Source: Vulcanisaeta distributa JCM 11217 (GTDB lineage Archaea > Thermoproteota > Thermoprotei > Thermoproteales > Thermocladiaceae). From it: DNA of 64,000 nt. Below are positions 1 to 64,000 of this stretch, one piece after another. The stretch is from positions 62,001 through 126,000 of the forward strand of contig NZ_BBBJ01000002.1 of the NCBI RefSeq assembly GCF_001316005.1, in the 5' to 3' direction. The position numbers and the translations under genes are program-made. Under the pieces are notes generated by a model. The model saw only the letters and a program-made list of their open reading frames with translations. It was not told where the DNA came from and made no database searches. Every line of letters starts with the position of its first letter. Positions within the stretch are counted from its first letter, which is position 1.

Positions 1-2
1 TC

Positions 3-2564
3 TACCCAGTACCAATTGCGCTACTTATTATTGCAGTGACCACGGCACTCGCCTACTCAGGGCATGTCAAGCTTGGCTTCGCAATCATGGCAATACTCCT
101 AATACCGGCGCTGCTCTATGTTTATAAGTACGCGGCACTTGGTGTTCTGCTTCTCATATTAATCCTCCTAATACTGATTAGAGTCTTTGATTGGTTGGGT
201 GTCGGCGTTGGTATGCTTGCTTGGGAATTCTCAATAATGCCAAACCCACTCTACGTTCTTTCAGTACCGCTAATACTAACTTCACCAAGTCTCACGATTG
301 GAGTTACGAGGAGAGTAACGCCGCTTAAGTCGTTGATTACATTCCTAATACTATACATACCAACGTTACTGCTATTAAACGCTAACAACATGGTTGTTCC
401 CTGGTTTGGCTACGTAAACGCAAACCTAGCACCACTGCAGTCGCTCACTATCAATTCAATAACGAGTGCGTTGAGTAGCATGGACGTGGGGGGGCTTTAC
501 GGGCTGTCCCAGGCAATTGATAGAGTTTTTACCTGGACTAGCACTTACGTATTGCCGCCGATAATGGCATTGGCGGCTTACACGGCATATGTCATATCAA
601 GTAGGTTGAGGTCGCATGACAATAAGGTGGTTAGGTTCCTCGCGCCTGCCATTGGCACGATGACGGCCTACGCGTTGATGACCTACCTACTATTTTATAT
701 GAATCCGTACTTCGGGCTTTACCAGGGCATTGACGTTAATGCACTAATGCAGGGCTTATTGCCAGCCCTAGTCATAAGCCTCGCCATACTACCATTAATA
801 ATGCATTTCAGGCTTGTTGAGATTAAGTTTGAGCAGGAGGAGAAGCAGTCGGTGGTTGCCCTTGAGCGGGGTTATCAATTAATCCTAAATAAGGATGAGC
901 TTAAGTCGCTCGCAAGCGAGTGGGACAATGTGATTGGGCTTGATGACATTAAAAATGAGATAGAGACCTCAGTCATAACGCCACTCAGGGATGTTAAGCT
1001 ATCCCAGAAGTACGGTTTAATGCCAATACATGGGGTCCTCCTATTCGGTCCTCCTGGTGTTGGTAAGACAATGCTTGCGAGGGCAATAGCCGGTAAGTTG
1101 GGTTGGACGACAATAATCATGAACCTTGGAGAATTGCTCAGTAAGTATTATGGTGAGAGTGAGAATAGGCTAACCGAGCTTTTCAAGGCCGCCAGGAACT
1201 ACGCGCCATCAGTGATAATAATTGATGAGTTTGATGCCATTGGCAAGGCCAGGACTAGGTATGTGAGTGATGATGTTACGCCAAGACTATTAAATATTTT
1301 ACTTAGCGAGATGGATGGGATAACCAAGAGTAATGAGAATATTTTAGTAATTGGAACGACAAACCAGCCGGACCTCCTAGACCCCCCCGCACTGCTTAGG
1401 CCTGGTCGATTCGATAAGGTTATCTACGTGCCACCGCCCAATGAGGAGACCAGGGCTAGGATGTTTGAGGCGATGTTGAGGGGGGGCAAGCCTGTCCAGG
1501 GGGGGCCGATTGACTATGCAAGGCTTGCTAAGATGACTGATAGGTTCACGGGCGCGGACATAATGAATGTGGTTAGGACGGCCGTGCTTGAGTCGTTGAA
1601 GGATGGTAAGCCAATAACCCAGGAAAAGCTCGAGGAGATAATAAATAGGTATAAGCCGAGCCTCACGTATGACCTGCTGGAGAAGTACGATGCATTCAGG
1701 CTTCAGTATAGTAGGTTGAGAACCTATGGTAAGGCGCAGGTCGGTATTCCAGAGGTTACTTGGAATGACATTGGTGATCTTGAGGAGGTTAAGGAGGTCA
1801 TTAATAGGTATGTGATTGCCACGATGCAGAGGAGGGACGTACTTGAGAGGCTGGGTATTGAGCCAATACATGGAATTTTGCTCTTTGGTCCTCCAGGTGT
1901 TGGTAAGACCCTCGTTGCCAAGGCGACGGCTAATACGCTAAAGGCAAACTTCATAGAGCTTAATGGCGCCGAGTTGGCTAGGGCCGGGCCCGAGAGGGCT
2001 GCTGCCGTGGTTAAGGACGTGTTTAACATGGCTCGTGATAACGCACCAGCCATAATATTCATCGATGAGATAGATTCAGTGGCGCCGCCCAGGGATTCAC
2101 CAACAGGTAGTGTTTGGTCCATCGTCATTGCCCAATTACTGACCGAGATGGATGGGCTAAGGGGGCTTAACAACGTAATCGTCATAGCGGCCACCAATAG
2201 GCCCTGGTTCATTGATCCAGCGCTTCTTAGGCCTGGCAGGTTTGATAAGGTCATTTACATACCACCACCAAATAGGGATGCCAGGCGTGAGATTGTTAGG
2301 ATACACATTAGGAATGCGGAGGTTGAGGAGGGGGTGATTGATTGGGTTGCCGAGGTCACTGAGGGCTACAGTGGTGCTGACTTAGCGGCGTTGGTTAGGG
2401 AGGCTAAGATGAGGGCTTTGGATAGGGTGTTGAGCGGCGATAATAAGGTTAGGATTACTAGGGAGGACTTTGAGTATGCGCTTGGCAAAGTACGACCATC
2501 ACTGAATAAGGAGTTGCTTAGCCAGTATGAGGATTTTGTGAGGAGGGTTAACCTAATGATTTAG
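3..2564 (+). CDS. Membrane-anchored double AAA ATPase (Cdc48-like), 5' end outside window
   Basis: The frame is open to the window edge and already encodes a hydrophobic segment before the first GTG at 36, so the true start probably lies upstream. About 270 N-terminal residues form several hydrophobic, probably membrane-spanning segments. Two AAA modules follow: Walker A GPPGVGKT near nt 1048 with Walker B IIIDEFDA near 1217, then GPPGVGKT near 1888 with IIFIDEID near 2052. Each module has the arginine-finger region [17 protein letters not shown]. It resembles Cdc48 in the ATPase part but carries a membrane domain in place of the Cdc48 N domain, so it probably unfolds or extracts membrane proteins (inference). 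[12 protein letters not shown] contains a seven-C run at 1382; the second module has [11 protein letters not shown], so one Pro is probably spurious. Confidence 0.85.
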   Translation, partial: YPVPIALLIIAVTTALAYSGHVKLGFAIMAILLIPALLYVYKYAALGVLLLILILLILIRVFDWLGVGVGMLAWEFSIMPNPLYVLSVPLILTSPSLTIGVTRRVTPLKSLITFLILYIPTLLLLNANNMVVPWFGYVNANLAPLQSLTINSITSALSSMDVGGLYGLSQAIDRVFTWTSTYVLPPIMALAAYTAYVISSRLRSHDNKVVRFLAPAIGTMTAYALMTYLLFYMNPYFGLYQGIDVNALMQGLLPALVISLAILPLIMHFRLVEIKFEQEEKQSVVALERGYQLILNKDELKSLASEWDNVIGLDDIKNEIETSVITPLRDVKLSQKYGLMPIHGVLLFGPPGVGKTMLARAIAGKLGWTTIIMNLGELLSKYYGESENRLTELFKAARNYAPSVIIIDEFDAIGKARTRYVSDDVTPRLLNILLSEMDGITKSNENILVIGTTNQPDLLDPPALLRPGRFDKVIYVPPPNEETRARMFEAMLRGGKPVQGGPIDYARLAKMTDRFTGADIMNVVRTAVLESLKDGKPITQEKLEEIINRYKPSLTYDLLEKYDAFRLQYSRLRTYGKAQVGIPEVTWNDIGDLEEVKEVINRYVIATMQRRDVLERLGIEPIHGILLFGPPGVGKTLVAKATANTLKANFIELNGAELARAGPERAAAVVKDVFNMARDNAPAIIFIDEIDSVAPPRDSPTGSVWSIVIAQLLTEMDGLRGLNNVIVIAATNRPWFIDPALLRPGRFDKVIYIPPPNRDARREIVRIHIRNAEVEEGVIDWVAEVTEGYSGADLAALVREAKMRALDRVLSGDNKVRITREDFEYALGKVRPSLNKELLSQYEDFVRRVNLMI

Positions 2565-2644
2565 CCGTTGTGTTTTAACCCTATTAATACGAAGAACATT
2601 GTAGGCTTAGTAATTTAAAGGGTGCCCCCCCTCACATTATTGTC

Positions 2645-3479
2645 ATGAGTCAAAAACCTGAAGCATTGAAGAACGTAATTGAGGAAGTTACGAAATTGGT
2701 AAAGGAGGGATATTCCTAACGAGCATTGTGAAGGAGGTTACTGAGGCGATTAATAAGGACGTTGGCTTGAGTAAGGTGATATTCAATGAGATAAAGGAGT
2801 CCATGGTTAAGATAAGCCTGGCAATGTGCCTGTCGGCTTATTCACGCAATGCGCGTTAATACCGAGTTATTACCTAACCGGTAAGACGCCAAGTATTGAT
2901 TGGGGTGACGTGACAATGCACTTATTGGGTAAGATGATACATAGCCTGGCAATTGCCGAGATAAAGAATAGGCTTGGTAATAGGTGCATTGAGGGTGTTG
3001 AGGTCATGTACACGTACAATGCCTGGACGATGAGGGGTAAGCCAGACCTTGACTGCGGTAATTATTACCTGGAGTTCAAGACCATAATGGGTAGGGTTAC
3101 GAAGGCTAGGTTATTCCATGACATGATACAGGCAGGTTTCTACTCGGCGGCGGGTAATAAGAACACGTACATACTATACCTAGTGCTTAGTGATGGTGTG
3201 CTACGTAACATAGTCCCTATCGAGATAATTCCTGAAGTTGGCTATCCGGTCATTTACGCCTTCAAGCTTTGGGTAAAGGCTGTGGAGGGTGGGGGGGACA
3301 TTGGCGCATTGACTGTTAAGACAACATCATGCAAGGTATGTAGGTTTAGGAACATATGCATAATGAGGACTAGGAATCCTCATGAGGTCTTCTTACCAGG
3401 TAAGGAATTGCTTGATAATTATCTCGATTATGTAAAGCAAGAAGTATCAAAGGCAGGGGGGGTTAAGGTGATTGGCTGA
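2645..3479 (+). CDS. Cas4/RecB-like PD-(D/E)XK nuclease with Fe-S cysteine cluster
   Basis: The reconstructed protein is about 277 residues. It shows the full Cas4/Dna2/AddB-type set: a His in GKMIHSLA, Asp in GKPDLD, LEFKT (ExK), QAGFY (QxxxY), C-terminal Cys in SCKVCRFRNIC and an upstream Cys near the middle, as expected for a 4Fe-4S nuclease. The coding frame breaks twice: at 2707-2709 (GGG where GGGG restores the frame) and at 2829-2830 (CC where CCC restores it). The N-terminal 60 residues are helical and unlike classic Cas4. No CRISPR array or other cas gene is in the window, so this is an orphan, perhaps a repair nuclease. It overlaps the next gene by one base (TGATG). Confidence 0.65.
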
Positions 3480-4408
3480 TGAGTCTCGAGGAAATAACAG
3501 ACCTAGCAAATTACCTATTAAATAGGCTGCAACTTAGAGATACGCACTTCGTAACATCGATTGCTAAGTGTTCATTGCTGTCGTTGAGGAGAGACGTTAG
3601 TATAATGGATGAGGCCTATAGCGAGTATTTACCGAGGGTCTTAACGGTATGCGCTACGGAGAAGCACGTGGTTAGGGTTGAGGATATGGTGATTGAATTA
3701 CCAAGGCTCCTCAGGTGCGGTGATTCATTAGTATTACCGAAGCTCATGCTTCTTAAAGATAATGTTAAGTCCCACATAGTCGAGGCGCTGCTGGTGGCTG
3801 CGCTACTCAATACGGAGATACAACTGCATTACCTATCTAAGAACATAGACGGCGATATTGAGGAGGGCTTGGCAATAACGATAAATCCTGAGTGGGGTAA
3901 GGAATTACTTGATGCGGTCATTAAGTCGTTGAAGAGTAAGGAGGTTGGCGTTAAGACAATGAGTTGCGCATCATGCCCGTTAAGGGACGTGTGCCCGTTT
4001 AATAAGCTAGGCGATAAGATTGTACTGCCCGATGAGACTGCGAAGATCGTTGATGAGCTCTATAATAAGTTAATCACAGAGCCGACGACCGCGCAGGAGA
4101 AACGCAATGCAGGGGGGGCTTTAACTCCACCGAGCACATTGGATAAAGAGGGCATTAGGAATTACCTGAGGCAGGTGGCTGACTGGGCGCGTTCTCGTGG
4201 TAGGACGTGGGTCAGTGTGGCGGTTGGTAAATGCCCAATATGTGGTAGGGAGGGTACGCTGGTGGTTAGGATTACGAGTGGTGGTGAGAAGGTTCTATAT
4301 AGGCATGGTTCCTCAACGTGCACCATAGGCACGATAGACGAGTCAATAGATAAGATAAGCATTGATAGGTTCCTGGAGATTGAAAGTAATGAAGCGGAAA
4401 CCGAGTGA
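3479..4408 (+). CDS. Degenerate Cas4-like protein with C-terminal zinc ribbon
   Basis: 309 residues, translationally coupled to the nuclease-like gene before it. The middle holds CASCPLRDVCPF, the Cys spacing of the Cas4 Fe-S cluster, with a candidate fourth Cys in the N-terminal IAKCSLLSLRRD. I see no PD-(D/E)XK catalytic set. Near the C-terminus, CPICGREG and a later Cys (GSSTC) look like a zinc ribbon. The arrangement suggests an inactive partner of the upstream nuclease, giving an active/inactive pair (inference). A seven-G run near 4101 probably adds one Gly. Confidence 0.5.
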   Translation: MSLEEITDLANYLLNRLQLRDTHFVTSIAKCSLLSLRRDVSIMDEAYSEYLPRVLTVCATEKHVVRVEDMVIELPRLLRCGDSLVLPKLMLLKDNVKSHIVEALLVAALLNTEIQLHYLSKNIDGDIEEGLAITINPEWGKELLDAVIKSLKSKEVGVKTMSCASCPLRDVCPFNKLGDKIVLPDETAKIVDELYNKLITEPTTAQEKRNAGGALTPPSTLDKEGIRNYLRQVADWARSRGRTWVSVAVGKCPICGREGTLVVRITSGGEKVLYRHGSSTCTIGTIDESIDKISIDRFLEIESNEAETE

Positions 4409-4442
4409 TTAATCACTGAATGCGTTAATTGTTATAAGGCGG

Positions 4443-4450
4443 TTATTTAA
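4443..4450 (+). promoter_or_regulatory. TATA-like box for riboflavin synthase
   Basis: TTATTTAA lies about 12-19 nt before the ATG at 4462, in the only short gap of this stretch. It is closer than the usual 26 nt, so assignment is weak. Confidence 0.3.
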
Positions 4451-4461
4451 ATGCCAGGTTA

Positions 4462-4926
4462 ATGGTGCTGAGGGTTGGTATTGTCGATACGACATTCGCC
4501 AGGGTCGACATGGCTAAGTACGCAATTGAGGAATTAAGGAATAATGAACCCTCCATAGTGATAGAGAGAATAACAGTACCTGGCTTCAAGAATACTCCCT
4601 GGGCTGCTAAACAACTCATTAATAAGGGCGTCGACGCGGTCATGGTATTTGGTTGGATTGGGCCAAGTTTAACGGATAAGATAACCTACGCCGTGGCCTC
4701 CATGGGCCTTATAATGCTTCAGATTGAGTATGATAAACCGATAATAGATGTGACGGTTCACGAGGATGAAGCAAGCGATGAGAAGGAATTGTTTGACATA
4801 GCCGTTGATAGGTCGAGGAAGCACGCCAGGAACCTCATATTAATGCTTAGGGGGGGTGAGCTGACGAGGTGGGCTGGTATGGGCCTTAGGCAGGGTCGCC
4901 CGGATGTCGGACCAATTATTAAGTAA
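4462..4926 (+). CDS. ribC: Riboflavin synthase, archaeal type
   Basis: 154 residues matching archaeal riboflavin synthase, the lumazine-synthase paralogue that is unrelated to bacterial RibE. It dismutates two 6,7-dimethyl-8-ribityllumazine molecules to riboflavin. The N-terminus VGIVDTTFARVDMAKYA is characteristic, as is the central AVMVFGWIGPS region and the basic C-terminus. Length fits the family (about 155). A seven-G run at 4850 makes MLRGGELTRW where MLRGELTRW is expected. It is not next to other riboflavin genes here. Confidence 0.9.
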   Translation: MVLRVGIVDTTFARVDMAKYAIEELRNNEPSIVIERITVPGFKNTPWAAKQLINKGVDAVMVFGWIGPSLTDKITYAVASMGLIMLQIEYDKPIIDVTVHEDEASDEKELFDIAVDRSRKHARNLILMLRGGELTRWAGMGLRQGRPDVGPIIK

Positions 4927-4944
4927 AAGCTTTATTAATACCAT

Positions 4945-5505
4945 GTGGGTGTCCTCGTTGTGAGTTCATCCCTTGAGCTTGTGAGGAAGATATTCGATGA
5001 ATTAATAAATAATAATCTGCTTATCAATGTTAAGGATAGAAAGGACCCACTGGTTTCGGAGTACGTCATTAGGTATGGCGATAAGTGCCCAGGCATTGCC
5101 AGTATTGATGAGGACGTGAGCATGGATAGGGAATTAACCTGGTACCAAGTGTTGACGATGGGTGTCGGTTTAAAGCTCAGCATAAGCAGGGTTGGCCTGA
5201 ATTTAAGTCCTAGCGAGGGGTCCATAAGGATTACATTAAGGTTAATGAGCGGTGATAGGTTGAAGGCATCCGAGGTATTCGTAATAAGTTGTGGTGATGT
5301 TAAGGATTCTATTTATGGTAAGTCTATCGTGGATTTATTCATTAACCTTGATGTTATCTCGAGGGTTTTAAATACAGTGAAGGAAAGAAGAAGGTTAAGT
5401 GATGATTATATTGATGAGTTATTAAGGTTCCTAGGCAATGCCAAGTCGAGGGTTGAGCAGGATATTAAGAGGTTAGTAAGCACCTATCAGTGGTTTGAGG
5501 AGTGA
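4945..5505 (+). CDS. Hypothetical protein beside GH57 enzyme
   Basis: 186 residues from a GTG start, ending directly at the next gene. I do not recognise the family. The protein is soluble and mixed alpha/beta, with a helical, charged C-terminal third (KERRRLSDDYIDELLRF). The tight junction with the GH57 gene suggests co-transcription and perhaps a shared role in polysaccharide metabolism (inference). Confidence 0.6.
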   Translation: MGVLVVSSSLELVRKIFDELINNNLLINVKDRKDPLVSEYVIRYGDKCPGIASIDEDVSMDRELTWYQVLTMGVGLKLSISRVGLNLSPSEGSIRITLRLMSGDRLKASEVFVISCGDVKDSIYGKSIVDLFINLDVISRVLNTVKERRRLSDDYIDELLRFLGNAKSRVEQDIKRLVSTYQWFEE

Positions 5506-6747
5506 TTGGTTATGGTTAGGAAATTAATACTATTCCTTGAGATGCATCAACCCAGGAGGTTGAGGTATGGCGTGCTTGATAAGTTATGTGATTTAAGGCG
5601 TGGTGAGGTGGATGAGCCTACAATAAACTCGATAATATTTAATGATGAAGTAAATAGGGAGATATTGAATAGAGTTGCTGATAAGTCATACATGCCCACC
5701 CTCGAGTTAATGAGGGATTTAGGCAATGATGGCTTTAGGGCTGCTATATCGATATCCGGCTCATTAATTGATCAATTACTAATGTGGAGGCCTGAGGTTA
5801 TCGATTTACTGAGGGATTTGGTGAGGAGGGGGGGTATTGTCGAACTTGTTGCTGAGCCTTATCACCATTCCTTAGCGTCATTCGTCAGCGGGGGGGATTT
5901 ATTTCTCAGGGAGTTGGAGGATCACGTTGAGACGAACAAGTCATTATTTGGTCAGGTACCCCTTGTCTTTGAGAATACTGAATTCCTATATAGGAATGAT
6001 TGGGGGGGCTTACTAATGGAGAAGGCGGGCGCATCGGTGGTTCTCACGGAAGGGGGGGTTGATTGGGTGCTTGGTTGGAGAAGTCCAACATACCTATACG
6101 GCGCACCCAATTCTAGGGTGAGGCTGTTGCTTAGGCATTATAGGCTATCTGACGATATAGGCTTTAGGTTTAGTAATAGGTCTTGGGATCAATGGCCATT
6201 GACCGCCGATAAGTACATGGCCTGGATTAGGGCAACCCCCCCAGGGGACTTTGTCTTGGTGGGCTTGGACTTTGAAACATTCGGTGAGCATCATTGGCGT
6301 GAGAGTGGGATCTTTGATTTTCTCGCATGGCTTCCTAAGGAGGCGCGTAGGGCAGATGTTGAGTTCATACACCCATCATCACTAGCGAATGAGGAACCCA
6401 TTGATTATTTAGACATACCCTCAGTGATTTCCTGGGCCGATGTCGAGAAGGACGATAGCGCATGGCGCGGGAATGATCTTCAAAGAATCGCGTTTGATCA
6501 CGTGATCTCCATAGGCAATTTAATGAAAATGAATAGGCTTGAAAAGACGTGGAGGTACTTACTAACGAGTGATCACTATTACTACATGTCAATGAAGCAT
6601 GGACCGAGTGGTGAGGTTCATAGTTATTTCAATCCCTATAACTCGGCCTTTACGGCATTTAAGGCCGTGGAAGACATTGTCGTAGGTATTACCTGTGCCC
6701 TCGCCAATACGGGCATTAATAGGGCCGTAGGTCATGGAGTCGAGTAA
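5506..6747 (+). CDS. GH57-family alpha-amylase-like glycoside hydrolase
   Basis: 413 residues. Family-57 signatures are present: LFLEMHQPRRL at the N-terminus, AEPYHHSLAS, VFENTEFLYRN, and GLDFETFGEHHW carrying the likely catalytic Asp/Glu of the fourth conserved region. Such enzymes act on alpha-glucans such as glycogen in the cytoplasm. The start is TTG 5506, adjacent to the previous stop, or ATG 5512. Four seven-base G/C runs (near 5828, 5890, 6002, 6052) and one C run (6236) each add a probably spurious Gly or Pro without breaking the frame. Confidence 0.85.
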   Translation: MVMVRKLILFLEMHQPRRLRYGVLDKLCDLRRGEVDEPTINSIIFNDEVNREILNRVADKSYMPTLELMRDLGNDGFRAAISISGSLIDQLLMWRPEVIDLLRDLVRRGGIVELVAEPYHHSLASFVSGGDLFLRELEDHVETNKSLFGQVPLVFENTEFLYRNDWGGLLMEKAGASVVLTEGGVDWVLGWRSPTYLYGAPNSRVRLLLRHYRLSDDIGFRFSNRSWDQWPLTADKYMAWIRATPPGDFVLVGLDFETFGEHHWRESGIFDFLAWLPKEARRADVEFIHPSSLANEEPIDYLDIPSVISWADVEKDDSAWRGNDLQRIAFDHVISIGNLMKMNRLEKTWRYLLTSDHYYYMSMKHGPSGEVHSYFNPYNSAFTAFKAVEDIVVGITCALANTGINRAVGHGVE

Positions 6748-6756
6748 TCCCGTATA

Positions 6757-7261
6757 ATGAGCGCTATGGTGAATAAGGTATTAATTACTGTTAAGTCGTC
6801 CTTTGAGTACGGCGTGAGACAGGACATTAGGGACTACCTATTCTTCTTTGATAGAGACGTGAGCGTTAGGGCCACGGAGTTTCGGGGGGTCTTAATCGTG
6901 GAGACCAATATAGATCCTAAGTATGTGGCTGGTCTCCTTATTAATGCGCCAATACCTGAGAACGTACTTACTTCGATAATTCCGATTATCCATGAGGGGA
7001 GTTATAATACGATTAACGATTTAATAGATGTTGTTCGTAGATACGTGAGTAGTGATTGCGAGACTTATGTTGTTAGGTGTAGGTTACGTGGATCATTAAT
7101 TAGCGATAGTGATTGTGAGTCTTCAATAATTAATTTATTGAGAGGTCTTGGCTTTCATGCGATGTATAGGGGGGGGCGCTTCTGATTGTGCAGTTGTTGT
7201 TGAGGGTTTGGGTAATTGGTTTGGTGTTTACGTGGGTCCGAGGACGTTTGTGAGGGTTTAG
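6757..7261 (+). CDS. THUMP-like RNA-binding protein
   Basis: About 166 residues after reconstruction. The sequence KVLITVKSSFEYGVRQDIRDYL and the following beta-rich stretch resemble THUMP domains found in tRNA-modifying enzymes. A run of eight G at 7169-7176 sends the frame to an early stop at 7185. Seven or four G would continue into ASDCAVVVEGLGNWFGVYV and stop at 7261, ending in a typical THUMP strand. No catalytic domain is attached, so it may serve as an RNA-binding partner (inference). Confidence 0.6.
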
Positions 7262-7290
7262 TGAAAGTTTCAGTTAACCTAGGTCAAGGC

Positions 7291-7298
7291 TTATATAG
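7291..7298 (+). promoter_or_regulatory. TATA box upstream of Orc1/Cdc6
   Basis: TTATATAG lies about 45-50 nt before the ATG at 7342, leaving a short leader. It is the clearest promoter element between the THUMP gene and the replication initiator. Confidence 0.5.
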
Positions 7299-7341
7299 TA
7301 ACCAAAAACTATTTTTTACCTCTCTACTAAAGAAATAGTAA

Positions 7342-8548
7342 ATGCCGAGGATTTTTAAGAACGAGGCTGCATTAACGCCGGAGTACATACCGAGTAAGCT
7401 GCCGCATAGGGAGGAGCAATTGAAACAGCTTGAGACGTACTTCAGCGGTTTTCTTGAGGATCCAGGGTCTATGTATCCGAAGGTCGTGCTCATCGGCAGA
7501 CCTGGCAGTGGTAAGACCGTGACGAGTAGGAAGTTTGGAAATTACGTAGTTAGATCAAGTGAGAGGGTTAGGTATGTTCATGTGTCCTGCTTCCTCAATA
7601 GAACACTAAGTTCGGTGCTAAAGGACATTGGTGTTCAATTAAACATTGCAATACCGAAGAGGGGGGGATTCTCGACCGAGGAATTACTTAAGATGCTTCT
7701 TGACATGGTTAGGGAGAAGGACATATACGCAATAGTGGCTCTCGATGATGTATTCCACCTAGTTAATAATAGTGGTCCGCATGCGTTGGGCACGTTGATA
7801 AGGCTTGGCGAGGAGTATGTAAGTAGGGGGGGTGATAAGTATAGGTTTGGCTTAATCCTTATTAGCCAGGACCTAACCTTTAGGGATCAACTCGATAGGA
7901 GTTCCCAGAGTGCGCTTGGTAATGCCGTGATTAGGTTTGAACCGTACACGAAGGATCAAATATTCGAGATACTCCTGGCAAGGGCTCAGGAGGCTTTAAT
8001 TGATGGTGTGTATGATGAGGAGATACTCGAGATGATAGCGGATGTGGCTGGCGTTGATGAGCACTTAATGGATGAGCATAGGGGGGGTGATGCTAGGTAT
8101 GCCATTGACATATTATGGAGGGCCTCAAAGCTCGCCGAGATGAAGGGTGCAGATAGGATTCTGCCTGAGCATGTTAGGGAGGCCATAAAGAACACGCTTA
8201 GGGGCATTAGGAGCGATGAGTTAAGAATGCTGCCTCTTCATGAGAAGATATTTCTACTGGCCATCGTTAGGAGTTTAATGAAGAATCCAAACTCGCCCTA
8301 CATACCCTTTGGGACCGCTGAGGATGAGTATCAAATGCTCTGTGAGCAATATGGTCAGGAGCCCAGGAAGCACACACAGTTATGGGAGTACCTTAGGGAC
8401 TTAAATACGAAGGGCTTTGTTGAGACTAGGACGTCTAGTAAGGGTATGAGGGGGGGTAGGACAACGCTGATCTCAATACCGTCAGAGCCCCCTGGAAACG
8501 TTAGAGGAGGAGTTGGAAAAGATAATTAAGGGTGAGTTGGGTACGTGA
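7342..8548 (+). CDS. cdc6: Orc1/Cdc6 replication initiator
   Basis: AAA+ initiator that binds archaeal origins and loads MCM. Walker A GRPGSGKTVTSRKF (near residue 53), Walker B VALDDVFHL, the sensor-2-like region EHRGGDARYAIDIL and a C-terminal winged helix (HEKIFLLAIVRSL onward) are in order. The reading frame is broken at 8488-8492, where five C occur; four C give EPLETLEEELEKIIKGELGT and a stop at 8546-8548, overlapping the next gene's GTG. Seven-base G runs (7663, 7827, 8081, 8449) add Gly residues; GGDARYA is probably GDARYA in the organism. Confidence 0.92.
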
Positions 8549-8856
8549 GTGTCGATTTCATAGAGGACCTATTCTCATCGAGGATTAGGGTTAGGGTACT
8601 TAAGGCGTTGATTAAGTATAAGGAGGTGAATATAACGAAGCTCTCCAGGGAGTTGGGCGTTAATTATAAGGTGATTGAGTACCACATAGAGGCTCTTAAG
8701 AGACTTGGCATCGCTGAGGAGAAGAGGTTTGGTAGGATAAGGATAATAAGGATTAGCGAGGGCGACCCACGGGTTTTAGCCATTGAACGCTTCTTCACGG
8801 AGCTCGAGCAGGCATTCGCTAACCAGGCCGATTCACGAAATCGAGGATCCTCTTAG
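8545..8856 (+). CDS. Winged helix-turn-helix DNA-binding protein
   Basis: 103 residues with an ArsR-like wHTH: RIRVRVLKALIKYKEVNITKL, then NYKVIEYHIEALKRLGIA as the recognition region, then a basic wing. The GTG start overlaps the Orc1/Cdc6 stop, so the two are co-transcribed. It may regulate the initiator gene (inference). The 3' end overlaps the convergent lyase gene by 38 nt. Confidence 0.75.
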   Translation: MSVDFIEDLFSSRIRVRVLKALIKYKEVNITKLSRELGVNYKVIEYHIEALKRLGIAEEKRFGRIRIIRISEGDPRVLAIERFFTELEQAFANQADSRNRGSS

Positions 8857-9657
8857 CCAATTTATAGTGCACGTAATCAACCAACTGACCCTCAAGGCTT
8901 ATTGCTCCACGACCCTCCTTAACAGCCCTCTCGTAAGCCTCAACAACCCTCCTAGCCCAATTAATCTCCTCCTCACTTGGTGAGAAGACTTCGTTAGCCA
9001 CGGGTATCTGGCTTGGGTGAATAACCTGCTTTCCAATGAAACCCATGGATTTAGCCTCAACACACTCCCTCCTAAAGCCCTCAATATCCTTAATATCAAA
9101 GAACACCTTATCGATTGGATCAACCCCCCCATAAGCCCTGGCTGCGGAGACTACCATTGTCTTAAGGACCTGGTTTTGTTCATAAGTCTTTACAACACCA
9201 CCAACCGAGAGTGCGAAGTCGGCTGCCCCCCCATAGGACACGGCGGTAACGCCCTCACTCCTGACAACATCCTCAACCTTAAGCAAACCCCCCCTAGCCG
9301 TCTCTATGAGCGGCTCTATCTCCCTACCTGTGGCCTTATATACGAAGCTTAAGTCAAACTCGGCCTTTGGAATCACGATGCACTTAACGACATCGATCTT
9401 ATACACGGTATCAATGTCCGCATAGAAGAAGGGGGGGTCTTTGGGTCATTAACCCTAACACAAACCTCCTTACCACCCCCCCAATCAAGTTGTGGAAGTA
9501 ATTCCCTTATTAACTTACGTGCCGCTTCCTTACCATCGATTGGCACCGCATCCTCAAGGTCAATAATCACAGAATCAGGCTTCAACTCAAGGGCTGCCTT
9601 CCTAATCATGTGCTCATTATTACCGGGAACGAATAATTGGGACCTCCTCAAAACCAC
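8819..9657 (-). CDS. CitE-like / malyl-CoA (citramalyl-CoA) lyase family protein
   Basis: HpcH/HpaI aldolase/CitE superfamily. LFVPGNNEHMIRKA at the N-terminus, DSVIIDLEDAVP (acidic active-site strand), CVRVND (substrate Arg), IPKAEF, LIETARG and IGKQVIHPSQIP are all family hallmarks. Such enzymes cleave or form beta-hydroxyacyl-CoA thioesters with acetyl-CoA. The frame breaks at 9431-9437: seven G in the plus strand where five restore KTPFFYADIDTVYKI. In-frame seven-base runs near 9124, 9226, 9287 and 9476 each add a residue. The physiological substrate cannot be told from sequence. Confidence 0.8.
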
Positions 9658-9696
9658 AGAGGTGCATAAGGATTAATAACTAATTAATTTTTCCCA

Positions 9697-10657
9697 TTAA
9701 AACACCAAAACGGCTCTGCCCAAAACCCTCTGGTTAATTAAGTCATCATATGCCTTATTAACATCCTTAAAGTCATAAATCCTGTAAATAGGCTTAACAA
9801 CACCTCTATGAAGAAGATTAACAGCCTCAAGAACCTCCCTCCTCGTATACGCAGCCGAACCAACTATCCTGTGCTCCCTCATTACCGTAAGCGCGGGCCT
9901 CATTAACCTAATCTCCTCGCCCTCGGTATTGCCTATCAGCACCAACGTACCTCACGCCTTAGCGTCCTGAGACTCTCGTTTATGGTGGCGGCACCCACGA
10001 TCTCCAAAACAACATCAACATCCCTAACCTTCCTCGAAAACTCCCTATCAGTAACGACCTCATCTGAGTACTTAGCCACAAAATCCGCCTTGGCTGGCGA
10101 CGTTATTGATATTACGTACGCACCAAGACTCTTAAGGTACTGAATAGTGTGCACGCCAACGCCACCTCCCGCCCCCCCCGTTACAAGAACCCTAGTGCCT
10201 GGTCCAACATTGCCCAGCTTACTTGCGTGAATTGCCGTCGCCAGTGGACATACTGCTGCGGCATACTTAACGTAGTCGCCATCCGGCAACTCGAATACGT
10301 TGTTTCTCGGCGCTATTACAGCCTCCGCGTAACCGCCAGGCCTGCCTTCACCGAAGAATTGAAGATTAACACATAAATTCTCCTTACCAGCCTACAGTAT
10401 GGGCATGTACCATCGGTAATAGCTCCAAATACCCCCCGACAGCCCTTCCATCAATCTCGCCGAAAATTTCATGTCCAAGAATTAATGGAGGCTTTAAATT
10501 CCTGAAACCACCCCTCCAGATAACTAAGTCGCGGCCACAGATGCCCTCTGCCTTCACCTTTACTACGACATCGTTAGGTCCAGGTTCCCCCAATATCGTA
10601 CTCCTCAATACTGAAGGGCTTATTGAACTCCCTTAGTACAGCTGCTAATACCCGCAT
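9697..10657 (-). CDS. Zinc-dependent alcohol dehydrogenase (MDR family)
   Basis: The gene reads through with four corrected breaks: 10587-10591 (5 C for 4), 10432-10437 (6 C for 4), 10387-10388 (CC for CCC) and 9950-9951 (CC for CCC). The assembled protein is about 320 residues: GICGRD with the catalytic Cys, LGHEIFGEI, the structural-zinc Cys region TCPYCR and following ENLCVN, then the NAD(P)-binding AGGGVGVHTIQYLKSLGA. It is an NAD(P)-dependent oxidoreductase of the threonine/alcohol dehydrogenase type. A run of eight C at 10163-10170 adds a Gly in VLVTGGAGGGVG. The start at 10657 (ATG) gives the usual MRVLAAVLREF. Confidence 0.82.
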
Positions 10658-10788
10658 TAATTATTGAATTGAGGGAAATCGATTATTAAACTAACTAATA
10701 CATACTTTATTTAGATTCGTTTTGCCATGGTGATCAATTCTTTTCTGTCAAAGTAATACTTATTTCTCTTGGTCCTATTACTTATCAC

Positions 10789-11572
10789 GTGGATACGTGC
10801 ATTGTATTGCCGACGATAAACGAGGCCGACAACCTGAGGATATTGTTACCCATGCTGAGAAATTACTTGGCTAACTATGATTGGTTTATTGTGGTTGTTG
10901 ACGATGGCAGTACTGACGGTACTCAGGATGTCGTTATGGAATTCGCCAAGGCAACGAACAGGGCTGAATTAATTGAGAGAGGTGTCAGGCTTGGGTTGGG
11001 CAGCGCTATTAAGGTTGGCATGAGGGCCTGTCTTGATAAGGGCGCTAACTCCATAGTTGTCATGGATGCCGACCTGCAGCACCCACCTGACGTAGTTCCT
11101 AGCCTTATTAAGGCTGTGCTTGTGGATGGCGTGGATTTGGCAATAGCCAGTAGGTATGTTGGGGGGGTGGCGGCATCGTTGGTTGGTCATTTAAGAGACT
11201 TGCTATTAGTAAGGGGGGGCTACGTACATGGCTAGGTTATTAATGCCCTGGACCCGCGGCATTAAAGATCCAATTAGCGGGTTCTTCGCCGTAAATGCGG
11301 AGAGATTAAGGGGCGTGATTGACTTGCTAAGTGATTCAGCAGGTTATAAACTAATCCTAGAGTTACTGACGTTATTTCACATTAAGTATGGTGATTCTTT
11401 CAGGGTTGTTGAGGTACCGTACGTCTTCAGGAATAGGGCTTATGGTGTAAGTAAATTGAGTACTCATGAATTAATTAATTACGCGCTACTCGTACTTAAG
11501 CTCAGTAATTACTCCGTGCTTAAGTACTTATCATCTGGCCATTGGGTCCATAGTTGGTTATTTAGTCTTTAA
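10789..11572 (+). CDS. GT2 glycosyltransferase, dolichyl-phosphate mannosyltransferase-like
   Basis: GT-A fold enzyme transferring a sugar from a nucleotide donor, probably to a polyprenyl phosphate for glycan assembly. VVVDDGSTDGTQDVV and MDADLQHPPDVV (DXD metal site) are typical of DPM1-like proteins, as is DPISGFFAVNAERL in the second half. The frame breaks at 11161-11167: seven G where five give VGGGGIVGWSFKRLAISKG and join the two halves. Start is GTG 10789; the protein is about 260 residues without added membrane helices. Confidence 0.85.
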
Positions 11573-11576
11573 TTCA

Positions 11577-11852
11577 TTGTCGAGTGTGAATGCGATAGCC
11601 TGTAACTTAATATCCATAGAGTTATCCCTAATCACTGTTATTACTATCTATCAATTATTGATGGGTGTGAAACCACAAATGCGTTATTACGTGAAGTATC
11701 ACTTGGTTAAGTACGTTGCTGTGGCCGTGAAGTTGACGCTATATATGGCGTCGACGCCCGTGCTTATAGCGCTCATGGTATCGGGCATAATACAGTTGTT
11801 AATGACGCTTAGGGTAATAACCATAAATCCAACCATGATACACATGTTATGA
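11577..11852 (+). CDS. Small hypothetical membrane protein
   Basis: 91 residues from a TTG start 4 nt after the glycosyltransferase stop. Two hydrophobic segments flank a short basic stretch (VKPQMRYYVKYH). No family recognised. Position suggests a membrane partner of the upstream glycosyltransferase, which itself lacks membrane helices (inference). Confidence 0.45.
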   Translation: MSSVNAIACNLISIELSLITVITIYQLLMGVKPQMRYYVKYHLVKYVAVAVKLTLYMASTPVLIALMVSGIIQLLMTLRVITINPTMIHML

Positions 11853-11897
11853 ATCACGAAAGACCTTTTAACTCAACTATCCCACTGCATTTTATGA

Positions 11898-12959
11898 ATG
11901 ATGATACTCCTAACGACGGTGCCTGGGATTGAGGATATCGTAATTAGTGAAGTCAGGGAATTATTCAAGGATAGGGTTGTTACAGCTGAGGTGTTTGGGT
12001 CGTCTAACGTGACCGGTAAGGTGCTGATAAATGTAGGTAATGTAACCATTAATGAGCTAAAGGCACTGGGTACTGTGGAGCATGTGATAGCGGTACTCGA
12101 CGTAGAAAACGTTGGTAAAGACATAGGGAGTTTGAGGAATTGCATCTGGAGGTTAAGACTTAATGAACTACTCAACTACTATACTCCAAACACTACAATT
12201 GGTGTGGTGGTTGATAGGTCTGGGGGGGATCATGAATTTAGGAGCCCGGACGCGGCGGCACTACTTGGTGAGAGAATTTCCGAATTCCTGACATCCATGG
12301 GCATTAAACCCCCCCTCTTCAACCTTGATAATGCTGACCTAACGTTGAGACTTATTATCGACCAGGACAAGTGCGTGCTTGGCATATCAATAACCCGTAA
12401 ATCACTTAGGAATAGACCATATAGGAGGTTTAATCACCCAGCCGCGATAAATCCCATACTGGCTAATGCAATGTTTAGGATGTTAAGCCAGCCTCATCAT
12501 CGAGGATTTGTGACATAACCTGCGGTAGTGGTACGATAGTTATTGAGGGTGCCTTAATGAGGAGGGACGTGAGCTTTCTATGCGCCGATATTGACTATGG
12601 ATATGTTAATGGGGGGGCATTGATGAATGCGCGGGAGGCTGGTGTGGATGCCTTAATTGATTTTGTGGTTATGGACTCAACAAGGCCGGCCATTAAAGAT
12701 AATGCGTGCATGTATGCCATTTTTAATCCTCCCTTTGGTATTCGTGTTGAGCCTCTTAGGGGGGTTGGCGAACTTCTATGACTCCTTATTAAGGGCACTT
12801 AGGGAGGTTCTTAGGGATGGTTCGAGCGCCGTATTTATAACTGTTAGGAAGTCCCTGGCACGAAAAATACTTGCTAAGTATGGGTTTAGGATAATGAGTG
12901 AGAGGGTTGTTGAGCAGGGCGGTATCTGGAGTTCTATTTTTAAGGTTGTTAGGGAATAA
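11898..12959 (+). CDS. THUMP-domain RNA N2-guanosine methyltransferase (Trm14/TrmN-like)
   Basis: N-terminal THUMP half followed by a Rossmann methyltransferase with DITCGSGTIVIEGAL (SAM-binding) and the catalytic FNPPFGIRV (NPPY/F-type) motif, typical of archaeal tRNA m2G methyltransferases. The frame breaks twice: CC at 12492-12493 where CCC is needed, and six G at 12759-12764 where five give LRGLANFYDSLL. A seven-G run at 12611 makes NGGALMNARE. The C-terminus matches the family. Confidence 0.82.
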
Positions 12960-12988
12960 GGAATTGATTATTTAATTTTAAGGAGTGT

Positions 12989-13773
12989 CTACTGAGCCTT
13001 TGGTATGAATGACCTCTGATCCTCATTGGGAAATAGCTTATCAAGGACCTTCCTAGGCACTTTATACACCCTGAGGGCTATCTCCCTAATTAACTTGTCA
13101 TGGGGGGGTACGCATTTAGTCATGTTAAGTCTAAGGCAATGCGTGTACTTCATGATCTTCTTCTCCTCAACCTTCTTAATATTACCAAGCGCGATGTCTT
13201 CAGCCACTCTAAAGCTACGTAGAACCTCACATACCTCATAAACTTACTCGCCAGGTCTGGGAATGCGGTGCTCAATGCTTTATATGTGCCCACGAAATCC
13301 TCCTCGGGGGGGAAGAACCTCATTATCGTACCAGTGAATACGTACCTCAATAACCTAAATCCTCTCTCCTCGGTCTTAGGCCCCCCCAACGCCTCATTAT
13401 CAACCATTTTCCTAAACTGCTCAGTATCGTTATTGTCATTTAATTGGAAGTTCCTAGCCTTAAGGAAACTATATATTTCATCGCATGCTATTTCCACATT
13501 GAATATATTCTTGAAGGCATTGGTTAATTCACCGTCGAGTAGGCCAAGGCCATACTTACCAATTATGTATATTGTGGCTATTTCCTTATCGTAAATCCTA
13601 ACCTTACTCAAACCCCTAAATGGTTCAATACCCTTCTGCTTATACACTATGTATACTAACTCCTCAAGCTGGTTCCTAGTGCTTACCTCATTCCTCATTA
13701 TCTTGCTCCATATCTCCGTCGCAGCCTCAATACGGCCCTTATACAGCTGCCTAGCATCTAAGCCACTACTCAT
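12989..13773 (-). CDS. Conserved crenarchaeal protein, possibly DUF2192
   Basis: About 260 residues after joining two frames near 13221 (one C missing; the junction reads FLRSFRVAEDIALGN). The N-terminus LYKGRIEAATEIWSKIM and the all-helical composition recall the crenarchaeal DUF2192 family, but this is from memory and uncertain. The C-terminal part has Cys residues (YTHCLRLNMTKCVPPHDK). Function unknown. Confidence 0.5.
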
Positions 13774-13838
13774 ATTAGCAATTCACCTACTCTAACTCAC
13801 CGAAAAACTAGCGCCTTATAATCCTTGTGCTTCAGGGC

Positions 13839-14387
13839 CTATGACTGGGCAACGACCTTAACCTGCTGTGCCTGCTTTGGGTAAATAACAATCCTCATAG
13901 GAAGTGGCAACTTAGACGCAGCCCTCCTAAGGGCCTCCTTAGCATGTGCCAGGTTCTTACCCTCAATCTCCAGGTGCATTATGATTGTACCGGGCCTAAG
14001 AATCCTCGCGGCCCTACCTGACGGGACGCCAAAGGCCAGCCTCATACCCTGCTGTAGACGGTCTGCACCAGCCATGGCCAACATCTTATTCTCCCTAATC
14101 ACATGGAATGGGTAGACATTTATCTTTAGGTAGAAGTTGGGATCACCGACGTACTTAGACAGGTACTTATACGCCATCTGCCTGGCAGCCTCAAGAGCAT
14201 TAGCCCTTATTTGGCCTGTCTCCTCAGTCACAAGCTCAGCCACGTAATCAAACCTAGCCCTCTCCCTAGGCTTCGTATTACCAAGCTCAAACCTAGGTAT
14301 TTGAACGTATGGAGCGCCGGCTATGTACTCAGTCCTCGTGTAAGGTCTCTTCAACCTCCTATAGCAACGACCAGGTCTAAGCGGCAT
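13839..14387 (-). CDS. rpl10e: Large-subunit ribosomal protein L10e (uL16)
   Basis: 182 residues. MPLRPGRCYRRLKRPYTR and the central GADRLQQGMRLAFGVPSGRAARI loop are diagnostic of archaeal/eukaryotic L10e, equivalent to bacterial L16, which organises the tRNA-binding face of the large subunit. Length and both ends fit, and the frame is intact. Confidence 0.95.
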   Translation of the reverse strand: MPLRPGRCYRRLKRPYTRTEYIAGAPYVQIPRFELGNTKPRERARFDYVAELVTEETGQIRANALEAARQMAYKYLSKYVGDPNFYLKINVYPFHVIRENKMLAMAGADRLQQGMRLAFGVPSGRAARILRPGTIIMHLEIEGKNLAHAKEALRRAASKLPLPMRIVIYPKQAQQVKVVAQS

Positions 14388-14437
14388 AGTGACGTCGAGT
14401 TACTGGGGGAGGTGTGGGTATTTAAACACTACGCCCA

Positions 14438-14737
14438 TTAAATCTTATTGATCCTCAACGAACCAACATACCTCTTAATCCATGAAACAAGTTCTTCGTA
14501 CGTTCTCTCACCATCTCTCGTGAGTCTGACGAAGCCATCACCATCAATGAGAACAAGGTTCTTCTCAATCATCCAATTAAGATACCTCTCCAATTTATCA
14601 TACGATAAACCACAGGCTGTGGCTAACCTAGTTCTCTTCATAGGCCCATTATTAACCAAGACCTCAATAATGCGTGCTAATACGTACAGGTCAGGCCTGA
14701 ATTCCCTGGAGCTCATGGTAAAGCCACCTGAGCTCAA
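14438..14737 (-). CDS. Archaeal winged-helix transcription regulator-like protein
   Basis: 99 residues (start GTG/ATG at 14737, or the inner ATG about seven codons in). LARIIEVLVNNGPMKRTRLATACGLSYDKLERYLNWMIEKNLV is a wHTH of the single-domain archaeal type, often called HTH_45-like. The wing is DGDGFVRLTRDG. It probably binds DNA, target unknown. Confidence 0.7.
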   Translation of the reverse strand: MSSGGFTMSSREFRPDLYVLARIIEVLVNNGPMKRTRLATACGLSYDKLERYLNWMIEKNLVLIDGDGFVRLTRDGERTYEELVSWIKRYVGSLRINKI

Positions 14738-14740
14738 TAA

Positions 14741-15364
14741 TTAAGCCACTGAGGGACCACAGTCTTTTAACATCATTGACCAAACCATCCCACTCAAGGC
14801 TAGTGTTATTGCTATATCAATAATGATGGCCATGACCATCGTATACCATGTCCAATACGTATAACCTAATACCATAATTAATGCTGATGTAACCATAAAA
14901 ACCACTAGGAAGAGGAGTATTGAGAGTGCCAATAACTTAATTATGATTACCAGAGCATACCCAATCCTAGCTCTATTAATTTTATACTCAATACCGTCAA
15001 AGTCTAGTGTTGATAATATCTCAAGAATCCCTGAAATGCCGAGTTGAAGTTTGCTATCCCAATCACTGTAAGTACTCGTACTCTTCATTGATTTATCAAT
15101 ACGTGTATATACGTAGTACGGAACCACCACCAATAATGTAATTATGGTAAGAATACTCAACCCTGATGGTAATAACGTTATTGTTTGTGCCGTTATTATG
15201 TATATAATGATGGAGGTTATGAGCGTACCCATAATCACGGCAATAATAATTAATGCATTAATTAGTATCTTTGGTAACTCATCGAGAGCATGATTAATAC
15301 CTTCAATACGGGTAAGTGTGTCCCTAAGCATCATAAGCTTAGTTTTGGTTTCTTCAATACTCAT
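14741..15364 (-). CDS. Hypothetical multi-pass membrane protein
   Basis: 207 residues with about four hydrophobic segments in two pairs separated by a hydrophilic loop. The first 20 residues are helical and charged. It overlaps the upstream gene by a 4-nt ATGA-type junction, so the two form a transcription unit. No family recognised. Confidence 0.55.
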   Translation of the reverse strand: MSIEETKTKLMMLRDTLTRIEGINHALDELPKILINALIIIAVIMGTLITSIIIYIITAQTITLLPSGLSILTIITLLVVVPYYVYTRIDKSMKSTSTYSDWDSKLQLGISGILEILSTLDFDGIEYKINRARIGYALVIIIKLLALSILLFLVVFMVTSALIMVLGYTYWTWYTMVMAIIIDIAITLALSGMVWSMMLKDCGPSVA

Positions 15365-15963
15365 ATAACAAACACCACCCTACTTACCTGGACCATGACC
15401 ATGGCATTATTACCATTGGTCAGTATTAACAAGTAAGTTCCCGTCCCACATGGAGACATATCCCTAAGAATTGATGAGACCGCCAATGTTAAGTTAAATG
15501 ACGTTAAGCGTAGCAGCCCAGAATTAAATGTTGATTCATAAATTATGAAAGGATTGCTTAAACTATTTAATGAGTATGCCATTGCTGACGCATTAGGTAG
15601 TGAAACCACCCCCCCACTACATTCTGGGTATGCGAGGTAACTGCTTGGTGTGAATAAGTACGTTAGTCTGATGGTACTGCCAGGCCTTAAGGTTATGTTA
15701 GTACCGTTACTTAGATAAATCGTTAATGTAGCGTTTGATAATGGTAAGTTTGTTAATGTTATTATGACCTTAGCATAAGCATCATGAGCTACTAACATTA
15801 GTATTACAAGCCCTGTGGTTGAATTTATAGTAAATGTACTTGGGATGGTATATGCCCTAATCATTATGTTCTGCCAATTTAGTATTAATAAGGCGGTTTC
15901 GGAAATCACGATTATGAGTAACGAAATAATTAATAATCGATTTAGCACCTTACGCCTACTCAT
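15361..15963 (-). CDS. Hypothetical surface protein with N-terminal membrane anchor
   Basis: 200 residues. An N-terminal basic segment and hydrophobic helix (NRLLIISLLIIVISETALLI) precede a domain rich in Ser, Thr and Asn with many N-x-S/T sequons, typical of glycosylated extracellular crenarchaeal proteins. One seven-C run at 15609 is in frame. It is coupled to the downstream membrane protein, so the pair may form one envelope complex (inference). Confidence 0.55.
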   Translation of the reverse strand: MSRRKVLNRLLIISLLIIVISETALLILNWQNIMIRAYTIPSTFTINSTTGLVILMLVAHDAYAKVIITLTNLPLSNATLTIYLSNGTNITLRPGSTIRLTYLFTPSSYLAYPECSGGVVSLPNASAMAYSLNSLSNPFIIYESTFNSGLLRLTSFNLTLAVSSILRDMSPCGTGTYLLILTNGNNAMVMVQVSRVVFVI

Positions 15964-16021
15964 TGGTAAGCATTGTAATTATTAATTAATAAACTGAACT
16001 CTCCCAGGGAGAGTAAACTCA

Positions 16022-16471
16022 TTACTTAGTGCCTTTCTGTGATTGTACCTTAATTATTGCCTCCGCGATATCGCCATTAGTCTCCTTCAACGCCCTAATC
16101 GCCTCCTCCCTTGTACAGCCGGTCTCCTCCATGACGAGCTTAATATCGTCCTCACTCGGTTCGTACTGTGGCGGGGGGGTCTTTACAGTAGCGGCCTGTT
16201 GGGGGGGCTGCTGTATTATTAGTGACTGCCTTGGCTGCGGCACCGCTGGTTGCGATTTAACAACTTTAACGTCTGAGTCGCTGGCCTGCACCTGGTATAT
16301 TGATAATCCCTGAATCTTCATCCTAGCGACCACGGGCTTATTTATCTCGATGGTTGATCCATCACCTAGGTAAATAACAACCTTAGTTACGTTATTAACC
16401 TCCTCAAGGTTAAGGTCCTGAATGCCAAACCGCCTAAGCAACCTCCTGACCTCTCTTGGGTTTATTCCCAC
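16022..16471 (-). CDS. nac: Nascent polypeptide-associated complex protein (archaeal NAC)
   Basis: 149 residues: NAC domain (VTKVVIYLGDGSTIEINKPVV) followed by a linker and a C-terminal UBA domain (SEDDIKLVMEETGCTREEAIRAL). Archaeal NAC forms a homodimer that contacts nascent chains at the ribosome exit. The Gln/Pro-rich linker contains two seven-base runs (16174, 16201) that each add one Pro. Start ATG 16471. Confidence 0.92.
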   Translation of the reverse strand: MGINPREVRRLLRRFGIQDLNLEEVNNVTKVVIYLGDGSTIEINKPVVARMKIQGLSIYQVQASDSDVKVVKSQPAVPQPRQSLIIQQPPQQAATVKTPPPQYEPSEDDIKLVMEETGCTREEAIRALKETNGDIAEAIIKVQSQKGTK

Positions 16472-16477
16472 GATACA

Positions 16478-17458
16478 TTAATGCAAATGGGTGTATTTAA
16501 ACAATTTTTGTGTTGTGAGGTTATTACCACAGTATGGTCCCAGCATTTGTGCAATCGTTGGTGATGAGCATCCGTATCCAAGTACGTGGGTTGGGAAGTA
16601 ATGGATAACGTAATAAACATAGCCACTACCAATCATTGTCTCTAAGGATCTGCCGTACATCACCTGGAAGAGTGCGCAGTAGGGGGGGCATTCTGGGTCT
16701 AGGAATTCAATAACCGTTATATTGGCGTTGGGATTACCGATCCTTAATCCAGAGGAGATTAACTCATTTATGAAAGATACCTGGGTTGAGTTGGCCTTAA
16801 ATCCATAACCGAGCTCCTGACCCTGATATACAAATATGGTTATGTTACCCCTTATCGCATCATTAATGGCGTCAAAGACATAGGGTGATGCGCCGGCCAA
16901 TACGTAGGTCACGTTATTCGCTTTATCAAAGACAATGAATAATGGCGTACCAAGCAGGTTACCTGGTATGTTAAGCGTGTATGCCACAGTATTTATGTTA
17001 CTTAATGCGCCTAATACGGTATTAACCAGGCTTTGGTCACTCTCGCTCACGGCACAGTCTGGGTATTTACTTGCTATGTATTGGTATTGAGCTATTGGGT
17101 ACATTAATAGGTACGTTATGTTACTTGTCTCTTCATAATCATATATGTAGCCATAGGCTATCGTGTATATATTGTTCACGGCATTCAACGTGGCATTTCC
17201 ACCATACTTATTATAAATGCATTCAATGCTTAACCAATTCTCAACGCCTCTCTCAAACGCTGTTGTGGCTAACGATAATTGTGAGGATGCGGAGGACTGA
17301 GATGATGAGCTGGATGAGGAGCTTGATTGGCCTGGAGGTATTACTGGTTTTGTTGGTGGTTTAAATGCGAGGAAGTAAATCAACACTGCGGCTAATGCCA
17401 CGGCAAGTACTATAACGGCTACTAGAAGCATCCTATTTATGTTTTTACTGCTCGACAT
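16478..17458 (-). CDS. DsbA-like exported thiol oxidoreductase
   Basis: 326 residues. A basic N-terminus and one membrane helix (LLVAVIVLAVALAAVLIYFL) are followed by a Ser-rich stalk and an extracytoplasmic part with many N-glycosylation sequons. The C-terminal third contains ITVIEFLDPECPPYCALF, the DsbA-type active-site region. The seven-run at 16682-16688 inserts a Pro; the expected site is CPYC. This gives a clean check of the run anomaly. It probably oxidises disulfides outside the membrane. Confidence 0.75.
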   Translation of the reverse strand: MSSSKNINRMLLVAVIVLAVALAAVLIYFLAFKPPTKPVIPPGQSSSSSSSSSQSSASSQLSLATTAFERGVENWLSIECIYNKYGGNATLNAVNNIYTIAYGYIYDYEETSNITYLLMYPIAQYQYIASKYPDCAVSESDQSLVNTVLGALSNINTVAYTLNIPGNLLGTPLFIVFDKANNVTYVLAGASPYVFDAINDAIRGNITIFVYQGQELGYGFKANSTQVSFINELISSGLRIGNPNANITVIEFLDPECPPYCALFQVMYGRSLETMIGSGYVYYVIHYFPTHVLGYGCSSPTIAQMLGPYCGNNLTTQKLFKYTHLH

Positions 17459-17555
17459 AATCCCTAATCAATGATTGAATTAAGTTAAAAATCTTACTAA
17501 CATCTCGCAGTCTCATAAGAAAGTATTAATAATTACCTAATAGTGCACTATTGTA

Positions 17556-17978
17556 ATGGCTATTCGACTGCGGATTAAATTATCCTCGATCATGGGTAGG
17601 ACGACGGTGACAAAGGCGCTGGTGACCACGGGTTATGAAACCCAGGAGCCGGAGGTATTAATACCGAGGGGGGGTGTTGCCGAGGACCTAAACCTACTGC
17701 CCAAGCTGCCCAGTGGTTCTGAGGTTAGGAATTACGTACTGGCCGATGGGACGGTGACTAGGTTAATACTAATTCCTAATGCAGTTCAGGTCTGGGTCCT
17801 TGAGAATGATAGGGAGGTTGGTGGTATTATGGCTCATGCAGCGGTCAGTGAGCGTGCCGATGAAGTACTACTGAGTGATAAGTTAGTTAGTAAATTGGGC
17901 ATTGTTTTGCTGGATATTGGTGAGGGCATCTGGTGTTTTAAGGATGAGATTGGAAAGACTGTTAGGAGGAGCCTATAG
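17556..17978 (+). CDS. Hypothetical protein resembling clan AA aspartic proteases
   Basis: 140 residues. The pattern KALVTTGYETQEPEVLIPRG followed by VRNYVLADGTV and a C-terminal LSDKLVSKLGI..DIGEGIW resembles the archaeal retropepsin-like fold, but the catalytic D(T/S)G is TTG here, so it should lack protease activity. The assignment is tentative. It overlaps the 3' end of convergent AlaRS by 17 nt. Confidence 0.4.
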   Translation: MAIRLRIKLSSIMGRTTVTKALVTTGYETQEPEVLIPRGGVAEDLNLLPKLPSGSEVRNYVLADGTVTRLILIPNAVQVWVLENDREVGGIMAHAAVSERADEVLLSDKLVSKLGIVLLDIGEGIWCFKDEIGKTVRRSL

Positions 17979-20719
17979 ACCCTAGGAATGCCTTAATGGC
18001 GCTTGTGAAGGTATCTATTGGCGGCTTGCCCTGGGCGAATCCCTGCCCATAAGTCGTTGATCCGCCACCCTTGCCATTAACGCTTGCGTTAAGTCTCGCC
18101 ATTAATTCCCTAATGCTTACGCGCTTGGCGGTTTCAGGGCTCAGGTAAACCATGTACTCAGTTCCATTACCAACCCTATTAACAATCAACAACACGGTAT
18201 TGGGCCTCGCGCTTAAATACTCCTTGGCAAACTCCTGTATGTAATTCCTATCCTCATTTTCGTACTCCATGTACGTGAAGCCAACGCCATTTATCGTAGT
18301 CTCCCTATCCATGGCCTCGGCAATATCGCCCTTAATAGCCTTCCTGGTTAACGCCTTTATCCTACCCTCCATTTTACCCACATCATTAAGTAATTCCTTA
18401 ACACCCCTTAACCACATCCTCCCTACCCCCCCTACCAATTAGTTCAGACACCTCATTAATTGAATCCTCAAGGGACTCCGCGTAATTAAGCGCATGCCTA
18501 CCCGTGGTGAATATGAACCTGACAACACCCTCCTGAATCTTCTCAACCTTAACAATCTTAATCATCCCAATCTCACCGGTATTACTCACGTGCATACCAC
18601 CACAAGCCTCCACATCATATGGCTTTCATCAGGGCCCACCTGGACAATCCTCAGCTTAGCCCCTGGCACAGCGCCTCCCTGGTATATGTAGACTCCGAAC
18701 TTCGACTCTGCCTCAGTCCTACCCAACCACCTAATGATCACTGGGTAATTGGCAACAACCATTTGATTAGCCAGCTCCTCAATCTTCCTAATCTCATCCC
18801 TACTGGGTAACTTATAATGCGTCACATCAAGCCTACTAAACGGCACATTCTTCTCCGCACCTGCCTGCCAAACATGCCTACCAAGGACACGCCTAATACT
18901 CTGAAGCAGTATGTGAGTTGCGGTGTGCATTCTCATTAGGTCGAGCCTACGGGTGGAATCCACAATGCCCTCCACAGTCTCACCCTCCATTGGTGGTTCA
19001 CCCTCAATAACATGCACGATTACTGGGCCAACCCTCTGAACATCGATAACCCTCGCCTCACCTCTACTATGCTTAATAACGCCGTGGTCAGCCACCTGCC
19101 CTCCACCCTCTGGGTAGAACGCGGTCTGGTCTAGAACCACGTACTTACCCCTAATGACTCTAAGAACCTTGGCGTTGAATTGAAATAGCCTCATATTCTC
19201 ATAAAATAACTCCCTGGTCTGCGGTAGGTCCTGAACCTCCACTGGATTCACATCGACCTTAGGCTTCTCCTCACCGACCTGTCTCTGATACCTAGCGGCC
19301 AGCCTTGAGTAAAAGTCATCAGGTACTGAGACGCTTAGTCCAAGCTTTGATGATGCGATATCACGCACAATCTCCGGTGGTAGTCCCTGTGAGTCATAAA
19401 GCATCATTAAGTCATCAACGGTGAGCTCCCTCTTGCCAGTCCTCCTCTCCCTATCCCTAACGACCTTATCGATGATGCCTGGTGCCTGCCTAAGTAGTTC
19501 CTTAAACTTCCTCTCTTCAAGGTCGACCAGCTCAAGTATCGTCTGTCTTTCCTCATAAACCTCTGGGTAATCATCCCTTAGAAACTCAAGTTCCATGTTC
19601 ATAATCTCTGTAAGCGGCATTTCAATACCTGCAACATACATACTCCTAAGCATCCTCCTTAGTAATAGCCTACCTAGGTAACCAACGCCTGAATTGCTTG
19701 GTATCACGCCATCAGCCATCATCCAGGATAGCGTCCTACCATGATCACTGAGTATATACAGCGTCTCCTGGGCCTTAAGTATGTTCCTAACCTCATTGAC
19801 ATCCATACCAACCTTACTCGATATGTATTCATAGGCCTTCTCAATACTCGTAACCTCAGGGTCAAGCTGCCCAAAGTAAGTTGCCATGTGCATTAGCATT
19901 TCATTGCTTGGCTTTGGAAGACCTAACCTACTCCTTAACTTCTCAATGAATGGCCCAAAGACAGCATCATAAACGGTGGGTTTACCCGTGAGTAACCAGT
20001 AAATTCTCTCTAGCCCATAGCCCGTGTCCACGATCTTCATGGGCATCTCCACGTACTTACCATTAACGGTCCTATAATGCATAAAGACAAGCGTTGCTAT
20101 TTCTAAGCCACCCACGAGAACCTCGAGACACTCACCAGCATTACCGCCGCCCTCCCAAATATTCTCTTTATACGTGATTTCATCATCCCTGAGGCCAAGC
20201 TCCTTCGTGAAGAACTCATGCGCATACTCAACAGTCTCGTCAATCCAGTAAATGTATTTATCGGGATAATTAAAGGCATGGTGAGCCATCATCTCAAAGC
20301 CCGTTAAGTGCCTACCGCTACGGCCAACCTTATCAATATCCGTAAACCTAATGCTGGGTTGGGAAAGGGTCAGTGGATTTGCTGGTGGTGGTACAATGCC
20401 CTCAGTGACCCATGCTGGAAGTCATAGATTGAGGCGCCAACTAAGTAAACATCAGACCTCCAACGCGCAACTACTGGATATCTCTTAATCCTAACATGGC
20501 CATGCTTCTCGAAGAAGTTCAGGAACCTCTCCCTAACATCCTAATGGACTCAGGCCTGAATTTGCCGGGTGGATTGCCTATGAATAGGTACGGTGTGCAG
20601 GGTTGATCACCGCAGGATTCCTGGTCCTTATTTAACGTCCAGAAGTAGTGCTTACAGTATGGGCATTGCTTCCTATAAAACCTCATCCTATCGAATAACC
20701 TCGTCCTCAATTCCTCCAT
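17962..20719 (-). CDS. alaS: Alanyl-tRNA synthetase, archaeal type
   Basis: Charges tRNA-Ala and edits mischarged Ser/Gly. The N-terminus has the archaeal Cys-rich insert ([21 protein letters not shown]); the core has [13 protein letters not shown], the editing domain [12 protein letters not shown], and [16 protein letters not shown]. Four breaks must be repaired: 20540-20541 (CC for CCC), 20414 (one base short in FQPWVTEG), 18621-18622 (GG for GGG, giving [11 protein letters not shown]) and 18404-18407 (CCCC where CCC fits). With these the protein is about 915 residues, normal for the family. Confidence 0.9.
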
Positions 20720-20782
20720 AACTTAACGATAAATAAAAATGGGATTATTTTTATATTTTGTTCCTGTCGCAACTAAAATTCA

Positions 20783-21705
20783 CTATTTACGCTTTGTCTC
20801 AAGATCTCGGAAGTACTTATACAAACCATCAACAGCCATTCCAAACAGGTGATAATGAGCTCATGTTCCTAAGCCTATCATAAACCCTCCTAAGGTCTTG
20901 ATCCCTCTCCACGAGAATCCTCTCAAGGTCACTAACACTCAATCCCTCCTTAACAGCCTCCTCAGCAGCCTTACCCCCCCAAACATCCAATTGCCTGAGG
21001 TGCCTATTCAATAAGTCGGTGGCGTTGGGAACGAGCAAGTGGTGTGTATAGGCTATGTACCTTGGATTCCTAGCTATTAACTTCTTAACACTATCAACAT
21101 ACATGTCAAATCTGAGGGGGCTCCATTGTGGTCGGTATTATGTAATCGAGATCCTTAACATAAATACCCGCCGCATCCCCCCCAACAATGAGTATGTCCC
21201 AAGGCTCCACAATGAAGGATTGGTGATGGCTTGCATGACCTGGCGTGTGTATTACCTCCACGGTAACGTCGCCAACAGTCACCCTATCACCATCCTTAGT
21301 CTCCCTAGCATTCTTACTTGGCACCTCGAGTGGCCTACCATATAATTCGCCGAGCCAGCCCATGGCCTCCCTAGCGGGTATCCAAATAATGTCTGGATTT
21401 GGTAGGACCTTTGAACCCCCCCTTGGATGGACATAAACCTCGATGTTTGGGTTAAGCTCTGTCAAAGCCCCCCCTGTGCCTCCGTAATGATCAATATGAA
21501 CATGCGTAATAAATGCGTGGGTAATATTACCTGGTAATCCTCTTAGGGCATTCCTCAGGTCATTGCTAGATATTGCTGGTCCTCCCTCAAACACGATTAT
21601 TCCCTTGCCAGTGTTTATGGCGTACACCGAGACCAGGTTACTAAATCCACCGGGTTCTAGGTCTATTTGATATACGTTATTCATCACCTCAATTATCCGC
21701 ACCAT
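20783..21705 (-). CDS. Metallo-beta-lactamase-fold hydrolase
   Basis: FITHVHIDHYGGTG is the HxHxDH zinc motif, followed by HTPGHASHHQSF and VGGDAAGIYV, all family hallmarks. A helical C-terminal domain follows (RNPRYIAYTHHLL). The frame breaks at 21116-21120 (five G for four, giving EPLRFDMYVDSV) and again near 20860, after which the other frame reads HYHLFGMAVDGLYKYFRDLE to a stop at 20783. The exact substrate (thioester, glutathione conjugate or lactone) cannot be told. Confidence 0.8.
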
Positions 21706-21790
21706 AATTAATGACTGGAGATTCTACTTAATAAATTATGCGATAATTACATTATATAAGACAGATTGCGTAGGTATTGCCGCTATATTT

Positions 21791-22851
21791 TTACGAACCA
21801 AAGAGGCTGGAGAAACCTGCTGCGATCTCCTCCTCGCTTGGGCCCTCCTTCTTCTCCTCCGTGGTCTCCTCCCTCTTTTCCTCGGCCTTCTTCTCCTCAG
21901 CCTTAGCCTCAGCCTTCACCTGCTGTGGCTGTTGGGAGACTTGAAGCCCAAGCTCAGGGGCTTTCGGCGCTATTACTGAGGCGAGTGCATTAGCCTCCAC
22001 CACGGCCCTAGCCAATATGTACTGGGCGGTCTCCGGAGTTACATATCTGGCGTTAACGGCTAAGTTCAAGGCCTCCATGTGGGCCTTGGCAATGGACACC
22101 CTGAGGACCTCAGGTGTTGGATATGCCGTGTTAACCGCCAGGTTGAATGCGTACCTAACGGCATCCTCAACCATTGATCTATACGTACCAACATCCAACT
22201 TCAGGTTATCAACGGCTATCACGTACTTACCTTCAGTATTACTGCCTTTATTTTGAGAGTCTCGAATATGGGCTTTATGTTCAATTTCTTCAGGATCTCA
22301 GCGGCATCCTCATTAATCTTATCACCCTTCTTAACAACCACCGTATCCTTAACAATCCATATCTTACCATCCTGGACCTTGATTGGTATCTTCAACTTAC
22401 CGAACTTACTCATTATTGGGCCTGGGCTCATGTTAGTATTACCAGCGGGTGCCACTAGGTCAAATGGCGCTACATCGCCGGGCATCGCCTCCCTCCTAAC
22501 TCCTGTACTCCAAATCCACCTGGCTAACTCGAATGGGTTCTCATTCGAGAATATGAGGAGGTTCTCGCCGGTGAATAGCTTCTCAATATCCTCACCGACA
22601 CTACCCATTAACTGCCTAAGCGCTATTAACACAAGGGTGTTCTTCGCCTTAATAACCCAGGCACCCCCCCTCCTCCTGAGCCAGAACCTATACTCCTGAA
22701 GAACCCTGTTGGATGTCTCGTGAATATCTATAATGAATACAGTCTCATACTTACTAAATAATTCCTTCAACTCATTAACAATCCTAACCTTCTTCTCCGG
22801 ATAGGGCTTCGTCCTAACGTATGTACGCTTAAACACTGGTTGCGAAGCCAT
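21791..22851 (-). CDS. rplP0: Ribosomal stalk protein P0 (uL10)
   Basis: Anchors the L12/P1 stalk dimers and recruits GTPase factors. The N-terminal half carries the rRNA-binding domain (TSNRVLQEYRFWLRRRG) and the AGNTNMSPGPIMSKFGKL region; the C-terminal half carries the helical dimer-binding spine and the charged tail ending EEEIAAGFSSLFGS. The two halves are in different frames, joined near 22237 by one missing A (ITEGKYVIAVDN). It is last in the conserved L11-L1-P0 order. Confidence 0.93.
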
Positions 22852-22985
22852 ACCAACAAGAACCGCCCAAATAATGCACTTAATTAATTTTTCTTCCCAA
22901 TGGGTAGGCTACGTTACTGATTAATAACGTGAGTATGAAAATATTAAGCGTTATGAATGTGATTAAGTATAACCGCCTTAATTCA

Positions 22986-23648
22986 TTATTTAGATACCAA
23001 TGGTGAGAACGTTATGGGCGGGCCCATTGTTAACTTCACGCTCACGTCCCCCCCTAATTGCTCAGGTCTAACCCTCTTAAGTATTTCGTCGAGCACCGTC
23101 GCTATATTCTCAGCAACCTGCCTTGGATCCATATCTTCAGTGCCTACCTTACACATGACCTGTGGTTGGTCCTTAACCCTAACCCTGACGCTTCTCTTTA
23201 GCCTATCAATCACGGCCTTAACGTCAGCATTTGGCTGAATAACCTCGGGCATCTTGTTCCTAGGACCCAGTATTTGACCCATTACCCTACCAATGAGCAC
23301 CATCAGGTCCGGCGTGGCGACAAAGTAATCATAGGAATTAGCCAGCTTCCTAATCTCCTTCTTATTACCGGACAACTTCTCAATATCTTCCCTAGTTAGT
23401 ATCGCATCCGCCTTGGCCTCCTTAGCCGCGAGAACCATGGCGCCCGTAGCCATCACGCAGACCTTTGGCTCCTTACCCTGTAATGGATGTGGTAATGCAA
23501 TGGTTATGTTGAATCTATTAGCTTGATTCTTAACGTCAAAGTCCTTAAACCTAACTATTAACTCGTATGTTTGCTTAAACCTCCTCCTCTTCGCCTTTGC
23601 CTTTGCCTCCGTGACTGCCTTAATTATTGCGTCAAGGTTTAGGCTCAT
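22986..23648 (-). CDS. rpl1: Ribosomal protein L1 (uL1)
   Basis: 220 residues with the L1 signature MGQILGPRNKMPEVI and the terminal LTMGPPITF. L1 forms the mobile stalk at the E site and in archaea can also autoregulate its operon. The frame is intact; a seven-run at 23048 makes EQLGGDVSVK for the expected LGDVSVK. Start ATG at 23648. Confidence 0.94.
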   Translation of the reverse strand: MSLNLDAIIKAVTEAKAKAKRRRFKQTYELIVRFKDFDVKNQANRFNITIALPHPLQGKEPKVCVMATGAMVLAAKEAKADAILTREDIEKLSGNKKEIRKLANSYDYFVATPDLMVLIGRVMGQILGPRNKMPEVIQPNADVKAVIDRLKRSVRVRVKDQPQVMCKVGTEDMDPRQVAENIATVLDEILKRVRPEQLGGDVSVKLTMGPPITFSPLVSK

Positions 23649-23727
23649 AATCGCGTATTGTGGAGAAACCCCTTATTAAAGCATTTTTCCCACTAATGCT
23701 GTGTTTTGATTAATTCTCTTATTTAGT

Positions 23728-24246
23728 TTATAACCTGCCCTCCTGCTTCAACAGCTCTTCGTACTTAGTTATCACATTATTATAAGAGCCTGAATCCAAT
23801 TCCTTTAGTACTTGCTTCGGGTCCTTACCGTTGATTGTGACACCAATACTCCTGCAGGCACTTATTACCTGCTTAAGGGCATTCTTGAAGTTCCTACTCC
23901 TTAGTTCCTCCCACTTTATGTAGGCTATCTCGGCGAGTTTCTCAATGCTTATGTCACCAATCAACTCCTTAACCGCCTGATGACTACCTGTGTCCTTACC
24001 AAGAGCCTTCATTATTAGATCAGCGATTGGTGGTAGTTCAGGCTTTACGTCAAAGTTCTTCGTGTCCTCATCAATCTCTATCTCTACGAATACGTTGTTA
24101 ATGCCGTAATTAGCCAGTATCTTCGTCTTTTTATTGATCTCCTCGGTGACCTTACCGACATCGACGCCATACTGACTTAATTGCTGAACCGCGGGTCCAC
24201 CCGCCTTACCTGGCGCGACTGTTATCTTAACAACTCTCTTTGCCAT
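23728..24246 (-). CDS. rpl11: Ribosomal protein L11 (uL11)
   Basis: 172 residues. ITVAPGKAGGPAVQQLSQYGVDV is the L11 N-terminus, with the rRNA-binding C-terminal domain (NFKNALKQVISACRSIGVTI). It forms the GTPase-associated centre with P0. Frame intact. Archaeal L11 proteins are longer than bacterial ones, and this fits. Confidence 0.95.
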   Translation of the reverse strand: MAKRVVKITVAPGKAGGPAVQQLSQYGVDVGKVTEEINKKTKILANYGINNVFVEIEIDEDTKNFDVKPELPPIADLIMKALGKDTGSHQAVKELIGDISIEKLAEIAYIKWEELRSRNFKNALKQVISACRSIGVTINGKDPKQVLKELDSGSYNNVITKYEELLKQEGRL

Positions 24247-24288
24247 ATCGTAGGACCCGCCTAATGTAGGTATTTAACGTTTTTGCTA

Positions 24289-24770
24289 TTATTGCTTACT
24301 TTCAATTTTCCTAACACCCTTAATATTCACGATTATAGGCATTGTACTGGATGAATCAAGTAACTCCAGGTAAACCTGCCCCCCCTCTGCCTATCGATAT
24401 CCACGACCTTACCCCCCCTATAACCCTTAAATGGTTCGACGATTATCTCAACCACATCACCAACATTAATCTCCACGGGCTTTGCCAGGCTATTCACTAT
24501 CTCATCAACACTCATGACACCCCTAACCATGACCCCCCTATAATGCTTAATACCTGTGGCTAGATCCTGGATCTCATAAGGCATTGAACCCTCTACAAAC
24601 ACAAACCCCCCCTTAAGTGCCGGTAGCACTACTATGGCGGTGATCTTAACCTTATCAAGACCCTTATGCTCAGCCCTGGCCTTGAGCATGAAGGCAACAT
24701 TGTACTCCTGATTACCCACAGCCCTGAGGGCATAAACCCTACAACTCATTGCCTGCTCAGTATTGCTCAT
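24289..24770 (-). CDS. spt5: Transcription elongation factor Spt5 (NusG homologue)
   Basis: NGN domain (CRVYALRAVGNQEYNVAFML) followed by a KOW domain (VEPFKGYRGGKVVDIDRQ). It clamps RNA polymerase together with Spt4. At 24379-24385 there are seven C; five restore QRGQVYLELLDS and extend the protein to a stop at 24289. In-frame run expansions at 24412 and 24607 add Gly. Length after repair, about 160 residues, is right for archaeal Spt5. Confidence 0.9.
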
Positions 24771-24833
24771 TGCCTTCCTCCTAACATAGTGAGTTAATAA
24801 AACTTGCCTAATATTGCGGATTGTCCTTAGGCC

Positions 24834-25139
24834 TTATCTGCGACCAAGGCCTCTCGTACTAAGTAAAACCAGTATGAGCATTACAGCCAGTATTATGACT
24901 ATTGTAAGTACAACAATTAGGTTAAGCGGATATGGTAGGCTGAAGTTGGCGCTGCTCGTTAGGTATTGCTGGGCCACGCTAAATAAAAATGAGTAAACAC
25001 CGAGTATCGCGACTATTAATGAACCCAACTTAAGGATTATCATGTAGTTACTTCTGGTGGGTTTCTTGGCTACCTTAAATATCCATGCGAGTGTGCTTAA
25101 CCAATTCATTATCTTCTTACCTAAGCCCTCATTACTCAT
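24834..25139 (-). CDS. secE: SecE/Sec61-gamma preprotein translocase subunit
   Basis: 101 residues. The amphipathic helix plus WIFKVAKKPTRSNYMIILKL is the conserved SecE core, followed by the expected transmembrane helix. Unusually, a second strongly hydrophobic helix follows (NLIVVLTIVIILAVMLILVL), whereas typical archaeal SecE has one and about 60 residues. Position between FtsY and Spt5 is the usual archaeal one. Confidence 0.85.
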   Translation of the reverse strand: MSNEGLGKKIMNWLSTLAWIFKVAKKPTRSNYMIILKLGSLIVAILGVYSFLFSVAQQYLTSSANFSLPYPLNLIVVLTIVIILAVMLILVLLSTRGLGRR

Positions 25140-25187
25140 TGCACGGATTATGGCTAATTAGTGATTATAAAATTTTCTAACCATTCG

Positions 25188-26117
25188 TCACAGGATTAAC
25201 TGCCTAAAGAACTCCGCCTTATTAAATGGTCTTAAGTCGTCGTATCCCTGCCCAACCCCCCCAAGGAAGTAAATGGGCCTCTTTAATTCGTATAGGAAGG
25301 TCAGTATGGCACCGCCCTTTGGGTATGCATCAACCTTTGTCACAACTAATCCATCAATCCTCACGTACTTACTATAGTACTTAGCGATATCCAGCGCCTC
25401 ATTGCCGAGTAATGCGTCGGCTATGAATATCGATAAGTCCGGCCTACTAACCCTCTGTATCTTACTTAATTCATTCATTAGGTTAATGTCGGTGTGCATC
25501 CTACCTGCGGTATCAATCATTACGTAATCAATGCCCCCCCTAACCTTCGCGTGGTTTATTGCGTCATAAGCAACGGCGGCCGGGTCCGAACCATATCCAT
25601 GCTTTATAACCTTAACACCAAGCTTAGCGGCGTGACCCTCCAATTGCTCAATGGCCCCCCCTGCCCTATAGGTGTCCGCTGCCGCCCAGACGGCGGTATA
25701 ACCCCCCCTCTTCATTAATTGATGCGTTATTTTGGCTATTGTCGTGGTTTTTCCATAACCATTAGGACCAAGGAATAGGAGAACCACGGGCTTCTTCGTC
25801 TGAAGAATTCCTATGACCTCGTTCATGAAGTCCACATCAGGTATATCACTAAATAGCTTATTCATTACATCAATAATTCCATTCCTAATTATCGACTCCT
25901 TATCACCAAACCTAGGCACCTTAAGACCCCTAAGATAATTAACCATTGCATTACATATTGCATCAGCTACGTCAACAGCTACGTCTGACTCAACGAGCTG
26001 CATGAATAGCTCATCGCGTATCTCGTTAAGCTTATCCTCACTTAACTCGGTTGTTGTTATTGAATTAACTATTGTGTTGGTAAATGACTTAAAGGCGTTC
26101 TTTAACTTATCAAACAT
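25188..26117 (-). CDS. ftsY: Signal recognition particle receptor FtsY
   Basis: 309 residues, NG domain GTPase that docks SRP-ribosome complexes at the Sec translocon. P-loop GPNGYGKTTTIAKI, DTYRAGGAIEQLEGHA, DTAGRMHTD, VTKVDAYPKGGA and the terminal GVGQGYDDLRPF are in order. Three G-run expansions (near 25535, 25652, 25699) and one at 25256 add residues; DTYRAGAIEQL and GVGQGYDDL are the likely true forms. Confidence 0.93.
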   Translation of the reverse strand: MFDKLKNAFKSFTNTIVNSITTTELSEDKLNEIRDELFMQLVESDVAVDVADAICNAMVNYLRGLKVPRFGDKESIIRNGIIDVMNKLFSDIPDVDFMNEVIGILQTKKPVVLLFLGPNGYGKTTTIAKITHQLMKRGGYTAVWAAADTYRAGGAIEQLEGHAAKLGVKVIKHGYGSDPAAVAYDAINHAKVRGGIDYVMIDTAGRMHTDINLMNELSKIQRVSRPDLSIFIADALLGNEALDIAKYYSKYVRIDGLVVTKVDAYPKGGAILTFLYELKRPIYFLGGVGQGYDDLRPFNKAEFFRQLIL

Positions 26118-26128
26118 TAAGTAACACC

Positions 26129-26595
26129 TTATTGTCCGGGTTGTTGCTGTTGCTGCCTAATGGCTGCGCTTATGTATAGGAGGAAGTTATCGATGTCTGT
26201 TATCCTCTTAGCTATATCCGCTGATTGAGCATCCAGTTTTGATCTTAAGTCCTCAAATTCCTTAATTCTCTCATCAATGTAATTTATTGCGTATGACACG
26301 TCCATCTCAATTACGAAGTTCGCACCAACACTCACAAGGACTTTCTCGCCCTGCGCCGGCGAGGCTTTGATAAAGACTCCCCCCCACCAACCCCCCCAGC
26401 GTATGTGTCCTGAACCGCGCCCTTACTTAATAGTGTCAGCATGTCCTTGGCGCTCCTTAACTCATTTATTGACTGCGTCACTAATGCTAGGTTCTGCCTA
26501 ACAACATCAAGTAGTGCTGCTAGGGAGTTCCTCTCCTCGATTAGTCTCTCAATGTCCTCCCTCGTTATTACTATCCTCTGTGGTTGCTGAGCCAT
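26129..26595 (-). CDS. pfdA: Prefoldin alpha subunit (GimC alpha)
   Basis: Two coiled-coil arms flank the beta-hairpin core: ITREDIERLIEERNSLAALL at the start and IDERIKEFEDLRSKLDAQSAD at the end. Prefoldin holds unfolded proteins for the thermosome. The hairpin region carries two seven-C runs, 26391-26397 (in frame, four expected) and 26379-26385 (five expected), and the second breaks the frame. Corrected, it reads GVFIKASPAQGEKVLVSVGAN. The chosen ATG 26595 gives MAQQPQ; an upstream GTG at 26610 would overlap LX. Confidence 0.9.
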
Positions 26596-26603
26596 TAATG
26601 GCA

Positions 26604-26852
26604 TCACCACTTAACCAGTGACTCCATGGAGAGTAGCTGTAATACTTCGGTGCGTTTAACCTCGTCCTTACCTACCTCCCTAACCTCCTCAATCTTAATC
26701 ATACTCCTCTTCAGCTTATGCCTACTCCCTAACTCACTATATGCTATTTCCACTGCTTCGCTGGGTTTCGTAGCTGGCAACTCCAGGGAAAACCTCTGCC
26801 ACCGCATTCCAATCCTCATGCGCCCAGTTACTCTGTAAATCCTAACCGACAC
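26604..26852 (-). CDS. rpl18a: Ribosomal protein LX (L18Ae/L20A)
   Basis: 82 residues, start ATG 26852. VYRVTGRMRIG-type N-terminus (IYRVTGRMRIGMRWQRFSLEL) and IEEVREVGKDEVKR match archaeal LX. It heads the LX-prefoldin-FtsY-SecE-Spt5-L11-L1-P0 run on this strand. Frame intact. Confidence 0.88.
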   Translation of the reverse strand: MSVRIYRVTGRMRIGMRWQRFSLELPATKPSEAVEIAYSELGSRHKLKRSMIKIEEVREVGKDEVKRTEVLQLLSMESLVKW

Positions 26853-26894
26853 GTGATGCGTCTATGTATGAAATATTTAATCTTTTCCCAATAT

Positions 26895-26903
26895 GTTTTT
26901 AAA
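26895..26903 (+). promoter_or_regulatory. TATA-like box for MBF1
   Basis: GTTTTTAAA lies about 33 nt before ATG 26936 in the divergent gap between LX and MBF1, fitting a leaderless or short-leader transcript. Confidence 0.4.
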
Positions 26904-26935
26904 GGAGAATTGCCATTACTAGTCAGGTGATTAGT

Positions 26936-27478
26936 ATGGTCCTTACATGCGATGTCTGCGGTGCACCGATTGAGGGCGAGCCCGTCATCGTGGAGATTGA
27001 TGGCGCAGTACTAACGCTATGCCAAAAGTGCGCCCGTAAATACACAAACGTTAAGGGGGGGGTCAGGGTGATTAAGGGTCCTTCGCAGGTTCAAGCAACG
27101 CAGCAGCCAATAACCGTCACTAGGTATGAATCTAGGAGGGGGGGGATTACGTATAGGGTTAGTAGGCCTAGGGTTAACGTTGATAGGTATGAGGTTGTTG
27201 AGAACTACGCCGAATTAATTAGGGAGGCTAGGGAGAGCCTTGGCATGAGTAGGGATGTGTTGGCTAAGGTAATCGGCGTTAAGGAGAGTATATTGAGGAG
27301 GATTGAGGATGGCCAGTTAATACCTGATGTTGAGCTTGCCAGGAAGCTTGAGAAGGCGCTTGGAATTAGCCTATTGAGGGAGTCGGAGGACGTCGGTGCG
27401 GAGGCTCAGAAGCCCGTTAGTAAGTCGCTAACTTTAGGCGATGTGGTTACTCTCCGTGAGAGGAACAGGGGTAAGTGA
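26936..27478 (+). CDS. mbf1: Multiprotein bridging factor 1 (MBF1)
   Basis: About 180 residues: N-terminal zinc ribbon (CDVCGAP and CQKCARKY) and a Cro-type HTH (LIREARESLGMSRDVLAKVIGVKESILRRIEDGQLIP). Archaeal MBF1 associates with ribosomes and may link TBP to regulators. Two runs of eight G (27055, 27138) each add a Gly without breaking the frame, an example of the five-to-eight class. A GTG at 27 lies three codons upstream of the ATG, at 26927, and is an alternative start. Confidence 0.9.
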   Translation: MVLTCDVCGAPIEGEPVIVEIDGAVLTLCQKCARKYTNVKGGVRVIKGPSQVQATQQPITVTRYESRRGGITYRVSRPRVNVDRYEVVENYAELIREARESLGMSRDVLAKVIGVKESILRRIEDGQLIPDVELARKLEKALGISLLRESEDVGAEAQKPVSKSLTLGDVVTLRERNRGK

Positions 27479-27535
27479 TGTTGCTTAGTATTTATGGCAA
27501 TAGTTTTAAATAACGAGTGAGTTAGAGGATACGTA

Positions 27536-28661
27536 GTGAGTAATAGTAGGGCTAGGGCCTTATTGCTCATTGCAGATGATATTGGAGAGAATAGGATTAG
27601 GGAATTCCAGTTACTGAGTGAGGCTGGTGGTTATGAGGTTCTGGACATAGTCGTACAGAGGAGAAAACCCGATACGCGTTATTACCTAGGCATTGGTAAG
27701 TTGGGTGAGTTGAGTCGCTCGTTAAGTCCCTTGGGCCTGACGTGGTTATTACGTATCATCAATTAAATCCAATACAGTATGTTAACCTTGAGCGCAGGTT
27801 GAGGGTTAGGGTTATGGATAGGATACTGCTTATTCTTGAGATTTTCGAGAAGAGAGCTGGTAGTAAGGAGGCTAAGCTTCAGATTGAGTTGACGAGACTC
27901 AGGCTCGAGATTCCAAGGGTTAGGGAGTTCATTAGGCTTGCCAAGATTGGCGAGCAGATAGGCTTCTATGGCGGTGGTGAGTACGCAATAGAGGCTTATT
28001 ACAGGTACATGATGAGGAGAATCGCCCATATAAGGAGGGAGTTAAACGCTATTAGGAAGAGGAGGGAGATGCTCGTGATTAGGAGGAGGGATTACGGATT
28101 ACCACAGGTTGCGCTCACTGGCTATACATCGGCTGGTAAGACGACGCTTTTCAATAGATTGGCTAGGGAGAGTAAGTACGTTGATGGTAAGCCCTTCGCA
28201 ACGCTGGATACGTACTCAAGGCTTGTGAATTTCAATGGATTAAACGCAATATTGACGGATACTATAGGGTTTATTGATGACTTACCGCCATTGCTCATCG
28301 AGTCGTTCTATGCAACGATTGCGGAGGTCCTTAATGCAGACCTCGTGCTCTTCATGATGGATGTAAGCGATGATTATCAGGAATTCTCCAGGAAATTCAT
28401 GAGCTCCATAAAGATATTCAATGATTTAGGGATTTCTAAGACTAAGATTCTGCCCGTTCTTAATAAGGTTGATTTAACGGATGGTATTGATATTAGCGAT
28501 AAGATAGGCCTTGTGGAGGGTGAGTTTGGTAATTATGTATTGATATCCGCAAAGACGGGGTGGGAATCGATGATTTAAGGAATGCGGTAAGGAGTAGGTT
28601 GGAGCCGTTAATGATCGGTAAGAAGCATGATAATAGTAAGAATTTTAACCCAATAGATTAG
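27536..28661 (+). CDS. hflX: HflX-type ribosome-associated GTPase
   Basis: N-terminal HflX domain (ILEIFEKRAGSKEAKLQIEL), Gly-rich linker, then G domain: ALTGYTSAGKTTLFNRLA, TDTIGFIDDLPPLLIESF, NKVD and SAKTG. It binds the large ribosomal subunit and may split stalled ribosomes. Breaks occur at 27724-27725 (AA for AAA, giving SLKSLGPDVVITYHQLN) and 28562-28564 (GGG for GGGG, giving WGIDDLRNAVRSRLEP). The stop is TAG 28659-28661. Start GTG. Confidence 0.9.
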
Positions 28662-28671
28662 TCATTCATTG

Positions 28672-29205
28672 ATGGTCGAGGACCTAGAGACGTCATTATT
28701 CCTTGAGTACGCGAGGAGGAGGATAGCCTTTGAGTATGATAATGAGGAGATGGGTGAGTTAGCGTTAAGATACTAAAGACATTGAGCGAGAGGAATGAGG
28801 CCATACCAGATGAAACCCTAGCCCTAATCCTAGGCATAAGCGCGACGGAGATTAGGAGAATACTCCACGTAATGCATAGGGCGGGCCTTGTAGGCCTTGT
28901 TCGTGAGTCCACGGATCAGTATAGGTATGAGTATAAGTGGTTTATTAATAAGGAATTCATTAGAAAATTCCTAATACAGCATATAAATAATGTTGCTTCC
29001 AAGCTCATGCACAGGATAAATACGCTAGGTTCAACAACACTATACATATGCCCAACATGCTTCAGGGGCTACACACTCGATGAGGCCTATGAGTATGACT
29101 TTAAGTGCCCAAGATGATACAGAATTAGTGCAGGTGGATGTACCCTCGGAAATAACACTCCTAACCACTGTAATTAAGAATTTGCGTAGGGAGGAGAAGG
29201 AGTAA
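28672..29205 (+). CDS. tfe: Transcription factor E (TFE alpha)
   Basis: Archaeal TFIIE-alpha homologue that stabilises open promoter complexes. N-terminal winged helix (IPDETLALILGISATEIRRILHVM), helical linker and C-terminal zinc ribbon (YICPTCFRGYTLDEA..FKCPRC). The frame breaks near 28757 (one A short) and near 29113, where a dinucleotide loss removes the last zinc Cys; the frame beyond reads TELVQVDVPSEITLL. Eleven nt follow HflX, so the two are probably co-transcribed. Confidence 0.88.
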
Positions 29206-29239
29206 TGATTTTTATGTGTTTGTGCATTAATGAGGCTTG

Positions 29240-30606
29240 TTAATACTTACCCTTAGATAGCACCCTGGCTGCTGTAATTAGTGGATGCCAGATGGGGGCT
29301 GTTGGCGGTGAGTATGATAGGTCTGCGAAGAAGAAGTCATCGATTGTTGCCCCCCCTTACCTATCAATGCCGCTGCAATGTCTATATAACCAGCAACTAT
29401 CTTATCTGGCCCAATTACCTGGACTCCGAGGACCCTATTGCTTGGTTCATCCATTATCATCTTAATGTTGACCTGTACACCACCTGGGTAGTAATGGGCC
29501 GTGGTCCTGGCCCTAATTGTAGCAGACACAGGCTTAAACCCCCCTCCTCCCTCGCCTGCTTTTCCGTGAGCCCAGTCCTAGCCACATAGAGGTTGAATAC
29601 CTTAGTCACAGCCGTACCCAACACACCTGGGAACTTCAGGAACCTACCCTTAACGGCATTAGCACCGGCAACCTGCCCCCCCATCTTATTAGCCGGCGGC
29701 GCCAGGGCAACATACATCCTCTTCCCAGTAATTAAGCTCCAGGTTTCAGCAACATCACCTGCGGCGTAAACGTTAGGTACTGAGGTCTCCATATACTCAT
29801 TAACCCAGACAGCCCCCCCAGTCTCGCCGAGCCTTGCACCAGCCTTTACCGCTAGATCCACGTCGGCTTAACGCCAACGCCCATGACCACCTTATCAACG
29901 TCATACTCACCCTTCTCGGTAATGACTTTACTCACGTGGCCATTAACGCCCTTAAAGCCAACAACCTTCTCATTAAGGTGTAGCTCAACGCCATTCTTAA
30001 TGAGCTCATCATGTATTAGCTTAGCCATGTCTTCATCAAACGTCGTTGGTAATACGTGAGGCATCATTTCAAATAGGAGTACCCTCTTACCGAGGTTCCT
30101 AAGCGCCTCGGCAACCTCAAGGCCTATGTAGCCACCACCAACCACGGCAACGGTACTCGCCTTCTCGACCTCCTCCCTCAATTTAGGTGCCTCATGCGGG
30201 AGTCTAAGCGTCAATATGCCATTTAGGTCGTGGCCCTCCACAGGGAGTGTTATTGGTTTTGCCCCCCCAGTGGCTATTATGAGCACGTCCCATTGATACT
30301 TAACCGTTTCATTACCCTCCTTGGCATACACGACCTGGTTCTTAGTGTCCACATCAAATACCTCAGCATTTATTTTAACGGTTATTCTTCTCTCCTTAGC
30401 AAACTCCTCTGGGGGGGTATATATCGCTAGGTCCTGAGCCTCCTTAACCACGCCACCTATGTAATATGGTATTCCACAGGGTGCATGGCTTATGAATAGG
30501 CCTTATCAAGCATTACAATCTCAGCCTCCGGGTCTAACCTCCTAGCCCTAGCAGCTGCTGACGCGCCAGCGGCGCCACCGCCGACTATTACAACACGTTT
30601 TCCCAT
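29240..30606 (-). CDS. FAD/NAD(P)H-dependent disulfide-type reductase (CoA-disulfide reductase/NADH oxidase family)
   Basis: FAD-binding [17 protein letters not shown] at the N-terminus, a redox-type segment [13 protein letters not shown] with the single active-site Cys of this family, NAD(P)-binding [18 protein letters not shown], and VYAAGDVAE. Such enzymes reduce CoA disulfide, polysulfide or O2. Four breaks: 30501-30502 (CC for CCC), 29865-29866 (GG for GGG), 29539-29544 (six C for four), 29350-29356 (seven C for five, after which [20 protein letters not shown] is the family dimerisation tail). Other in-frame runs add residues. Confidence 0.87.
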
Positions 30607-30645
30607 ATAACCTTCAGGACTACTACGACTTAATTAGTTTTTCCA

Positions 30646-31599
30646 TTAACTGCAATCGCCATTGAACCTCATTAATAACTCATTAATTATCTTCCTAGCG
30701 GTCAATGCATGTCTCCTTCTGATGGGGGGGTATTGAATCGCTAATTCAGTACCACCTAACTTACTCGCTCTTCCATACTTAATGCACTCAGCCACGTATC
30801 TGCTCACGTGGGATGTTAATGTCCACGCTATTAATTCATGAATAACACCATCATCGATAACGCTTGGTATTCTCTTCATCATCTTTATAAACGTTGATGA
30901 AACGAGGTACTTCCTATCAAGTATGTAATGGAGGAATTCGTGAACGAAGGTGTCAACCACATTGCTTATATCGTTTAACGTAAGGTCTCCCTTGGAGAGA
31001 ACGTCATTTAATCTAAGTAGGTCCCAGATTGACAATGCGATTGCCTCGTTCCTATTAATGAGTATTATTTTCCCATAAATAGTCGGGTTATGAGTAAGTA
31101 ATATCCTTGGCATGTCAGTCTCAAATACCCTACTCATTATCGTTGACGCCTTTAGTATTAATCGAAAGTACGTATCCGCATTACTCCTTGCAATGCTTAC
31201 CCCCCCATTATCAACGTAATACTCACAATCGTTATTGCACGTGATCATTAACTTAATGAGCAGCGACGGGCTCGCCTTAATAGTTACTATGTATGTACGG
31301 CCATGCTCTCTCATACTCTCTATAGTTACGTACCTATTAACGTCATAATCCTTCATGAGCGATTCCATGGTATCTTTAGTGATTAAGGCGTACTCCTCAC
31401 CATGAGGCATGAAGTCAGGATTAACGGAACCCAATAAATTTAGTATTAGGTCGAGGGAGGATAACGCAATTTTTAATTTAATGCGTTGTCTATTAAGTAA
31501 GAATACCAATGTATTTATGGATTTTAAGTTGCTTAGGAGATCATTATGAAGCTTTCCAACATAGTTCCATGATAAGTTAGTCAGCATGTTAATTATCAC
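30646..31599 (-). CDS. Hypothetical protein with HExxH zinc-protease motif
   Basis: 317 residues, frame intact. VDTFVHEFLHYILDRKYL contains HExxH, the zinc site of gluzincin-type peptidases; HELIAW about 30 residues later could supply another ligand. No signal peptide or clear membrane segment, so it should be cytoplasmic. I recognise no family for the rest. Protease activity is an inference from one motif. Confidence 0.5.
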   Translation of the reverse strand: MIINMLTNLSWNYVGKLHNDLLSNLKSINTLVFLLNRQRIKLKIALSSLDLILNLLGSVNPDFMPHGEEYALITKDTMESLMKDYDVNRYVTIESMREHGRTYIVTIKASPSLLIKLMITCNNDCEYYVDNGGVSIARSNADTYFRLILKASTIMSRVFETDMPRILLTHNPTIYGKIILINRNEAIALSIWDLLRLNDVLSKGDLTLNDISNVVDTFVHEFLHYILDRKYLVSSTFIKMMKRIPSVIDDGVIHELIAWTLTSHVSRYVAECIKYGRASKLGGTELAIQYPPIRRRHALTARKIINELLMRFNGDCS

Positions 31600-31704
31600 T
31601 GAGGCAGTATTAATTTTATTATCCGTAATTTAAATGATTCTTTTTAGTGCATTGACTATCCTTCTGCGCAATACTATAAAATTTCCAGGTAATGCATCTA
31701 CCAC

Positions 31705-33244
31705 GTGCCCTTGCCAATAGTCGGTGGTGTTAAGCTCCTTGGATCACAGAATTGGGTGGCGTCGCCTCGGAACACCCCCCCGTGGCCAGTAGGTTGGGTC
31801 TTGATGTTCTTAGCCTAGGTGGTAATGCCGTTGATGCTGCAATAACAACATCACTTGCGCTGGCCCTTACGCAACCGCACCTGGGCGGCCTTGGTGGTGA
31901 CTTCTTCGCAATGATTTACATCGCCAGGGAGGGGAGGGTTTACTTCCTAAATGCGAGTGGGTGGGCACCGCGGAGACTGAGTAGGGAGTTATTAATGCAA
32001 AGGGGGTTGAATGCGGTACCAATAAGGGGTCCGCTATCGCCTGTGGTTCCTGGATTATTGGCAGGGCTTCATGCGATGTGGAGGCGATTTGGAACCGATG
32101 AGTGGAGATCCTTAGTAAGACCTATCGTTGAGACCGCGAGGAGGGGGTTTTCCAGCAAGTCCAAGCTTCGTTAAGGCCATAGAATCACTTAAGGGTGACA
32201 TTGTTAATAATAATGACTTCAAGTCAGTTTACCCAATAGATGCCAGGCCCTGGGATGTGATTAGGATTGAGCCGTTGATTAGGACCTTCGAATTAATAAT
32301 GGAGCATGGACCCGACATACTTTACAGAGGGGAGGTCGGTGAGGCTCTCGTGAATTACGTGCAGTCTATTGGCGGTGTTATGGAAATGAGTGATTTAACC
32401 GAGTATGAACCTGAGTGGCGTGATCCACTGAGCATTGATTATAAGGGATTAACGATCTATGAGTCACCACCCAATACCCAGGGCATAACCACATTGATGA
32501 TATTAAAACTCCTGGAGAAGTTGAATGTTAATGTTAATGCGTGGTCACGTAGTAGGATTGAGACCTACCTGGGCATTTATAGGATTGCCTATGAGCTTAG
32601 GGACTCGTACGTCGGTGATCCAAGGTTCGTTGACGTACCAATCAACAAACTCCTTGATCCAGAATTCCTGGTATCCACGTACATGTCTAGGGTTAGTAAG
32701 CAATTGAGTGGCTCTGGCGATACCACATACTTCGTGGTCGTGGATAGGGAGGGTAATATTGTAAGTGCCATCCAAAGCTTATACCAGCACTTTGGCTCAT
32801 TAGTTACCGAGCCTAAGTATGGGATTACACTCAATGATAGGGCCTCGGATTTCTCAATGGATGGTCCTAACGCATTAATGCCAAGGAAGAGACCGCTTCA
32901 CACATTAAGTACTGTAATAATCACTAAGGATGGAGAACCAAAGTATGCGCTTGGAACCTCTGGGGGCCCACTTCAGGCCGCAGCAGCACACTTTATTTAT
33001 AACGAACATTGTTGATTATGGATTAAGCCCTGTGGAGGCAATAGACGCGCCCAGGTTCCTGTGGGATAGAAAGTCATTAATCATTGAGGAGGGTTACGAA
33101 GTAACGGGCTTAACAGAGCCCCCCCACCAAGTAATTAAGTACCCTGGGCGAACAGGCGTGGCGAGCATAGCCGCATTTCTCAATAATGGTAAGAAACTAC
33201 TCTACGCCGACATACGCGGAGATGGTCTGGCCCTCGGTCAATAG
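31705..33244 (+). CDS. ggt: Gamma-glutamyltransferase-like Ntn hydrolase
   Basis: Family signatures: VASRLGLDVLSLGGNAVDAA, GLGGDFFAMIY, the catalytic Thr region SGDTTYFVVVDREGNIVSAIQSL (self-cleavage before TTYFVV), and LNDRASDFS. Three breaks: 31754-31756 (GGG for GGGG), 32143-32147 (five G for four, giving RRGFPASPSFVKA) and 32962-32966 (five G for four, giving GTSGAHFRPQQHTLF). I place the start at GTG 31705 (or TTG 31711). No signal peptide is seen, so a cytoplasmic acylase role is as likely as glutathione use. Confidence 0.85.
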
Positions 33245-33288
33245 CCTCATGTTTAGTGACCACGAATGTATGTGCGTGTAGGGAAATG

Positions 33289-33298
33289 CTTATAAATA
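33289..33298 (+). promoter_or_regulatory. TATA box of the BtuFCD-like operon
   Basis: CTTATAAATA is centred about 26 nt before ATG 33320, with a purine-rich BRE-like stretch (GGGAAATG) just upstream. The distance places transcription start at or next to the start codon, so the mRNA should be leaderless. Confidence 0.65.
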
Positions 33299-33319
33299 GG
33301 ATATCTATCCTATCACCGT

Positions 33320-34409
33320 ATGTCGAGAGGTATCTCGAAAGCGTTAGTTGTGGGAATAGCCGTAGTAATCGCCGTGATAATCATAGCCCTATACTACGTA
33401 ACTCAAGCCCATACATTAAGGCAGGGTATGCATAGCGCTGGCGTTAATTATCCAATAACGGTGGTTGACTACCTGGGCCGTAACATCACGATATACTCAC
33501 AACCAAGTACTATAGGTACTGTAAGCCCTGACTGCACACAAATAATATATGCATTGGGCTTTGGCGATAGGGTTATTCTAATTGACATTTACTCCGAGCA
33601 ATTACTTAAATACCTAAACGTCACAGTGCCGAGTAACGCCACTATTATTAGCTCGATATATGGATCACCACCAATAGAGCCAATAATAACCGCGCACCCA
33701 TCACTGCTTTGCGCAGATGCTGGTTTCCAGCCGCAGCTTGCGCAGAGTGTTGGTACGTTAGGTGCGGCTAACATTACCGTGATATTCATAGGTGGTACGA
33801 GCAATACGAACGTGACAGGCATAGAAAGCGACATAATGCTAATGGCTAAGGCGCTTGGTGTTCCAGGTAGGGGGGGTGAGGAGGTAATAAGTCACATGAA
33901 TGCCGTCATTAACTACGTAGTAAGTAAGGTCTCGAATGAGCCCAGGGTGACCGTAGCCTACATATCGTGGTATAACCCAATATACGTCGCGGGTAATTCC
34001 TCATTCGTTGGTTACTACATTAATCTAGCCGGTGGTTATGATCCATTCAACGGCATGTACCCCCCCACGGTAAGTCCAAGCCAATTACTCACGGTTAACC
34101 CTGACTATATAATCGCCGATGACTTCATGGGCAATTACACGGCAACCCTCCAGGCAATACTCTCAATACCTGGGATAAATAGTACGAATGCCGTTAGGGA
34201 GGGCCACGTATACGTACTTGGTAATTTCGCGGAGAGCCTCATTGAGGAGCCTGGACCACTCTCTGTTTATGGGGGCTTTATTACTCGCCATGATACTTCA
34301 CCCAAGCGCATTCGGCCTTAATTCAACGGCAATACCACATTATATAAGTGCCCAGTGGGTTAATCAGTACGTTAAGCCTAACCTAAACATTACATTAAGT
34401 GGTGGGTGA
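33320..34409 (+). CDS. btuF: ABC transporter substrate-binding protein, BtuF/FepB type
   Basis: N-terminal membrane anchor (ALVVGIAVVIAVIIIALYYV) then a helical-backbone binding protein: VVDYLGRNITIYSQPSTIG, SPDCTQIIYALGFGDRVI, and NPDYIIADDF. These bind cobalamin or iron chelates outside the cell; the nearby B12 enzymes favour cobalamin (inference). The frame breaks at 34271-34275, where five G occur; four give SVYGALLLAMILHPSAFGLN and a stop at 34409. Confidence 0.82.
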
Positions 34410-35413
34410 TTACGACGGTAAAGGGCTCCACCATTAAATTCCTTTGGATCTTTACTCCATTGTTATTAGTAGGTATAATTCTGAACCTAATTATTGGTGA
34501 AGTTACTATTCCATTAAAGGCATTATTTGACCCAACGAATACTTACAAGGTTATAATAATGGATATTAGACTGCCTGAGGTACTTGCGTGCTTAATAGTT
34601 GGTAGTAACCTGGCAGTTGCTGGCGCGGTCATGCAGGCCGTGTTTAGAAACCCACTTGCGGAGCCTTACGTGACCGGTACGGCATCTGGGGCATTGCTCG
34701 GAGCGTTGCTAGGCTTATTAGCATACGCGGTATTCAAGGTCTCCCTTCTCTCACCAATTATACTCATGCCAATACTATCATTCCTAGGCGCCTACTCGCC
34801 ACAGCTATTGTGATTATCTTCGGTAGGGGGGGATATTGGTTATCCCTCATCCTGGCGGGTATTGCCGTTTCAATACTATTCTCATCAATTGTAATGATAC
34901 TAGACACGTACTTACTAACTATAATTCCAACACTGCCAGCAATTATTTACTTATTATTCGGCACGGTAAGTGGTGTTAATTGGAGTGATGATGTTGTTAT
35001 GCTTAGCGTGAGTTTGCCAATCCTAGTGTACATGGTCATGAGTGGTCATGAGATTAATTTGCTAATGATGGGTGACGAGGTGGCTCAAGCCGGTGGTGTA
35101 AGTCCTAGGGCATTTCGAAACATACTAATTACCTTAGTTGGGTTAGTGACTGCGGTATCGGTATCTTTCACGGGTATTATAGGTTTCGTGGGTCTCATGA
35201 CCCCCCCTCACATAACTCGATTATTAATATCGAGCTCAGATAATTCAAGGGTCATACCATTATCGGTTATTTCGGGCTCCACAATAATGCTCTATGCAAA
35301 TGTTGTTAGTAAGGTGTTGGTTCCCGGGGGTTGTTATGCCTATAACGGCAATAACGAGTCTCTTTGGTGTCCCAGTATTATTAATATTGCTTAGGGGTGG
35401 TCGTAATGGGTGA
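34406..35413 (+). CDS. btuC: ABC transporter permease, BtuC/FecCD type
   Basis: FecCD family, about ten membrane helices. IMDIRLPEVLACLIVGSNLA, AGAVMQAVFRNPLAEPYVTG and GFVGLMTPPHITRLL are the conserved cytoplasmic motifs (the last normally GLMTPHI; a seven-C run adds a Pro). Breaks at about 34797 (one base short, giving YSATAIVIIFGR) and 35326-35330 (five G for four, giving VPGVVMPITAITSLFGVPVL). The stop at 35413 overlaps the ATPase start. Confidence 0.85.
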
Positions 35414-36175
35414 TTACGTGGTTAGATTCGTGAATGCCAGGATTGGTTATGAGGAGCCGATCATTAGGGATATCGCGCTTAATATACCAACGTCAAGCCT
35501 AACAACGATACTTGGGCCAAATGGGTCTGGAAAAACCACGTTGCTTAGAGCCATAATAAAGTATGCGAGGCTCTTTGGCGGTTATGTCTACATTGATGGC
35601 AAGAGCATTAGTGAGGTATCGATTAGGGACTTACCGAGGTATGTATCGTACTCGCCAGCTGAGATTTACTCGCAAATGGCGTTAACAGTACTCGATGTGG
35701 TTATGAGTTCACGAAATGGTAGTGGTTGGGTAAGTAGGATGAAGCGATTGCCGCACTTAAGTACCTGGGCATAGATGGCATTGCGAATAGGATGTTTGAT
35801 GAATTGAGCACTGGTCAGAAGAGGCTTGTTTTGATAGCAAGGGCGTTGGCTTCGAAGGCTCCATTACTATTGATAGATGAACCAACGTCAAACCTGGACC
35901 TCGGTAATAAGTATAGGGTTATCCATACGTTGAGGAGGATCGTTAATGAGAGGAGGGTTACGGTGATAGCTGCTGGTCATGATATTGACCTGGCGTTGGC
36001 CAGTGATTGGGTTGTGGCGTTGAAGGATGGTGAGGTTATGGCGATGGGAGCCCCAGATGACATAATCAACGGTAAGGTTTTAAGTGAATTATATGGCGTT
36101 GATGTGGAGGTTTTTGACGTGGATGGGCATAGACTTGTCTATGTTCGTGACGACTTCGGAAAATCCCATCATTAG
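35406..36175 (+). CDS. btuD: ABC transporter ATPase, BtuD/FecE type
   Basis: Walker A LGPNGSGKTTLLRA, signature LSTGQKRLVLIARALA, Walker B LLLIDEPTSNLD and switch His (AAGHDIDLAL). It energises the upstream permease. The frame breaks at 35737-35738, where GG stands for GGG; repair gives SRDEAIAALKYLGIDG. Start ATG 35406 overlaps the permease stop; GTG 35397 is possible. Confidence 0.87.
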
Positions 36176-36208
36176 TTATGTTCATTTCATTTTAGATCAC
36201 TAAGAAAA

Positions 36209-36218
36209 ATTTATTTAA
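36209..36218 (+). promoter_or_regulatory. TATA-like box for aldehyde:ferredoxin oxidoreductase
   Basis: ATTTATTTAA lies 26-35 nt before ATG 36244, consistent with a leaderless transcript separate from the transporter operon. Confidence 0.5.
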
Positions 36219-36243
36219 TGCGTTGTCCTAGGTAATCGCCGTT

Positions 36244-38100
36244 ATGTTTGGATGGGGGGGTGGGCGCATATTAAGGATTGATTTATCTAAGAGAAAATTC
36301 GTTGTTCAATCGCTCGATCCATTACTCGCCCAGAATTACATTGGCGGTAGGGGCTTCGCAATCAAGACCTTATGGGACGAGTTACCACCGGGTGCTGACC
36401 CATTAAGTCCATTAAATAAGCTAATATTAGCAGTCGGCCCATTAACGGCATTACCAATACCCAACAGCGGTAAGTTACTCGTAGCCGCCAAGAGCCCATT
36501 AACTGGCGGTTATGGTGATGGAAACATCGGCTCATGGCTTGCCATTCACATGAGGAGGGCAGGCCTTGACATGATAATAATCGAGGGTAAGGCAGAGAGA
36601 CCTACGTACCTATACATCGAGAATAAGGGCGATGAGTTTAGGGTCGATTTTAATAGTGCGGAGGATTTATGGGGGGTCTTGACTCCTTCACCACAGAGGA
36701 TAGGTTGAAGAGAATTCATGGCAGCGACGTTGGCATGGTACTAATAGGACCCGCTGGTGAGAGGCTCGTGAGATTTGCAACCATTGTTGCGCAGAAGGGT
36801 CGTAGTGGTGGTAGGCCCGGTATCGGCGCCGTCATGGGTAGTAAGAACCTGAAGGCCGTGGTCATGAGGGGGGGCCATGGCGATGTTAAGGTTGCAGATC
36901 CAGCACTTAGGAAGATAGGCGTTGATGCCATAGTGGCTACGAAGTCCAAACCTAATTACCCATTCTGGATGAGGCAGGGCACCACATCAACTGTGGAGTG
37001 GGCTCAGGAGGCCAGTGTGTTACCTACGTATAACTATACTGAGGGTCAATTCGATGAATACGAAAAAATAGGCGGCTTTGCAGTTGAGAGGAGTAAGGTC
37101 ATGACGAGGTCTTGCCCGCAGTGCATCATGGCGTGTGGTCACGTGGTTAAGGACGCTGAGGGTGAACTTGCGGAGCTTGATTATGAGAATATTGCAATGC
37201 TTGGTAGTAACCTCGGTATTGGTGATTTGGCGAAGGTGGCTCACCTAAATAGGATTGCGGATATGATGGGCATGGACACGATAAGCTAGGTTCCACGCTG
37301 GGCTTTGCAATGGAGGCCTCGGAAAAGGGCCTTCTTAAGGATAAGATTGAGTGGGGTGATTATAAGAGGGCTGCTGAGGTTGCCATGGACATAGCGCTGC
37401 AAAGAACGGAACTAGGTAGGTTACTTGGTAAGGGCGTTAGGGCTGCATCGATGGAGTTGGGGGGGCCCGAGGCCACGGAATTCGCAATGCATGTTAAGGG
37501 TCTCGAGATAAGTGCTTATGATTGCCATGCAGCGCCTGATGGCGCTCGCATTCTCCACAAGCCCCCCCATTGGCGCTCATCATAAGGATGCCTGGTTAAT
37601 ATCCTGGGAGGTTCAGAGGGGGTAGGTTTGACTATACCAGGGAGAAGGTTGAGAAGCTCATTGAGATGCAGGATATTAGGGGCGGCCTATTCGAGACTAT
37701 TGTTACGTGTAGGTTCCCATGGGTTGAGGTTGGGCTTGAGCTTGATTGGTACTTCCGCCTATTTAAGGCTGCCACGGGAATGGACATGAACATGGAGATA
37801 CTAAGTACAATAAATAATAGGATTTATACACTAATTAGGGCGTTTTGGATTAGGGAGTATGGTCATTGGGATAGGGCTTACGACACACCACCTGCTAAGT
37901 GGTTTAAGAGACCGCTAAGTAAGGGTCCGCTTAAGGGTGCTAAGCTTGATTATGATGGCTACCAGAAAATGCTTAGTTGGTATTACGAATTAAGGGGGGG
38001 TTGGGATGAGAGGGGGGGCATACCGAGGAGGGATACCTTGAAGCGTTTAGGACTTGATTTTGTTATTCCGCAGCTCGAGTCTAGGGTTAACCTTAATTGA
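36244..38100 (+). CDS. aor: Tungsten-dependent aldehyde:ferredoxin oxidoreductase
   Basis: About 615 residues. RILRIDLSKRKFVVQ and YIGGRGFAIKTLWDELPPG at the N-terminus, SGKLLVAAKSPLTG, Cys ligands in SCPQCIMACGHV (CxxCxxxC), SPIGAHHKDAW and the C-terminal YYELRGWDERGG-like segment are classic. It oxidises aldehydes to acids with ferredoxin, using a bis-pyranopterin W cofactor. Breaks: 36671-36676 (six G for four), 37287 (T for TT), near 37538 (about two G missing in APGMALAF) and 37618-37622 (five G for four). In-frame seven-runs include WGGGRILRI at 36255. Confidence 0.92.
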
Positions 38101-38118
38101 ATTTAATAACGAATTAAG

Positions 38119-38127
38119 TTTATATAA
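38119..38127 (+). promoter_or_regulatory. TATA box for cobalamin adenosyltransferase gene
   Basis: TTTATATAA lies 23-31 nt before ATG 38150 in the gap after the oxidoreductase stop. Confidence 0.6.
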
Positions 38128-38149
38128 TGATTATATGTGATTTGTGGCA

Positions 38150-38758
38150 ATGAGTAATGAGTGCCGCTTACCTTTGTTTGCGGATTGTAAAGAGGTTGAT
38201 GATAGCATTAAGTGCCCTGGCGATAGTGGCTATAGTGTCATACCATTGTTTGGTAAGAGGGTTAGGGTACGTAAGGACTCAGCGCCAATAAATCTCATGG
38301 GTTGTTTAGATGAATTATCAAATACCGCGAACAACGTCAGACTTAACTTTAGTAGTAATGACGTTGGTAGGATTGCGGCTATGGTCATGGCCTTATCCAT
38401 GCAGCTAAACGCTTACCTGGTTCAGGGTAGTGATGAGAGGCTGGCCAGGGTTAGAAACGTGGAGGAACTATTAATGTCTAAAATTGCTGAATTATGCCGT
38501 GGATTCAAGGGACCTCTTGGCTGGATAATAGCCACTACGCCTGAGCTCCAGGCCCTTGACACCATGAGGGTCAAATTGAGGGAATGCGGTAGGATTGCTG
38601 CGTCAATGCTTGATGATTACCCATTATCAGTTAACATAATCGGTGTTATGAACCATGCCGATAAATTAATTGCCCAGGCCATGTATTGCCTGGGTGGTCA
38701 TGTGTTTAGGTCGGTCGATGATGCTATGAATTACTTACTAAGTAATGCCACGGGATAA
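38150..38758 (+). CDS. Divergent PduO-type ATP:cob(I)alamin adenosyltransferase
   Basis: About 202 residues. The pattern PGDSGYSVIPLFGKRVRVRK then MGCLDELSNTANNVRL mirrors the PduO N-terminus (TGDxGxTxLF.G..V.K...ALGxxDEL), with a helical bundle and an Arg-rich segment after it. It would make adenosylcobalamin for the mutase encoded next door. It departs from the family in several otherwise conserved residues and has extra Cys near the N-terminus. Start is ATG 38150 or GTG 38144. Confidence 0.7.
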   Translation: MSNECRLPLFADCKEVDDSIKCPGDSGYSVIPLFGKRVRVRKDSAPINLMGCLDELSNTANNVRLNFSSNDVGRIAAMVMALSMQLNAYLVQGSDERLARVRNVEELLMSKIAELCRGFKGPLGWIIATTPELQALDTMRVKLRECGRIAASMLDDYPLSVNIIGVMNHADKLIAQAMYCLGGHVFRSVDDAMNYLLSNATG

Positions 38759-38797
38759 AGACAGATTTATTAGCTAATAATTATTTGTAAATTATTA

Positions 38798-40472
38798 ATG
38801 GAGAGTACGGATAGGATTAAGGAAAAGTATGATGAGTGGGTTAGAGAATTCCTATTACCAACTCTTAAGAAATTACCTGAATGGAGGAAGTTCGCAACGT
38901 CATTCGGGATTGAGGTAAAACCACTATACACGCCACTGGATATTAAGGGTGATTACCTGGAAAGATTGGGATTCCCTGGCGAGTACCCATTTACTAGGGT
39001 ATATACCCAAGCATGTATAGGTCGAGGCTTTGGACGTTCAGGGAGTACTCAGGCTTTGGTTCGCCTGAGGATACGAATAGGAGGTATAAGTTCCTCATAT
39101 CGCAGGGACAGACAGGCCTGAGTGTTGCCTTTGACTTACCGACACAGTTGGGCCTCGATCCTGACCATGAGCTTGCATATCCTGAGGTTGGTAAGGTCGG
39201 TGTTTCAATTCCTGAAGTAGTTTCCATGTCCATACTCTTTGATGGTATTGACATCGGTAAAATAACCACGTCGTTCACGATAAACGCCACGGCGGCGGAG
39301 ATACTGTCCATGTACATAACGGTTGCTGAGAGTAGGGGGGGTATTGATAAGGCGGTGCTTGATGGTACTATTCAGAATGACATACTCAAGGAGTTCATAG
39401 CGAGGAACCTATACATCTATCCGCCGCTTCACTCAATGAGGTATACAACGGACATAATAGCCTACACCTCTAAGAACCTACCCAAGTGGCACCCAATAAG
39501 CATCAGTGGTTATCACTTTAGGGAGGCGGGCGCCACGGCGGTTCAAGAACTCGCCTTCACGTTGGCCGACGCCATTGAGTACACTAATTGGGTTATAAAT
39601 AGGTGGAAAATGAACGTTGACGACTTCGCACCAGGCCTATCCTTCTTCTTTGCAGCAACAACGAATCTCTTCGAGGAGATTGCGAAGTTTAGGGCTGCCC
39701 GTAGGCTCTATGCAAGGATTATGAAGGAGAGGTTTGGAGCCAAAAAGCTTGAGTCCATGAAGCTTAAGTTCCATGTACAAACATCGGGGGCTGCATTAAC
39801 GGCTCAACAGCCCGAGGTTAACATCATTAGGACGACGATACAGGCATTAGCTGCAGTACTCGGTGGTGCCCAATCACTCCATGTTAATGCCTATGACGAG
39901 GCATTGGCATTGCCTACGGAGAAGTCCGTGAAGCTTGCGTTAAGGGTTCAGCAGGTAATTGCGTATGAAAGCGGAGTTATTGATTCAATAGATCCGTTAG
40001 GTGGTTCGTACTACATTGAGTGGCTTACGGACACGATAGAGGAAGAAGTCATGAAAATAATTGATTATATTGACAGGCTTGGCGGTATGACAAAGGCCGT
40101 GGAGATTGGCTACCCACAGAGGCTATTGCCGAGTCCGCGTATCAGTATCAGAAGATGGTTGAGGAGGGTAAAATAGCCGTGATTGGAGTCAACATGTTTA
40201 GGGAGGAGGAGGAACTCCACATAGAGCTTCATAAGGTCGACCCAGTGTCTAGGGAGAGGAGCATTAGGCGTGTCAGGGAGGTTAGGGAGAACCGTGATAA
40301 GGAGGCCTGGGAGAGGGCACTCAATGAGTTGAGGAGGGCGGCTGATAGGGATGATGAGAATGTGTTCCCGTACATACTAAATGCGGTTAAGGCTAAGGCA
40401 ACCGTTGGCGAGATATCGGGCGTATTACGTGACGTCTGGGGGGGTGAGTATAAACCACCGTCCATTTACTAA
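38798..40472 (+). CDS. mcmA1: Methylmalonyl-CoA mutase, large (catalytic) subunit
   Basis: TIM-barrel substrate-binding subunit interconverting methylmalonyl-CoA and succinyl-CoA. [71 protein letters not shown] and [16 protein letters not shown] are diagnostic. Breaks at 38997-38999 (GGG for GGGG, giving [18 protein letters not shown]) and 40121-40122 (GG for GGG, giving [17 protein letters not shown]). The B12 domain is encoded separately, as is usual in archaea. Confidence 0.95.
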
Positions 40473-40513
40473 GGAAAGATTTTTAGGGCATGATTCACGT
40501 CTAGTGATGAGGT

Positions 40514-40912
40514 ATGCCTAAGCCCAAGATAATCATCGCCAAACTTGGTCTTGATGGGCATGATAGGGGGGGTGCTAAGGTCATCGCCAGGGCCTTGGCT
40601 GAGGCAGGCTTTGAGGTTGTTTACACGGGTATTAGGCAGACGCCTAGCCAGGTCGTTGAGACTGCGATTCAGGAGGATGCGAAGTTAATAGGTATTAGCA
40701 TATTGTCGGGCTCGCACATGGAGCTTGTGGGTGAGTTAATGAGGATTATGAGGGAGAGGGGGGGTTTGAATATACCCGTGCTTGTTGGTGGAATAATACC
40801 TCCTGAGGATAGGGATGCATTACTGAAAATGGGTGTTGCGGGTGTTTATGGACCAGGCACACCACTTAAGGAGATAATAGAGATCGTAAAGAAACTCGTG
40901 GGTGTGGCATAA
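40514..40912 (+). CDS. mcmA2: Methylmalonyl-CoA mutase, small B12-binding subunit
   Basis: 132 residues. LGLDGHDRG is the DxHxxG cobalamin-binding loop providing the axial His, followed by SILSGSH and VLVGGIIPPEDRDALLKMGV. A seven-G run at 40567 makes DRGGAKVIARAL; the family form is DRGAKVIARAL. It overlaps the MeaB start by one base (TAATG). Confidence 0.95.
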   Translation: MPKPKIIIAKLGLDGHDRGGAKVIARALAEAGFEVVYTGIRQTPSQVVETAIQEDAKLIGISILSGSHMELVGELMRIMRERGGLNIPVLVGGIIPPEDRDALLKMGVAGVYGPGTPLKEIIEIVKKLVGVA

Positions 40913-42234
40913 TGAGTGCAGGTATTAACGAGTTAATCGAGAGGGCGCGAAATTGGGATAAATCGGCCATAGCTAGGTTAATTACGTTAGCTGAGGATGG
41001 CGTTGAATTACCGCTAAGTATTCAACGTAGGAGTCACGTAATCGGCATAACGGGGGGGCCTCCAGGCTCAGGTAAGAGCACGTTAATTTACGCAATGGCT
41101 AGGAAAATACCCCAGGATAAGAGGATAGCCATTTTAACGATAGATCCCTCAAGCCCATTCACCGGTGGCTCCTTCATGGGTAATAGAATTAGGATGCAGG
41201 AGCTTACCTCAAGACCTAATATATACATTAGGAGTATGGCTACCAGGGGGGGTATTCGTGGTGGGCTTAATTATGCAACAATAGCTGCGGTGAACATACT
41301 TGAGTATGCCGGTGCGGATTACATACTCATCGAGACTGTCGGTGCTGGGCAGTCCGATACCGATGTTAAGTATGTGGCTGACACAATACTCGTCCTAGTA
41401 CCACCACTCTCTGGTGATGAAATTCAAGCGCTTAAGAGTGGTCTTATGGAGATTGGGGATATATACGTCGTTTCAAAGTCCGATAACCAAGCATCTGAAT
41501 CGACATATAGGGATTTATTAGCTATGGTTGACATGATGAGGGAGGTTAAGGGTGATTCCTGGAGACCTACCGTGGTTAAGGTGTCCGGTTTATATGGTTA
41601 TGGAGTTGATGAGTTGCTTAGGTTGATTGATGATAGGTTCAGGGAGTTGATTAATAATGGTAAATTGAATGAAACCCTAACTAGCAGGAGGTTACTTGAA
41701 ATGAGGCTTTACGCATATGACCTACTTGAGAAAAAGCTTATTGAAAGTAAGGAGCTTGAGAATGAAGTTATTAATGGCAAATTATCACCTCAGGAAGCCG
41801 CAAGGAGGTTATTAAGTATGGAGATGCCAAGGCTTGACCATGTGGCCATTGCGGTTAAAGACCTCAACAGCGCTGTTGAGAAGTTCAGGAGATTGGGGGG
41901 GCTTAAGGTTAGTGACCCTGTAATTGTTGAGGAGCAGGGGGGGGTTAAAGTCGTGATGGTGTGGCTTGGTAATACTAGGATTGAATTACTTGAACCACTT
42001 AATCCAAGTTCCACAGTGGCTAAGTTCCTGGAGAGTAGGGGGGGTGAGGGCATTCATCACATAGCCCTTGAGGTTGATGACTTGGATGAGTTCATTAAGA
42101 GGGTTCAGGAGGCAGGTCTTACACTTACTGGTAAACCAAGTAAAGGCGCTGAGGGTATAGTCACGTTCATACACCCAAAGAGCCTTAATGGTGTTCTCCT
42201 TGAGTTAGTTCAGCGTAAGGCTTTCAATGAGTGA
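40912..42234 (+). CDS. MeaB-type mutase chaperone GTPase fused to methylmalonyl-CoA epimerase
   Basis: Residues 1 to about 303 are MeaB/ArgK: P-loop GITGGPPGSGKST (the family has GITGPPGAGKST; a seven-G run adds one Gly), MATRGG, ETVGAGQSDTDVKYVADT, and the C-terminal LSPQEAARRLL. From about 304, MPRLDHVAIAVKDLNSAVEKF onward is a vicinal-oxygen-chelate epimerase with metal ligands His in LDHVAIAV, HHIALEVDDL and the terminal Glu in LLELVQRKAF. There is no linker; a Shine-Dalgarno-like GGAGGT precedes the internal ATGs at the junction, so a separate epimerase start is also possible. Runs at 41896, 41936 and 42038 add Gly. Confidence 0.88.
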   Translation: MSAGINELIERARNWDKSAIARLITLAEDGVELPLSIQRRSHVIGITGGPPGSGKSTLIYAMARKIPQDKRIAILTIDPSSPFTGGSFMGNRIRMQELTSRPNIYIRSMATRGGIRGGLNYATIAAVNILEYAGADYILIETVGAGQSDTDVKYVADTILVLVPPLSGDEIQALKSGLMEIGDIYVVSKSDNQASESTYRDLLAMVDMMREVKGDSWRPTVVKVSGLYGYGVDELLRLIDDRFRELINNGKLNETLTSRRLLEMRLYAYDLLEKKLIESKELENEVINGKLSPQEAARRLLSMEMPRLDHVAIAVKDLNSAVEKFRRLGGLKVSDPVIVEEQGGVKVVMVWLGNTRIELLEPLNPSSTVAKFLESRGGEGIHHIALEVDDLDEFIKRVQEAGLTLTGKPSKGAEGIVTFIHPKSLNGVLLELVQRKAFNE

Positions 42235-42269
42235 TCTTTAAATAATCTAGAGGTGCAGGTTCAGCTTGC

Positions 42270-44065
42270 GTGAAAAAGAGTAGGTCATTTGAGCGTGGCT
42301 ACACAATCGTGTTTAGAGGAGGGGGGGATTCAGTAAAGTATTCATTAATATTACTCACAATAATAGTTCCCTACTTAATGAGTCTATACGTACGTGAAAC
42401 AATAATTACGTACCTTAAGTCGTTAATTATTTACGGTGTGATGTTCCTATCAGTGCTTATAACCCTTAGGGCTATGGTCTCCATACAATCATATAGGGGC
42501 TTTGGTACAACGCTATCGCTATTTAGTACCGCGCTTGCAGTTATAGTCGACTTACTAATAACATTGGTTACTCATAAGTTTGTGGTTGGTTTTGGCGCAT
42601 TATCATTCGTCTTACCATTAAGTGCCATGATAATGGTGTTAAGGGGGGGCCTTGAACATAACGGAAACTCCATGAAAAAGTACATACTATACCACTGTAT
42701 ACCCTGCCGAGCATATTAATCATACAATTAATTTCATTCCTCATGATCGGCACAATAAGCCCTCTGAAATACGTGATTTTAGACCTGGCATTTTACACAT
42801 TCTCCTTCCTATTTATTTACTACGTAATTTTTAAGTTCGAGGCATCATATGGAGGCGTTGATATACTTAGGTTATTTAGTTCATACTTATATACGGCCCT
42901 CTTCGAGTACTCAGAGCCATTTGAGAGGGAATTGAGCAAGAGGTCTGTGATTAAAGACGTTAAGGTGCACCTATTCATGCTTAATCACGACAATAATGTC
43001 TATACAGTCACAATACCTGAGCTGCATGCCGGTCCAATAGCCAAGGTAGGCGGTGGCTATTTAATTAGCGACCTTGTTAACGAGTTAAGTCGCTATGTCG
43101 ACCCAGTGGTTTATATGCATGGTGTTGGTAGTCATGAGCTGGATCCGGCGACGAGGATTGATGTGCGTAGAGTGGTTAGGGCGGTGGCTAGTAAGGTTAG
43201 GGAGTATTTAAGTGGACATTACGTAAGTGATGAGTGCATTGGAAAGATGCCCATTCAGATACAAAGTCGTAACTTTAGGGTAACGCATATACCACTTTGT
43301 GAGCGGTCACTCGTGATTGTTAGTCGACTTATCAAGTCCAGTGACGATATTCCTCTTAATGTTTATGAGGAATTGAAAAAGAGAGTAAAGCTCAATTGGG
43401 ATAATGTAATATTAGTTGATGCTCAAAATTATTATTCAGATGATAATACGTGGGACGAGGACGACATTAACGAACTAGCATCGTTACTAAGTAAGATTGG
43501 GGGGGAATTGGAAGACCAAAGGCTCGAAGTAAGATCATGTGTAAATCACGTACCTAAGCACGCCTTTGGACCAATACAGTTTGAGATTGGTGATAATGGC
43601 TTAATAACATGGGGGGGCTTAGATATAAATGGTAAAAAAGTCCTGCTGGTTATATTTGATGGTAATAATCTAAGGAGGGAATTGGCTGATGCAATAATCA
43701 ATGAGTTTAAGGGTATTTTTGATATTGTCGAGGTCCTAACCACGGATAATCACCAGTACACGGGCATTGCCAGGTTCACGAGAAGTAGGGGGGGGTATAA
43801 GATCGTTGGTGATTCGATAAGCCATGAATTAATAATGAGAAATGTAAGGAGAAGTGTTAAGCATTGCCTCGGTAACCTGGCAATAACCCATGTGAAGTAT
43901 TACCCAGTCATTGTTGAGGGTGTTAGGTTGATAGGTGATTCATTTAATAACATGGTGAGGGCTGCTGAGAGGGGCACTATGGATTGGAAGAAGCACTTCA
44001 CAGTATTGATAATACTGCCGATACTAACGATGATGATCCTAGGAATAATACTCGGTATTCTTTAA
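42270..44065 (+). CDS. DUF2070 family membrane protein
   Basis: About 595 residues after joining two frames at 42692-42693 (CC for CCC, giving YPLYTLPSILIIQLISF). Six or so N-terminal membrane helices, a long soluble domain with PELHAGPIAKVGGGYLISDL and HGVGSHELDPAT, and one C-terminal membrane helix match the archaeal DUF2070 family as I remember it. The conserved His and acidic residues in the soluble part suggest a metal-dependent enzyme (inference). Start taken at TTG 42270. Confidence 0.7.
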
Positions 44066-44123
44066 TACTTAATAAATACAAAAGGTTTAATAGAGAGGTC
44101 TACGTGATTAATCAGGAAGGGAT

Positions 44124-44597
44124 ATGGGTTCCGAGGATCTAAAAAGGCAGGCAATAAGGGCTCACATAGTTGGATTAATAACCAGACTTGAGAATTGGGT
44201 TAAGGATCAGAAGAAGTTCATGGATGAACTGCAGAAGTACGGCGACTACATAGTGACCCAGGATAGGTTATCACTATTACTTTCAGCACAGGCAATGCTA
44301 TACTACATAGAAAGGACGCTCAAGGACTTCGAGTCCTGGTTAAACAACCCAATGATAACATCGATAATGCCTATAGACATGCTAAAGGAGTTGGAGGAGA
44401 GGCTTAGGGATATAGCAATTGAGTTCGTAAAGCTCGATATAGACCATACGAGCAAGTACGTGGATATACTCAAGAAAATGGAGAATGAGAATGAGATACC
44501 AGACATACTAAGGCTCTATATTGAGCAGAGGGGGGGTATTGTGCCGCAGAGGGGGGGTCAGCAGGGAGAGCAGGGTGAGGTACCGAGGTTCATGTAA
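44124..44597 (+). CDS. Conserved helical archaeal protein (possibly DUF2153)
   Basis: 157 residues, mostly alpha-helical and charged. LITRLENWVKDQKKFMDEL and LSAQAMLYYIERTLKDFESWL resemble the crenarchaeal DUF2153 family, recalled without a search. The Gln/Gly-rich tail has two seven-G runs (44530, 44550). It follows the DUF2070 gene. Confidence 0.5.
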   Translation: MGSEDLKRQAIRAHIVGLITRLENWVKDQKKFMDELQKYGDYIVTQDRLSLLLSAQAMLYYIERTLKDFESWLNNPMITSIMPIDMLKELEERLRDIAIEFVKLDIDHTSKYVDILKKMENENEIPDILRLYIEQRGGIVPQRGGQQGEQGEVPRFM

Positions 44598-44617
44598 TCA
44601 AATTAATACCATTTCCC

Positions 44618-44998
44618 TTATTTTTTCTCGCTAATTTCATTTAAATAATCCCTAATTATCTGAATAGCGTCCTTACCAAACATCTTAATTATTAAACCAA
44701 TATGCTCCCTAATTATCTCACTCTTAACCTCATACGGTATTGATAATTCATAGACGAACTGCCTAACGTTATTAATAACCTTCTCACGCTTATTAATAAA
44801 TCCCCCCCTGGTGTATAATCTGCTCAATACCGTGAGCACCGTGGTGTAGGCAGTCTTCCTACCCCCCCTCCTCGTCAACTCCTCCCAAATCGTCATTGCC
44901 GTAGCCTCCTTAAGCTCATTAAGTATGCCAATAACCTCAGCCTCAAGTGGTCCAATCATCAGTAGAAGCCTTCTTCTGCGCTCACTTTGCTCCATCAT
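44618..44998 (-). CDS. BlaI/MecI-like winged-helix repressor
   Basis: 126 residues. GPLEAEVIGILNELKEATAMTIWEEL and AYTTVLTVLSRLYTRGGF are the BlaI/CopY winged-helix signature. Such repressors act as dimers and respond to antibiotics or copper in bacteria; the archaeal target is unknown. It is convergent with the upstream helical protein. Two seven-C runs (44804, 44864) add Gly. Confidence 0.78.
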   Translation of the reverse strand: MMEQSERRRRLLLMIGPLEAEVIGILNELKEATAMTIWEELTRRGGRKTAYTTVLTVLSRLYTRGGFINKREKVINNVRQFVYELSIPYEVKSEIIREHIGLIIKMFGKDAIQIIRDYLNEISEKK

Positions 44999-45039
44999 GT
45001 GGATTTACACGTGTAGTTTTATAAACCTAACACACAGGT

Positions 45040-45887
45040 CTAAAACTTACCAACTTTAATATCTAGCCTAACCTTATACACATATGGAGCATAATCTCTA
45101 ACAATCCTCCTATTAATAACGTTACACTCATAACCCAATTCGCCACAATAACTCTTAACCAAGCTCTCAGCCTCGCCGTAGGGATTCTCCTCAGTACCTA
45201 GGTGATAGAAATGTATAATACCGCCATCTTTAACACACATTAATGATTGCTTAAGGAACCTATGGGCGCCCAAGGGAAGTGTTAGTATAACCCTATCAAC
45301 GTCGTGGAATAACCCATTAGCCTTGCAGCATCACCAAGCAGTGGTAATACCTTACCCTCAAGCCTATTTAACTTAATATTATCAAGCATGTAGTAGTAGG
45401 CATGCTCATTAAGCTCAATGGCAATCACCAACCTAACCAATGGTTGCGCCTTTAAAATGGCGATTGCGTAAGGACCGACACCAGCAAATGGGTATAAAAT
45501 AACCTCATTAGGCCGTACCTGCCTAGCAATATCCTCCCTATCACCCTGATCCCTAGGTGAGAAGTAAGCCTTAGTGGGATCCACCTTAATTAGGTAGTTG
45601 CCCTCTTTATGAATAACCTCCGTAGGTCCAGGAACCAGGGCTTCATACCTATACAGCCTAAACTCGCCCTCCCTAGCCCCCCCAATTCTCCTAAGCACGG
45701 TTTTAACATGCTTATTCAACTTGATTATTGCCTCACCTATCACGAACTTGTAACTCTCAAGCTCAGGTGGTATTTCAATAATGGCAATCGCGCCAGACCT
45801 AGAGCCAACTATGTCGAAACTCCTTGGTATTTTGTCCCAAAGCTCCCTAGGTATTAATGGCTTAACAACCTCCTTAAGTGTTGGCAC
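45040..45887 (-). CDS. trm5: tRNA (guanine37-N1)-methyltransferase Trm5
   Basis: Class I SAM enzyme making m1G37 (or the first step of wyosine). SFDIVGSRSGAIAIIEIP, VKTVLRRIGGAREGEFRLY, KVDPTKAYFSPRDQGDREDIA, PFAGVGPYAIAIL and TLPLGAHRFL are in family order. The frame breaks at 45313-45315 (CCC for CCCC, giving LMGLFHDVDRVILTLPLG). About 282 residues after repair. Start ATG 45887. Confidence 0.9.
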
Positions 45888-45984
45888 TACCTAATGATGA
45901 AGTGTGGGTGCACTTAAATTTGATTTAGTCCGCGGTGCCCGTGTAGAATAAAAATTAATAAGTGCTGTAAAACTCTGTAAATCG

Positions 45985-47424
45985 ATGAGCAAGATCATAG
46001 AGTCTGTACCAGGCATTGTGTCTTACAGTACGGTTAGGGAGGTTAAGGGCCCATTGATTGTTATCGAGAAGACTAGGGGGCGTCGCCTATAACGAGATTG
46101 GTGAGGTTACTGGGCCTGATGGTGAGCCGAGGATGGTTCAGGTAGTTGAGGTTGGTGATAATTACGCAGTTGCCCAGGTACTAACCGGCACGCTTGGTTT
46201 GCCGGCCAAGGGCAGTACTGTGAGGTTTTATGGGAGGACCCTTAGGATACCAGTTAGTGAGGATTTACTGGGTAGGGTACTCGATGGTAAGGGGGGGCAG
46301 CCTAGGGATGGATTGCCACTACCGCCTGCTGAGGAGTACCTGGACATAAATGGCGAACCACTCAATCCATATGCCAGGGAGTACCCTGAGGAACCAATAG
46401 AGACTGGTGTCAGCGCAATTGATGGGTTAAACACCATGGTTAGGGGTCAGAAGTTACCTATATTCAGTGGCACGGGGGGGCTTCCGCATAACATGCTTGC
46501 TGCCCAAGTCGCTAGGCAGGCAACGGTTAGGGGGGGTCATGAGGAGGAGTTCGCAATAATCTTCGCGGCAATGGGCCTTAAGTCTGAGGAGGCTCTATTC
46601 TTCCTTAATGAGTTTAGAAGGACCGGTGCATTGAGGAGGTTGGTCATGGTTTTAAACCTGGCTAGTGACCCAATTGCGGAGAGGATATTAACACCAAGGA
46701 CTGCATTAACAATCGCTGAGTACCTGGCATGGTACAGGGATTACCACGTACTCGTCATACTAACGGACATGACAAACTACGCAGAGGCTCTTAGGGAGTT
46801 GTCATCATCAAAGGGTGAATTGCCTGGTAGGCGTGGTTACCCAGGTTACATGTACACGGACTTCGCGACTATTTATGAGAGGACTGGCAGGGCTAAGGGT
46901 AAGAAGGGTAGTATTACCCAGTTCCCAATACTCACGATGCCTCACGACGACATAACACACCCAATACCAGACCTGACCGGCTACATAACTGAGGGTCAAT
47001 TAGTGCTTAGTAGGTCACTATGGGGTAAGGGCATTTACCCACCGTTTGATGTGATAATGAGCCTATCGAGGCTCATGAAGGACGCGGTTGGTGAGGGTAA
47101 GACGAGGGATGACCATAAGTACGTGGCTAACCAATTAATTGCTGCTACTCAAGGGCGTTGGACGTTAGGAACCTAGCCCTACTCGTTGGTGAGACCAACC
47201 TGAGCTGGCGTGAGAGGAGGTACCTTAGGTTTGCTGAGCAGTTTGAGCGTAAATTCATCAACCAGGGCTATTACGAGAGGAGAACCTTTGAGCAGACACT
47301 CGATATTGCTTGGGATGTTATTAGTATATTACCTGAGGATGAATTAACGAACGTACCACCCGACATATCCAAGAGGTATTATAGGCGTTCAATATTTGAG
47401 TCCATAAAGGACGTGGGCGCATAA
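45985..47424 (+). CDS. atpB: A/V-type ATP synthase subunit B
   Basis: Non-catalytic regulatory subunit of the A1 head. [23 protein letters not shown], the [18 protein letters not shown] region (family: GSGLPHN), [42 protein letters not shown] and [26 protein letters not shown] are diagnostic. Breaks at 46076-46080 (five G for four, giving [12 protein letters not shown]) and 47153-47155 (GGG for GGGG, giving [15 protein letters not shown]). Seven-G runs at 46289, 46473 and 46529 add Gly. No other ATPase gene is adjacent. Confidence 0.94.
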
Positions 47425-47523
47425 AATTAGCACTTTGTAAATAATGTTAATTCCTTCGATCGAAGATACTTACATAGTTCACGGCAGAGAATCTTAATAA
47501 ATCCTGTAATTATCTAATTCTCC

Positions 47524-47737
47524 ATGCCAAAGACTAAGGCGAAGGAAAAGATGGTGCTGATAAGCGTGCACATACCCAAGCAAATGCTTGAGGAGCTAGA
47601 TGAATTCGTGAAGCAGGGAATATTCCCCCAGCAGGAGCGAGGCAATTAGAATAGCAATAAGGGACTTGCTCTATAGGGAGAATTCGAGAAGCAAGACGCA
47701 GAATGTGGAGGATCTAATATTATTACCTGGTAGGTAA
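47524..47737 (+). CDS. Small ribbon-helix-helix (CopG-type) regulator
   Basis: A 71-residue gene visible only after repairing 47625-47629 (five C for four). MVLISVHIPKQMLEELDEFV then FPSRSEAIRIAIRDLLYRE is a textbook RHH fold: a basic strand, two helices and the conserved SRSEAIR turn. It probably binds DNA as a dimer. It stands alone between the ATPase subunit and ubiX, in a gap of about 460 bases otherwise empty of genes. Confidence 0.8.
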
Positions 47738-47887
47738 TGATAAGTATGACCGTAGTGAGATCAATAAAAATAATAAAATGCAACGATCAATTACTTCTTT
47801 TAAAATAATTTTATATAAGAGTATATATTATACATAGTTAATACACTTAGACATTAACGTTATTTATAGGCTCTCCTTAATAATGAT

Positions 47888-48468
47888 GTGAGGAGAATAA
47901 TAGTGGGCATAACAGGGGGGGCAAGCGGCGTTATTTATGGCGTTAGGTTTCTGGAGATGGTTAAGAAATACGCAACAGACTCAGAGATACATCTCATTGT
48001 GAGTAATACAGCAATTGGCATATTAAAGTACGAGGTTGGGCTTGATAAAGCATCATTATCAAAATTCGCCGACAGAAGCTATGACGAAAATGAATTAGAC
48101 GCACCAATAGCCAGCGGTTCGTTTAAGCATGATGGTATGGTAATCATTCCCTGCTCGATGAAGACCTTGGCATCCATAGCCCATGGAATAACAGATAACC
48201 TAATCACTAGGGCGGCCGATGTGGCGCTGAAAGAACGGAGAAAGTTAATCTTAGTAATTAGAGAAACGCCGCTCAATTTAATACATATTAAGAACATGGA
48301 ATTGGTCACGTTGGCCGGCGCCATTGTAATGCCCGCAGCCCCCCCGCGTTTTATAATAGGCCGAGGACTATTGATGATATGGTGAACTTCATAGTTGGTA
48401 GGGTCCTTGACCTACTGGGTATTGAGAATGACCTTTACAGGAGATGGAGCGGCTACCCCAGTGAGTAG
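47888..48468 (+). CDS. ubiX: UbiX-like flavin prenyltransferase
   Basis: Makes prenylated FMN for UbiD-type decarboxylases. [21 protein letters not shown] is the FMN-binding start; the family has GITGASG, and the seven-G run at 47921 adds one Gly. [20 protein letters not shown] and [20 protein letters not shown] are diagnostic. The frame breaks at 48339-48345 (seven C for five, giving [17 protein letters not shown]). GTG start. No ubiD is in the window. Confidence 0.9.
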
Positions 48469-48514
48469 CATAGTAATTTAAGAATGGGTTTGTTAAAACG
48501 GTATCAATAGGATT

Positions 48515-49657
48515 ATGGATGTTCCAATGTGCACGAGGTGCGGCAGGAGACCAGCAAACTACTATAGGGTATCCAGTGGTGAGAGGCTTTGTCTCAACTG
48601 CCTGTTTAAGTCTATTGAGGATACTGTGCTTTGGACTATTAGGAGGTATCGATTAATAAGTGATGGTGATAAGGTTGGTATCGCGATAAGTGGTGGTAAG
48701 GATAGCCTGACCCTAATGTACCTACTGGGTAAGTTTAGGAGGCAGGGCAAGATACCTAGGGATGTTGAGTTAATAGCGTTTAGCATTAATGAGGGTCATC
48801 CCTATAGCTGTTTTTATAGGATGGCTAGGGTTGATTATGTGCAGAAATTGAGTGAGGAATTCAACATACCCTATAGGGTATACACCTTCAAGGAGTTATT
48901 CGGTGTAACCGCCAGTGACGTGGCGCATGGCCTATGGTCCAGGGGGGGTATTAATGTGCACATGTGCACAATAGATGGCGTGTTAAGGCGTAGGGCAATG
49001 AACATAATTGGTCGTCAACTCGGTCTAACGAAGATAGCCACTGGGCACAACCTGGATGATGAAGCTCAGACAGTATTACTTAACGTACTTAGCAATGACT
49101 TAGATAGGTTTGCGTGGTTCGGCCCAAGGCCGGAGGTGGATAGGGAGGGTTTCATACCAAGGATTAAGCCCCTTCGCTTCGTTAGGGAGGAGGAGATCGC
49201 GATATATGCCTATTATCACGGGATACCGCTAATGGAGCTTGAGTGCCCCCCCTTCGTATATAGTAACCCTAGGTATGAGCTTAAGTTCACACTTGCCCGC
49301 TGGGAGAGGGATAACCCAAATATTAAGTATTCCCTGGTATCCTTCGGCGATTCACTAGCAAACCTAATGGGTGAGAAGGCTGTGAATGTGCCACTAAAGA
49401 GGTGTAGGTACTGTGGTGAACCAACATCAAGCGATGTGTGCAGGGTTTGTGAATTAATGAATAGGGCAGGTTTATTGGAGAAGTACCTGAATCATTTAAG
49501 GACTCTGAAACTTATAGATACGCAATCCCCCCCTCGTAGCTCTTACCCACGGCCTCAACATTACTCTTTAGGATCTGTGATAGGAATCCCGTGTAGTACT
49601 CAATCATTAATTCCTCCATTACGTGCTTATCATTCAATTCGGAACAGGACCTTATAG
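48515..49657 (+). CDS. NcsA/TtuA/Ctu1-type tRNA 2-thiouridine synthase
   Basis: PP-loop ATPase with N-terminal zinc finger (CTRCGRRPANYY, LCLNCL), AISGGKDSLTLMYLL, central Cys in HMCTIDGVLRRRAMN, ATGHNLDDEAQTVLLN and a C-terminal zinc finger (CRYCGEP, CRVCELM). It thiolates U34 or U54 of tRNA. The 3' end is uncertain: with seven or four C at 49527 the frame runs to 49657, overlapping the convergent ACT gene by 146 nt; with five it stops near 49540. Confidence 0.87.
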   Translation: MDVPMCTRCGRRPANYYRVSSGERLCLNCLFKSIEDTVLWTIRRYRLISDGDKVGIAISGGKDSLTLMYLLGKFRRQGKIPRDVELIAFSINEGHPYSCFYRMARVDYVQKLSEEFNIPYRVYTFKELFGVTASDVAHGLWSRGGINVHMCTIDGVLRRRAMNIIGRQLGLTKIATGHNLDDEAQTVLLNVLSNDLDRFAWFGPRPEVDREGFIPRIKPLRFVREEEIAIYAYYHGIPLMELECPPFVYSNPRYELKFTLARWERDNPNIKYSLVSFGDSLANLMGEKAVNVPLKRCRYCGEPTSSDVCRVCELMNRAGLLEKYLNHLRTLKLIDTQSPPRSSYPRPQHYSLGSVIGIPCSTQSLIPPLRAYHSIRNRTL

Positions 49658-50210
49658 TAATGGTTCCATTCCTTTCAATTAATACGACCTTGCCTAACCC
49701 CCCCCTGAACTGCCCAATCTTAATTAGCTCACCGAGATTGCTATTACGTAGGAGTGAAGCATCGTAGGCTCCAAGGTCCCTAACTATCCTCCTAAACTCA
49801 GGGTTTGTTAATAAGTCCTTAACCCTCTCAAGTTCCACCACCAGCACTTGCTTATCCCTGAAGGTGGGCATTATCATTGACGGTACCATAAAGGCCTCCT
49901 TCTCAACAATCCTATACCTAACCCACTCAACGAAGGAGAATTTCTTCAATTCCTTCTCCAGGTCATTTAATGATGTGTCCATGTTTGTGAGGTCAACAAC
50001 GAAGTGCAGGAGTAATTGTGTCCTATTGACTGATATGTTGAGTATGTTTATTCCGTGATCAGCGAAGACGTTGGATAGGGCAGCGAGTATTCCCGGCTTA
50101 TCTGCGGTGAACTTAATTAGGAATTCGCCAAGTACCTTGTCCTTACCCTCAAATGACATTGCAAAGTCCCTATACAATACCTCCACAAGCAACCCCCCCC
50201 AAGAAGCCAT
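49512..50210 (-). CDS. ACT-domain protein
   Basis: 232 residues. EFLIKFTADKPGILAALSNVFADHGINILNI is an ACT domain, which usually binds amino acids and regulates enzymes. The remaining 150 residues are conserved-looking but unrecognised (RRIVRDLGAYDASLLRNSN). Runs of eight at 50193 and 49698 and of seven at 49527 add Gly. An inner Met in MSFEGKDKVLGEF may be the true start. Confidence 0.65.
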   Translation of the reverse strand: MASWGGLLVEVLYRDFAMSFEGKDKVLGEFLIKFTADKPGILAALSNVFADHGINILNISVNRTQLLLHFVVDLTNMDTSLNDLEKELKKFSFVEWVRYRIVEKEAFMVPSMIMPTFRDKQVLVVELERVKDLLTNPEFRRIVRDLGAYDASLLRNSNLGELIKIGQFRGGLGKVVLIERNGTITIRSCSELNDKHVMEELMIEYYTGFLSQILKSNVEAVGKSYEGGIAYL

Positions 50211-50337
50211 GGTTTAAAAACTTATTTGCTATGTAATTCACGAGATATATCCAACGTTGGTTCACGTATTATTGCGCAACATGGATGAGTTATCTTTTAA
50301 AGGTGCTCTGAAGTTAGGTGTTGGGACCTCTATTGGT

Positions 50338-52773
50338 ATGGAGTTTAAACCAAGCTTCAGGAGAAGAGATGGGACATTTCAAAGGAGATAGAGTTGTTAA
50401 GGAAGTGGGAGGAGGAGGGCTTGTTTGATATCAATATTGACGAGAAGAGACCAACACTAGTAATTGATACGCCACCGCCATACCCATCAGGGAGACCCCA
50501 CATAGGCGGCATAGCGCATTATGCACAGATTGATATGATTGCCAGGTTCTTCAGGATGAGGGGTTACAACGTGATATTCCCATTCTATGCCGATAGGAAT
50601 GGATTGCCTGTTGAGGTTCAGGTGGAGAAAACGTATGGCATAAACATGTATGAAGTGCCCAGGGAGAAATTCCTCGAGCTGTGCAGGAGGTTCCTTGATG
50701 AATATGAGGGTGAGTTCGTGAGTATATTTAGGCGTTGGGGGGGCGGTTCCTTCAGTTACTGGAGGAATGGCACGGACAGTGAGGAGTACAGGAGAGTTAC
50801 GCAGGAGACATTCATTAACCTATGGAATAAGGGCTTGATTTATGAGACAAGTAGGCCAACACTATGGTGTCCAAGGTGCAGGACCGCATTAGCTGAGGCT
50901 GAGGTTGAGTATAGGGAGGAGGACTCATACCTAAACTACATTAAGTTTAGGGTTAAGGAGACGGGTGAGGACATAATCATAGCGACCACAAGGCCTGAGT
51001 TATTACCGGCCACGGTGGCCGTCGCCTTCAATCCAGGTGATAGTAGGTATAAGAGATTGGAGGGCCTGCACGCCATTGTTCCTCCGTTAAACCAGGAGGT
51101 TCCCATTGTGGCGCATCCATCGGTTAAGCCTGACTTTGGCACGGGCCTTGAAATGATAAGCACGTTTGGCGATACCAGGGATTTGATGGTTGTTAATGAG
51201 TTGAAACTACCCATGAAGATCGTGGTTAATCCAGACGGTACATTAAATGAGTTAGCTGGCAAGTATAGGGGGGGCTGAATGTTAGGGAGGCTAGGGAAGT
51301 GATAATTAAGGACCTCCAGGAGCTGGCCTGCTCGTTAAGAGGGAGCCTCTTAGGCACACAATACCAATTTGCTGGAGGTGTAAGACGCCGATAGAGATAA
51401 TAGTGACTAAGGAGTACTTCCTAAAGCAGCTTCAGTTTAAGGATGAATTAGTAAGGCTTGTGCAGAATGAGATGATTATTAAACCACCTGAGTATGCACA
51501 AACACTAATTGATTGGATTAAGTCCCTTGAATTCGACTGGCCAATATCGAGGCGTAGGTACTACGGCACTGAAATACCGATTTGGTACTGCATTGATGAG
51601 GAGGGTAATGCAAAGCCCATTGTTCCAAAGCCAGGTAAGTACTATAGGCCGTGGAAGGATGATCCACCACCTGAGGTTAAGGAGCAGTGCCCAAGCGGTA
51701 AGTTGGTGGGTGAGGATAGGGTGTTGGATACCTGGTTTGATTCATCAATATCCTGGATTTACGCCACGGGTTATACCAAGCCTAATATAAGGGTCTTTGA
51801 GAAAGTCTACCCACACAGCATACTTAGGCCTCAGGGCTATGACATAATTAGGACTTGGCTATACTACTCTGTGGTTAGGGCATACCTACTCTATGGAAAG
51901 CCACCCTTCAAGTATGTAAGGATAAGCGGTATGGGACTTGACGAGAAGGGTGAGGCCATGCATAAATCCAAGGGCAATATAATAGATCCAATACCACCTG
52001 TGGAGAAGTACGGCGCGGATGCGGCGAGGTTCTGGGCTGCGGCGTCCGCAAAACTCGGTAGTGATTATAGGTATAGTGAGCAATTGATAAGGACGGGTCA
52101 CGACTTCGCGGTTAAGTTATGGAATATTGCTAGGTTCGTTTCGTCATTCCCCGAGGTTAATGACAACTATGAATTAACACCCCTTGACCTAATGATACTG
52201 GCTAAGTTGAATGAGGTTGTCAGGGACTCTTTAAATGCGTATAATGAGTTCGATGTTTACGTACCTGCCAACACGCTTTATGACTTCGCATGGCATGTCT
52301 TTGCTGATCATTACCTCGAGGCCGTTAAGTCAAGGGCCTATAATAGGGATGGCCTATTCACGGAGAGGCAGCAAAGAGGTGCCTGGTTCACTTTGTATAA
52401 GGTCCTAAAGACGGTGCTTAAGCTTCTTGCGCCCATAATGCCCTTTGTGACGGATCAAATATGGAGGAGCTTATACGGCGAGTCGATACATAGGCAGTTA
52501 ATTGAGGATCCAGACCCAAGATTCGACAATAAGGAATACCTTAATATGCTTGAGCCATTCATGGAATTCAACAGGGCAATATGGACGTATAAGAATAAGG
52601 CTGGTTTAAGCCTTAATGAGCCCATTGAGGGAGTCATATACGCACCCGAGGTCCTTAAGCCCCTGGAGATTGAGCTAAAGGCTATGCATAAGATTAGGGA
52701 GATTAAGTTCGGAAAGCCTGTTGGAAACTACGAAGTATTGGATGAGTCATTGCCAGTATACCTTGTTAAGTAA
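50338..52773 (+). CDS. valS: Valyl-tRNA synthetase
   Basis: Class Ia synthetase. DTPPPYPSGRPHIGG carries the HIGH-like motif, FPFYADRNGLPVEVQVEK, editing-domain ATTRPELLPATVAVAFNP, and MHKSKGNIIDPIPPVEKYGAD carries KMSKS-like residues. The anticodon domain ends at 52773. Breaks: 50352-50353 (AA for AAA, giving KPKLQEKRWDISKEIELL), 51268-51274 (seven G for five, giving KYRGLNVREAREVIIKDL) and near 51321 (G for GG). A seven-G run at 50738 adds Gly. About 810 residues after repair. Confidence 0.92.
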
Positions 52774-53889
52774 TTTTTCGATAAAATAGTAGCGCCGCCC
52801 CGATAATTACTAATACCATTGATGTAATACCTATAATTAGTAGTGTTTCTGGGAAGTTGTAATATTGAAGTAGAAAACCAATTACGTATGGTGATACTGA
52901 ACCACCTAATTGACTCATGAAATTGAGGAATCCACTGGCTGCTCCAATGTTCGGTGCTAGCTTGATATTGCTATTGAGGGTGCTGCATAGAAGCCGTAGA
53001 AGAAGCCCAGAAGTAACATTAGGAAGGCCAGCAGGTATATAATTGATAGCCTAGGTATAACCGAGACTATAATCGCCAACAGTAATGAGGATAAGATACT
53101 CGGCAATGCATACCCCACCTTATCGCCCATGTACCCACCAATCACCGCACCAATAGACCCCCATTATGGACGCCAGGAAGGCATAGAAGCCGCTAAGCGA
53201 TGGTGAAACCTTAAGTACGTGAACAACGTAGTAAGTTGACCAACTGAGGAAGCCGAGGTATGAGAAGCCCGAGGACAGCCTAATGAAGCCCATACCCAAT
53301 ATCCTAAGGTCACCAGGGCCTATGTAAATGGTACTACTAACCCTACCGCTCCTTGGAACCCTAGTCACTAGTATTGCTGATAAGATGACTATGATTGAGA
53401 AGGTGATGAACGGCGCAAATGTATTTGTCGAGAATAATAGTGGTGACACCATTATCGAGATTGATGATGCCAGGAAAAACATGCTCTGGTAAATACCAGC
53501 GCCAAGACCTCCCCTACTATAGTTTGATAAAACCATGCTTATTAAGGCCACATAGGTCACTGCGAGTAACGAACCCATAACAAACTGAATAACCAACAAT
53601 AGGTAGTATTGATCAATAATAACTGGGTAAAGAGCATTAATTATTGAGATTAATATTAAAACATAAATCACAATGTTATATCCATACCTATCGACCATTA
53701 AACCACCGATTACCTGGAAAATCGTGTAACCCACCCAAAGCGATGAGACTATTAAACCCCCCCATCACTGTGTTAATGCCATTTAGCCCTATTAGGTATG
53801 GTAGTAGTGATGGTATGGAGAACCTCACGAGTACAACGGAGAAAAAGGCTAGCGATGCTATCAGCACTATTGCCAGTCCCCCTCTCCAT
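52766..53889 (-). CDS. Major facilitator superfamily transporter
   Basis: About 373 residues with roughly eleven or twelve hydrophobic helices. GGLMVDRYG is the MFS loop-2/3 motif A and GGYMGDKVG its repeat in the second half. Breaks: 53878-53882 (five C for four, giving the start MERGLAIVLIASLAF), 53757-53763 (seven C, the next frame reads GGLIVSSLWVGYTIF), 53158-53162 (five C for four, giving MGSIGAVIGGYMGDK) and near 52965 (one A short). It overlaps convergent valS by 8 nt. Substrate unknown. Confidence 0.78.
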
Positions 53890-53945
53890 TCATATTACCG
53901 TCCATAGAAGGGTTAATAAATGCTTAATTTTACCACGCCAATGCT

Positions 53946-54224
53946 ATGGCGGAGGTATACCTCGTTTACAGAATAACACCGAGCAAATCAGACATTAATT
54001 ACGAAATATTAAAGAGCGAGATAAAGAAGGCGCTTGAGCCTAAGTATAAGGTTGATAAGGTTGAGGAGGAGGACATAGGCTTCGGCATTAAGGCGCTCAG
54101 GGTCTACATAAGGATGCCTGAGGAATCTGAGGAGCACTCAAGCGATGAGGTTGAGAACATACTAAGTGGTATTGAGGGAGTTGGTAGTATTGAGCTTGAG
54201 TACTTCACTAGGCTGGGCTTTTAA
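53946..54224 (+). CDS. ef1b: Elongation factor 1-beta (aEF-1beta)
   Basis: 92 residues, nucleotide exchange factor for aEF-1alpha. The ferredoxin-like fold shows [20 protein letters not shown] at the start and [17 protein letters not shown] in the middle, ending [14 protein letters not shown]. Length matches archaeal proteins. Frame intact, single gene with its own short upstream gap. Confidence 0.92.
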
Positions 54225-54277
54225 TGCCTGAATTAAATACAGGTCAGTGAAAACTAATAACGCAATAAGTTTTTTAA

Positions 54278-56526
<2,249 letters not shown>

Positions 56527-56577
56527 GGGATTAAAAATAAAACATTCCTTATCAGGGGCAGTCTTGGTTAAGAAAAT

Positions 56578-56805
56578 ATGAGGAGACCTGTACCCATTGA
56601 GGCTTTGATTATGGACTTAATAAGGGATAAGGGCGACATGTGGTTTAATGACTTAATGCAGGCATTGAGAGCTTGGTATCCGGATGTTACGGAGAAGGAG
56701 GTCTTAACGGCACTAATGAGGCTTGAGCTCAGTAGGTTAATAATAGTTCAAAAGGTTGTTAGGAAGGATGGAGCCACGTACCACATAAGAATCGTTAAGG
56801 ATTAA
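56578..56805 (+). CDS. Small winged-helix-like hypothetical protein
   Basis: 75 residues. PIEALIMDLIRDKGDMWFNDLMQALRAW followed by EKEVLTALMRLELSRLIIVQKVV and a basic strand pair looks like a minimal winged helix. It sits 51 nt after cdc48 and 50 nt before FEN1, so it might be co-transcribed with either. Function not recognised. Confidence 0.55.
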   Translation: MRRPVPIEALIMDLIRDKGDMWFNDLMQALRAWYPDVTEKEVLTALMRLELSRLIIVQKVVRKDGATYHIRIVKD

Positions 56806-56855
56806 TTAGGGAAAGAGATAAAGGTAGCCCTTACTATATTAATTGGGTTACCTAA

Positions 56856-57912
56856 ATGGGTGTTACTGAGCTTGGTAAGTTAATACCAGACAGTGTTAGA
56901 AAGACCGTAGAATTCACGCAATTATCAAATAGGATAGTGGCGCTAGACGCTTATAACGCTCTTTATCAATTCCTAGCATCGATTAGGCAGCCAGATGGCA
57001 CACCACTCATGGATTCCAAGGGGGGGAGAATAACAAGCCACTTAAGTGGTTTGTTGTATCGAACAATAAACTTCCTCGAGAATAGGATATGGCCTATATA
57101 CGTATTTGATGGTAAACCACCCGAGGAGAAGACCCTGGAGATCGCGAGGAGGAGGAAGGTTAGGGAGGAGGCCATGGATAAGTGGGTTAAGTTGCTTGAG
57201 GAGGGTAAGAAGGAGGAAGCTAGGAAGTACGCGCAGAGGGCGTTATTCCTAACTGACGATATGGTTGAGGATGCAAAGAAGTTACTGAGGTTAATGGGCA
57301 TACCGGTGGTTCAGGCGATGGCTGATGGCGAGGCGCAGGCGGCCGTGATAGCCAGGGAGGGCAAGGCCTGGGCTGCAGGTAGCCAGGACTATGACTCATT
57401 ACTGTTCGGGGGGGCGCCCAGCTTGTTAGGAACCTCGCCATAACAGGGCGTAGGAAGTTGCCGAATAAGGATGAGTATATCGAGATTAAGCCCGAGATAA
57501 TAGAGCTCAATGAAGTTCTTAAGGCGTTGAAGCTTAGGGATAGGACGCAGTTAATAGACTTGGCGATACTCCTCGGGACTGACTTAAATCCTGATGGGGT
57601 ACCGGGTATTGGGCCGCAGAGAGCCCTTAGGCTAATTCAGGAGTTTGGTAATCTCGAGAAGTTACTTCAGGGCCCATTAAAGAATGCGCAATTCCCAACG
57701 GACCCACTGAAGATACGCGACTATTTCTTAAACCCGCCATATAATCCGAATTATAAAATAGAGTTTGGGCAGCCCGATGAGAGGGGGGCATAATCGAGTT
57801 CCTGGTTCATGAACATGATTTCAATGAGGAAAGAGTTAGGAACGCGATCGAGAGGTTGAAGAAGGCCATGGGTAAGAGGAGGGAGTCAACTCTTGACTCA
57901 TTCTTTGGCTAA
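56856..57912 (+). CDS. fen: Flap endonuclease 1
   Basis: Removes 5' flaps in Okazaki fragment maturation. LGKLIPDS and [12 protein letters not shown] at the N-terminus, [39 protein letters not shown] (family LLFGAP; seven-G run at 57407 adds Gly), [21 protein letters not shown], and the PCNA-binding tail STLDSFFG. Breaks at about 57425 (G for GG, giving [10 protein letters not shown]) and 57783-57788 (six G for four, giving [14 protein letters not shown]). The stop is TAA 57910-57912. About 350 residues. Confidence 0.95.
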
Positions 57913-57954
57913 TCCATTGGTGGGTTAATCTTTAAATAATCAAGGTCCTTAACC

Positions 57955-59161
57955 ATGCTGGGTATTTACATGAAGCCAGTATTATCGATAATTAGTTCAC
58001 CGCTTAGTTGGGTATCGAGTATAGTATCATCTGCGATTCAGTTACTTTATTCAATAATTCAATACATACTAACAAGGCCTGAGGTTAACATACCATTCCT
58101 ATGGCCAATAATAAACTTCCTGAATCAAGTACCTGTGATAAACATAATAGTTCACCTAATACTCTGGAGACCAATTTTCGATTTACTCTTTGTGCCGGGC
58201 CTTGTCTCGGTTCTGATAGCCCTAATATTCATAATATGGTTCGAGAGAAAGTTAACGGCTAAGGTGCAATGGAGGATTGGGCCCCTTGAGGTTTCGAGAA
58301 GCATAGGCGGTTTCCTACAGCCTTTTGCCGATTTGTTTAGGTATACGTTTCAGGAATTCGTAGTTCCCCTACAGGCTGATAAGAATTACTTCATCTATGC
58401 GCCAGCGATAGTATTTATACTATCAACACTGCCCGTCTTCTTTATACCGATAGGGCCCATGCAGACTAATAGCGTTGTTAATGGGATCTACGGCGTGTAT
58501 ACGGGCTATGACGTATTAATAGCGATAGCCCTGGTGACACTATTCAACGTAGGCATAATACTAATTGGCTGGGCCAGTAATGATAGGTTCACGTACATAG
58601 GCACCGTAAGAGAGGCACTGCTTTACACTGGTTATGAGGTGATCCTAATACTATCAGTCGTTGCGATACTCCTCATTTACGGGACTGCAGACCCATTTAA
58701 GATAGTTAATTGGCAGGTAACGCACCTACCGGGTATAATAGCAAACCCACTGGCCTTCCTGGCCTTCCTAATAGCCACGCTCATGGCAACCTCAAGATTC
58801 CCCCTTCGAAATACCCGAGGCTGATACCGAGATAGTACTCGGGCCGTACACTGAATATAGCGGTATTGTCTACGGCCTAGTCATGACCATGAGCTATGAA
58901 AAACTATATGTACTTAGCATGCTAATGGTCCTATTGTTCCTAGATGGTTGGGCAGGACCATACATACCACCACTTGGGGGGGCTTTATCATATGCAATAT
59001 GGTTTGGTATAAAAACATACATAGTAATGATGGTAATGGTATTCACGAGATCCGTATACGGCAGGTACAGGCCTGACCAGGCGCTGAGAATGAGTTGGTC
59101 ATCATTACTCGGGTTAGTAATGGCTGCCTTACTACTCTCCCTCGCAATTAAGGTTTTCTAA
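57955..59161 (+). CDS. nuoH: NADH:quinone oxidoreductase subunit H-like membrane protein
   Basis: Eight-helix NuoH/HyfC family. WFERKLTAKVQWRIGP, RSIGGFLQPFADLFRY and the signature FPFEIPEADTEIVLGPYTEYSG are present. The frame breaks at 58800-58804 (five C for four), exactly in that signature. A long N-terminal extension with an extra hydrophobic segment precedes the family core. No other complex I or hydrogenase genes are adjacent, so the partner subunits are elsewhere. Confidence 0.9.
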
Positions 59162-59323
59162 TTATTTTAAATTTAAATAATATTCGGTTAAAAATTAATT
59201 ATAATAGAAATATTTTAGGGAAATACTCATTAAGTCATTAAAAACATCTTCATTAATAGCTCAATCCATTAACAATTAGACTAACCACTAAATTAATAAG
59301 GAGGCTTTCCAGGACTCAAGACA

Positions 59324-59530
59324 ATGGTCATCTGCCCCGTATGCGGTAAGGAGTATGCGAACTCTAGTTCGTTGCTAAAGCATGTTAAATTGAAGAGTAA
59401 GTACGACCCAATGCACATGGCCTTTTGGCTCGAGTTCCAAAAGTACATAAGCACGCCAAGGGAGGATTGGGCAATGCTGACGAAGACGGATTTATTCAGG
59501 GAGTTCCTTCGTGAGAAGGGACTTCTTTAA
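59324..59530 (+). CDS. Small zinc-finger protein
   Basis: 68 residues. CPVCGKEYANSSSLLKHVKLKS is a C2H2-like zinc finger, with a His about eight residues later (PMHM) as the probable last ligand. A helical tail follows. Such one-finger proteins are common in crenarchaea and may bind nucleic acid. An AT-rich gap of about 160 nt precedes it. Confidence 0.6.
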   Translation: MVICPVCGKEYANSSSLLKHVKLKSKYDPMHMAFWLEFQKYISTPREDWAMLTKTDLFREFLREKGLL

Positions 59531-59599
59531 AACTATTGATAAACACTACATCACTAACTTAACTAATAACCTAATTAATAACGCATTACCAACAATCCC

Positions 59600-59974
59600 G
59601 TGGTTAAGAAAAGAGTTAAGGGAATTATCCAGGAGGCACTCGATTATCAATTAAATTGGCCGATTAAGCTAAGGGAGTTATCAATAAGGCTTCAGGATAA
59701 ATCGTATAAGACGGCCCAAGAGGCAATTAAGCTATATGTCAATGGATTATTGAGCAAGGACGCAGTCATAGAGATAGTAAGGTTAAGCGGTGTCTCATTG
59801 AGTAAGTACGTAAATCCTAGGAGGTACCTGGTTTATGATGGCAATGATGAGGTGGTTGAGAATATGGATGACGTAGTTATTAATGAGTTTGATGAGGTTG
59901 GTGATGATGTTAAGGAGGTTGAGGAGGAGTACGTTGGTCAAAGAATCATTAAGAGGTTGATGGGTAATGATTGA
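59600..59974 (+). CDS. Hypothetical protein with acidic tail
   Basis: 124 residues. The first 75 residues are basic and helical (QLNWPIKLRELSIRLQDKSYKTAQEAIKLYVNGL); the last 40 are strongly acidic (FDEVGDDVKEVEEEYV). It overlaps the next gene by 8 nt, so both are translated together. No family recognised. Confidence 0.55.
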   Translation: MVKKRVKGIIQEALDYQLNWPIKLRELSIRLQDKSYKTAQEAIKLYVNGLLSKDAVIEIVRLSGVSLSKYVNPRRYLVYDGNDEVVENMDDVVINEFDEVGDDVKEVEEEYVGQRIIKRLMGND

Positions 59975-60365
59975 CGAGTTAATACGTAGGTATGGGAGGT
60001 ACATGGGAGGAATAGATTATGAGAAGGTGCTAAATGACATAATTAGTGAGGAGGATAGGCTTAGGGAAATAGAGAAGAGACTAATAGGCATCGAGACCGG
60101 GCAGCAGATGAATTACGAGAAATTGAGGGAACTTGAGAGGAGACAATTAATCCTAAAATACGTAGAACTAAAGAATCAGGAAAGGAGCATGCTCGAATTA
60201 ATTAAGGAACTGAAGCTAAGGGGATACACAAAAACCGAGGTAACAAAGGCAATAAGGAAACTAAGAAGGATAAGAAGGCAAATACGCATAATAAAGCAGG
60301 AATTAAAACCAATCAATGAGGAATTCACAAACGCAACAAAAGGCTTAAAAAACCGACGTATTTAA
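59967..60365 (+). CDS. Hypothetical coiled-coil protein
   Basis: 132 residues, nearly all charged helix (EEDRLREIEKRLIGIET, LRELERRQLILKYVELKNQE), with a very basic C-terminal half ending KGLKNRR. It could be a coiled-coil DNA- or RNA-binding partner of the acidic upstream protein. It ends 10 nt before the tRNA gene. Confidence 0.55.
   Translation: MIDELIRRYGRYMGGIDYEKVLNDIISEEDRLREIEKRLIGIETGQQMNYEKLRELERRQLILKYVELKNQERSMLELIKELKLRGYTKTEVTKAIRKLRRIRRQIRIIKQELKPINEEFTNATKGLKNRRI
60344..60353 (+). promoter_or_regulatory. TATA-like box for tRNA-Glu
   Basis: CTTAAAAAAC lies 23-32 nt before the tRNA 5' end and inside the 3' end of the preceding gene. Spacing fits an archaeal tRNA promoter. Confidence 0.35.
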
Positions 60366-60375
60366 TGATTAACGA

Positions 60376-60456
60376 GCCCCCCCGGTCGTATAGCCCGGTC
60401 AAGTATGCGGGCCTCTCGAGCCCGTGACCCGGGTTCAAATCCCGGCCGGGGCACCA
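60376..60456 (+). tRNA. tRNA-Glu (CTC)
   Basis: Cloverleaf by eye: anticodon stem CGGGC/GCCCG with loop CTCTCGA gives anticodon CTC; T arm CCGGG-TTCAAAT-CCCGG; 3' strand CCGGGGC, discriminator A and an encoded CCA at 60454-60456. The 5' strand should be GCCCCGG, but the sequence has G followed by seven C (60377-60383) and GG. This is three C too many and leaves the acceptor stem unable to pair over seven base pairs with the normal 5' end. No intron. Confidence 0.9.
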
Positions 60457-60588
60457 ATTTTCAATTTATAATCCCTTATGTAATCCTTGATTAACTAATT
60501 ATCATCTTAAGCGAGGTGGCACTGCGTACATAGACGTAGAAATAATATAATTCAATTAAGTTCTTATCATATGAGCGTTCCATGAAAA

Positions 60589-60597
60589 GTTTAAAAT
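60589..60597 (+). promoter_or_regulatory. TATA-like box for the saccharopine-dehydrogenase-like gene
   Basis: GTTTAAAAT lies about 26 nt before GTG 60619 with AAAAGT upstream as a weak BRE, consistent with a leaderless transcript. Confidence 0.5.
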
Positions 60598-60618
60598 TCA
60601 TCGCCTGCTCGTTATCTC

Positions 60619-61729
60619 GTGGTTTCAATTGGTGTTGTTGGTTTGGGTCCTATGGGTCGTGCGATTGCTTATTACTTGGTTAGGCATACTGGTCATGTTG
60701 TTAATGGTTATGACATCAGTGATGAGGCTATCAATGAGGCTAGGCGGCTTGGCGTTAACAATGCCGTTAAGGCTGATATCAGTAATTATGAGGATTTAAG
60801 ACGCATCGCCAATAATAATGACGTAATCATCAGCGCAGTTCCACAGTCAATAGCTGACCAAGTAGTCCTTGGACTTCATGAGTTTGGTAAACCCATTATT
60901 GACCTAATATTCATGTGGAAGTATAATGAGGATTTAGCACGTAAGTTGAGTAGTGGATCCATTATTATCCCAGCCTGTGGCTGGGCTCCTGGTCTAACTA
61001 ACTTGCTAGCCATGGCAGCGGCCAGTGAGTTAGAGAGGGTGGAGGAGGTTGGTATTCACGTTGGTGGTAATCCTGTTGATCCAAAGCCACCGCTTTATTA
61101 CGAGCTCCTCTTCTCCCTTGAGAGTACGGTTGATGAGTACGTTAGGCCTGCAACAATCATTAGATGGTAAGGTAGTCAATGTTGAGCCACTTACGGAGAT
61201 CTTTGACTTCAGCACTTGGCTTGTTGAGGGCGAATTCGCGGAGTTCTACACTGATGGTCTAAGCACGCTATTAATTACATTACCCAAGTACTTCAGGACC
61301 TTAAGAAACGCCTACGAGAGGACTATTAGGTGGAGGAAACACTTGGATGCAGTGAGGGCTCTCAGGGAATTAGGACTTTTGAGTGATTTTGAGACAGCTA
61401 AGTACATCTTCTCTAAGTTATTGAGGCCAGGGACTAATGACTTCTCAATAATGGTTGTTGAGGCGAGGGGTGAATTAAATGGTGATAAGGCAATCGTTAG
61501 GTTCGAGGGTGTTGATTATGCCCAGGGAGGCTTCACATCAATGGCTAGGCTCACGGGCTTCACAGCAGCCATTGTGGCGGACCTAGTGGCCAAGGGCGAG
61601 ATAAAGGGCGAGGGGTTAACACCAATTGAGGAGGCGTACATGAGGAATAAATCCATACTAAACCAAGTAATAAACGCATTAAGGAAAGAGAACATAAAAA
61701 TATACAAAACAAAAACAATGATAGAATAA
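60619..61729 (+). CDS. Saccharopine dehydrogenase-like oxidoreductase
   Basis: Rossmann NAD(P)-binding start VGVVGLGPMGRAIAYYLVRH, then VIISAVPQSIADQVV and CGWAPGLTNLLAMAAASEL, and a catalytic/C-terminal domain ending with SMARLTGFTAAIVADLVAKGEIKGEGLTPIEE. These match the Lys9/saccharopine reductase superfamily, which in archaea also contains dehydrogenases of lysine or unknown metabolism. The two halves join near 61163, where a dinucleotide is missing (ATIIRDGKVVNVEPL). About 370 residues. Confidence 0.8.
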
Positions 61730-61797
61730 TAAATAAATTATATATTGGACAATGATAAAACTTAAATTTTTTATTTATTTAAAAATGAATCTTTAAT

Positions 61798-63604
61798 ATG
61801 ACCTCGAATGCTCAATCTCAGGTTCGACTTAGGAGAGCTTTAACCGTGACTGATTATTTCATGTTGGCATTTACGGGTATGGTTGGTAGTGGTTGGTTGT
61901 TTGCGGCATTAGGTGCTGCTGGTGCAATGGGGGGGCCAGCATCACTCCTCTCTTGGATAATAGCTGGCGTGTTCTTTATATTCATGGTATTTCCCTTCGC
62001 GGAGCTTGGCGGTCTCTTCCCATTTAGTGGTTCTTTAGCTAGGTATAACCATTATAGTCATGGCACGATCAGTAATTACTTATTGGCTTGGGCATATACG
62101 TTGGGTGCTGTTACCACCGTTAGTGTTGAGGCGGTGGCTATCGTCGAATATGCCAGTTACTATGTACCGCAGTTTTGGAATTCGTCCATTGGGGTATTAA
62201 CACCACTTGGTTTAGTCGTAGCGGCATTGTTAGTTTTGGTCTTTCTTGCGATTCAATTAATTGGTGTCAATGTCTATGGTTGGTTCAATAGGTTCATAAC
62301 CGCCTGGAAAATATTGATACCCGGCTTAACAATAATATTGCTAATCGCATTATACTTTCACCCGGATTATGTAATTGGTAAGTTACCAGGTGGTTTTGTA
62401 CCGTATGGTTACTCGGCGGTCTTTGCTGGTATGATTACTACAGGCATTGTTTGGGCATATGAAGGGTTTAGGCAAGGTCTTGAATATGCCGGTGAAGGCA
62501 AGAATCCGCAGAGGGATGTACCGTTAGGTACCATACTTGCATTGATATCTGCAATAATACTTTATATATTACTTGAGATTGCATTTATAGGTGCGATTAA
62601 TTGGAAAGCAGCTGGTGTAGAGCCGGTAATTGGCAAGCGCTCGCATCAAGCAGTTGGCAAGCTCATCCATTCGCCAGTGAGGCTATGGCAACTGGAATAC
62701 CGATATTAATGGGTCTCGCCATATTGCTTTTAATTGATGCTGTCGTTTCTCCCGCAGGCACATTAGCCGTTTATGTCGGAACCAGCGGTAGGAACATATA
62801 CGGTATGTCCAGGGTTGGTTACATACCTGAGTTCTTCTCAAGAATACATAGGAGGTTTCAAACACCCTGGATAGCCTTATAATCGCCGCAGTAATAGGCA
62901 TAGCGTTTATGGCGCCATTCCCAACGTGGTATGCGATAATGTCTTATTCGTCAGTGATGACCATTTATGGATACTTACAGGTCGGTGTAACTAATCATGC
63001 ACTTAGGAAATTAGCTCCTGATATAAAGAGGCCATTTAACCCACCTGCTTGGTACATCTTCTACCCACTTAGCTTCATTGTTGCGTCATTGCTTATTTAT
63101 TGGTCTGGCTGGTCCTACGTCAATGCAATAATAGCAGGCGTCATACTTGGGTTCCCACTATTAATTCTTGGTCCGTATAGGTCAGAGATTAAATTAACAC
63201 GTGCGGCATCGGTAATATTTGCAGTGGTTTACTGGGTGATTTCATCATTATTAATCGCTGGTTGGTACCTGAACTGGTTTACTGGTCTGGGCGTGATTGG
63301 TTCATTCGCTGTTTATTGGACGCTAATCTCCCTAGTTCAAATACTGAGTTTGCTCTATCTATGGTTTAGGTCGAGGCATCCTGATGTTAAGGCAGCCTTC
63401 TGGGTACCAATATATAATGTGTTGCTGGGTATAATATCATACGTAGGCTCGTTAGGTCCATTATCAACGCCGTTAATACCATATCCATGGGACTACGTAA
63501 CATTCGCAATACTAAGCCTAGTGGTCTACTTCATAGCCGTAAACCTAGCCTATGAAACAAAGGATCTAAAGCAGGTAAAGGAGAAGGGATTACCAATAGA
63601 ATAA
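61798..63604 (+). CDS. APC-superfamily amino-acid permease
   Basis: About 600 residues with roughly twelve to fourteen hydrophobic helices. FTGMVGSGWLFAALGAAGAM is the conserved first-helix motif, GLFPFSGSLARYNHY helix 3 and YEGFRQGLEYAGEGKNPQRDVPLG helix 6 and following loop. Probably imports amino acids with H+ or Na+. Breaks at 62625-62626 (GG for GGG, giving GVEPGNWQALASSSW) and 62875-62876 (CC for CCC, giving PWIALIIAAVIGIAF). A seven-G run at 61929 makes MGGPASLL for MGPASLL. Confidence 0.9.
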
Positions 63605-63957
63605 ATAGGAATAAATATATGCGATAAAGATTAAACCGTGCTCTTTTATTTTTCTATTGATCAAATGATAATGATCATTTTTCTGTTTAATCAATAAATT
63701 TAGCACAAAATATAAACTCTAAATTTATTCTTAAGCATATTATTTAATTTTATAACCTTAATTTATTATTAAAATAAATTATTGTCTTTGTCAGTTATTG
63801 GACATTTTATGTACTAAGGAATACTCATGGTAAGTTTAAATCCAGCGCTTTTTCTCTTTTTCCTTATTTTCTATTTCTAATATTCGTTATCTATATATTA
63901 GTATGTAGGAAAAATAATAATGTTTATCATTAATTTTTACTATTCTATAAGGAGGAA
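63605..63957. other. AT-rich intergenic stretch
   Basis: About 350 bases with no supported gene on either strand. It is markedly richer in A and T than the rest of the window, with several A/T blocks, and includes possible terminator-like T tracts just after the permease. I see no repeat array, tRNA or recognisable RNA. Confidence 0.6.
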
Positions 63958-63975
63958 ATGCTTTAAAAGATCATT

Positions 63976-64000
63976 ATGAAAAGTAATTTCATGGCGAACC
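63976..64000 (+). CDS. Possible start of a gene running out of the window
   Basis: ATG 63976 opens a frame reading MKSNFMAN to the window end, with a Shine-Dalgarno-like AGGAGG about 20 nt upstream. ATG 63991 in the same frame is an alternative. Only eight codons are visible, so nothing can be said of its product. Confidence 0.25.

Follow-up and report, generated by a model that had tools for sequence, protein, structure and literature searches.

The tRNA-Glu gene and its acceptor stem

The window analysed here, a stretch of 64,000 nucleotides from the draft genome of Vulcanisaeta distributa JCM 11217 (G000; 19 contigs, 2.08 Mb, 67% completeness), contains a gene for tRNA-Glu with anticodon CTC. 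The gene is written as G CCCCCCC GG ... CCGGGGC A CCA, with the single A at 60453 and the CCA at 60454-60456 (Table 1). According to the preliminary description, the 3' strand CCGGGGC calls for four C on the opposite strand, and seven are present. This is borne out by comparison with related genomes, since four C are found in all six unaffected orthologues whose complete 5' end was read.

Despite the surplus bases, the locus is recognized as a tRNA: ARAGORN predicts tRNA-Glu(CTC) at 60379-60456, and Rfam family RF00005 matches positions 60379-60453 with 50.7 bits, above its gathering cut-off of 29. The RF00005 alignment reveals that the acceptor stem as written lacks the full seven pairs, its first position being C opposite C. 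A covariance-model comparison of four with seven C, proposed in the preliminary description, was made with natural four-C genes instead of an edited copy. These score higher, namely 57.9 bits for the orthologues in G002, G008 and G005 and 60.9-63.7 bits for those in G010, G001, G004 and G006, and their acceptor stems pair completely. In G002, G008 and G005 the upstream flank is the same as in G000 and the gene body is identical; what sets the G000 gene apart, as written, is its 5' acceptor strand, which is three C longer. The orthologue in a second Vulcanisaeta genome, G003, again has seven C; there both arms of the stem are inflated, as opposed to one arm in G000.

Table 1. Features of the window and their coordinates
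Feature	Position	Strand	Basis
G/C runs of length seven (n = 106) or eight (n = 8), coding and non-coding	488..61935	.	window run count
G6 run, coding, frame-breaking; G008 has four	36671..36676	+	alignment to G008
G5 run, coding, frame-breaking; G008 has four	37618..37622	+	alignment to G008
G5 run, coding, frame-breaking; G008 has four	46076..46080	+	alignment to G008
C5 run, coding, frame-breaking; G008 has four	53158..53162	+	alignment to G008
C5 run, coding, frame-breaking; G008 has four	53878..53882	+	alignment to G008
C5 run, coding, frame-breaking; G008 has four	58800..58804	+	alignment to G008
tRNA-Glu (anticodon CTC), 81 nt including three surplus C	60376..60456	+	sequence, ARAGORN, Rfam
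Inflated C7 run of the 5' acceptor strand	60377..60383	+	seven C where the stem needs four
3' acceptor strand CCGGGGC with G4, uninflated in G000; G7 in the G003 orthologue	60446..60452	+	

G and C runs in coding and non-coding sequence

The run in tRNA-Glu has many counterparts. G/C runs of four, five, six, seven and eight bases occur 60, 19, 8, 106 and 8 times in the window, respectively, while first- to third-order Markov models predict only about 4-10 runs of seven by chance. The spectrum thus has a gap at four and a peak at seven with nothing beyond eight, whereas A/T runs are distributed normally, the longest being six. Another 400 kb of G000 display the same shape of spectrum, likewise without any G/C run above eight, and the whole genome contains 3,857 G/C runs of exactly seven.

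To follow individual runs, G000 was aligned with G008, a relative with a complete genome; the two are 84% identical across 100 kb. Of 1,057 three-base G/C runs of G008, 1,045 still have three bases in G000; the remainder are shorter and none was lengthened. Four-base runs behave differently: in G000 they are three, four, five, six, seven and eight bases long in 3, 43, 11, 2, 74 and 1 cases, so that 74 out of 134 changed from four to seven. Five-base runs appear with five, six, seven and eight bases (2, 1, 4 and 2 cases). A/T runs are nearly unchanged in the same alignment. In the control pair G002/G008, all 52 four-base runs are identical in length.

Hence insertions are limited to homopolymers, and among these G/C runs of at least four lengthen, while runs of three and A/T runs do not. 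The preliminary description spoke of a +3 step, which holds in so far as the change from four to seven is the commonest one. The step nevertheless varies; +1, +2 and +4 also occur and break the frame in coding sequence. The rule is that G/C runs of at least four are drawn to seven or eight, +3 being merely the most frequent step. Flanking bases had little or no strong effect on inflation, the fraction of runs reaching seven being about 0.5-0.7. Among orthologous sites that are four or seven in both G000 and G003, 26 are seven in both, five are four in both and 27 are discordant; agreement at the level of sites is not beyond chance (Fisher P = 0.76).

The effect is blind to frame and function. 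Whereas 72 coding four-base runs became seven in G000, 13 of the 86 lengthened ones (about 15%) became five or six and break the frame, six of them inside the window (Table 1). The effect is therefore more than a tolerated in-frame +3, and the frame-breaking runs are a likely reason for the low completeness of G000. In 23S rRNA of the same genome, four-base runs have four, five, seven and eight bases in 12, 8, 22 and 1 cases, 13 of 17 five-base runs became seven (n = 7) or eight (n = 6), and three six-base runs became eight. The fraction reaching seven does not differ between 23S rRNA and coding sequence (Fisher P = 0.59). Among 30 tRNA genes of G000, 22 of 42 G/C runs of at least four are seven or eight long, and stems of tRNAs for Thr, Arg, Phe, Asp and Glu have seven or eight bases on one strand versus four to six on the opposite one. 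The preliminary description argued that selection for in-frame changes is not the cause, a tRNA having no reading frame, and that some process acts on the run itself. Both statements stand, the tRNA supporting them and 23S rRNA doing so even more strongly.

Two further RNA loci of G000 deserve mention. A tRNA at G000:C8:66642-66729 (L025) contains G8, G7 and C8 runs and is read by ARAGORN as "Stop(tta)", an anticodon that is probably mis-registered through the inflated runs. The 23S rRNA gene at G000:C10:131-2166 (L145, L146) lies near a contig end and lacks its first part, and a search of G000 for a 16S match retrieved none; an assembly gap therefore appears to interrupt the rRNA operon.

Distribution among archaeal genomes

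Seven-base G/C runs were counted in 41 genomes, comprising G000 and its relatives. A spike is present only in G000 (3,857), in G003 (4,803) and in G020 (7,958), a member of another genus. The remaining Vulcanisaeta genomes (G001, G002 and G004-G011) have 0-5 such runs each, and two further genomes of the genus of G020 have 43 and 119, compared to its 7,958. G003 matches the draft of Vulcanisaeta distributa JCM 11216 (BBBI, NZ_BBBI01000019.1) and G020 that of Thermocladium modestius JCM 10088 (BBBF, BBBF01000022.1); totals obtained via the named drafts BBBI and BBBF are identical with those of G003 and G020. The excess thus tracks the data source and not phylogeny, with two Vulcanisaeta and one Thermocladium affected and their congeners not.

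The screen was extended to about 800 archaeal genomes overall, and G000, G003 and G020 are the only ones with the effect. None of 398 genomes of the same phylum exceeds about 340 seven-base runs except G000 and G003, and 394 genomes of a second archaeal phylum yielded no clear case, with a maximum of 905. The top candidate there, G648, was rejected, its spectrum falling smoothly as that of a simply GC-rich genome. A 16S pattern with seven G matched 13 contigs in a collection of named genomes, including BBBF01000022.1 and NZ_BBBI01000019.1; the other 11 belong to genomes without a comparable excess of seven-base runs.

Two of the compared genomes show peculiarities of their own. G002 (L097-L100; 63% completeness) has no G/C spike and carries some A/T runs of seven to eight that are largely absent from other genomes, perhaps a different homopolymer artefact. 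G003 (L081-L092) shares only about 83% identity over aligned DNA with G008 (L101-L120), which is equal in length to the published genome of the V. distributa type strain (2,374,137 bp; PMC3035369). Judging by this divergence, JCM 11216, filed as Vulcanisaeta distributa, is probably a different species.

Origin of the extra bases and its consequences

Whether the cause is technical or mutational was left open in the preliminary description. The relatives with four C, the damage to rRNA and tRNA genes and the tie to drafts from a culture collection whose accessions form one series decide in favour of a technical one. We therefore attribute the three extra C, with a probability of roughly 95%, to a base-calling or consensus error in a homopolymer-prone data set, most likely a flow-based one (Ion Torrent PGM). 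The feature is almost certainly not biological.

Mutation could in principle have a similar outcome. A real process expanding G/C runs of at least four in affected strains, for example through defective slippage control, would account for an effect that is specific to runs, blind to frame and independent between sites, as slippage is. Yet it would wreck 23S rRNA as well as a large number of tRNA stems, in which often a single strand is affected, and it would have to stop at a peak of seven with nothing above eight while sparing A/T runs and runs of three. Moreover, two of the three affected genomes come from one accession series and represent two genera, and the other Vulcanisaeta have hardly any seven-base runs. 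Such a process is very improbable, and we find it barely conceivable that true hypermutation of G/C runs of at least four to about seven takes place in certain cultured Thermoproteales and is tolerated even in rRNA and tRNA. That selection merely tolerates in-frame +3 insertions, with the tRNA as a coincidence, would agree with the predominance of the frame-keeping change from four to seven, but is refuted by 23S rRNA, where share and step are the same as in coding sequence, and by the coding runs of five and six described above; its chance is negligible.

Another reading is that the tRNA is functional as written, either with an alternative 5' end or through a tiny intron, as both ARAGORN and Rfam still predict a tRNA starting at 60379. 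This start, however, leaves the first pair unformed, congeners sharing the flank carry four C and score higher, and the G003 orthologue is inflated in both arms; three bases are too few for an archaeal bulge-helix-bulge intron. We consider a functional variant practically excluded. A different question is where the technical error arose. It may stem from the assembler, for instance from consensus calling by Newbler, or from another platform, and not from Ion Torrent base calling. Newbler 2.8 was indeed used together with Ion Torrent PGM for another draft of the JCM programme (PMC3961731), but a sister draft from the same accession series as the affected ones, BBBK01000000 of V. souniana JCM 11219, is reported as Ion Torrent PGM data (PMC9872577), and an origin outside Ion Torrent base calling appears unlikely. 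Illumina and Nanopore data were later produced for the V. souniana strain (AP026830; 2,432,148 bp; PMC9872577); G010, also of 2,432,148 bp, has five seven-base runs. Since BBBK is so documented, and in view of the JCM programme, we infer that BBBF and BBBI were likewise obtained on Ion Torrent PGM.

Under the technical explanation, the assembly would derive from flow-based sequencing, presumably on Ion Torrent PGM. G/C runs of at least four would be over-called, mostly to seven or eight and at each site independently, while three-base runs, and A/T runs of any length, would be read correctly. A software step that acts only from length four upwards might be responsible, and our guess would be homopolymer recalibration or flow-signal handling. 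In Ion Torrent software, homopolymer recalibration was applied from a threshold length of four, which would fit this reading. We found no published description of an Ion Torrent change from four to seven restricted to G/C. The pattern resembles flow-based homopolymer errors (Ion Torrent PGM, 454) in that insertions occur in homopolymers only, ignore frame and function and are bound to a data set, not to a lineage. Usual flow errors are mostly +/-1 and rise with run length for all bases; G000 differs in being affected only at G/C runs of at least four, which mostly land on seven or eight.

Drafts of the affected kind are unsuited to the study of G/C runs. In these assemblies false bases number in the thousands, reading frames are broken and tRNA and rRNA genes are distorted, and public genome collections use them to represent their species. 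A one-line screen can recognize them: seven-base G/C runs outnumber four-base ones while A/T runs are normal. Including them in surveys of run length or of G-quadruplexes can give misleading results. One G-quadruplex survey has T. modestius JCM 10088 among the genomes tabulated by motif density (PMC7565180), and unusual GnNiGn repeats were described in this strain, in Thermogymnomonas acidicola JCM 13583 and in Methanogenium cariaci JCM 10550 (PMC8044849). The latter repeats resemble our case in abundant G-runs in distant archaea from a common culture-collection source, T. modestius being the affected G020; they differ in having been reported as a sequence feature and in their longer runs (n > 7). 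Some published archaeal G-quadruplex outliers may share the cause of the artefact, T. modestius being the one compared here. As for the living organism, its tRNA-Glu is almost certainly ordinary, with an acceptor stem GCCCCGG/CCGGGGC.
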